From Hyphomicrobiales bacterium (GTDB lineage Bacteria > Pseudomonadota > Alphaproteobacteria > Rhizobiales > Beijerinckiaceae), in NCBI GenBank assembly GCA_947455645.1, contig CANGPA010000013.1, forward strand, positions 1 through 33,460: a DNA stretch of 33,460 nucleotides, read 5' to 3'. Positions 1 to 33,460 of the stretch are shown piece after piece; position 1 is the stretch's first letter, and each line of letters opens with the position of its first letter. The notes under the pieces were generated by a model, which saw only the letters and a program-made list of their open reading frames with translations, did no database searches and had not been told where the DNA came from. A program made the translations under genes and the position numbers.

Positions 1-129
1 CTGAGCCGGAACGGTCATCGCGCCGAGGCCACCGGTTGCGCCAAGAGCGGCAACACCTGCAGCGCCCTTCAACAGGCTGCGCCGGTCGGTCTTCATGCCG
101 AAGACGTGGTTGTACAGATCAACCTTCAT
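1..129 (-). CDS. Tat-exported protein, N-terminal part (probably a transporter solute-binding protein)
   Basis: Only the first 43 codons are inside the window; the gene runs off the left edge. The ATG is at 127-129 on the minus strand and is preceded by a GGGGAG ribosome-binding site about 11 bases upstream. The N-terminus contains a twin-arginine signal: TDRRSLLKG at residues 14-22, followed by an Ala/Gly-rich hydrophobic stretch, so the product is exported folded. A Tat-type leader of this form is common in alphaproteobacterial ABC solute-binding proteins. A kinase of the ribokinase family lies just upstream on the same strand, which fits a sugar-related binding protein. That assignment is inference, since none of the mature protein is visible. 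A separate promoter at 184-211 suggests strong independent expression, as is usual for binding proteins. Confidence 0.75.
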   Translation of the reverse strand, partial: MKVDLYNHVFGMKTDRRSLLKGAAGVAALGATGGLGAMTVPAQ

Positions 130-183
130 TGAGTTTATCTCCCCATTTTTTGCAGACGTGCTGTTTTCGCTCGCCAGATGGGT

Positions 184-211
184 AAGCTATCGGACCAAGG
201 GGCACTGTCAA
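184..211 (-). promoter_or_regulatory. Sigma70-type promoter for the Tat-exported protein
   Basis: Read on the minus strand there is a perfect -35 TTGACA (206-211), a 16-base spacer and a -10-like TAGCTT (184-189). It lies about 55 bases upstream of the ATG at 129 in the gap after the ribokinase gene. The same -10 variant, TAGCTT, recurs upstream of the ABC importer at 9915-9920. Confidence 0.5.
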
Positions 212-274
212 TGGTCGGGAAAGCCCCAAACAGGTCTACAGTGCAGAAAAGATGGATCCACTGCGTGTAGAGCC

Positions 275-1195
275 TTAGTTATGGGCAGAATCGTCTGTTT
301 CGCGTTCTGATTCCGAGAGCGATACAAAGCGCGCGGCGATGCGGCTTGCTTCTTTCGCTGAGTCGGAAAGGGCGTGGCCCTTCGCAAGGGCGCCCGCGAG
401 CGCGCCGATAAAACAATCGCCTGCACCATGGGTCGAGATCACGGTTACCGGCGTGGCCGCGATGGTGATGGGCGGTTGGCCCTTTTCACCCAAAACCAGC
501 CCGTCGCCGCCCAGCGTGACGATGACATCGCGCCGTGCCTGCCCGAGCGGTTCCAGCGCGCGGACCGCGTCGGCGGGGGTGTGGACCTCGCCGCCGCCCA
601 GCATGCCGGCCTCGACGCGGTTGACGACAAGAAGGTCGACCAACGCATCAAGCGCGGCAGACAGCGGACGCGCCGGGGCGGCGTTGAGGATGACCCGCGC
701 GCCGTTTTCTCGCGCGGCAAGCGCCACGGCGGTGTTGACCGCATCGGGCACTTCATTTTGCAGGATGAGGATGTTCGCACCGCCAAGACGGGTGAAGGCC
801 CGTGCCGCATCCTGCGGATCAAGGGTTAGATTAGAGCCGGAAACGATCACCGCACCATAATCGCCATTGGCTTTGACGATGGCCACGCTCATGCCCGACC
901 CGGCTTGAGGGTCGACGCCCACTTCGCGGCGATCCACCAGAGCGGCATCGAGATGGGTGTTGAGCCTTGAGCCGAAATCATCGCCACCAATGCGGCCGAT
1001 CATGGCGGTGCGCGAGCCGAGTTTGGCGCTCATGACGGCCTGATTGCCGCCTTTTCCGCCGCATTTATAGGCCCAGGCGGTGCCAACGGCAGTTTCGTCG
1101 ACGCGCGGCAGATCGGGCGCATCGACCATAATGTCGAGGTGAAGGCTGCCGCAGACGATGATGTCGAAGGCGGGGGCGGGGGTTTTATCGGTCAT
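275..1195 (-). CDS. PfkB-family carbohydrate kinase, ribokinase-like
   Basis: This 306-residue protein phosphorylates a sugar or nucleoside-type substrate with ATP in the cytoplasm; ribose is the commonest substrate in this branch, but the substrate cannot be read from the sequence. PfkB signature 1 is seen as GGKGGNQA near residue 45. Signature 2 with the catalytic aspartate is STHGAGDCF near residue 257; the usual first Asp of DTxGAGD is Ser here, which the pattern allows. Length matches ribokinases (about 300). The ATG at 1195 is chosen because upstream in-frame starts would lie inside the preceding HDAC-like gene, and the family N-terminus (FDIIVCGSLHLD) follows directly. It starts 28 bases after the HDAC-like stop codon, so the two form an operon. 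Confidence 0.9.
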   Translation of the reverse strand: MTDKTPAPAFDIIVCGSLHLDIMVDAPDLPRVDETAVGTAWAYKCGGKGGNQAVMSAKLGSRTAMIGRIGGDDFGSRLNTHLDAALVDRREVGVDPQAGSGMSVAIVKANGDYGAVIVSGSNLTLDPQDAARAFTRLGGANILILQNEVPDAVNTAVALAARENGARVILNAAPARPLSAALDALVDLLVVNRVEAGMLGGGEVHTPADAVRALEPLGQARRDVIVTLGGDGLVLGEKGQPPITIAATPVTVISTHGAGDCFIGALAGALAKGHALSDSAKEASRIAARFVSLSESERETDDSAHN

Positions 1196-1223
1196 ATGCC
1201 CATCTGTCCCGAGAGCCGAGGGA

Positions 1224-2267
1224 TCAGTCAAGCCGGTCGAGCCATTCGGGCGCGACGCGGGATTTCGGAATGCGCGGGGCTTCGAGCTCCTCAAGGATCA
1301 GCCGCGCCGCGGAGGGCAAGCGGTCGGGGACGGGGTGGGGATCGATCTGCAAGGCGGCCCAGAGGGCAGCCCAATGGCGCACCGCATTCCACGGATTATA
1401 GCCGCCCCCGCCGACAATCATGCTGATGGGCGCCCGTGACAGCGTGGCGAGGAGGGCCGCGCGCAAAGCGGGGATCGAGAGGGCGAGCCCACAGAGCGGA
1501 TCGCCTTTCAGCGCGTCCGCGCCGCTCATGACAAGAATGGCTTCCGGGGCAAAGCGATCCAAGGCGGGTAGGATATGCTCGTCGAGCAAAACGGCGAGGG
1601 CCGGATCATCAAAGCCGGACGGAACTGCGAAATTCAGCGCGGTTGGCGTTGAGTGTTGCCCGCTATTGGGCCAGCGCTTTTGTTCATGCAGCGAAATGCA
1701 CAGCACGCGCGGATCGGATGCGAACGCATCCTCAACACCATCGCCATGATGGGCATCAAAATCGACATAGGCGATGCGGCTCAATCCCCTTTGAAGCCAA
1801 TGAGAGAGAGCAAAAACCGGATCATTGGTGAAACAAAAACCGCTCGCGCGATCAGGCCGCCCATGATGCGTGCCGCCGGCTGTGAAAAAAACGGTACGGC
1901 GTTGAAGGGCAAGCTCAGCTGCAGCCAGCGCATTGCCTACAAGCAAGGCGGTGCGTTCATAAAGGCCCGGATAAAGCGGATTATCGAGCGTGCCGATTTT
2001 GAACGTTTCGCGCAGCATAGTGAGATCGGCACGCGGATCATTGGCGGATTGAAGCGCATCGACATAAGCGGCCGTGTGAAAGCGCAACAGCGTTTCACGC
2101 GAGGCGGCGGTGCCTTCGTGATACTGATCCGGCGCCAGCCAATGCAGAGTCTGAAGCAGATCAATCAGCGCGCCGACGCGGCGAATGGCCAGAGGATGCC
2201 GCCCGGTATGGCGCGGGGTGTGAAAGACAGGATGGCTGACGAGGAGCGGGCTTAAGCCTTGTGTCAT
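1224..2267 (-). CDS. Histone deacetylase-family hydrolase (AcuC / class II HDAC-like)
   Basis: This 347-residue zinc hydrolase of the arginase/deacetylase fold is expected to remove acetyl groups from small acetylated amines or lysines in the cytoplasm. Visible landmarks in order are: the N-terminal HPVFHTPRHTGRHPLA segment; the active-site histidine pair in GGTHHGRPDRASGFC; the zinc ligands in DFDAHHGDGVED; a later Asp ligand in SGADALKGDPL; and the transition-state tyrosine in GGGGYNP. All catalytic positions appear intact. The ATG at 2267 was preferred to the TTG at 2297 because the family N-terminus begins a few residues later; neither has a strong ribosome-binding site. It is the first gene of an HDAC-kinase operon. 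In bacteria such proteins act on polyamines or acetyl-lysine; the substrate here is unknown. Confidence 0.88.
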   Translation of the reverse strand: MTQGLSPLLVSHPVFHTPRHTGRHPLAIRRVGALIDLLQTLHWLAPDQYHEGTAASRETLLRFHTAAYVDALQSANDPRADLTMLRETFKIGTLDNPLYPGLYERTALLVGNALAAAELALQRRTVFFTAGGTHHGRPDRASGFCFTNDPVFALSHWLQRGLSRIAYVDFDAHHGDGVEDAFASDPRVLCISLHEQKRWPNSGQHSTPTALNFAVPSGFDDPALAVLLDEHILPALDRFAPEAILVMSGADALKGDPLCGLALSIPALRAALLATLSRAPISMIVGGGGYNPWNAVRHWAALWAALQIDPHPVPDRLPSAARLILEELEAPRIPKSRVAPEWLDRLD

Positions 2268-2439
2268 TCTATTTTTGTCGTCCGTACGGCAGGCCAATTT
2301 TAATCTGGATCAAGTCGTAAAGAGCGGCGCTGGCCTATGCAAAGGGTTAATTGCCGCGCCATGATCCACAAGGTTAGATCAACAGGGTAAGGCTTCACAT
2401 CAAGACGCCCATTTTTTGGGCGCGGGAGGATGCAATCCG

Positions 2440-3180
2440 ATGCGCTTGGCGCTGATCACGGATGTTCACAGCAATCGCGAGGGTTTCTCCGCGGTGCTTG
2501 ATGATCTTTCGCTGCGCAAGATCGATCGCTTCGTGCTTCTCGGGGATCTGGTAGGTTATGGCCCCGATCCGGAATGGTGCGTGGCCATGGCGCAACGCCT
2601 CGTTGAAGAGGGGGCACTGGCGGTGAAGGGCAATCATGATCACGCGATTGCTACGCCTTCGGTTAATCTCAATGCGCTCGCGCGCGCCGCGATTGATTGG
2701 ACAAGGCCGCGATTGAATGATGCAGCGCGTTTGTTTCTCGCGCAATTGCCGATGACGGTCGAAGCGGCCGATGCGGTCTTTGTGCATGCGAGCCTGCATG
2801 AGCCCGAGACGTGGGATTACATCACGAATGAGCGCCGTGCGGTCGCATCGTTTCGCAAAACGTCGGCGCGGCTGATTGCCTGCGGCCATACGCATCGTCC
2901 CTTGCTGACCAGTCTTGATTCGCGCGGTGCGGTGCATGCCCATGCCGTCACGATGGGCGTGGCTTTGCCTTTGCTGCGATCACGGCGGTGGCTCGCGGTT
3001 GTCGGTTCAGCCGGGCAACCGCGCGATGGCAATCCGCGTGCGGGCTATGCGATTTACGATCAGAGCAAACGCGAATTCGAATTTCGCCGCGTGCCTTATG
3101 ATGTGGGCACGACAATGACAAAAATGCGCGACTTTGGATTGCCCGAACCTCTCGCCGCACGGTTGATGAAAGGCATTTGA
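2440..3180 (+). CDS. Calcineurin-like metallophosphoesterase
   Basis: This 246-residue two-metal phosphoesterase has every core motif: DVH at residues 8-10, GDLVGYGPD starting at residue 35, GNHDH at 64-68, a HASLHEPE segment, and GHTHRP in the C-terminal third. The arrangement matches the YfcE/MJ0936-type single-domain phosphodiesterases. ATG 2440 is supported by the ribosome-binding site GGGAGGA at 2424-2430, nine bases upstream. The stop is only six bases before the kinase gene, so the two are co-transcribed and probably translationally coupled. That pairing suggests, without proving, that it counteracts the kinase as a protein phosphatase or handles a nucleotide linked to stress signalling. 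A general phosphodiesterase role is the alternative. Confidence 0.9.
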   Translation: MRLALITDVHSNREGFSAVLDDLSLRKIDRFVLLGDLVGYGPDPEWCVAMAQRLVEEGALAVKGNHDHAIATPSVNLNALARAAIDWTRPRLNDAARLFLAQLPMTVEAADAVFVHASLHEPETWDYITNERRAVASFRKTSARLIACGHTHRPLLTSLDSRGAVHAHAVTMGVALPLLRSRRWLAVVGSAGQPRDGNPRAGYAIYDQSKREFEFRRVPYDVGTTMTKMRDFGLPEPLAARLMKGI

Positions 3181-3186
3181 CCAAAG

Positions 3187-4632
3187 ATGAAACTTAAACC
3201 CTATACCGGTCTTGAGATTGACGGATTTATCTTGGGCGACCGCCTGCATAAAGGCGGCTTTGCAACAATTTGGGATGTCACGCATCCGGACCATACGCTG
3301 CCGATGGTGATGAAAGTACCAAGCATTACCGACGGCTTTGACGGGCCAACGATTGTTGGCTTTGAAGTTGAGCAAATGATCATGCCGCGTCTGAGCGGTC
3401 CGCATGTGCCAAAAATAATTGCCATCGGTGATTTTGCGGTGATGCCCTATCTTGTTTGCGAACGCATTGCGGGCACGCCCTTATCCAATCGTTTTTTGGC
3501 AACGCCCGTTGCGCTTGATGAAGCGGTGTTGCTCGCAACACGTATGGCCAAGGCCGTGCATGATCTCCATCGGCAACATGTTGTGCATCTTGATTTGAAG
3601 CCCGAAAATTTTCTCGAAAAAGCCGATGGTCATTTGGTGGTGATTGATTTCGGATTATCGCGCCATGATCAATTGCCCGATCTTCTGGCGGAGGAATTTG
3701 AAATTCCGATGGGGACCTATCCCTATATTGCGCCGGAGCAAGTGTTGCATCAGCGCGATGATTTGCGCAGCGACGTCTTTGCCCTGGGCGCCATGCTCTA
3801 TGAATTGGTGACCGGTAAACCACCTTTCGGAAAACCAGAACGGCTTGCCGATGTGAAGCCGCGTTTGTGGCAACGCCCCAAACCGCCCCGCACGCTGATC
3901 GAGGAGTGTCCGGAATGGTTACAGGAAATTATTTTACGCGCGCTTGAGACGGACCCAAAGGACCGCTATCAATCGGCGGCGCAATTTCTGTTTGATTTAA
4001 GACATCCGGACCAAGTGACGCTCACAGAGCGTGCGCAGCGTTTAACCGATGATGCGCTTTCTCTGCGTGTGAAACGATGGTGGCGCGGCCGCTCATTGGA
4101 GCGTTTTGACACACCGCCCGCAATGACGGCGCAAATCGAAAAAGCACCGATCATTATGGTTGCTGTTGATCTATCTCCCGATATGGAGGCGCTGGCGGAT
4201 CGCTTATTGTTGTCGGCGCGCCGCATGTTGATCATTCAACCCGATGCGCGGATTGCTTGCACCAATGTGGTGAAAACAAAACGCGTGGGCCTTGATTCGG
4301 CGCTTGATGCCGATGGCAATCACATTCATGTGGCGCGCCTTGTCGCGTTACGAGATTGGGCATCGCGGCTTGATTTGCCGGAAGAGCGCATGACTTGTGC
4401 GGTTCTTGAAGGTCCAGATCCAGCGGCCGTGCTTGTTGATTACGCGCGTCACAATCATGTTGATCATATCTTGATTGGCGCGCGGGGCTCGTCATCCGCG
4501 CGGCGCTTTTTGGGATCCGTTTCCAGTCAAGTGGTTGCCGAAGCGCCTTGCAGTGTGAGTGTGATCCGCTTACCGCAGGCGGATCACAATGCGGTGACCG
4601 AAACAGAAATTGAGGCTGGAGGAATGATCTAA
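3187..4632 (+). CDS. Ser/Thr protein kinase fused to a universal stress (UspA) domain
   Basis: The protein has 481 residues. Residues about 12-280 form a Hanks-type kinase: a glycine loop reading HKGGFATIW (21-29), the ATP-binding lysine K43 in MKVP, the catalytic loop HLDLKPEN (134-141, catalytic D136), DFG at 154-156 and IAPEQ shortly after. The catalytic loop has Leu instead of Arg (HLD, not HRD), so activation-loop phosphorylation may not be needed. Residues about 318-470 form a UspA domain ending in GARGSSSARRFLGSVSSQV, the nucleotide-binding signature with a spacer one residue shorter than the textbook G-9x-G. No transmembrane segment is seen, so this is a soluble kinase that may sense ATP through its Usp half. 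It sits six bases behind a metallophosphoesterase gene. Confidence 0.92.
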   Translation: MKLKPYTGLEIDGFILGDRLHKGGFATIWDVTHPDHTLPMVMKVPSITDGFDGPTIVGFEVEQMIMPRLSGPHVPKIIAIGDFAVMPYLVCERIAGTPLSNRFLATPVALDEAVLLATRMAKAVHDLHRQHVVHLDLKPENFLEKADGHLVVIDFGLSRHDQLPDLLAEEFEIPMGTYPYIAPEQVLHQRDDLRSDVFALGAMLYELVTGKPPFGKPERLADVKPRLWQRPKPPRTLIEECPEWLQEIILRALETDPKDRYQSAAQFLFDLRHPDQVTLTERAQRLTDDALSLRVKRWWRGRSLERFDTPPAMTAQIEKAPIIMVAVDLSPDMEALADRLLLSARRMLIIQPDARIACTNVVKTKRVGLDSALDADGNHIHVARLVALRDWASRLDLPEERMTCAVLEGPDPAAVLVDYARHNHVDHILIGARGSSSARRFLGSVSSQVVAEAPCSVSVIRLPQADHNAVTETEIEAGGMI

Positions 4633-4664
4633 TTTAGAGCAATGATATAATTTATTTGTGATTT

Positions 4665-5552
4665 TTATGACGCTACCGGCAGAGGATCAAAATCCTGCCA
4701 TTGCGTTGATGACGGCGCGCGCGGCGGACGTGCCGTTGATTGTTCTTCGAGTGCATAGGTTGTGTCACGCAAGAACTGCGTGAGTGCGCTGCGATCATTA
4801 AAGCGTGCGATCGTTTGTGGCGTGATGGGCGCTCCAATCGAAATGTTTAGAGATGTTCCGATGCGATCACGCACTTCTTTGAAGATCAGAGCCAAACGCA
4901 AGGTTGAACTGATGTGACTTGCGATTTGGAACAAACGACTGTTTTGTCCTTGAAAAAATACAGGCACAACGGTGGCCTGCGCGCGTTGAATGAGTTGTGC
5001 CGTGAATGGTTGCCAAGGCCAATCAATCGCCGGTGTACGGCCCAATTTATCGGGCGAAGTTGAAATAGCACCCGCGGGAAACACAACAATCGCGCCGCCC
5101 TGATCAAGATGCGTACGCGCGGCTTTGCGCGTTTCGAGATTGGCAGCGAGCGCTTCTTCGGTGCCGGAAAAATCAACCGGAAGCAGATAGGGGCGAGCCT
5201 CAGGCGCGCGCAGCAAAGCGGCATGGGTGAGGACCAGAAAATCCTTGCGCACTTTCTCCATCAGCCAGCAAATCGCGATGCCATCGAGCACGCCATAAGG
5301 ATGATTGGCAACGATCACCAGCGGGCCTGTTTTCGGAATGGCCTCGAGCGCTTGGTGATCGAGTTCGATTGTAAGGTCGAGCAGGCGAACGGCCGCTTGC
5401 CAGAAGCTCTCATCCGCAACCGGATGGCGCTGATTCTGCTCATAGAGTTTTTTGAGCGCCGGCTGCCCTGTCACTTGTTCCACAAGACGAATGGCAAGTT
5501 GCTGAACAAGCGGTTGAGTCGGTTCGGAATAAGAGAAGCGTGACTGGTTCAT
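4665..5552 (-). CDS. 1-acyl-glycerol-3-phosphate acyltransferase-like (PlsC superfamily)
   Basis: This 295-residue acyltransferase has the active-site block NHPYGVLDGI, the N-H-P-x-G-x-x-D-G variant found in the lysophospholipid/ornithine-lipid (hemolysin-like) branch of the PlsC superfamily rather than the classical H-x4-D form. A second block, VFPAGAISTSPDKLG, corresponds to the substrate-binding FPEG-type motif. The likely reaction is transfer of an acyl chain to a lysolipid at the inner membrane; the exact acceptor is not readable. ATG 5552 is chosen because GAGAGGGG precedes it at good spacing and the family-like sequence starts there; in-frame sequence upstream runs through the leader hairpins. 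It converges with the kinase gene, leaving a 32-base gap. There is no OlsB/GNAT partner in the window. Confidence 0.82.
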   Translation of the reverse strand: MNQSRFSYSEPTQPLVQQLAIRLVEQVTGQPALKKLYEQNQRHPVADESFWQAAVRLLDLTIELDHQALEAIPKTGPLVIVANHPYGVLDGIAICWLMEKVRKDFLVLTHAALLRAPEARPYLLPVDFSGTEEALAANLETRKAARTHLDQGGAIVVFPAGAISTSPDKLGRTPAIDWPWQPFTAQLIQRAQATVVPVFFQGQNSRLFQIASHISSTLRLALIFKEVRDRIGTSLNISIGAPITPQTIARFNDRSALTQFLRDTTYALEEQSTARPPRAPSSTQWQDFDPLPVAS

Positions 5553-5563
5553 GACACCCCTCT

Positions 5564-5577
5564 CATCGATTTCGATG
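5564..5577. promoter_or_regulatory. Perfect 14-bp palindrome in the acyltransferase leader
   Basis: CATCGATTTCGATG is a palindrome with a 2-base centre, about 12 bases upstream of the acyltransferase start codon and partly adjoining its ribosome-binding site. It could be an operator for a dimeric repressor or a small mRNA hairpin; no known regulator site is recognised. Confidence 0.35.
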
Positions 5578-5600
5578 ACAGGATGATGACAAAATGCGGC

Positions 5601-5631
5601 TGGTCGGTGCCCGATGTTTTGGGACCGACCA
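5601..5631 (-). promoter_or_regulatory. Long leader hairpin upstream of the acyltransferase gene
   Basis: TGGTCGGT (5601-5608) pairs with ACCGACCA (5624-5631), continued by CCC (5610-5612) with GGG (5621-5623). This gives an 11-bp stem with one bulged base and an 8-base loop. It lies 50-80 bases upstream of the acyltransferase ATG, just beyond the xsc terminator. On the minus strand no clean U-run follows, so it is more likely a leader structure or operator than a second terminator. Confidence 0.4.
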
Positions 5632-5637
5632 ATAGTC

Positions 5638-5668
5638 AAAAGAAAACCCCGGATCTTTCGATCCGGGG
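5638..5668 (-). terminator. Rho-independent terminator of xsc
   Basis: CCCCGGATC (5647-5655) and GATCCGGGG (5660-5668) form a perfect 9-bp stem with a 4-base loop. On the minus strand this is followed by TTTTCTTTT (5638-5646). It lies 41 bases after the xsc stop codon and separates xsc from the acyltransferase gene. Confidence 0.92.
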
Positions 5669-5709
5669 TATTAGAATTTATGGGATGATTTTTGGATCGC
5701 CCTAACAGT

Positions 5710-7488
5710 TTAACCCAAATGTTGCGGCCGCATATCGCTGGCGCTGATGCCGGCCACGGCAACCGGCTTTTTCATCGCGTCGCGACGGAACGGTTCGCCA
5801 AGCTCCTGATTGATCATGGCTTCGATCAAGGTGGTCTTGCCATGGTTCATCTGGTCGTCGATGGCTTTGGCAAGTGCATCGCGCAGCTCGTCTTGCGTAC
5901 GGGCTTTCACGCCCTGCAAGCCGCAGGCTTTGGCGATTTCGGCATAAGACACATCGGTGTCGAGCTCGGTGCCGATGAAATTGTCATCATACCAGAGTGT
6001 CGAATTGCGCTTTTCCGCACCCCATTGATAATTGCGGAACACAACCATGGTGATTGGCGGCCATTCCTTGCGGCCAATGGCGGTGAGTTCCGTAACCGCA
6101 ATGCCGAAGGCACCGTCACCGGCAAAGCCGACGACTGGCACATCGCGTTGTGCAATCTTGGCGCCGATGATTGAAGGCAAACCGTAACCGCATGGGCCAA
6201 ACAGGCCCGGGGCGAGATATTTGCGGCCTTCCTCAAAGGTTGGATAGGCATTGCCGATGGCGCAATTATTGCCGATGTCGGACGAGATGATCGCGTTTTT
6301 CGGCAGCGCGGATTGAATCGCACGCCATGCCATGCGCGGGCTCATCCAATCGGGCTTGGCCTTGCGCGCGCGCTGGTTCCAAGTTGTGCCCGGATCGTCA
6401 TCTTCGTGATCCATCGACGAGAGCTGCTGCGCCCAACGCGATTTGGTGGTGGAGATGAGATTTTTGCGCTCTTCACGACCGGCATTGCCCGCAGCGGCGG
6501 CGAGTTTGCCCAAAATCGATTCGGCCACTTGTTTGGCGTCGCCAATGATTCCCACCGTGACTTTTTTGGTGAGCCCGATGCGGCTTGGGTTGATATCGAC
6601 CTGAATGATCTTGGCTTGTTTGGGCCAGTAATCGAGGCCGTAGCCCGGAAGCGTCGAGAAGGGGTTCAAGCGGGTGCCGAGTGCCAACACGACATCGGCT
6701 TGCTGGATGAGCTCCATCGCCGCTTTCGACCCATTATAGCCCAGCGGACCCGCAAAAAGACGATGCGAACCGGGGAACGCATCATTGTGCTGATAGCCAA
6801 CGCAGACCGGTGCATCGAGACGCTCAGCCAGCGCCATGGAGGCAGGGATCGCGCCGCCGATGACCACGCCCGCTCCATTGAGGATGACCGGGAATTTGGC
6901 CTCGGAGAGCAGCTTCGCCGCTTCCGCAATCGCATCCGCGCCGCCGGAGGGGCGTTCGAACTCAACCGGAACAGCGAGATCGATATCGACCACTTGGGTC
7001 CAGATATCGCGCGGGATGTTGATCTGTGCCGGTGCCGAGAGGCGCTTGGCGTTCATGATCACGCGGTTCAGGGTTTCGGAAATACGGACGGGATCGCGCA
7101 CTTCTTCCTGATAGCAGACCATATCTTTGAACAGCGCCATCTGCTCGACTTCCTGGAAGCCGCCGAGACCGATGGTGCGGTTGGCCGCTTGCGGCGTGAT
7201 CAGTAAGAGCGGGGTATGGTTCCAATAGGCGGTTTTGACGGCGGTGACGAAATTGGTGATGCCGGGACCGTTTTGCGCGATCATCATGCACATTTTGCCA
7301 GAGGCGCGGGTGTAACCATCGGCCATCATGCCGCCGGAGCCTTCATGCGCGCAGTCCCAAAAATTGATTCCTGCTTTCGGAAACAGGTCCGAAATCGGCA
7401 TGAAGGCCGAGCCGATAATGCCAAAAGCATTGTCGATGCCGTGCATCTGGAGCGTTTTGACGAAGGCTTCTTCGGTTGTCATTTTCAT
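5710..7488 (-). CDS. xsc: Sulfoacetaldehyde acetyltransferase
   Basis: This 592-residue thiamine-diphosphate enzyme converts sulfoacetaldehyde plus phosphate to acetyl phosphate and sulfite, the desulfonating step in degradation of taurine, isethionate and related C2 sulfonates. The acetolactate-synthase-like fold is clear: the cofactor-activating glutamate E49 in DCAHEGSGGMMADGY, a central nucleotide-binding-like domain, and the ThDP/Mg motif starting at AGDGAFG with FRNYQWGAEKRNS after it. Length equals the usual 590-600, and the N-terminal MTTEEAFVKTLQMHGI and PGITNFVTAVKTAYWNHTP segments are characteristic of Xsc rather than of acetolactate synthase or oxalyl-CoA decarboxylase. ATG 7488 follows AAGGGAG at 8-9 bases. 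No pta, taurine transporter, transaminase or TauR-like gene is in the window, so upstream and downstream steps must be encoded elsewhere. Confidence 0.95.
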   Translation of the reverse strand: MKMTTEEAFVKTLQMHGIDNAFGIIGSAFMPISDLFPKAGINFWDCAHEGSGGMMADGYTRASGKMCMMIAQNGPGITNFVTAVKTAYWNHTPLLLITPQAANRTIGLGGFQEVEQMALFKDMVCYQEEVRDPVRISETLNRVIMNAKRLSAPAQINIPRDIWTQVVDIDLAVPVEFERPSGGADAIAEAAKLLSEAKFPVILNGAGVVIGGAIPASMALAERLDAPVCVGYQHNDAFPGSHRLFAGPLGYNGSKAAMELIQQADVVLALGTRLNPFSTLPGYGLDYWPKQAKIIQVDINPSRIGLTKKVTVGIIGDAKQVAESILGKLAAAAGNAGREERKNLISTTKSRWAQQLSSMDHEDDDPGTTWNQRARKAKPDWMSPRMAWRAIQSALPKNAIISSDIGNNCAIGNAYPTFEEGRKYLAPGLFGPCGYGLPSIIGAKIAQRDVPVVGFAGDGAFGIAVTELTAIGRKEWPPITMVVFRNYQWGAEKRNSTLWYDDNFIGTELDTDVSYAEIAKACGLQGVKARTQDELRDALAKAIDDQMNHGKTTLIEAMINQELGEPFRRDAMKKPVAVAGISASDMRPQHLG

Positions 7489-7840
7489 GGTTACGGGCTC
7501 CCTTGGGTCTGATTGCGCCCGGCTTTCGGGCTCTCTTCGTCCGCATTTAGCGGGTGGATGTGCCAGAGGTTTAGGACCACTTGGCAGGGCTTGTGAAGTC
7601 CACTTGGTCCAAGTTCGGGCATTTTTTAGAGCTTGCGGGAGAAGGGCTGCCCGAAAGAATGCTTTACTTTGTGCATCGCACCGTGCGAAGGACAGTCCTA
7701 GCGTCGGTTTTCGACAATTCTACGATGCGTGAAGCATCTCCTTGAGGCTTGATCGAGCCGTTTGGACATGCCCGTCCGTCGACCGCCAGAACTTCGCGTT
7801 CTGAACTTTCCTGACATCCCTTTCACGCCGGGGGCGTCGC
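7489..7840. other. Divergent regulatory region between xsc and the DEAD-box helicase gene
   Basis: This is 352 bases without a convincing gene. It holds two exact direct copies of CCACTTGG (7577-7584 and 7600-7607; CCAAGTGG towards xsc), 23 bases apart and about 90-120 bases upstream of xsc. It also holds an 8-bp inverted repeat TTCGGGCA/TGCCCGAA (7614-7621 and 7648-7655), a short palindrome TCGCAC-C-GTGCGA (7677-7689), and a 6-bp hairpin CAGAAC/GTTCTG (7787-7803) in the helicase leader. The paired repeats are candidate activator sites for xsc. Short open frames here overlap these structures and look like chance. Confidence 0.5.
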
Positions 7841-9319
7841 ATGGCTGAACCTCGGGTTCGGCTATGGCGAGTTTTTCGCCCTCTGCTCGTCACGGTTCCG
7901 TGCCCTCAGGCGCGGCCGCCGTTCCCTGATGTCTTTTTGAAAGTTGAACTTTTGACCACTTTTTCTGATTTGGGCCTGTCGGTCCCTTTGCTTAAAACCC
8001 TCACCGCTGAGGGCTATTCCACCCCAACCCCGATCCAAGAACAGGCGATCCCCGAGCTTTTGCGCGGACGCGATCTGTTCGGCATCGCCCAGACGGGCAC
8101 CGGCAAGACGGCGGCTTTTGCCTTGCCGATTTTGCAGCGCCTGTCGAATGACCCCAAGCCGCTTAAGGCCAAATCCTGCCGGGCGCTGATTTTGTCGCCG
8201 ACCCGCGAATTGGCCAAGCAAATCACCGAGAGCTTCCGCGTCTATGGACGCCAGCTGCGGCTGCGCACGGAAGCCGTTTATGGCGGCATGCCGATTGGCC
8301 GTCAGATCCGCGCGCTTGCCGGTGGTGTTGATATTCTCGTGGCGACACCCGGTCGTCTCATCGATCTCATCCAGCAACGCGCCATTGTTTTGGCGGATGT
8401 GAATCTGCTTGTTTTGGACGAAGCCGATCAGATGCTGGATCTCGGATTTATTCATCCGATCCGTCAATTGGCGGCGATGCTCGCCAAATCGCGCCAGACC
8501 ATGTTGTTTTCGGCAACTTTGCCGAAAGCGATTGTCGAGCTCGCCGATGCGTTTCTTGATAATCCGGTGCGTGTGCACATCACGCCGGTTGCCACAACGG
8601 CTGAGCGCGTTGAGCAAAAGATTGTTTTCGTTGAAACCGCGCGCAAACAGGATTTGTTGCATGCGCTTTTGACAGACGAGACCATTCATCGCGCGCTCGT
8701 GTTTACGCGGACGAAATTCAGCGCGGATCGCGTGGTGGCGCGTCTTGAAGCGATGAAGATTGGCGCGGTTGCCATTCATGGCAATAAGAGCCAACCACAG
8801 CGTGAACGCGCATTGGCCGATTTCAAAGCCGGACGCGTACGATTGCTTGTGGCGACCGACATTGCAGCGCGTGGCATTGATATTGATAACGTCTCCCATG
8901 TGATCAATTTCGACCTGCCGAATTCTCCTGAAAGCTATGTTCACCGCATCGGACGAACCGCGCGTGCGGGTGCCGAAGGTGCCGCGATTTCATTCTGCGA
9001 TCGCGAAGAGCTGGGCTTTTTGAAGGATATCGAACGGCTCACACGCCAATCGATTCCCGATCTTGAAAATCCGCTCGGGCCTGCGGCGCATGATCGTCAA
9101 AGCCGTGGCGGCAGCAAATCGGGCAAAGCACCCGGACAAAACCAAGCCAAACGCCGTTTCCAAAATCGTGGACCCAAACGCGGGCCCGAGCGTGGTTCGG
9201 AGCGTGGCTCGGATCGCGGATCAGCCGCACCGCAGGCGGATGCAAACGCAGGCGCAAAAAAATTCAAGCGGCGGCCCTCGCGCAATCGTTTCGCGAAAGC
9301 GGTTGGCGCGAAGGCGTAA
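7841..9319 (+). CDS. DEAD-box ATP-dependent RNA helicase, RhlE-like
   Basis: All helicase motifs are present in order: Q motif TPTPIQEQAIP, motif I AQTGTGKT, Ia PTRELAKQ, TPGR, motif II DEAD, motif III SAT, LVFTRTK, motif V TDIAARGIDID and motif VI HRIGRTARAG. The last roughly 90 residues are a basic, low-complexity RNA-binding tail with repeated RG units (for example RGPERGSERGSDRGS). Such helicases remodel structured RNA in ribosome assembly, mRNA decay and cold adaptation. The start is uncertain: ATG 7841 (after a GGGGG run) gives 492 residues, but the family N-terminus begins at TTFSDLGL, so TTG 7952 or TTG 7937 could be the true start. If so, the first 32-37 residues given here are leader. 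A strong terminator follows. Confidence 0.92.
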   Translation: MAEPRVRLWRVFRPLLVTVPCPQARPPFPDVFLKVELLTTFSDLGLSVPLLKTLTAEGYSTPTPIQEQAIPELLRGRDLFGIAQTGTGKTAAFALPILQRLSNDPKPLKAKSCRALILSPTRELAKQITESFRVYGRQLRLRTEAVYGGMPIGRQIRALAGGVDILVATPGRLIDLIQQRAIVLADVNLLVLDEADQMLDLGFIHPIRQLAAMLAKSRQTMLFSATLPKAIVELADAFLDNPVRVHITPVATTAERVEQKIVFVETARKQDLLHALLTDETIHRALVFTRTKFSADRVVARLEAMKIGAVAIHGNKSQPQRERALADFKAGRVRLLVATDIAARGIDIDNVSHVINFDLPNSPESYVHRIGRTARAGAEGAAISFCDREELGFLKDIERLTRQSIPDLENPLGPAAHDRQSRGGSKSGKAPGQNQAKRRFQNRGPKRGPERGSERGSDRGSAAPQADANAGAKKFKRRPSRNRFAKAVGAKA

Positions 9320-9345
9320 GCCTCTTTTAATTGAGAGAGATATCA

Positions 9346-9377
9346 GGCCAGCCCTTCACGGGGCTGGTCTTTTTTTT
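9346..9377 (+). terminator. Rho-independent terminator of the helicase gene
   Basis: GGCCAGCCC (9346-9354) pairs with GGGCTGGTC (9361-9369), a 9-bp stem with one G-U pair and a 6-base loop, followed by eight T residues. Confidence 0.92.
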
Positions 9378-9475
9378 AATACTCAAAGATATGCCTGTAT
9401 CGACGGATTATCCGCGTTTGATCTGGCACAAATCGCTTGCGTTCAAATCCGCCTAGGACTCGCTCGTGAGAGGGC

Positions 9476-9501
9476 GCACCGGTGATCGGTGCTGCTTTTT
9501 T
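9476..9501 (+). terminator. Terminator- or attenuator-like hairpin before the DksA-like gene
   Basis: GCACCG (9476-9481) and CGGTGC (9487-9492) form a 6-bp stem with a 5-base loop. Three bases later there are six T residues (9496-9501). It lies only 20 bases before the ATG of the downstream gene and ends 10 bases before its ribosome-binding site, so it could attenuate that gene rather than end the helicase transcript, which already has a stronger terminator. Confidence 0.4.
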
Positions 9502-9521
9502 CCTGAGGGCGGAGGCAGGCC

Positions 9522-9845
9522 ATGACCGATTATGCGGCAGTAGAACAAATCCTGAAAGCACGGTTTGACGAATTGAACGCCCGGGTGGCCGAGCTCGATG
9601 CCCTCTTGCAAGCGCCGCTATCAGCCGATTTCGCCGAACAGGCGGGCGATCTTGAAGGGCATGAATCGCTTGTGATTTTGGAAGAGCAGGCTTTGCGCGA
9701 GCTCGGCTCGATCAAGGCGGCGTTGAACCGGATCGCACGCGGCACTTACGGGATTTGCGCCGTATGTGGCGAGCCGATCCCTGTCAAACGCCTTGAGGCG
9801 GTGCCGACGGCCTTGCGCTGCGTCACCTGCGAGCAGCAAAGCTGA
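9522..9845 (+). CDS. DksA/TraR-family C4 zinc-finger protein
   Basis: This 107-residue protein starts with a helical, acidic N-terminal half (two helices expected to form a coiled-coil hairpin). It ends in a C4 zinc finger, CAVC then CVTC 17 residues later, with the family-typical YGICAVCGEPIPVKRLEAVPTA context. DksA/TraR proteins insert the coiled coil into the RNA polymerase secondary channel and alter promoter choice during stress. This one is shorter than full DksA (about 150 residues), so it belongs to the short DksA-like/YbiI class, and the acidic tip must be checked before a DksA role is claimed. ATG 9522 has GGAGG at 9511-9515. It probably has its own transcription unit, because a terminator-like hairpin lies in its leader. 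Confidence 0.88.
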   Translation: MTDYAAVEQILKARFDELNARVAELDALLQAPLSADFAEQAGDLEGHESLVILEEQALRELGSIKAALNRIARGTYGICAVCGEPIPVKRLEAVPTALRCVTCEQQS

Positions 9846-9891
9846 TTCTTTTTGTATTTTTGAGTAAAATTGCGGATCTCAGGGATATGAT

Positions 9892-9920
9892 TTGACGCCT
9901 TGAGCGGGAATGGCTAGCTT
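9892..9920 (+). promoter_or_regulatory. Candidate promoter of the ribose-class ABC importer
   Basis: TTGACG (9892-9897), a 17-base spacer and TAGCTT (9915-9920), about 44 bases before the ATPase start. The -10 is the same variant as in the promoter at 184-211. The match is moderate and was read by eye only. Confidence 0.4.
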
Positions 9921-9924
9921 TTTT

Positions 9925-9959
9925 CCTCATCAATGAGCCGCGCCAAGCGGTGGATGAGG
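9925..9959 (+). promoter_or_regulatory. Stem-loop covering the ribosome-binding site of the ABC ATPase gene
   Basis: CCTCATC (9925-9931) pairs with GATGAGG (9953-9959), and inside it CCGC (9938-9941) pairs with GCGG (9947-9950). T residues before the left arm can further pair by wobble with the G-run before the start codon. The right arm includes the GAGG-type ribosome-binding site of the gene starting at 9964, so folding would hide it. No known riboswitch class is recognised. Confidence 0.4.
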
Positions 9960-9963
9960 GGGG

Positions 9964-11544
9964 ATGATGCAGGCGGCACACGCTATGGGTGCAAGTGCGA
10001 AGGCGCGCGGCCAATCCCCTGCGCTGTCTCTTGTGGGGATGACCAAAGCCTTTGGCGGCACGCTGGCCGTCAATAATGTCAGTTTTGATTTGGCCGCGGG
10101 GGAAATCCTCGCTCTGCTTGGCCAGAATGGCGCAGGTAAATCGACCGTCATCAAAATGCTTGCCGGTGTTTATACGCCGGATGCGGGGGCGCTTTTTATG
10201 GATGGCGCGCCACATGATCCGCGCCATGCGAAAAACTCCATCGCGTTCATTCATCAAGATCTGGGCCTGATCGAGTGGATGACGGTGGCCGAGAATATTG
10301 CCATTGCTCAAGGCTATCCGCGCAAAAATGGATTGATCGATTGGGCGCGTGTGGATGCGATGGCGCGCGAGTCGCTTGCGATGATTGCGCATGACATTGA
10401 TCCGAGCCAGCGTGTGGGGGATTTGACCCGCACGGAAAAATCCCTCGTGGCGATTGCCCGCGCGCTGGGGGTGAATGCACGGGTGCTTGTGCTTGACGAG
10501 CCGACTGCCAGTCTGCCTCAAGGCGAAGTCGAATTGCTCTTCAACGTGTTGCGTCAATTAAAGGCGCAAGGTGTGAGCATAATTTATGTCTCGCATCGGC
10601 TCGATGAAGTGTTTGCGATTTCCGATCGTTTGGTTGTTTTGCGCGACGGCAAACTTGTCGATGATCGACCAACGGCTGAGGCCGATTCAGAATCGCTGAT
10701 TGCATCCATCATCGGACGGCGTCCGGAAAGCGTGTTTGTGCGGCCTAAAACATTGCGAAGCGATGTGTTGCTTGAATGCACAGCGCTTGCGATTGGTGAT
10801 ATCGGGCCGGTATCGTTCCGATTGCGTCGCGGGGAAATTTTATCGCTTGTTGGCTTGCGTGGTGCAGGACAAGAACAGATTGGCCGTATTCTTGTCGGAG
10901 ACGTGTCGCGCGATGCGGGACAGATTACGCTTCTCGGGCAGGCTCTCGCATGCGCATCGCCGACCGAGGCGATTGCGCAGGGATTGGGGTTTGTCGCCGG
11001 GGATCGCGTGGCGGAATCAGTTGCCGCCGGTATGGCCGTTCGCGAGAACATGTTCATCAATCCCGGTGCGGCCGGCCATTCGCCTTTTACGTTGCGCAGT
11101 CCGAACAGCGAGGCGCGCCAGAGCCGTGCGCTTGGCACGGACATTGATCTTTATCCCAATGATCCCGAAGCGCCGATTGAAACGCTTTCCGGCGGCAATC
11201 AGCAAAAAGTGGTGATGTCACGCTGGATGCATATTGGGCCCGAAGTGCTCGTTCTCGAAGATCCCACCGCCGGTGTTGATGTCGGTGCGAAGGCTGAAAT
11301 CTATCGCTTGCTCGGCACCGCATTGGCGCGCGGACAGGGGGTGATTTTGATCTCAACCGATTTTGAAGAAGTCGCTGCGATTTGTCACCGCGCGCTGGTG
11401 TTTCGTGATGGCGTGATTGCCGCAGAAATCGACGAGCATGATTTATCGGTTGAATCCATCACACGCGCGGCGGCGTTGTCATCGGCGACTTCTGCGTCCA
11501 CCTCTTCCGAATCCACCTCTTCCGAATCCTCGTCTCATTCCTAA
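9964..11544 (+). CDS. Sugar ABC transporter, duplicated ATP-binding subunit (RbsA/MglA class)
   Basis: The protein has 526 residues and two nucleotide-binding domains in tandem, typical of ribose/galactose-class importers. Domain 1 has Walker A GQNGAGKS and Walker B VLVLDEPTASL but a divergent signature (DLTRTEKSLVAIARAL instead of LSGGQ). Domain 2 has the degenerate Walker A expected in this class (GLRGAGQEQ), a good signature LSGGNQQKV, and VLVLEDPTAGVD with Glu-Asp swapped relative to DEPT. So one composite ATP site is probably canonical. The C-terminus is a Ser/Thr/Glu-rich tail containing a 15-bp tandem duplication. Two adjacent ATGs (9964, 9967) can serve as start. The permease and binding-protein genes follow. 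Confidence 0.92.
   Translation: MMQAAHAMGASAKARGQSPALSLVGMTKAFGGTLAVNNVSFDLAAGEILALLGQNGAGKSTVIKMLAGVYTPDAGALFMDGAPHDPRHAKNSIAFIHQDLGLIEWMTVAENIAIAQGYPRKNGLIDWARVDAMARESLAMIAHDIDPSQRVGDLTRTEKSLVAIARALGVNARVLVLDEPTASLPQGEVELLFNVLRQLKAQGVSIIYVSHRLDEVFAISDRLVVLRDGKLVDDRPTAEADSESLIASIIGRRPESVFVRPKTLRSDVLLECTALAIGDIGPVSFRLRRGEILSLVGLRGAGQEQIGRILVGDVSRDAGQITLLGQALACASPTEAIAQGLGFVAGDRVAESVAAGMAVRENMFINPGAAGHSPFTLRSPNSEARQSRALGTDIDLYPNDPEAPIETLSGGNQQKVVMSRWMHIGPEVLVLEDPTAGVDVGAKAEIYRLLGTALARGQGVILISTDFEEVAAICHRALVFRDGVIAAEIDEHDLSVESITRAAALSSATSASTSSESTSSESSSHS
11497..11526 (+). repeat. 15-bp tandem duplication in the ATPase C-terminal tail
   Basis: TCCACCTCTTCCGAA occurs twice head to tail (11497-11511, 11512-11526), encoding STSSE twice. 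The unit is a multiple of three, so copy-number change would only lengthen the serine-rich tail. Confidence 0.85.
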
Positions 11545-11561
11545 TCAGGGGCTTCCACCTT

Positions 11562-12623
11562 ATGACGTCGATCAAATCAACCGCCCTTGAGCCAACCAAA
11601 GCCGAGCTGAAGCAGCTGAGCGGCACGCAAAAACTTATGCGTCTTGCGCCGGTTTACGGTTTGCCCCTGTTTACCGTCGCGCTGATTGTATTCTTCTCGC
11701 TCATTCTGCCCGATACATTTCCGACCATGTTGAATGTGCGTTCGATTTTAAATGATAAATCGATCATCGCCATTCTCTCGCTTGCGGCGATGATTCCGAT
11801 GATGGCTGGACGCATTGATTTGACCGTCGGCTACGGCATTGTGTTGTGGCATGTGCTGGCCGTCGCCTTGCAAACCAAAATGGGGTTCAGCTGGCCCGTG
11901 GCCTGTGTGATCGTGATTTTGTTTGGATGTATTCTCGGCTTGATCAACGGGTTTCTGGTTGAGCTCGCGCAGATTGACAGTTTCATCGCCACACTTGGAA
12001 CCGGAACCATTCTTTATGCGATTGCGTTGTGGTATTCCGAAGGGCGGCAGGTGATTGGCGTTCTGCCGCGCGGGTTTACTGATCTTTATGCGGCGATGCC
12101 GCTCGGCATTCCGATCTCGACATTTTACGTCGCGTTTCTGGCGCTGGTACTCTGGGCCGTTACAGAATATCTGCCGATTGGCCGGTATCTTTACGCGATT
12201 GGGGCCAATCAACGCGCCGCGATTTTGAACGGTATTCCGACGCGGCGCTATGTGATTGGCAGTTTCGTGGCGTCAGGTGTTTTGGGCGCGATTGCCGGTA
12301 TTTTATTGGCCGCGCGCTTGCGCATTGGTCAGGCGAGTGTCGGGCTTGAATTTTTATTGCCTGCCCTTGTGGGCGCCTTTCTCGGATCGACCACGATCAA
12401 GCCGGGTCGCGTCAATGTGTGGGGCACGATCATCGGTGTTGCCATTCTGGCGATTGGTATTGCGGGCATCCAGCAGCTTGGCGGCGATTTTTATATCGAG
12501 CCTTTGTTTAATGGTATTACCTTGCTGATTGCGATTGGTCTTGCGGGTTATGCGCAACGGCGTCGCGGCCAGGTTACCCGTACGCGTACCCAACCCCCTT
12601 CGCCAACCCCGCCTGCAGCATAA
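11562..12623 (+). CDS. Sugar ABC transporter permease (RbsC/AraH class)
   Basis: This 353-residue inner-membrane protein has about 8-10 hydrophobic segments. It carries class-typical elements such as MAGRIDLTVGYGIV near residue 85, FIATLGTGTILY, the cytoplasmic YAIGANQRAAILNGIPTRR loop that contacts the ATPase, and an F-LPALVGAFLGSTTI segment with the conserved small-residue pattern. It forms the translocation path of the importer together with the 526-residue ATPase (18 bases upstream) and the binding protein downstream. ATG 11562 is preceded by AGGGG at about 11 bases. The first 25 residues are hydrophilic and cytoplasmic. Substrate is unknown; ribose-class permeases take monosaccharides, polyols or autoinducer-2-like compounds. 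Confidence 0.92.
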   Translation: MTSIKSTALEPTKAELKQLSGTQKLMRLAPVYGLPLFTVALIVFFSLILPDTFPTMLNVRSILNDKSIIAILSLAAMIPMMAGRIDLTVGYGIVLWHVLAVALQTKMGFSWPVACVIVILFGCILGLINGFLVELAQIDSFIATLGTGTILYAIALWYSEGRQVIGVLPRGFTDLYAAMPLGIPISTFYVAFLALVLWAVTEYLPIGRYLYAIGANQRAAILNGIPTRRYVIGSFVASGVLGAIAGILLAARLRIGQASVGLEFLLPALVGAFLGSTTIKPGRVNVWGTIIGVAILAIGIAGIQQLGGDFYIEPLFNGITLLIAIGLAGYAQRRRGQVTRTRTQPPSPTPPAA

Positions 12624-12648
12624 GCTGCACTTAGGTTTGGCTCCCGCC

Positions 12649-12672
12649 CTTCACGCTCTCCGTAGCGCGAAG
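12649..12672 (+). promoter_or_regulatory. Intercistronic stem-loop between permease and binding-protein genes
   Basis: CTTC-CGCT (12649-12657) pairs with AGCG-GAAG (12664-12672) around a single A/C mismatch, with a 6-base loop. A hairpin at this place is often an RNA-stability element that lets the binding protein be made in excess over the membrane subunits; that role is inferred. Confidence 0.35.
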
Positions 12673-12698
12673 TCATAACGACAACTGGAGGAATAGGA

Positions 12699-13802
12699 AT
12701 GAAACTGAAACACTCTTTGGCGCTGTTAGCCGCCACGGTCGCGTTGCCCATGATGGCGATTGCGGCGCATGCTGACGCTGTATCGGATGCGCAGAAGACG
12801 GTTGATTTGATGAGTACGCCAAACGCGCCTTGGACGGGCCCGACAACAGGTCCGAAGGCTGCGGCTGGCAAGACGATCATCTATGTCTCGACCAACCAGA
12901 ACAATGGCGGCGCGCTGGGCGCTGGCAATGGTGTGAAGGAAGCGGCCGCCAAGATCGGCTGGACCTTCAAGCTCATCGACGGCAAAGGCTCGGTCTCCGG
13001 ACAGGCGTCTGCTTTGACCCAAGCGATTGCGGCAAAGCCTGATGTCATCGTGCTCGGCGGTATCGACGCGAAGGAACAAGCCACGGCCGTTGAAGAAGCC
13101 GGCAAGCAAGGCATTGTGATCATGGGCTGGCATTCTTATGCGCATCCAGGCGCGCATGAAACATTGCCGATCTTCAACAACATCACGACCGATCCGATTG
13201 AAGTGGCAAAATCCGCAGCCGCATTCCCATGCGCTACGACAAAGGGCAATGTCGGCGCCGTTGTGTTCACCGACTCGAATTATGAAATCGCCGTACGCAA
13301 ATCAAACGCGATGGCCGATTACATCAAGGCTTGCGGCAATTCGAAGGTTCTCGAAATCGTCGATACGCCTTTGGCTGAAGCCTCAACCCGTATGCCGCAG
13401 CTCACCACCGCTTTGCTGCAGAAATACGGCAAGGCTTGGACGCATGCGCTCTCGATCAACGATCTGACCTTCGACTTCATGGCGCCTGCGCTTTCAGCAG
13501 CCGGCATCAAGGGTGATGGCAATCCGATCTCGATCTCGGCGGGTGACGGCTCCGAAGTCGCCTTCCAGCGTATCCGCTCCGGCGAATATCAAGCCGGCAC
13601 GGTTGCTGAGCCTTTGAACCTTCAGGGCTGGCAGATTGTCGACGAAGCCAACCGCGCTTTGAACAAGCAGAAAGAAAGCGGCTTTGTGGCGTTGCCGCAT
13701 CTCTTTGTTCCCTCCAACATCAAGGCCGATGGCGGACCAAAGAATACATATGATCCAGACAATGGCTATCGCGATATCTATGCCAAAATTTGGGGCAAAT
13801 AA
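12699..13802 (+). CDS. Sugar ABC transporter periplasmic substrate-binding protein
   Basis: This 367-residue protein of the periplasmic-binding-protein type I (ribose-binding-like) fold has a Sec signal peptide (lysines at positions 2 and 4, a hydrophobic core, and AAHA cleavage near residue 25). The mature part shows the family pattern: KTIIYVSTNQNNG, an alpha/beta sheet series with PDVIVLGGIDAKEQ, and the hinge-crossing ISISAGDGSEVAFQRI. It captures the ligand in the periplasm and delivers it to the permease. The ribosome-binding site AGGAATAGGA precedes ATG 12699. It is longer than classical ribose-binding protein (about 290 residues); the extra part includes a Pro/Thr-rich segment after the signal. 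A strong terminator follows, closing the importer operon. Confidence 0.93.
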   Translation: MKLKHSLALLAATVALPMMAIAAHADAVSDAQKTVDLMSTPNAPWTGPTTGPKAAAGKTIIYVSTNQNNGGALGAGNGVKEAAAKIGWTFKLIDGKGSVSGQASALTQAIAAKPDVIVLGGIDAKEQATAVEEAGKQGIVIMGWHSYAHPGAHETLPIFNNITTDPIEVAKSAAAFPCATTKGNVGAVVFTDSNYEIAVRKSNAMADYIKACGNSKVLEIVDTPLAEASTRMPQLTTALLQKYGKAWTHALSINDLTFDFMAPALSAAGIKGDGNPISISAGDGSEVAFQRIRSGEYQAGTVAEPLNLQGWQIVDEANRALNKQKESGFVALPHLFVPSNIKADGGPKNTYDPDNGYRDIYAKIWGK

Positions 13803-13816
13803 GGTTTGAAAGAAAA

Positions 13817-13847
13817 CGCGGCGGGGGAAACTCCGCCGCGCTTTTTT
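13817..13847 (+). terminator. Rho-independent terminator of the ABC importer operon
   Basis: CGCGGCGG (13817-13824) and CCGCCGCG (13833-13840) form a perfect 8-bp GC stem with an 8-base loop, then C and six T residues. It ends 79 bases before the LVIVD gene. Confidence 0.92.
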
Positions 13848-13866
13848 GTTAAGAACATCCGCAGCG

Positions 13867-13886
13867 ATTTCGTGCTCATCCGAAAT
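13867..13886. promoter_or_regulatory. Operator-like inverted repeat before the LVIVD gene
   Basis: ATTTCG (13867-13872) and CGAAAT (13881-13886) are exact inverted half-sites, 8 bases apart, in the short gap after the importer terminator. This suggests the LVIVD gene has its own promoter. No regulator is recognised. Confidence 0.25.
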
Positions 13887-13926
13887 TCCTCCGTATGTTT
13901 TAATGTTTGATGCAATGGAGTTCTTC

Positions 13927-15192
13927 ATGTCCTCGCAAAACTTACCGAAGCCCGATTCAGCCAAGAACATGACTTTGATCGGTCACTCCGATCAGGGTGG
14001 TCGGCCTGATGGCGTTCAATTGATGGTGAACAAAGGTCATGCCTTTGTGGGACATATGTTCTCTAAAGGGTTTTCGGTGATCGATTGCACCAATCCACGT
14101 GATCCAAAGCCTGTGACCTATGTCGCGGCACCGCCGAATACGTGGAACATTCATCTGCAAACCTATGGTGATCTTCTGCTCGTGATCCATGCGAAGGATA
14201 TGTTCGCAGCGGCGGAATTTCAGGACGAGAAGGCCTATTACAAAGGCGCGCTGGGCGAGAAAGTGGGAACCGCGCAAGCGGCAGCCGCGCCAAAGGCGCG
14301 TGATTGGTCGGCGGGGCTTGCGGTCTATGACATTAAAAATCCGAAAGAGCCCAAGCAAATCGGTTTTATGCCGGTTGAAGGCGGTGGTGTGCATCGCATT
14401 TGGTATACGGGCGGACGGTGGGCGTATGTCTCTGTGCTGCTTGATGGCTTTACCGATTATATTTTCATGACGGTTGATCTGGCCGATCCGACAAAGCCCG
14501 TTGCAGGCGGAAAACTTTGGCTTCAAGGCATGAACACGGCGGCAGGCGAAAAAATTTCATGGCCTGCGAATAAGCGCTTTGGTTTGCATCACGCCACTGT
14601 GAGTGGTGACACCGCCTATGGTGCGTGGCGCGATGCGGGGCTTGTGATGATTGATGTGAAAGACCGCGCCAATCCATCCTTGATTTTGCATAAGAACTGG
14701 TCACCCCCGTTTAATGGCGGCACACATAATTGCGTGCATTTGCCCGATCGCAATTTATTGATTGTCGTCGATGAAGCGGTGCTCGATGATTATGAGGACG
14801 GGTTCAAGCCGATCTGGTTGTTTGATGTGCGCGAGCCAACCAATCCGGTTTCGATCTCCACGTTCCCGACGCCGCAAGAGGCTGATTATCGTCACAAAGG
14901 CGGCCATTATGGCCCGCATAATATTCACGAAAATCGGCCTGATGCCTTTGTGTCATCGACAACAATTTTCGCGACGATGCAAAATGCCGGTATCCGTGTC
15001 TATGACATCAAAAACGAATATCGCCCTGAGGAAACAGCGTGGTTTGTGCCGCCGACTCCGCCCAAACTGATCGACCGCCGCCCCAATCGGCCTTTGGTGA
15101 TTCAAAGCTGCGATGTTTATGTCGACAAGGAAGGTCTGATCTACTCGAATGACTATAATGGTGGTCTTTATATCCTTGACTATAAGGGTTAA
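13927..15192 (+). CDS. LVIVD-repeat beta-propeller protein
   Basis: This 421-residue protein is built from repeated beta-strand units of the type G-h-x-h-h-D-h-x-x-P-x-x-P, for example SVIDCTNPRDPKP, AVYDIKNPKEPKQ, MTVDLADPTKPV, VMIDVKDRANPS and LFDVREPTNPV. This is the LVIVD pattern, which folds as a beta-propeller. Histidine-rich loops stand out: GLHHATVSG, GGTHNCVHLPDRN, and GGHYGPHNIHENRP, which could bind a metal. No signal peptide is present at the chosen ATG 13927 (GGAG seven bases upstream); upstream in-frame ATGs exist but lack family-like sequence. It follows the importer operon, so a role in handling the imported substrate is a reasonable guess, but LVIVD proteins have no established enzymatic function known to me. 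Confidence 0.85.
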   Translation: MSSQNLPKPDSAKNMTLIGHSDQGGRPDGVQLMVNKGHAFVGHMFSKGFSVIDCTNPRDPKPVTYVAAPPNTWNIHLQTYGDLLLVIHAKDMFAAAEFQDEKAYYKGALGEKVGTAQAAAAPKARDWSAGLAVYDIKNPKEPKQIGFMPVEGGGVHRIWYTGGRWAYVSVLLDGFTDYIFMTVDLADPTKPVAGGKLWLQGMNTAAGEKISWPANKRFGLHHATVSGDTAYGAWRDAGLVMIDVKDRANPSLILHKNWSPPFNGGTHNCVHLPDRNLLIVVDEAVLDDYEDGFKPIWLFDVREPTNPVSISTFPTPQEADYRHKGGHYGPHNIHENRPDAFVSSTTIFATMQNAGIRVYDIKNEYRPEETAWFVPPTPPKLIDRRPNRPLVIQSCDVYVDKEGLIYSNDYNGGLYILDYKG

Positions 15193-15225
15193 GGACTTTC
15201 TACGGCCTTTGTTGTGCCTGAAATC

Positions 15226-15257
15226 AATCGGAACGTGATCCTCATGTTCCGATTTTT
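15226..15257 (+). terminator. Rho-independent terminator of the LVIVD gene
   Basis: AATCGGAAC (15226-15234) pairs perfectly with GTTCCGATT (15246-15254), a 9-bp stem with an 11-base loop; the stem's own T residues run into a stretch of five T. Confidence 0.9.
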
Positions 15258-15315
15258 CATATGGGATAATGCCCCTTCGTTTTGAGGGGCGTTATGAGTT
15301 TGACTTTTTGGAGTG

Positions 15316-16467
15316 ATGATTTTGCCCATTCAACTTTATGCGCTGGCGCTTGGCACTTTTGCAGTCGGCACGACCGAATTCGTGATGATGGGCCTCTTGC
15401 CGTCGGTGGCAGCCGATTTGTCTATCTCCATTCCGATGACCGGTCTCTTGGTGACCGGCTATGCTTTGGGTGTCGTGGTTGGCGCGCCGATCATGACTTT
15501 GGGCACCACGCGCATTGATCGCAAAACTTTGCTGATCAGCCTGATGGCGTTGTTTGTATTGGGTAATGGGCTTGCTGCGCTTGCGCCCACTTACACATTT
15601 TTAATGCTCGGCCGTATCATTTCATCTCTGATGCATGGTGCGTTTTTTGGAGTCGGATCGGTTGTGGGCGCGGGCCTTGTGCCCAAAGAAAAACAGGCGC
15701 GTGCCATTGCGTTGATGTTTTCAGGCCTTGCGATCTCCAATATTATCGGTGTGCCTTTGGGCACCTATATCGGACAGATGTTTGGCTGGCGTGTGAGCTT
15801 CGGGCTGATCAGCGCGCTGGGTCTTTTGACGGCGTTGTTTCTCGCCAGCGCATTGAAGCCGCAAGCCGCCGATCCGTTGAGTGGTTTCAAGCAGGAACTC
15901 GCCGTCCTGAAACGGGCGCGTGTCTGGCTGGCGCTGGCGACAACCACATTCGGCTTTGGCGGCGTGTTTGTGGTGTGGACGTATATCGCGCCGATCCTTG
16001 AAACGGCGACGGGCCTGTCTCCTGCGGCGATTACGATTGTTTTGTTTATTTACGGTATTGGACTGACGCTCGGCAATGCCGTTGTAGCGCGCTGGGTTGA
16101 TCGCTCGCTCACACGCGCGCTAATCGGCATTCTCATCGCGCTTGCGGCGATCATGGCAGCGTTCAGCGTGACGATGGGATCGCCCCTTCTCGCAACGATC
16201 ACGATTTTCTTGTTGGGCTTTGCGGCTTTCGGCACCATTCCGCCATTGCAAATGGCCATTATGGCGGCGGCCGAGGGTGCGCCTAATCTGGCCTCTGCAC
16301 TCAACATCGCTGCGTTTAATTTGGGTAATGCTGGTGGCGCCTATCTTGGCGGGCGCATCATCGGCGCCGAACTCGCTTATCCCGCTTTGGCTCTTGTGGG
16401 GGCAGGCGTGAGTCTGATCGGCTTGGCCTTTGCGGTATTTGCCCGACGGGGTGTTGCGCGGGGGTGA
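15316..16467 (+). CDS. Major facilitator superfamily exporter (DHA1, AraJ/YdhP-like)
   Basis: The protein has 383 residues and about 12 transmembrane segments. The N-terminus ALALGTFAVGTTEFVMMGLLPSVAADL is the hallmark of the AraJ/YdhP/purine- and sugar-efflux branch of the drug:H+ antiporter-1 family. Motif-A-like GAPIMTLGTTRIDRKTLL follows the second segment, and LGTYIGQMFGWRVSFGLISALG is the motif C region. It exports small molecules by proton antiport; the substrate cannot be assigned. Start choice is open: ATG 15316 is given, but GGAG at 15310-15313 is ideally spaced for TTG 15322, which would give the family-typical N-terminus MPIQLYALALG. Well-marked terminators upstream make it an independent unit. 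Confidence 0.88.
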   Translation: MILPIQLYALALGTFAVGTTEFVMMGLLPSVAADLSISIPMTGLLVTGYALGVVVGAPIMTLGTTRIDRKTLLISLMALFVLGNGLAALAPTYTFLMLGRIISSLMHGAFFGVGSVVGAGLVPKEKQARAIALMFSGLAISNIIGVPLGTYIGQMFGWRVSFGLISALGLLTALFLASALKPQAADPLSGFKQELAVLKRARVWLALATTTFGFGGVFVVWTYIAPILETATGLSPAAITIVLFIYGIGLTLGNAVVARWVDRSLTRALIGILIALAAIMAAFSVTMGSPLLATITIFLLGFAAFGTIPPLQMAIMAAAEGAPNLASALNIAAFNLGNAGGAYLGGRIIGAELAYPALALVGAGVSLIGLAFAVFARRGVARG

Positions 16468-16512
16468 ACCGCGCCGCCTTTAACAAGTCTTTTTTGATAA
16501 GCGCGCGCTGTT

Positions 16513-16544
16513 AACAGAGAAACAGAGAAACAGAGAAACAGAGA
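16513..16544. repeat. Four perfect copies of an 8-bp tandem repeat
   Basis: AACAGAGA is repeated exactly four times head to tail (16513-16544) between the MFS exporter and the NADH dehydrogenase gene, 85 bases before the latter's start. Replication slippage could change copy number and so the spacing of upstream promoter elements. Confidence 0.95.
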
Positions 16545-16628
16545 ACGCATACCGAATTGAAATCGCGATTGGACATCTCACGCATGATTGTCCGTTATGG
16601 CGGCAAGATAAAACAGGGACGTTCGGCC

Positions 16629-17936
16629 ATGAAAACTCAAATTGTCGTTGTTGGCGGGGGTGCCGGCGGACTGGAACTGGTTCGCCGTTTGGGCGCAAAA
16701 TTTGGTCGCCACGGCTATGACATTATTCTGGTTGAGCGAAACCGCACCCATATCTGGAAGCCGTTGCTGCACGAAGTCGCCGCCGGGTCACTCGACGCCA
16801 ATCTGGATGAATTGGGATATCGCAGCCACGGCCACCGGTGGGGCTATCGTTTCTTTTATGGCAGTTTGGAGACGATTGACCGGGCTAATCGGCAGGTGGT
16901 GATTGCTCCCATTTTTGACGAAGACGGGCGGGAAGTCATCGCCCAACACCGGATCCGCTATGATTACCTCGTCTTGGCCTTCGGTGCGGTGTCAAATGAT
17001 TTTGGCATACAAGGTGTAAAAGACCATTGTCTGTTCTTGGAAGATCGCGCGCAAGCCGACCGGTTTCGGACGAAATTGCTCAATCAGTGCTTGAGAGTTT
17101 CGCGGACCTTGAGTGTCGATCCAAGCGCCGATGCAACCGTCAACATCGCCATTGTCGGCGGCGGCGCGACCGGCGTTGAATTGGCCGCCGAACTCTATAA
17201 TTCCGCTGGGGCTCTTCGTCATTACGGCCTTGAAGTGTTTGACGAGAGTCGCTTGAAGGTTACGCTCATTGAAGCGGGTCCTCGGATATTGCCTGCACTT
17301 CCCGAAAAGCTCGCAGCGTCGGCAAGGGCGGAACTCGAAGCGTTAGGCGTTGACGTGAGAACCAACACGCAAGTCAGCCGCGCCGAAGCAAGTGCTTTGG
17401 TGACGAATACGGGTGAGCATATTCAAGCGGATCTTATGTTATGGGCCGCCGGCGTTCGCGGGGCGAAAATACCGGGCGGGCTCGACGGTTTGGAGGTAAC
17501 ACCCACGAACCAGATCAAAGTGCGCGAGACGCTGCAAACCACCGTTGATGATCATATTTTTGCGATTGGCGATTGCTGCAGCTGCATCATTGCTGAAACC
17601 GGTAAGCCGGTCCCGCCGCGCGCCCAATCGGCAGCACAAATGTCGAAGACCGCTTTTCACAACATTGTGAGCCTCATCGCAAAGAAACCCTTGGAGGGCT
17701 TCGTCTATCGTGATCGTGGGTCACTCATTTCGCTCAGCCGGTTTTCAACGGTGGGCAGTCTTATGGGCAATCTCGTCGGCGGCCGCATGGCTATTGAAGG
17801 TTATATTGCGCGCCTCGCCTATATTTCGCTCTACCGGATGCATCTGATTGGCATCCATGGCTGGATCAAAGGCTTAATCCTGATCCTCATCGGTCACGTC
17901 AATCAAGTTGTGCGGCCCAAACTCAAACTGCACTGA
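16629..17936 (+). CDS. ndh: Type II NADH:quinone oxidoreductase-like flavoprotein
   Basis: This 435-residue FAD protein has the dinucleotide-binding motif VVVGGGAGGLELVRRL at the extreme N-terminus (FAD) and a second one, IAIVGGGATGVELAAEL, near residue 176 (NADH). It has a GxWAAGVRG-type segment and the FAD-binding FAIGDCCSC with PPRAQSAAQM after it. The C-terminus is hydrophobic/amphipathic (GHVNQVVRPK region), fitting peripheral attachment to the inner membrane. Type II enzymes pass electrons from NADH to quinone without pumping protons. ATG 16629 is used because the FAD motif starts four residues later; upstream in-frame starts (16557, 16584) would add sequence not seen in the family. Length matches the family (about 430). 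Sulfide:quinone reductase is less likely, as the redox cysteine pattern is absent. Confidence 0.88.
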   Translation: MKTQIVVVGGGAGGLELVRRLGAKFGRHGYDIILVERNRTHIWKPLLHEVAAGSLDANLDELGYRSHGHRWGYRFFYGSLETIDRANRQVVIAPIFDEDGREVIAQHRIRYDYLVLAFGAVSNDFGIQGVKDHCLFLEDRAQADRFRTKLLNQCLRVSRTLSVDPSADATVNIAIVGGGATGVELAAELYNSAGALRHYGLEVFDESRLKVTLIEAGPRILPALPEKLAASARAELEALGVDVRTNTQVSRAEASALVTNTGEHIQADLMLWAAGVRGAKIPGGLDGLEVTPTNQIKVRETLQTTVDDHIFAIGDCCSCIIAETGKPVPPRAQSAAQMSKTAFHNIVSLIAKKPLEGFVYRDRGSLISLSRFSTVGSLMGNLVGGRMAIEGYIARLAYISLYRMHLIGIHGWIKGLILILIGHVNQVVRPKLKLH

Positions 17937-18021
17937 TTTTGCTCTGCGTCAGTCGGCTCCGTCTGTGCCGCCGTCCTCAAAAGCAAGCAAGTGAGCGCAG
18001 AAACTATTCACAGTTTGTAGG

Positions 18022-18034
18022 GAAATGGCGCACC
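18022..18034. repeat. Left att-like direct repeat (copy of the tRNA-Arg 3' end)
   Basis: GAAATGGCGCACC here is identical to 23068-23080, where it spans the encoded CCA end and acceptor stem of tRNA-Arg. The two copies enclose the YHYH/HupE gene group. Similarity fades immediately afterwards, as expected for a short integration core. Confidence 0.6.
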
Positions 18035-18082
18035 GAAAGACATAAAGTCGATTTTTTCTGATCCATGTCTTCAAGTGCAGTT

Positions 18083-20407
18083 CTAATTTCCATAAGTAAA
18101 TTTATTCAAGATCTGACCGGTGCAAGATGAGCTGGCTGAATTAAAACAAGGAACGCTATTCACCAAGCCGATATAAGCGCCCTTCATCAAGATATGAAGC
18201 GTATAAGATATATTGCTCGACGTTGTACCCGTCATCGTATGGGCATGATAATGATAGCCGATACTGCTATGATTATGGCCACCAAAACTATCCAAAGTAT
18301 TATAACCAAGCATTGTGGAATAATCACTTAAATAGGCGCCGAACAAAGCGACGCCATCATAACCAAAGCCAATCAAAGGCGGATGGGTTTTTCCTGAATA
18401 ATCTGTGGCGTTGTAAATACCGAACGGCCAGGAGGATCGATAGGAATCCGCGTGACAATGGGGGCCGCCGCCACCTTGACCAACATGACAGCCATAGGGT
18501 GAAAGCTCAGAATAGGCTTGAGAAAAGCCTAATTGATTATTGTAGGCCGGGAAAGTGACTGCACCATTGACCAAGATTCCATTATCAGCCTTTGAGGCGT
18601 AGTTATAAACATCCTTGGATTGCGTGTTGGTAACGTCACTCCACAACGTGCCAATTGTATCCATGATGCTATTTTCGGTTACAGCCGAGGAGACCGTACC
18701 GTAATCTTTCATAGGAATGCGCAGCACTTTGTAGTCCAAATTGCTCAGTCGCGTACGGCACCAACCCGTACAACCGGACGCGCCGGGCGGGCTTGCAATA
18801 TCGATCAATCCATTGGGCGATGATTGGTTTTCATAGGTTACGATTACCATGAACGGATGATATACATTCGAACTGTCCCGCTCATTCGTGAACCAGACAT
18901 AAGGCACCATATTCTGTCCGGGCGTGCCATCGGTGATCGAGGCTGAAACCAAAGTATTCGCCAGAAGCGCTTTTCTGAAAGCCGCGTAAACACTGGTATC
19001 ATAGCGCAATTTGACGCCGGCCGATTTGATGGCCGCCAATTGCGTATTAGCCGCGGTTTCGGTTGATGTGTTGGTGCCGGGCGAGGCAACTTGGGTTTTA
19101 TAATTCGTTCCAAAGCGCTTATAAACGTCACCCGACGTGCCCTCAACATAGGAGGGAGCCGAGGTCGCACTATAGGTAAAGGGTGCCGCGGGGTCTATGC
19201 TATAAGATGTCGATAAAGGGTTAAAATCAGTTGGCAAAGTTACTGTTAAAGGCGCGTTAAACAAGTAGATCGGCGTAGCGCTTGAAACGCTTTTCACCAA
19301 TTTATAAACGCCGTTAGAATAATTGACATAATAGTCTGCGGCAGCGAATGATGAATCAGGTGTGTGTTTTTCAACGCAAGTAGTCGAACACGTATAGGTG
19401 TAGGAATAACGCTTTTTCGCGGTCAGATATTTTGTCGTGTTATTATAAGAAAATACAATATAGCCATAAAGTGTCCCGGATGCGTGGCCGAAATTATCTC
19501 TAAATTTTAATATATAAGAATTCGATGAATCGGCATCAATCGTCATATTCGGATGAAGTTGTGAGTCCAGCCTGAAATATGAATTGCTGCTCGGCGCGGC
19601 TCCTGACACTGTTGTCGAAGACAATGATTTTGAGGTACTTGAAACCGTATATGTTCCCGTTCCGCCGGATCCCGTTCCAAACGCGGTGATTGTTGCACTT
19701 GTGAAGGCATTGTCGTTGCTGGTTGTGATAACCGAACCAACATAAAGTGTTCCCTCGGTCACGGACGTTACCGTCAATGTTGTCCCGCTTAAGGATGCAA
19801 TACCGATGAAGCGATCCGAAATGGCATTCATCATTGCAGAAAGATAATTATTGTAAGTTGCGCTTGTATTTAGCGAACCGGATGTGACGCTATATCCCGT
19901 CGTCGAACTGTAGCTCGATCCGATCGATAAGTAGGCGGCGCTGGTTGAGGCGCTCGATACAGTTGAGAGTAGATACCGGTTACGGCTTGTAAAGCCCGTG
20001 GCGGCTGTCAAACTCGATGTGTAATAGCTCTTGGCCAAAATGGATGTGAAATTGGCGGGTGTGGAAACCGTTGTTGGCGTAACACTGACCGATGTCGAAG
20101 AGCTGCTTGTTGTATATCCAGTCGCCGATGCCGTGACCGAACAGCTATAGCTGCTTCCGTTCACTAAAGAGGTAACCGTGATTGGGCTTGAAGAGCCAGT
20201 ATTGGACTTCGTGATCGAGCCGGTAATACATTTGGCGGTGTATGACGTCGCCGACGAAACCGTGCTGAAGGAAATTGTTGCTTGGGAATCGCCGGATTGG
20301 CCCGTCGTGATCGTGGGTGTTGATAAGGTTGAGGCGGCAAATGACGGTAAGATTGTCCCAATGAGAGTGCCCATAAAAAGGAACAACAACTTAAAACAGC
20401 GGCCCAT
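18083..20407 (-). CDS. Secreted YHYH-domain protein with fibronectin-III-like N-terminus
   Basis: The protein has 774 residues. It has a signal peptide at 1-25 (MGRCF start, hydrophobic core, FAAS cleavage). Residues about 27-114 resemble a fibronectin type III repeat, with the ATISFSTVSSATSYTAKC and VTSLVNGSSYSCSVTASATG pattern. Residues about 202-270 form a GTTLTVTSV ... GTGSGGTGTYTVS module like those in phage tail and surface proteins. The C-terminal quarter is a YHYH domain: YGCHVGQGGGGPHCH, GFGYDGVALFGAY, and GGHNHSSIGYHYHAHT. The many His residues suggest metal binding in the envelope or outside the cell. ATG 20407 is preferred to GTG 20440 because the signal peptide begins there. Composition is Ser/Thr/Tyr-rich and AT-richer than its surroundings. 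No enzymatic function is assigned to this family that I know of. Confidence 0.82.
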   Translation of the reverse strand: MGRCFKLLFLFMGTLIGTILPSFAASTLSTPTITTGQSGDSQATISFSTVSSATSYTAKCITGSITKSNTGSSSPITVTSLVNGSSYSCSVTASATGYTTSSSSTSVSVTPTTVSTPANFTSILAKSYYTSSLTAATGFTSRNRYLLSTVSSASTSAAYLSIGSSYSSTTGYSVTSGSLNTSATYNNYLSAMMNAISDRFIGIASLSGTTLTVTSVTEGTLYVGSVITTSNDNAFTSATITAFGTGSGGTGTYTVSSTSKSLSSTTVSGAAPSSNSYFRLDSQLHPNMTIDADSSNSYILKFRDNFGHASGTLYGYIVFSYNNTTKYLTAKKRYSYTYTCSTTCVEKHTPDSSFAAADYYVNYSNGVYKLVKSVSSATPIYLFNAPLTVTLPTDFNPLSTSYSIDPAAPFTYSATSAPSYVEGTSGDVYKRFGTNYKTQVASPGTNTSTETAANTQLAAIKSAGVKLRYDTSVYAAFRKALLANTLVSASITDGTPGQNMVPYVWFTNERDSSNVYHPFMVIVTYENQSSPNGLIDIASPPGASGCTGWCRTRLSNLDYKVLRIPMKDYGTVSSAVTENSIMDTIGTLWSDVTNTQSKDVYNYASKADNGILVNGAVTFPAYNNQLGFSQAYSELSPYGCHVGQGGGGPHCHADSYRSSWPFGIYNATDYSGKTHPPLIGFGYDGVALFGAYLSDYSTMLGYNTLDSFGGHNHSSIGYHYHAHTMTGTTSSNISYTLHILMKGAYIGLVNSVPCFNSASSSCTGQILNKFTYGN

Positions 20408-20756
20408 ATAATCACTCAACCCCACATTACCGTTACACACAGCGCGCCCGCGAGTGAACCAAACTTTTATTGCTAAAGCTTTGCCAACTGGCTTGGTTTT
20501 GTCAAATCACCTGTACTTTGACGAAACTTGATGTCAAAAATAAAAAAACGGCAAGATAAGAATCAATATCTGAGATGATGTCTATGCAAGCTTCGTGTTT
20601 TGCAGAATGTTATTATTGATCTGGGATTGGTGCCCCATTTATATGACGGGGCGATTATCCAATCTCCGTCAAATTGGGATAAAGTATTGTGAGGGCGTTG
20701 TGTCTAAACGGGTTCACTTTTTCGTCGCTTCCGCAAATTCAATTTTGACTTTAAAT
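20408..20756. promoter_or_regulatory. AT-rich divergent control region of the islet, with evenly spaced half-sites
   Basis: This is 349 bases between the YHYH gene and the three-gene operon, notably AT-rich (22 of 60 bases are G/C in 20461-20520). GTCAAA (20501-20506), TTTGAC (20517-20522) and GTCAAA (20533-20538) alternate in orientation with exactly ten bases between neighbours, that is a 16-base period. They overlap -35-like sequences: TTGACA twice on the minus strand, and TTGACG (20518) with TAAAAA 17 bases on, on the plus strand. A further GTCAAA is at 20668. No convincing gene is seen here. Confidence 0.5.
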
Positions 20757-21329
20757 ATGTGTGACATCGTTTGTGGATTTTGGAAATTTGCCTTTTCGGC
20801 TTTGTTCTGGGCGGCCCTCCAGCAAACCGCCGTCGCCCATGACGCCACGCTTCGTATCAATCGTACCAATGCTGAGGATCTTGAACTAACCTTTTCATTG
20901 GACCTGATTACGACGTTGCAAGGAGCACTTGCGCCGCGCATTAATCCCATCCTCTTTCTTGGTCGCTATGCCCATATGCCGACCGCCGAATTCAATGACG
21001 AACTTGCCAGAGCCAAATCCATTATTGAAAACGAAATCCGTATTGAAGGAGCGGGAGGAAATGCCTTTGTTGTTCGATCTTGGCAATGGCCCGCCTCCGA
21101 AGAGATCCAAGCGCGTCTCAAGAAAACGGCCGAAGCGAGTCTCAGCGATCCCTCTGCCATAGGCCAATTGGCTATCCTTGCGCTGACAATGTCGGCGCAT
21201 TCAAAAACTGAAATTTCGCGCATTCATCTCAGCATCGGGCCGAGATTAAGGCCTATCTTGCTGGTTCGTCCAAATATCGAGCAATTCTGGATCGATGATC
21301 TTTCGCCCGATGTGATACTCGATTTTTGA
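20757..21329 (+). CDS. Secreted protein of unknown family, first gene of the HupE operon
   Basis: This 190-residue protein has a signal peptide: a short N-region (MCDIVCGFWK), a hydrophobic core, and TAVA just before HD at residues 28-29. The mature protein begins HDATLRINRT and is predicted mixed alpha/beta with two helical stretches (residues about 75-93 and 110-140). It ends FWIDDLSPDVILDF. I do not recognise the family. The same start-of-mature-protein pattern (AHD...hxhxRhxxxxLxhxh) occurs in the extracytoplasmic domain of the HupE-like protein encoded two genes on, so it may be a distant partner of that domain. ATG 20757 is chosen for the signal peptide; it lacks a good ribosome-binding site, and GTG 20699 with GAGGG upstream is an alternative. 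The next gene starts 12 bases after the stop. Confidence 0.65.
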   Translation: MCDIVCGFWKFAFSALFWAALQQTAVAHDATLRINRTNAEDLELTFSLDLITTLQGALAPRINPILFLGRYAHMPTAEFNDELARAKSIIENEIRIEGAGGNAFVVRSWQWPASEEIQARLKKTAEASLSDPSAIGQLAILALTMSAHSKTEISRIHLSIGPRLRPILLVRPNIEQFWIDDLSPDVILDF

Positions 21330-21341
21330 ACAAGGGGTGTT

Positions 21342-21800
21342 ATGTCCAAGTCGAACTCATCGCAAAAGCGTATCAAGCATTTTTGGCAGCGGGTTCTTTC
21401 GGAACCGATACTGCATTTTGTCGTGCTTGGTGGCATCGTCTTCGGCCTAGATAGCTATTTTTCCTATCAACGCGGTGATCAATTCACGGTCAAAGTTGAT
21501 CAGACGCAGCAAGACTTGCTTGGTGCGCTTTATAAAGTCGGACGCGGACATGATCCGGAGCCGCAAGAGTTGAACGAGTTGATTGCACGGTGGGTCGACG
21601 GCGAGATTTTATACCGCGAGGGTCTTGCTTTGGGGCTCGATCGGGGTGACCCGGGTATCCGGGAGAGGGTGATTTCAAACATCATCGGAATGATCAAATC
21701 GTCTTCTACAGAAAACGGGGACGACCCCGCTGTTATTCATAGTTGGTTAGATCATCGTCGTTCGGCCTATCATATCCTGATCGAGAGCCGTAAGCCATGA
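21342..21800 (+). CDS. Membrane-anchored SurA-N-like protein lacking the PPIase domain
   Basis: This 152-residue protein has a basic N-terminus and one hydrophobic segment (about 22-40, EPILHFVVLGGIVFGLDSYF). It continues with a helical region, ELIARWVDGEILYREGLALGLDRGDPGIRERV (about 77-110), which matches the chaperone-like N-terminal part of periplasmic peptidyl-prolyl isomerases of the PpiC/SurA type. The relatives I know continue for another 120-150 residues into a parvulin domain; here the protein stops after an SAYHILIESRKP tail. The stop codon overlaps the next start as ATGA (21797-21800), so the shortened end looks settled rather than freshly broken. A chaperone-like assembly factor for the neighbouring envelope proteins is plausible but inferred. 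Confidence 0.7.
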   Translation: MSKSNSSQKRIKHFWQRVLSEPILHFVVLGGIVFGLDSYFSYQRGDQFTVKVDQTQQDLLGALYKVGRGHDPEPQELNELIARWVDGEILYREGLALGLDRGDPGIRERVISNIIGMIKSSSTENGDDPAVIHSWLDHRRSAYHILIESRKP

Positions 21801-22768
21801 TCCGATCACTCAAGGATAGAATTGTTCTATTCATATTGACTTTCTTGGCAGCGATTGTGTTGCATGGCGGCGCGGTTTTGGCTCATGATATCGGTATCGT
21901 TGATCTAACGGTTCATGAATTGCGCGATGGTATTTTTACTTGGCGTTGGGATCGACCAACCAAGCCGCAACGGCCGGAACAGAGTCTGATGCTGCAATGG
22001 CCTGACGGGTGCCATGAAGAAAATACTTTGTTGAAATGTTCGCAAGGGCTTTCAGGCCAATTGAAGATCAAAGGTCTCGGCGACGATTATAGCGTCGTTA
22101 TTTTGCGAGTTTTTTGGCGTCAAGGCGAGCAAACCGTTCACAATCTGACTCGCATTGAACCGGACGTCATTCTCTTTGACGGACCGCATGATGCGCGCGA
22201 CATGACAACCGTCGGCCTGACCTATTTTCAACTTGGTATCGAACATATTCTGACAGGGCTTGATCATTTAAGCTTTGTCATTTCACTTTTATTACTCGTG
22301 GGATATCGGCGCCGTCTGATCTGGACCATTTCTGCATTCACCTTAGCTCATAGCCTGACTTTTATATCGAGTTCTTTGGGATGGTTGGTCCTTCGGTCTC
22401 CGCCTGTTGAAATCACGATTGCACTTTCCATTATGCTCGTCGCTTCCGAAGCCTTGAAGAAAAAAAAGACATTGACCAGCGAATGGCCGGCGCCCGTTGC
22501 CTTCGCCTTTGGTCTCATTCATGGGCTCGGTTTTGCAGGAGTTCTTAAAGAAATTGGCCTTCCGGAGGTTCATCTTTCAACCGCCTTGGTGACCTTTAAC
22601 CTTGGCGTTGAAGCGGGCCAGCTTTTAATACTGGCATCATCATGGATGATCGGCATGATGTTAGGCCCTGTGACGAAGCGCATCGCGCTTCGCCGTCCAT
22701 TTCTCTATTTCATCGGCGCTTTGGCAAGTTATTGGGCCTTCATGCGCCTGTTGCTTTTGGCGAACTAG
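21797..22768 (+). CDS. HupE/UreJ-family membrane protein
   Basis: The protein has 323 residues. A signal peptide/first hydrophobic segment ends with GGAVLA followed by HD at 30-31. Residues about 30-145 form an extracytoplasmic beta-rich domain (DLTVHELRDGIFTWRWDRP and onward). From about residue 150 there are six or seven transmembrane segments with the HupE/UreJ_2 motifs: GIEHILTGLDHLSF, FTLAHSLTF, EITIALSIM, FGLIHGLGFAG and FNLGVEAGQL. The His/Asp/Glu residues inside these segments are the likely metal path; HupE and UreJ relatives are linked to nickel or cobalt uptake, but this long type with an N-terminal domain has no settled substrate. It overlaps the upstream gene by four bases. No hydrogenase or urease gene is nearby. 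Confidence 0.85.
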   Translation: MIRSLKDRIVLFILTFLAAIVLHGGAVLAHDIGIVDLTVHELRDGIFTWRWDRPTKPQRPEQSLMLQWPDGCHEENTLLKCSQGLSGQLKIKGLGDDYSVVILRVFWRQGEQTVHNLTRIEPDVILFDGPHDARDMTTVGLTYFQLGIEHILTGLDHLSFVISLLLLVGYRRRLIWTISAFTLAHSLTFISSSLGWLVLRSPPVEITIALSIMLVASEALKKKKTLTSEWPAPVAFAFGLIHGLGFAGVLKEIGLPEVHLSTALVTFNLGVEAGQLLILASSWMIGMMLGPVTKRIALRRPFLYFIGALASYWAFMRLLLLAN

Positions 22769-23067
22769 ATTCAATTCTTCTTTTGGTGCCGCTAACATTG
22801 GCTCTTATGGAAATTTTTCTGTTCGGCAAAACAATCAAGGGCAACCGCCACGATCATGCCCCATGACAATACGGACCCTTTCCGGTCTGACGCCTGACGC
22901 ATTCGAAAATGGTGATATTCAGGCCCAGAAGGCCTATCTCTTTGCAATCATCTTAGTGATTGAGTTTGACCACCAAACAGTCCGGATAATTCGTGAAAAA
23001 TTCAGGCTTGCCGCACGGCTATTGCGGGCAAGCAACACCCATAAGGAAATCTTCCAGGTTTTGCGAA
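22769..23067. other. Gene-free stretch between the HupE-like gene and tRNA-Arg
   Basis: About 300 bases with no convincing coding region. Apart from the tRNA terminator hairpin at 22996-23033 I see no promoter, repeat or pseudogene. An open frame that runs from here through the tRNA is a chance frame. Confidence 0.6.
22996..23033 (-). terminator. Terminator downstream of tRNA-Arg
   Basis: GCTTGCCGCA (23006-23015) pairs with TGCGGGCAAGC (23023-23033) with one bulged base. On the minus strand CTGAATTTTT follows, about 40 bases beyond the tRNA 3' end. Confidence 0.7.
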
Positions 23068-23080
23068 GAAATGGCGCACC
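23068..23080. repeat. Right att-like direct repeat at the tRNA-Arg 3' end
   Basis: GAAATGGCGCACC, identical to 18022-18034. It covers the encoded CCA (23072-23074), the discriminator base and the outer acceptor stem of the tRNA, the usual integration position for tRNA-targeting elements. The islet lies on the 3' side of the tRNA, as expected. Confidence 0.6.
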
Positions 23081-23148
23081 CGACACGATTCGAACGTGTG
23101 ACCTCTGCCTTCGGAGGGCAGCACTCTATCCAGCTGAGCTACGGGTGC
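23072..23148 (-). tRNA. tRNA-Arg (anticodon CCG)
   Basis: On the minus strand the cloverleaf reads with acceptor stem GCACCCG/CGGGTGC, a D-arm containing TAGCTCAGCTGGATAGAG, and an anticodon arm CTGCC-CTCCGAA-GGCAG giving anticodon CCG (reads CGG, arginine). The T-arm contains GTTCGAATC, and the CCA end is encoded. It is followed by a terminator hairpin and lies 100 bases downstream of the ActR/RegA-like gene on the same strand. Its 3' end carries the direct repeat that bounds the islet. Confidence 0.95.
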
Positions 23149-23247
23149 CAAAGCCTGTGCCTCTTCTAGCTGATTGCCGGACACTCGGCAATTGCGTGGG
23201 CGTTAAAGCGAACAACGCATCCGCATTTATCGGGCCGGGGAGGCGGG

Positions 23248-23802
23248 TCAGCGCGGCGCGCGCTTGGCCAGAATGCGCTGGAGTGTGCGGCGATGCATGG
23301 AAAGCCGGCGGGCGGTTTCCGAGACATTGCGGCCGCATTGCTCATAAACGCGCTGGATATGCTCCCAGCGGACCCGATCCGGTGACATCGGATTTTCGGG
23401 CGGTGCGATGGTCAGCGGGCCATCGGCATGGAGCGCCCGGTCGATCTCGTCGGCATCGGCCGGTTTGGCGAGATAGTCGGTGGCGCCGAGTTTCACAGCC
23501 GCCACGGCGGTTGCCAGATTGGCATAGCCTGTGACGATGATGCCGCGGGCATCCGGACGCTTTTTGGATAAAGCAGCCAGAACATCGAGGCCACTGCCAT
23601 CGCCGAGCTTGAGGTCAATGACGGCATAGGCCGGCGGACGGGATTCAATGGCCGCGATACCGGCTTTGGCGGTTTCAGCAGCCTCAACGCGGTAGCCGCG
23701 CTGTTCCATCTCGCGGGTAAACCGGGTGACGAAGGTTTTTTCCCCGTCAACAATCAGAAGAGACCGGTCAGCAAGCTTGCTCGCACTGGAAACATCATTC
23801 AT
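23248..23802 (-). CDS. actR: ActR/RegA/PrrA-family response regulator
   Basis: The protein has 184 residues. An N-terminal receiver domain carries phospho-acceptor D63 (VIDLKLGDGSGLD), T91 (IIVTGYA) and K113 (LAKPADADE). A Pro-containing linker leads to a short Fis-type helix-turn-helix, RVRWEHIQRVYEQCGRNVSE and TARRLSMHRRTLQRILAKRAPR, which is the near-invariant ActR/RegA signature. The family is the response half of a redox-responsive two-component system controlling respiration, carbon and nitrogen metabolism. The sensor kinase (ActS/RegB), often adjacent, is not in this window; the divergent neighbour is an ABC transporter. Oddity: the acidic pocket reads VDGEK (19-22), with Gly20 where a Mg-binding Asp is expected. 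Confidence 0.93.
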   Translation of the reverse strand: MNDVSSASKLADRSLLIVDGEKTFVTRFTREMEQRGYRVEAAETAKAGIAAIESRPPAYAVIDLKLGDGSGLDVLAALSKKRPDARGIIVTGYANLATAVAAVKLGATDYLAKPADADEIDRALHADGPLTIAPPENPMSPDRVRWEHIQRVYEQCGRNVSETARRLSMHRRTLQRILAKRAPR

Positions 23803-23973
23803 CGCTTCCGCCCTTCATCTGATGGGAGTTATGCAGACTTACGCGGCGGCGGACGGTTCGGTTCACTCGGCGCGCGACAATTCCGCACGTTCCGGGCCAA
23901 AGGGGTGGGACGGCGCGGGCCGTTCTCGTCTATAACTCCGCTTCGAACCCGCCCTTTGACGAGAGTTGCCCTT

Positions 23974-24747
23974 TTGACCGCCTTACCCCTCATCGAGTCC
24001 GAACATCCCGCCATTGAGGTCGATGCCCTCGAAAAGCGCTATCGCGGCGTGCCAGCGGTGCGCGGGATCAGTTTCCGGTTAGCGCCGGGCGAGGTTTTGG
24101 GACTTCTGGGCGGCAATGGCGCGGGAAAAACCACCACGATCGGCATGATCATGGGGCTTGTTCTGCCAAGCAGCGGCCGGGTGCGGGTGTTCGGCACGGA
24201 TATGGCCAAGGACCGCTATGCCGTGCTCCACCGGATGAATTTCGAAAGCCCCTATGTGGATATGCCGCATCGGCTTACCGTCCGGCAAAATCTGGAAGTT
24301 TTCGGGATGCTCTATGGCGTTCCGCACATCAAGGACCGGATTGCCGAACTTGCGCGTGACCTGCATCTTGAGGCGTTTCTCGATCGCGAGGCGGGGCAAT
24401 TATCCGCCGGACAAAAGACGCGCGTGGCGCTGGCCAAAGCGCTCGTCAATCATCCCGATCTTTTATTGCTTGATGAACCCACGGCATCGCTTGATCCGGA
24501 TACGGCGGATTGGGTGCGCACGCGTCTTGAAACCTATCGACGCGATCAAAACGCATCCATTCTTTTGGCCTCGCATAATATGGCCGAAGTCGAGCGGCTG
24601 TGTGATCGCGTGATCATTATGAAAGCCGGTGCGATTGCCGATGAAGGAAGCCCATCAGCGCTCATTGAAAAATATGGACGCCATTCGCTTGAGGAAGTGT
24701 TCCTTGATGTGGTGCGCGCGCCGACACAAACGGAGCATGCCGCATGA
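23974..24747 (+). CDS. ABC-2 type transporter ATP-binding protein
   Basis: This 257-residue ATPase has Walker A GGNGAGKTTT, Q-loop region MNFESPYVDMPHRLTVRQNL, signature QLSAGQKTRVALAKAL, Walker B LLLLDEPTASLDP and the H-loop ASHNM. The short form with one nucleotide-binding domain plus an ABC-2 permease encoded next door is typical of exporters of the NodI/DrrA type. The start is uncertain: TTG 23974 gives an N-terminus (TALPLIESEHPAIEV) close to the domain start with GAGAG upstream, whereas GTG 23905 would add 23 mostly basic residues. It overlaps the permease start as ATGA (24744-24747), so the two are translationally coupled. Confidence 0.9.
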   Translation: MTALPLIESEHPAIEVDALEKRYRGVPAVRGISFRLAPGEVLGLLGGNGAGKTTTIGMIMGLVLPSSGRVRVFGTDMAKDRYAVLHRMNFESPYVDMPHRLTVRQNLEVFGMLYGVPHIKDRIAELARDLHLEAFLDREAGQLSAGQKTRVALAKALVNHPDLLLLDEPTASLDPDTADWVRTRLETYRRDQNASILLASHNMAEVERLCDRVIIMKAGAIADEGSPSALIEKYGRHSLEEVFLDVVRAPTQTEHAA

Positions 24748-25568
24748 GCGCGATTATTCATTCTGATCGCGGCGGTTTTTCGATACGGCGCGTGGGCGCG
24801 CTTGTGTTGCGCTATACCTATCTTTTGCGCTCGTCTTGGCCGCGTCTTTTGGAACTCGTCTATTGGCCCACGGTGCAAATGCTGACTTGGGGTTTCATCC
24901 AGCTTTATGTCGCCAACACATCAGGACGCGCGGCGTTTGCCGCGGGCACGCTGATCGGCGCGATGCTGTTATGGGATGTGTTGTTTCGCAGCCAGCTTGG
25001 TTTTTCGGTTTCGTTTCTTGAAGAAATTTGGGCGCGCAATATCGGCAATCTGTTGATGAGCCCGATGCGGCCTTCGGAATTTATTGTCGCGCTGATCGTG
25101 ATGAGTGTTGTGCGTCTGGCGATCGGGCTCGGCCCTGTGGCGTTGATGGCGACATGGTTTTTCGGATTTAATTATTTCGCCTTGGGCATGGGCGCGCTTT
25201 TGTTTTTTGCCAATCTGGTTTTGACGGGCTGGGCGGTGGGTCTCGTCGTTTCCGGCTTGGTGATGCGGCATGGGCTGGGCGCAGAAAGTCTCGCCTGGAC
25301 GGTGATGTTTGTGCTTCTGCCGCTGACCTCGGTTTATTACCCCGTAACGGTGCTGCCGGCCTGGCTTCAGCCGGTTTCCTGGTGTTTGCCGCCTACTTAC
25401 GTATTTGAGGGATTGCGCGCTTTGCTCATCGACCATCAGCTGCGGCTTGACCTGATGGCCGAGGCGTTTTTGCTCAATATCGGCTATTTTGCCGCGGCGA
25501 TCTTCGCTTTCCGCGTGCTTTTGGAGCAAGCCCGCGAAGGCGGCTCCTTGATGCAGATGGGCGAGTGA
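24744..25568 (+). CDS. ABC-2 type transporter permease
   Basis: This 274-residue membrane protein has about six hydrophobic segments and the ABC-2 layout: an amphipathic N-terminal helix (RRVGALVLRYTYLLRSSWPRLLELVYWP), a cytoplasmic loop (NIGNLLMSPMRPSEFIVA) and a C-terminal LLPLTSVYYPVTVLPAWLQPVSWCLPPTYVFEGLR block, which is the conserved ABC-2 signature region. It forms an exporter with the ATPase whose gene overlaps it by four bases. The pair resembles NodJ/DrrB-type systems for lipids, polysaccharides or drugs; the cargo is unknown. Confidence 0.9.
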   Translation: MSAIIHSDRGGFSIRRVGALVLRYTYLLRSSWPRLLELVYWPTVQMLTWGFIQLYVANTSGRAAFAAGTLIGAMLLWDVLFRSQLGFSVSFLEEIWARNIGNLLMSPMRPSEFIVALIVMSVVRLAIGLGPVALMATWFFGFNYFALGMGALLFFANLVLTGWAVGLVVSGLVMRHGLGAESLAWTVMFVLLPLTSVYYPVTVLPAWLQPVSWCLPPTYVFEGLRALLIDHQLRLDLMAEAFLLNIGYFAAAIFAFRVLLEQAREGGSLMQMGE

Positions 25569-25622
25569 GCGGATCGATCACAGAATTTTAAGCCCCTCTA
25601 TGGCACTATGACCTTAGAAGCA

Positions 25623-25673
25623 TTGCACAACCCGCACGAAGAGGACTAGATTGCTCCTTGTGCAGTGCAACAA
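25623..25673 (+). promoter_or_regulatory. phaZ promoter region with PhaR-like sites
   Basis: TTGCAC (25623-25628), an 18-base spacer and TAGATT (25647-25652) could be the promoter. Around it TGCACAA (25624-25630) and TTGTGCA (25658-25664) are inverted, and the latter continues into a near-palindrome TTGTGCA-G-TGCAACAA (25658-25673). TTGC/GCAA-type repeats of this kind are what the granule-associated repressor PhaR binds in alphaproteobacteria, which fits the following gene. Confidence 0.4.
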
Positions 25674-25710
25674 ATAGCCCGGCTCAAGCCGGTCAGGGAC
25701 AGTCAAGCCG

Positions 25711-26991
25711 ATGCAGCTTCCGCTTTATATGTGGTACGAGGCGACCCATGCCATGTTGGCCCCCGCGCGTGCGCTTGCGGGTTCGACCAAGCTTTTTTAC
25801 AAAAACCCGGTCAATCCGCTGACCCATTCGCCCTTCGGCCGCAGCGTGGCCGCCGCGTGCGAAATGTTTGAGCGCACCACGCGCCGCTACGGCAAGCCGG
25901 AATTCGGCTATGGCGCGATCCGCGTGAACGGCATTGAAGCCGAGATTGTTGAAGATGTTGTTTGGTCGCAACCTTTCTGCAACCTGATCCATTTCCGCAA
26001 GAAGACGGTCGGTCGGCAATTCAATCAGCCCAAAATTCTGATGGTTGCACCGATGTCGGGCCATTACGCGACGTTGTTGCGCGGTACGGTTGAAACCTTT
26101 CTGCCAACCCATGACGTGTATATTACCGACTGGGTTGATGCGCGCACGGTGCCGATGAGCGCGGGTCGGTTCGATCTCGACAATTACATTGACTATGTGA
26201 TCGAGATGATCCGGCTCTTAGGCCCTGACGTGCATTTGATGGCCGTCTGCCAACCCGCCGTACCCGTGATTGCCGCGATTGCGCGCATGGAAGCGGAAGA
26301 TGATCCGGCTGTGCCTTATTCGATGACCTTAATGGGCGGCCCGATTGATACGCGCGAAAGCCCGACGCAAGTGAATTTATTGGCGCAAAATCGCGGGACC
26401 GATTGGTTCAAGCGGCATTGCATTGTCAAAGTGCCGCTGCCGAATGCGGGCTTCATGCGCGATGTGTATCCGGGCTTTTTGCAGCTCTCCGGATTCATGG
26501 CGATGAATATTGATCGCCATATCGAAGCGCATGGCGAGATGTTCTCGCATCTTGTGCATGGCGATGGTGACTCGGCCGAAAAACATCGCGATTTTTATGA
26601 TGAATATATGGCGGTGATGGATTTGACCGCCGAGTTTTATCTTCAAACGGTTGATACGGTGTTTGTGCAGCATGCGCTGCCCAAAGGCGAGATGATGCAT
26701 CGCGACAAGCCTGTGAATTTGAGTGCCATCAAACGTTGCGCCTTGATGACGGTTGAAGGCGAGAAGGATGATATTTCGGGCGTTGGCCAAACACAGGCCG
26801 CGCATCGCCTGTGCGTCAACATTCCCGAGGAGCGCCGCGTGCATTGGGTGCAGCCGAAAGTGGGCCATTATGGCGTGTTCAATGGTTCGCGCTTCCGTGC
26901 AGAAGTGGCACCCCGCATCGCCGATTTCATGGCCAATAGCGCGCATGATGCCAAAAAATCTTCTGGCAAATCCTTGAAGCTGGTTATCTGA
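25711..26991 (+). CDS. phaZ: Intracellular polyhydroxyalkanoate (PHB) depolymerase
   Basis: This 426-residue enzyme breaks down stored polyhydroxybutyrate on the granule surface. It is of the type without a signal peptide and without a lipase box: the nucleophile is cysteine, C180 in LMAVCQPAVP, with the acidic residue in VEGEKDDISG and the histidine in KVGHYGVFNGSRF. The N-terminal MWYEATHAMLAPARALAGSTKLFYKNPVNP is strongly diagnostic. Length matches the family (about 410-430). ATG 25711 is used, with AGGGAC about 11 bases upstream. No other PHA genes are in the window; the upstream repeats suggest control by PhaR. Confidence 0.95.
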   Translation: MQLPLYMWYEATHAMLAPARALAGSTKLFYKNPVNPLTHSPFGRSVAAACEMFERTTRRYGKPEFGYGAIRVNGIEAEIVEDVVWSQPFCNLIHFRKKTVGRQFNQPKILMVAPMSGHYATLLRGTVETFLPTHDVYITDWVDARTVPMSAGRFDLDNYIDYVIEMIRLLGPDVHLMAVCQPAVPVIAAIARMEAEDDPAVPYSMTLMGGPIDTRESPTQVNLLAQNRGTDWFKRHCIVKVPLPNAGFMRDVYPGFLQLSGFMAMNIDRHIEAHGEMFSHLVHGDGDSAEKHRDFYDEYMAVMDLTAEFYLQTVDTVFVQHALPKGEMMHRDKPVNLSAIKRCALMTVEGEKDDISGVGQTQAAHRLCVNIPEERRVHWVQPKVGHYGVFNGSRFRAEVAPRIADFMANSAHDAKKSSGKSLKLVI

Positions 26992-27033
26992 CCGTTCCGG
27001 TTTGGTGGTCGCTTCTCGTTGAGAGCGAGCGTA

Positions 27034-27055
27034 GCGCGCGCGTGACAGCGCGCGC
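27034..27055 (+). terminator. GC-only hairpin after phaZ
   Basis: GCGCGCGC (27034-27041) and GCGCGCGC (27048-27055) form a perfect 8-bp stem with loop GTGACA. There is no T-run, so termination would need Rho or the element may be a stability or leader structure for the metallopeptidase gene 24 bases on. Confidence 0.35.
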
Positions 27056-27078
27056 ACTTCGTGGGACTCATAGGGCCC

Positions 27079-27825
27079 ATGATTCCCTTTCTCACCCGTC
27101 CCCGCCGCGCAACGCCGCCGAGCCATATCGATGTCACGCATGAGGGCGCGGCCTATCGTGTTGTGGTCAAGCGCGCCGCCAAAGCAAAGCGACTGACGCT
27201 GCGCGTGAGTGCCGCCACACGGGCGGTGACGCTGACCATGCCGCTCAGAGGTGATTTCAAACTCGTAGCGGATTTTGCTCAGCGTCATGGGGCATGGATT
27301 GCCGAACGCATCGCGCGTCTTGACGGTGAAATTCTGATCGCGCCGGGTGTCGAGATTCCGTTTCGCGGTGAATCGCATCGCATCATCCATCGCGCAGATC
27401 GACGCGGCACCGTTTGGATCGAAGAAGCGGAGGACGGCGCCTCTGTGATCGTGGTGGCAGGGCATGGTGATCATGCCGCCCGTCGTGTGAAGGATTTTCT
27501 CAAGAAAGAAGCACGCCGCGCGCTTGATCAAGCGGTGGAACGCTACACCACGGCGCTCGGTATTCCGGCGCGACGCATCGCACTCAAAGACACGCGCAGC
27601 CGTTGGGGATCCTGCTCGACGGATGGACGGCTGAATTTTTCATGGCGTTTGATTCTCGCGCCCCCTGATGTTCTTGATTATCTTGCCGCGCATGAAGTGG
27701 CGCATTTGAAAGAACACAATCATTCTTCGCGGTTCTGGACCGTGGTGTCGACGCTTTATCCCGAGTATCGCAAGGCCGAGGCGTGGCTCAAACGTCATGG
27801 CATGACGCTGCATCGCTATCGTTGA
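27079..27825 (+). CDS. YgjP/M48-like metallopeptidase domain protein (DUF45)
   Basis: This 248-residue protein has a central TRSRWGSCSTDGRLNFSWRLILAPPDVLDYLAAHEVAHLKEHNHSSRFW block: SRWGSCS, then the zinc motif HEVAH with the third ligand in NHSSRFW, the YgjP-type gluzincin arrangement. The N-terminal half is beta-rich and basic (VVKRAAKAKRLTLRVS). The biological role of this family is poorly defined; some members are found next to restriction or nucleotide-metabolism genes, but here the neighbours are phaZ and an MFS exporter. ATG 27079 is preferred to GTG 27061, because the hairpin at 27034-27055 sits just before the GTG. The MFS gene begins 17 bases after the stop. Confidence 0.85.
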   Translation: MIPFLTRPRRATPPSHIDVTHEGAAYRVVVKRAAKAKRLTLRVSAATRAVTLTMPLRGDFKLVADFAQRHGAWIAERIARLDGEILIAPGVEIPFRGESHRIIHRADRRGTVWIEEAEDGASVIVVAGHGDHAARRVKDFLKKEARRALDQAVERYTTALGIPARRIALKDTRSRWGSCSTDGRLNFSWRLILAPPDVLDYLAAHEVAHLKEHNHSSRFWTVVSTLYPEYRKAEAWLKRHGMTLHRYR

Positions 27826-27842
27826 ACAAGGATTACATTGTT

Positions 27843-29027
27843 ATGGCTTTGCGCACAGGATCTTTCGCGCTCACGATCTTGCTTGGATTGATGACGGCGC
27901 TCGGTCCGCTTTCAACCGATATGTATCTGCCGTCGCTGCCCGCAATCGCTCAGGCGTTTGATGCGCGTTTTTCCGATGTGCAACTTACGCTCTCTGCATT
28001 TTTGATGGGTCTATCAATCGGCCAGATTTTTTATGGACCCTTGTCCGATCGACGCGGTCGCAAGCCCGTGCTTCTGGCGGGCTTGGCTCTTTTTCTGATC
28101 GCTACTTTGCTTGCAAGCCTCGCGCCTTCGGTACCGGTTTTGATTCTCGCACGGTTTTTTCAAGCGCTCGGCGCATCAGGGCCTATCGTCCTGGCGCGTG
28201 CGATTGTGCGTGATCTTTATGAGGGCGCGCGGGCGGGGCAAGAGCTCTCGCGTATGGGAACGATTATGGGTGTTGTGCCTGCAATTGCGCCCATTCTCGG
28301 CGGGTTTCTTGAAGCGGGTTTCGGGTGGCGCGCGAGTTTTATCGCCAGTTTCAGCGGCGCCTTGGTTCTTGGTCTTTTTATTGTTTTTACGCTGCCTGAA
28401 ACACTCGCGCATCGTTTGCGTGATGTGTTTTCCATCCGCATTGTTTTGAGCGGCTATCGCGCTTTGCTCCGCAATGGCCATTACCGGATTTATGTCGCGC
28501 TCTCGGCACTCACTTATTCGGGCTTGTTTGTTTTTATCTCCGGCGCCACCTTTGTGTTGCAAGGCTATTATGGCGTGAGCGAAATTGCATTTGGGTTTTG
28601 CTTTGGCAGTGTTGTGATCGGCTATGTGAGCGGCTCTTTCGTCGCGCAACGTGTGGTGACGCGTTTGGGGCTTAATCGCACGATTCAAGCCGGCGTTGCG
28701 CTGCTTGTTTTTGGTGGTGTGACGATGTTGGGTCTTGTTTTATTGGGACCGAAAACGCCGTTCAGCGTCATCATTCCGATGGCGTTTTACACAGCCGGTG
28801 TTGGCTTTACGATGCCGCAAGCGATGGCGGGTGCGATGGCACCTTTTGCCGATCGCGCGGGATCCGCCTCGTCATTGTTGGGATTTATTCAGATGACCGC
28901 GGCCGCCTGTTTTGGCGTGTTTACCGGTATGCTCGTACCGTTTGGACCGTTGCCGCTTGCGGCTTTGATTGCGCTTTTGAGCGGCCTTGCGTTTTTTGTC
29001 TTCTGGATGGCGCGCGCGTTTTTATAG
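27843..29027 (+). CDS. MFS multidrug exporter, Bcr/CflA family
   Basis: The protein has 394 residues and about 12 transmembrane segments. LGLMTALGPLSTDMYLPSLPAIAQAF in the first segment and loop is the Bcr/CflA hallmark; motif A reads GQIFYGPLSDRRGRKPVLL and motif C GTIMGVVPAIAPILGGFLEAGFGWR. It exports drugs or metabolites by proton antiport (bicyclomycin or chloramphenicol in studied members); the substrate here is not known. ATG 27843 with AAGGA upstream is preferred over an earlier in-frame start inside the metallopeptidase gene. It converges with the PBP1A gene, and the 38-base gap holds no obvious terminator. Confidence 0.93.
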   Translation: MALRTGSFALTILLGLMTALGPLSTDMYLPSLPAIAQAFDARFSDVQLTLSAFLMGLSIGQIFYGPLSDRRGRKPVLLAGLALFLIATLLASLAPSVPVLILARFFQALGASGPIVLARAIVRDLYEGARAGQELSRMGTIMGVVPAIAPILGGFLEAGFGWRASFIASFSGALVLGLFIVFTLPETLAHRLRDVFSIRIVLSGYRALLRNGHYRIYVALSALTYSGLFVFISGATFVLQGYYGVSEIAFGFCFGSVVIGYVSGSFVAQRVVTRLGLNRTIQAGVALLVFGGVTMLGLVLLGPKTPFSVIIPMAFYTAGVGFTMPQAMAGAMAPFADRAGSASSLLGFIQMTAAACFGVFTGMLVPFGPLPLAALIALLSGLAFFVFWMARAFL

Positions 29028-29065
29028 CAAGGCACGCAACATTAAGCGATGCCTTCAATCATGCT

Positions 29066-31210
29066 TTAATTTGCCGCAGGAACCGGTGCCGCAGGCCGTT
29101 GGATGTCCGGCGCCGTTTGCGGTTGTAACATCAACGGCCCGGATGATTTGCTGGGCACTGTTGTTTGCTGACCAAAGAGCGCGCGGCCCAAGACCGAGAA
29201 TAAATCCGATTGCGGCACATCGCTAGCGGGAAGAGGAACAGGCTGCGTTTTTTGAAGCGCTTGTTTCATGAAGCGCGACCAAATCTCCACCGGAAGACTA
29301 CCTCCGGCGACATGTTTTGTTGGTGAATTATCATCATTGCCAAGCCACACACCGGTGACGAGTGCGCTTGTATAACCGATAAACCAGGCATCGCGAAAAT
29401 CCTGACTTGTGCCGGTTTTACCCGCGGCATCCCACACGGGAAGATCAGCTTTTTTCGCGGTTCCGGTTTTAAGCGTTTCACGCATCATCACATTGAGTTC
29501 AGCCAGAATACCCGGATCGATTACGGCGCGTGACGTGACATCGGGCCGCGAATAAAGAAGATCACCCTCGCGCGTGATGACTTCGGTGATGGTGTAGGGT
29601 TCAACACTCATGCCGCCATTGGCAAAACTCGCATAGGCAGACACCAATTCAAGCGGCGTGACGGCGGATGTGCCCAGTGCAATCGATGCATTGATATCGA
29701 GTTTTGATTTGATGCCAAGGCGCTGCGCGGTTGCTGCGACGGTTTTAGGGCCTACTTCCAGTCCGAGACGCACAGCAACGGTGTTCAGCGATTGCGAGAG
29801 CGCTTCCGTCAACGTCACCGATCCGCGATAGTCTTTCGCGTAATTTTCTGGTTGCCAGCCTTTGACATTGAGCGGGGCATCGTCGCGTTGCGTATCAGGG
29901 GTCAACCCTTTTTCAAGCGCGGAGAGATAGACGAAGGGTTTGAAGGCCGAACCCGGTTGCCGCTTCGCACTTGTTACACGATCAAACTGGCTCTCACCAT
30001 AGTTGCGACCCCCAACATAGGCACGGATGGCACCATCGGGATTCATGGCCACCAGCGCGCCTTGTGAGACGCCAAATTTTTGTCCCTTATTTGCAAGTTC
30101 CTCGGTCAAGGCTTTTTCAGCTGCCGCTTGCATCATCGGATTGAGCGTTGTTGTAACGATCAGATCGCCTTCAATCGCGCCGATGAGATCATCCAATTTG
30201 TCGATCACATGATCAGCCGCATAGAGAACCGAATTTGCCGTCTTCGATTTTTGCGCGTCTGCCGGATGGGCGAGCGCGTCTTTGGTTTGCGTGTCGGTGA
30301 TGAAGCCTTCGCGCTGCATCGCTCCGAGCACAAGCGCCGCGCGTGCATGCGCCGCATCGGGATTGCGATTGGGCGCTAGACGTGAAGGGGATTGCACAAG
30401 ACCGCCAAGGATCGCGGCTTCTGCAATTGTGACCTCACGCGCGGATTTGCCGAAATATTTCTGCGCCGCGCCTTCAACCCCATAAGCGCCGGAGCCGAAA
30501 TAGACGCGGTTCAGATAAAGTTCGAGAATTTCATTTTTAGAGAATTTGCGTTCAAGCCAGAGCGCCAGAATCGCTTCTTGGATTTTACGCGAGGCGGTGC
30601 GCTCTTGCGTGAGAAAAAGATTCTTGGCGAGTTGTTGTGTGAGCGTCGAGCCGCCTTGCACGCCACCACCCGCACGCATGATGTTGCGCAAAAGTGCGCG
30701 GCCAATGCCGATGGGATCAATGCCGGCATGGGTATAAAAACGCCGGTCTTCGATGGCGATGAAGGCTTGTGGCAGATAGGGTGGCAATTCGGCGAGTGAC
30801 ACTTCACGCCCACCTGTTTCACCACGATTGGCAAGCAGCGTTCCGTCGGATCCGAGAATGGCGATATTTGGCGGCCGTTTCGGAACCGCTAATTGATCAA
30901 TCGGCGGCAGTTTCGAAGCGTGATAGGCGACAAGAACGCCGAGCGCGATGACGCCCCACAGTCCGAGCACAAGGCTCCAATAGAATAAGCGCCCGATCAA
31001 AGACCGGCTCGGCTTTGAATTTTTTTCAGAACGCTCGGACCGTTGGTTTTTGCGGGTACGGCGAGCGGGTTGCTTTTGGGGCGCGCTATGCTCTTCGAAA
31101 TCCTCGTCGCGTGCGCTTGGCTTACGGCCGCGATTTTTTTGGGGCGTAGGCGCATCGTCCTCGAAAAAAGGCTCATGCCGTCCCGAGCCTGCGCCACGCC
31201 GATCGCCCAT
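29066..31210 (-). CDS. Penicillin-binding protein 1A-type bifunctional peptidoglycan synthase
   Basis: The protein has 714 residues. Order: a long basic and acidic cytoplasmic tail (1-70), one transmembrane segment (about 73-95), a family-51 glycosyltransferase (EDRRFYTHAGID with the catalytic Glu, then GGSTLTQQLAKNLFL and LYLNRVYFGSGAYGVEGAAQ), and a transpeptidase with SAFK (nucleophile Ser), SQSLN and KTGTSQDFRDAWF. It polymerises and cross-links peptidoglycan in the periplasm. ATG 31210 is preferred to the upstream in-frame start because AGGGA lies five bases away. The C-terminus is a Pro/Ala/Gln-rich tail. It lies 85 bases downstream of accD on the same strand and may be partly co-transcribed with it. 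Confidence 0.94.
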   Translation of the reverse strand: MGDRRGAGSGRHEPFFEDDAPTPQKNRGRKPSARDEDFEEHSAPQKQPARRTRKNQRSERSEKNSKPSRSLIGRLFYWSLVLGLWGVIALGVLVAYHASKLPPIDQLAVPKRPPNIAILGSDGTLLANRGETGGREVSLAELPPYLPQAFIAIEDRRFYTHAGIDPIGIGRALLRNIMRAGGGVQGGSTLTQQLAKNLFLTQERTASRKIQEAILALWLERKFSKNEILELYLNRVYFGSGAYGVEGAAQKYFGKSAREVTIAEAAILGGLVQSPSRLAPNRNPDAAHARAALVLGAMQREGFITDTQTKDALAHPADAQKSKTANSVLYAADHVIDKLDDLIGAIEGDLIVTTTLNPMMQAAAEKALTEELANKGQKFGVSQGALVAMNPDGAIRAYVGGRNYGESQFDRVTSAKRQPGSAFKPFVYLSALEKGLTPDTQRDDAPLNVKGWQPENYAKDYRGSVTLTEALSQSLNTVAVRLGLEVGPKTVAATAQRLGIKSKLDINASIALGTSAVTPLELVSAYASFANGGMSVEPYTITEVITREGDLLYSRPDVTSRAVIDPGILAELNVMMRETLKTGTAKKADLPVWDAAGKTGTSQDFRDAWFIGYTSALVTGVWLGNDDNSPTKHVAGGSLPVEIWSRFMKQALQKTQPVPLPASDVPQSDLFSVLGRALFGQQTTVPSKSSGPLMLQPQTAPDIQRPAAPVPAAN

Positions 31211-31295
31211 AAGTGTCCCTATACCCCAAGCGGGCGCGGGGCCCACAAAAGGCACATTTAACGCTTGGCGCTTAAGCTCCGGTTAAGGCGTATGA

Positions 31296-32165
31296 TCAGG
31301 CGGCGCGCTGTTCGACCTTGGTCAAAATCCGGCAAAGCCGCGCCACGGTCGCTTTCATCTCGTGGCGGGGAACAACCATATCAACCATGCCATGCGCTTT
31401 CAAAAACTCGGCGCGCTGGAATCCTTCCGGCAATTTTTCACGAATGGTCTGTTCGATCACGCGCGGACCGGCAAAACCGATCAGCGCACCCGGCTCGGCG
31501 ATATGCACATCACCCAACATCGCATAAGAGGCGGTAACGCCGCCGGTCGTCGGGTTTGTGAGCACGACAATATAAGGCAATTTCGCTTCGCGCAGTTTTC
31601 TTACTGCCACGGTCGTGCGCGGCATTTGCATCAGAGAGAACATGCCTTCTTGCATGCGCGCACCACCGGATGAAGCAAACAGAACGAAAGGCGTTTTCTT
31701 CGCAATCGCTGTTTCCATGCCCTTGATCACGCCTTCACCCGCGGCCATGCCGAGCGATCCGCCCATGAAATCGAAATCCTGCACGCCAATGGTCAAAGGC
31801 AGTGCCTCGACTTTGCCATAAGCGATTTTGACGGCATCGATCAGAGATGTCTTGGCCTTCGCATCGCGCAAGCGGTCGACATATTTTTTCTCGTCACGGA
31901 ATTTCAAAGGATCAAGCGGCACTTCGGGTAGCGCGATCTCTTCATAAACACCGTCATCAAACATGGAGGCGAGACGCGCGCCTGTGGCCATGCGCAAATG
32001 ATGACCTGAACCGGGAATGACGAAGAGATTGGCTTCGACGTCTTTCGAGAAAACAAGTTGGCCGCTTTCCGGACATTTGATCCAGAGATTTTGCGGCGTG
32101 TCGCGCTTCAAGAATGACCGGATCTTCGGTCGGACGACATTGGAAATCCAATTGATCGAGTCCAT
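31296..32165 (-). CDS. accD: Acetyl-CoA carboxylase carboxyltransferase subunit beta
   Basis: This 289-residue subunit transfers the carboxyl group from biotin to acetyl-CoA in the first step of fatty-acid synthesis, together with AccA. The carboxyltransferase core is clear: [81 protein letters not shown]. The N-terminal zinc ribbon of Escherichia coli AccD (four Cys) is reduced to C31; the other three positions read Ser, Ile and Ser (KCPESG ... VIPGSGHH). This loss appears usual for alphaproteobacterial AccD. ATG 32165 has AAGGAG six bases upstream; an adjacent GTG is too close. It follows trpA by 39 bases, the order usual in alphaproteobacteria. Confidence 0.96.
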
Positions 32166-32204
32166 CACGCGCTCCTTGGTTTAAGGATGAGATATCGTTA
32201 CGGA

Positions 32205-33038
32205 TCAGCCGTGCTTCTTCACAGAACGCACGCCTTTGGCGATGTCTTCAACAATCGCCACAACAGAGCCAACGGTCAGCGCGGTCGGGCGGCCATCGGC
32301 ATGAAGCGACTGGCGAATGGCATCCACCAAAGCGGAGCCCACCACAACGCCGTCGGCGCTTTTTGCGATCTCTGTTGCGTCGGCTGCGGTGCGCACACCA
32401 AAGCCAACGGCGACCGGAAGCGATGTGTGCGCTTTGATGCCCGCAACCGATGCGGCCACTTTTTGCGGATCAGGACGCGCTGCCCCTGTGATGCCTGCGA
32501 TTGAAACATAATAGACAAAACCGGATGTGTTCTGCAGGACTTTCGGCAGACGTTTTTCATCGGTCGTCGGTGTCGCAAGACGAATGAAATTCAAACCGGC
32601 AGCCAGCGCGGGCTTACACAATTCATCATCTTCTTCGGGCGGACAATCGACCACAATCAAGCCATCAATTCCGGCGGCTTTTGCATCGCTCAAAAATTTC
32701 GGAACGCCGTAAATATAGATGGGGTTGAAATAGCCCATCAAAATAATCGGCGTTGTGGCGTTGCTTGCCCGAAACTCGCGCACGAGTCCCAATGTTTTTT
32801 CAAGCGTTGCGCCATTGGCCAAAGCCCTGAGGCCTGCGGCTTGAACGGTGGGGCCATCCGCCATCGGATCGGTAAATGGCATGCCGATTTCAATCAGATC
32901 GGCACCCGCTGCTGGTAGCACCTTGATGATTTCAAGCGATGTCGCATGATCGGGATCACCCCCCATGAGAAAGGTGACGAGCGCCGCGCGGCCTTCCGCT
33001 TTCAGTTCTGCAAATCGTGTATCAATACGCGTGCTCAC
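32205..33038 (-). CDS. trpA: Tryptophan synthase alpha subunit
   Basis: This 277-residue TIM-barrel enzyme cleaves indole-3-glycerol phosphate to indole and glyceraldehyde 3-phosphate. Indole is channelled to TrpB. The catalytic Glu is in [16 protein letters not shown] and the catalytic Asp in [11 protein letters not shown]; the phosphate-binding loops [18 protein letters not shown] and AVGFGV are intact. The start is GTG 33038, which overlaps the trpB stop as GTGA (33035-33038), showing translational coupling for a 1:1 complex. Confidence 0.97.
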
Positions 33039-33460
33039 GCCATGCCTCCGAGATGCTCGGCTACCGAGAAAATATCCTTGTCGCCGCGTCCGCAGAGATT
33101 GACGATCATCAGATGGTCTTTTGGTTTTTTCGCTGCAATTTCAACCGCGCGTGCAATCGCATGGGCGGGTTCAAGTGCCGGGATGATGCCTTCGAGTTTC
33201 GAAAGAAGTTGGAACGCATCAAGCGCCTCTTGGTCGGTTGTCGAAAGATAAGTCACACGGCCCGTATCATGGAGCCATGCGTGTTCAGGGCCGATGCCCG
33301 GATAATCAAGGCCCGCTGAAATCGAATGCGCTTCGGCAATTTGGCCGTCGCCATCCATCAACAAATAAGTGCGATTGCCATGCAACACGCCGGGCTTGCC
33401 ACCATTCAAGGATGCCGCATGCATGCCGGAAGCAACACCGTGACCGGCTGCTTCAACGCC
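33035..33460 (-). CDS. trpB: Tryptophan synthase beta subunit, C-terminal part
   Basis: The gene enters from the right edge; the last 141 codons are visible. The frame reads [17 protein letters not shown] immediately from the edge and continues with [35 protein letters not shown] and [19 protein letters not shown], the family-typical C-terminal half with the PLP phosphate-contacting and serine-substrate region. TrpB condenses indole with serine to tryptophan. It ends in a four-base overlap with the trpA start. The promoter and N-terminus lie outside the window. Confidence 0.97.

Follow-up and report, generated by a model that had tools for sequence, protein, structure and literature searches.

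The investigated window, a stretch of 33,460 nucleotides from a bacterium of the order Hyphomicrobiales, contains at positions 18022-23080 an islet of four genes bounded by two copies of a 13-bp direct repeat, the right of which coincides with the CCA end of a gene encoding tRNA-Arg(CCG). The islet and its surroundings comprise the following features:

9846-18021, no strand: flank left of the islet, listed as context only and itself rearranged
17977-23072, no strand: segment of low GC content (47%), located without using the repeats
18022-18034, plus strand: distal (left) copy of the 13-bp direct repeat, an exact repeat and candidate distal attachment site
18083-20440, minus strand: protein of 785 amino acids with a YHYH motif, with a signal peptide judged by eye and deviant codon usage
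20595-21329, plus strand: stand-alone metal-binding domain resembling 'anglerase' (Ang-1), with a likely start at 20757 (AlphaFold model, PDB 9GCE)
21342-21800, plus strand: homologue of the peptidyl-prolyl isomerase (PPIase) that usually adjoins HupE, without rotamase domain and with a membrane anchor judged by eye
21797-22768, plus strand: HupE/UreJ-2 permease with an N-terminal extension (PF13795)
22857-23098, plus strand: decayed C-terminus (about 80 amino acids) of a large serine recombinase (LSR), frameshifted near 23015 and extending into the tRNA
23068-23080, plus strand: proximal copy of the repeat, identical with both the tRNA's CCA end and the K-W-R-T codons of the recombinase remnant, candidate tRNA-side attachment site
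23072-23148, minus strand: tRNA-Arg(CCG), whole

The islet differs from its neighborhood in base composition. Its GC content is 47.3%, compared to 54.3% at 12000-18021 and 56.8% at 23149-29149, and the hand counts by which a first-pass annotation had described it as AT-richer than the flanks (21 of 60 G/C at 19201-19260 and 22 of 60 at 20461-20520) are correct. A segmentation by GC content that was blind to the repeats placed the best single segment within 12000-28000 at 17977-23072, and the lowest GC content among all windows of 5033 bp is found in the one starting at 17977. The distinction extends to codon usage, where the genes of the islet score 0.008-0.051 on the host scale and the other called genes 0.092-0.255, a comparison that leaves out a spurious reading frame over the recombinase remnant (score -0.103) and in which the four islet genes show the lowest values among real genes. 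Both properties, whose calculation the annotation had proposed, support a foreign origin of the islet.

The direct repeat is exact, and its right copy consists of the last nine nucleotides of the tRNA and four nucleotides downstream. The same nine plus four nucleotides are found displaced at 18022, at a distance of 48 bp from the stop codon of the YHYH-motif protein (instead of the 49 bases counted initially) and 45 bp inside the GC change-point at 17977, and the proposed orientation, suited for integration at the 3' end of a tRNA gene, is supported. In the entire 2.30-Mb draft genome, the 13-mer occurs twice on the plus strand and never on the minus strand, and the reversed control is not found at all; a frequent occurrence elsewhere in the genome, which had been named as an argument against an insertion, is thus not observed. 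By themselves, pairs of 13-mers mean little: the window contains 35 maximal direct repeats of at least 13 bp and 42 pairs of 13-mers more than 500 bp apart, besides an 11-bp partial copy of the tRNA-Arg end inside a gene at 1373. For a pair linking the 26 bp of the tRNA 3' end with a 201-bp stretch around the GC change-point, the expected number is 0.0002, in a box that was picked after the pair was known.

The genes between the repeats probably constitute a metal-uptake module for copper or nickel, as judged from their sequences and a structural model. The YHYH-motif protein is 66% identical to a homologue in G010, one of the relatives within the genus. Neither its whole sequence nor its C-terminus alone matches the Pfam family YHYH (PF14240), to which a neighboring protein of 613 amino acids in G010 matches with an E-value of 7.5e-43; a domain or protein of the name YHYH is mentioned in published papers. 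A structural model of the protein was useless (pLDDT 29), no relative was found in phages, and a scan of contigs with two peptide patterns returned at least two loci, one of them in G010. The following gene is predicted to encode the Ig-like fold of the copper-bound structure 9GCE. An AlphaFold model of the region 20757-21326 (pLDDT 77) matches 9GCE with a Foldseek E-value of 4.4e-6 and TM-scores of 0.49/0.54, and superimposes with a Z-score of 10.5 and 3.4 Å over 141 residues at 9% identity, closely followed by the zinc-binding protein ZrgA (Z 9.1) and PA4063 (Z 8.5). In all three aligned homologues, the presumed signal peptide is followed by the sequence Ala-His-Asp, which suggests that the mature protein would start with a histidine serving as putative copper or nickel ligand. 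The PPIase homologue has no rotamase match in Pfam, whereas the full-length homologue L114 carries a Rotamase_2 domain and the version in G010 is 143 amino acids long. The assignment of the permease is secured by a PF13795 score of 147.7 bits compared to a Pfam gathering cut-off of 24.5. Sequence searches of the PDB with HupE and gene 2 returned nothing, and 493 plasmid records contain HupE proteins that are all less than 60% identical, so that no recent plasmid source is seen.

Between the HupE gene and the tRNA, we found the end of a recombinase gene. When searched against 20401-23200, 19 of 26 LSR queries match with an E-value of 0.01 or better, and 14 of these 19 with a piece located outside of the tRNA; one query aligns to 22860-23069, outside the tRNA, with an E-value of 2e-7 in the window. 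The best combined E-value of 2e-14 takes in a second piece that extends 27 nucleotides into the tRNA. Excluding the tRNA, the actual sequence scores 44.3 bits, compared to at most 24.6 bits in 1000 shuffled sequences. The complete recombinase L166 contains Resolvase, Recombinase and Zn-ribbon domains. Since neither of the first two is found intact in the islet, we have classified it as a remnant and not as a functional member of the LSR elements. A full LSR gene occupies 1.6 kb, a space which is here taken by the HupE and PPIase genes, and the element is therefore not simply frozen. These results revise the initial statement that no integrase is present. The description of everything between the repeats as one gene group is incomplete, since the remnant occupies 22857-23098, and with an LSR C-terminus located between HupE and tRNA, a cassette mobilized in trans is not needed.

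Related LSR genes are found at tRNA ends in relatives. Among 30 loci returned, three are interrupted by contig ends, and in 25 of the 27 testable ones a whole tRNA (Arg, Glu or Leu) is located at the 3' end of the LSR gene. The 3' ends of the other two, L176 and L202, lie in tRNA-like fragments, with L176 sharing 36 nucleotides with the tRNA-Arg(CCG) end of the window. In all 21 cases where an LSR reading frame was seen to overlap a tRNA, the two are convergent. We also searched for distal copies of the tRNA end in 20 stretches, ten of them extended, 18 of which were used after exclusion of L211, which has no recognized tRNA, and the short L222. Exact copies of at least 11 bp occur in six of 18 loci compared to ten of 90 control tests (inverted 1 of 18, other zones 4, 2, 2 and 1 of 18 each), and copies of at least 12 bp in three of 18 loci compared to two of 90 controls, both in one control zone, which makes for a weak family-wide test. 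The six cases include the 12-bp copies of L206 and L220, and a closer look was taken at G259 and G147, whose copies both seem to lie within larger stretches that are mobile or genome-specific. The sequence beyond the 13-bp copy in G259 is encountered again in G330 and G265, at 8-19 kb from LSRs, and in the 7-kb flank of the 11-bp copy in G147 a good match to other genomes of its genus is limited to roughly the initial 212 bp, so that either copy may be internal; none of the six cases is taken as proof of a distal attachment site. Viral contigs contain only two distant relatives of the recombinase.

As a tentative proposal, which we regard as possible but doubtful, an LSR clade in this bacterial family might have become specialized for several tRNA genes (Arg, Glu and Leu), targeting their CCA end and thereby occupying a niche ascribed to tyrosine integrases. 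The attachment core would reside within the reading frame of the recombinase itself (mostly as ...F-[VI]-R-K-W-R), with the last 9-24 or so residues encoded antisense to the host tRNA. Since the tail would thus be partly tRNA-encoded, it would differ between the integrated and the circular form, offering a possible built-in switch of directionality. Serine integrases find wide use as tools to insert large DNA. Such a clade would supply natural attachment sites and would permit testing how serine and tyrosine integrases have reached the same targets.

The cargo is patchily distributed. HupE is present in three of the 12 genomes of the genus and absent from nine, and a situation where all close relatives carry the same genes at this place without a repeat, earlier named as speaking against an insertion, is not seen. 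In the two other carriers, G008 and G010, the module is located elsewhere in the genome next to type II secretion genes, and no LSR remnant is found near it in the stretches examined. The islet links a patchy metal-uptake module to the remnant of a mobile element, and the two relatives link it to type II secretion genes. A search for an empty site covered the 12 genomes, with ActR, ndh, the tRNA and the left 10.5 kb as queries. The region downstream of tRNA-Arg is readable for more than 200 bp in five of 11 relatives (G001, G005, G007, G010 and G011), none of which contains ndh at this place or matches the flanks of the window; the anticipated site with ndh directly beside the tRNA and a single repeat copy was accordingly not found among them. 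The contigs of G003, G004, G006 and G008 break off 48-157 bp past the tRNA, and G002 and G009 contain no good match to it. No tRNA-Arg is located near ndh in the examined stretches of eight relatives, and no close ndh is found in G006, G007 and G008. In G011, which lacks the islet at its tRNA-Arg, feoB neighbors the tRNA at 195 bp, compared to 3.2 kb in G001, so that both resemble a pair of empty and occupied sites, but the stretch in G001 is not bounded by any repeat of the tRNA end exceeding 8 bp. A likeness of the distal flank to the tRNA trailer of G011, noticed by eye, was dropped as too short.

We consider it fairly probable that 18022-23080 is the rest of an integrative element that has entered the 3' end of tRNA-Arg(CCG) by means of an LSR and is now fixed, a decayed element as one version of the first-pass annotation had it. 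Recombination by the LSR would have joined a short core at the CCA end to the site of the LSR itself; as this core duplicates the final bases of the tRNA, the latter would have remained whole, and the distal copy of the 13-mer would mark the opposite end of the element. The LSR gene would later have been lost for the most part and its last approximately 80 codons, which overlap the tRNA, frameshifted, so that the islet could no longer move itself. The cargo would have been kept by selection, probably as a module for the capture and uptake of copper or nickel that comprises a secreted YHYH-motif protein rich in His, a periplasmic domain for metal binding that resembles anglerase, a chaperone of PPIase-like type and the HupE/UreJ-2 permease.

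It is also conceivable, although we deem it unlikely, that the tRNA is a hot spot at which the LSR remnant persists as an old relic, and that the metal module was acquired in a separate, later event, such as homologous recombination or the entry of another element, which would make the distal 13-mer a chance occurrence or an older scar. The region downstream of the tRNA indeed varies among relatives, with feoB in G011, a 3-kb stretch preceding feoB in G001, an integrase-like gene in G005 (with Pfam scores below curated cut-offs) and LSR ends in G006 and G008, and no genome was seen with the cargo beside an LSR, including G008 and G010. Against such accretion stands the coincidence of the GC segment, the change in codon usage and the two repeats at both ends. 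The same gene in G005 could be invoked for the integrase-less cassette of the annotation, with a tyrosine integrase mobilizing it in trans at the tRNA end, which we find highly improbable in view of the serine recombinase remnant on board and the lack of any tyrosine recombinase or Phage_integrase match in Pfam among the four islet proteins.

The left neighbors leave room for a larger foreign unit, since ndh and the block 9964-16467 are rearranged as well: they reside on different contigs in G004, G005, G009 and G010, and feoB is found at the corresponding place in G001. An island of about 9.85-23.07 kb replacing feoB, with the islet as its tRNA-proximal part and the left 13-mer in its interior, would agree with the order in G001 (a 105-aa gene next to feoB, the 3-kb stretch and the tRNA) and in the window (a homologue of the 105-aa gene at 9522-9845, the block located elsewhere in other genomes, ndh and the islet). 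It would also agree with the relationship of ndh, which is 85-87% identical to G004, G005, G009 and G010 but 70-74% to G001, G002, G003 and G011, although G003 and G011 are nearest by ActR. We nevertheless regard this extension as improbable, as the block is host-like in GC content and codon usage and lacks the 13-mer on its left side.

With Islander-type tRNA islands, as portrayed in PMC4383910, the islet shares the whole tRNA, the short far copy of its 3' end, the lower GC content and the cargo genes, although its displaced copy (nine nucleotides of tRNA and four of flank) is short for such islands, which employ tyrosine integrases whereas the remnant belongs to the serine family. The same paper states that serine integrases are not known to use tRNA genes. 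PMC3218068 (2011) describes such use as rare and reports phiRSM1 of Ralstonia in the 3' end of tRNA-Ser and a group of eight Mycobacterium serine recombinases in tRNA-Leu, which combine serine recombinase and tRNA target as found here, in other hosts and other tRNAs. The main text of PMC10083194 does not contain the term 'tRNA', and at the level of titles and abstracts we found no description of LSR genes running into tRNA genes, so that an earlier one may exist. The cargo finds its closest counterpart in the anglerase-HupE/UreJ-2 proteins (PMC12537917; PDB 9GCE), described in a paper whose main text mentions neither 'YHYH' nor 'peptidyl'. These proteins share with the islet a permease with N-terminal extension and the fold predicted here for a separate domain protein. 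The islet adds this Ang-like protein as a second one that stands alone, together with the truncated PPIase and the YHYH-motif protein.

The 13-mer GAAATGGCGCACC is found at 18022-18034 and 23068-23080 and nowhere else in the 2.30 Mb draft genome (156 contigs), its right copy consisting of the final nine bases of a tRNA gene and four downstream bases. The window comprises contig C13 in its entire length.

23072-23148, minus strand, tRNA-Arg(CCG), identified by ARAGORN

The left copy is located on the 3' side of the tRNA, where an element integrating at a tRNA 3' end would place it. Coordinates and orientation of the direct repeat agree with the first-pass annotation, which had described an AT-rich, integrase-less islet at this gene. 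By itself, a 13-base repeat is cheap evidence; the window contains 35 maximal repeats of this class, and 11 bp of the same tRNA end recur at position 1373. Its weight comes from the coincidence with a segment of low GC content. A GC segmentation that did not use the repeats recovered 17977-23072 as best low-GC segment within 12000-28000, and the islet-length window of minimum GC, scanned over the entire contig, also starts at 17977. The expected number of 13-mer pairs joining the tRNA end to the 201 bp around the GC change-point is 0.0002, for a box that was picked after the pair had been seen. Host codon-usage scores, compared without a spurious ORF over the recombinase remnant described below, set the four islet genes (0.008-0.051) apart from the rest of the called genes in the window (0.092-0.255), among which the left neighbour ndh scores lowest.

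The proposed absence of an integrase did not hold. Some tRNA-Arg genes of relatives have, directly downstream of them, sequence that encodes the terminal part of a large serine recombinase (LSR). An intact LSR of the genus relative G008 (stretch L166, 3953-5623), which contains Resolvase, Recombinase and Zn-ribbon domains, matches the window at 22860-23069 with an E-value of 2e-7 in a search of the 33-kb window. When 26 family LSR ORFs were compared to 20401-23200, 19 matched at an E-value of 0.01 or better, 14 of them with a first-frame piece outside the tRNA (22851-23069), and from about 23015 the match carries on into the tRNA in a second frame. At 2e-14, the best combined E-value refers to a small search space and includes the tRNA-overlapping piece; the tRNA-free stretch scores 44.3 bits compared to a maximum of 24.6 bits in 1000 dinucleotide shuffles. 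The islet therefore contains the final ~80 codons of an LSR gene, with a frameshift and devoid of the catalytic domain; in this decayed frame, the 13-mer corresponds to a K-W-R-T stretch. The 1.6 kb that a full LSR gene would take up beside the tRNA is now occupied by the genes of a PPIase homologue and a HupE/UreJ-2 permease, which means that integration must have been followed by deletion or replacement. In appearance, the islet is a tRNA island that had a serine-family integrase; it is a remnant and not a functional member.

A search of 397 family genomes found some LSR match in 290, many of them distant. Of 30 loci examined among the best matches, three (L189, L190, L197) are located on contigs ending before the LSR 3' end. 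In 25 of the remaining 27, a whole tRNA is found at this end, with tRNAs for Arg (ACG, CCG, TCG), Glu (TTC, CTC) and Leu (GAG). In the other two, L176 and L202, the LSR ends in tRNA-like 3' fragments, the former sharing 36 consecutive bases with the tRNA-Arg(CCG) end of the window and the latter recognised by eye. Among the motif-filtered ORFs, 21 of 26 overlap with a tRNA, all convergently and by 30-76 nt, and the five without overlap are those of the named loci. Frames reaching the tRNA end mostly read ...F-[VI]-R-K-W-R. A test for distal copies of the tRNA end of at least 11 bp was weakly positive (6/18 LSR elements vs 10/90 control tests); two cases inspected closer, one of them the longest, both appear internal.

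Several of these loci show further features. At L176 (3040-3300, contig C55 of G040), the LSR end and a truncated tRNA-Arg(CCG) 3' half are followed by a recombinase-like ORF of another element, assigned by eye, perhaps reflecting tandem islands at one tRNA. At L166 (72-5623, G008 contig C48), two genes matching Phage_integrase and a third in the same direction precede the intact, tRNA-abutting LSR; this tyrosine-tyrosine-serine recombinase array looks unusual, and homologues of two of the three genes likewise precede the LSR at L212. A decayed LSR C-terminus in G004 (L071 11771-11910, contig C180) ends in a tRNA-end-like core, where no tRNA was detected, 2.5 kb from ndh, the gene that also neighbours the islet on its left. 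A further decayed end is located at a tRNA-Arg(ACG) in G010 (L169 10623-11114, contig C4). For the genome containing the window, two LSR-like matches were counted in the search of the family, one being that of the window.

The proposed empty site was not found with the flanks of the window among the 5 of 11 genus relatives that are readable downstream of tRNA-Arg(CCG). In G003, G004, G006 and G008, the contig stops 48-157 bp beyond this tRNA, as expected where repeated elements insert. In G011, feoB follows at 195 bp, and a 95% identical feoB is located 3.2 kb from the tRNA in G001. Since feoB is missing from the window, and the interval 9846-18021 comprises a block and ndh that are both found elsewhere in other genomes, the flank was rearranged too, and the foreign unit is possibly larger than the islet. 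The window ndh (16557-17936) is 85-87% identical to its counterparts in G004, G005, G009 and G010, compared to 70-74% for G001, G002, G003 and G011; the gene has different neighbours there and may have been transferred.

Within the cargo, the identity of the HupE/UreJ-2 permease is clear from its family match. The product of 20595-21329 matched no family and no PDB sequence; its model (pLDDT 77, built from a three-sequence alignment) best matches 9GCE, a structure of the Ang-1 domain from a HupE/UreJ-2 protein with copper bound (E 4.4e-6, Z 10.5), followed by the zinc-binding ZrgA and PA4063. In the Ang-1 study, binding of Cu and Ni by Ang-1 was measured and metal capture proposed for the permease (PMC12537917). 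The PPIase homologue adjoins HupE in 20 of 27 family loci, mostly with 270-330 residues and with a rotamase domain in the single one scanned (L114), and is shortened to 152 residues in the window and 143 in G010. The YHYH-motif protein, which does not match Pfam YHYH, is 66% identical to its G010 homologue and did not turn up in the G008 stretch; a Proteobacteria MAG encodes a distant relative close to HupE (L224). We infer that a secreted metal-binding protein would supply the metal permease. Among the 12 genus genomes, HupE of the islet kind is present in three, all of which belong to the four with a gspD-type secretin as in G010. In G010 and G008, the module adjoins gspD inside a type II secretion cluster:

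L079 2538-10342 and L080 8732-10885, module beside gspD in G010 and G008

In the genome of the window, gspD is located on another contig, whose end cuts it.

A description of these tRNA-abutting LSR genes was not found in the literature searched, the coverage of which is incomplete. The Islander paper describes serine integrases as not known to target tRNA genes (PMC4383910). In a 2011 survey, the use of tRNA genes by serine recombinases is called rare, the listed cases being phiRSM1 and Mycobacterium elements (PMC3218068).
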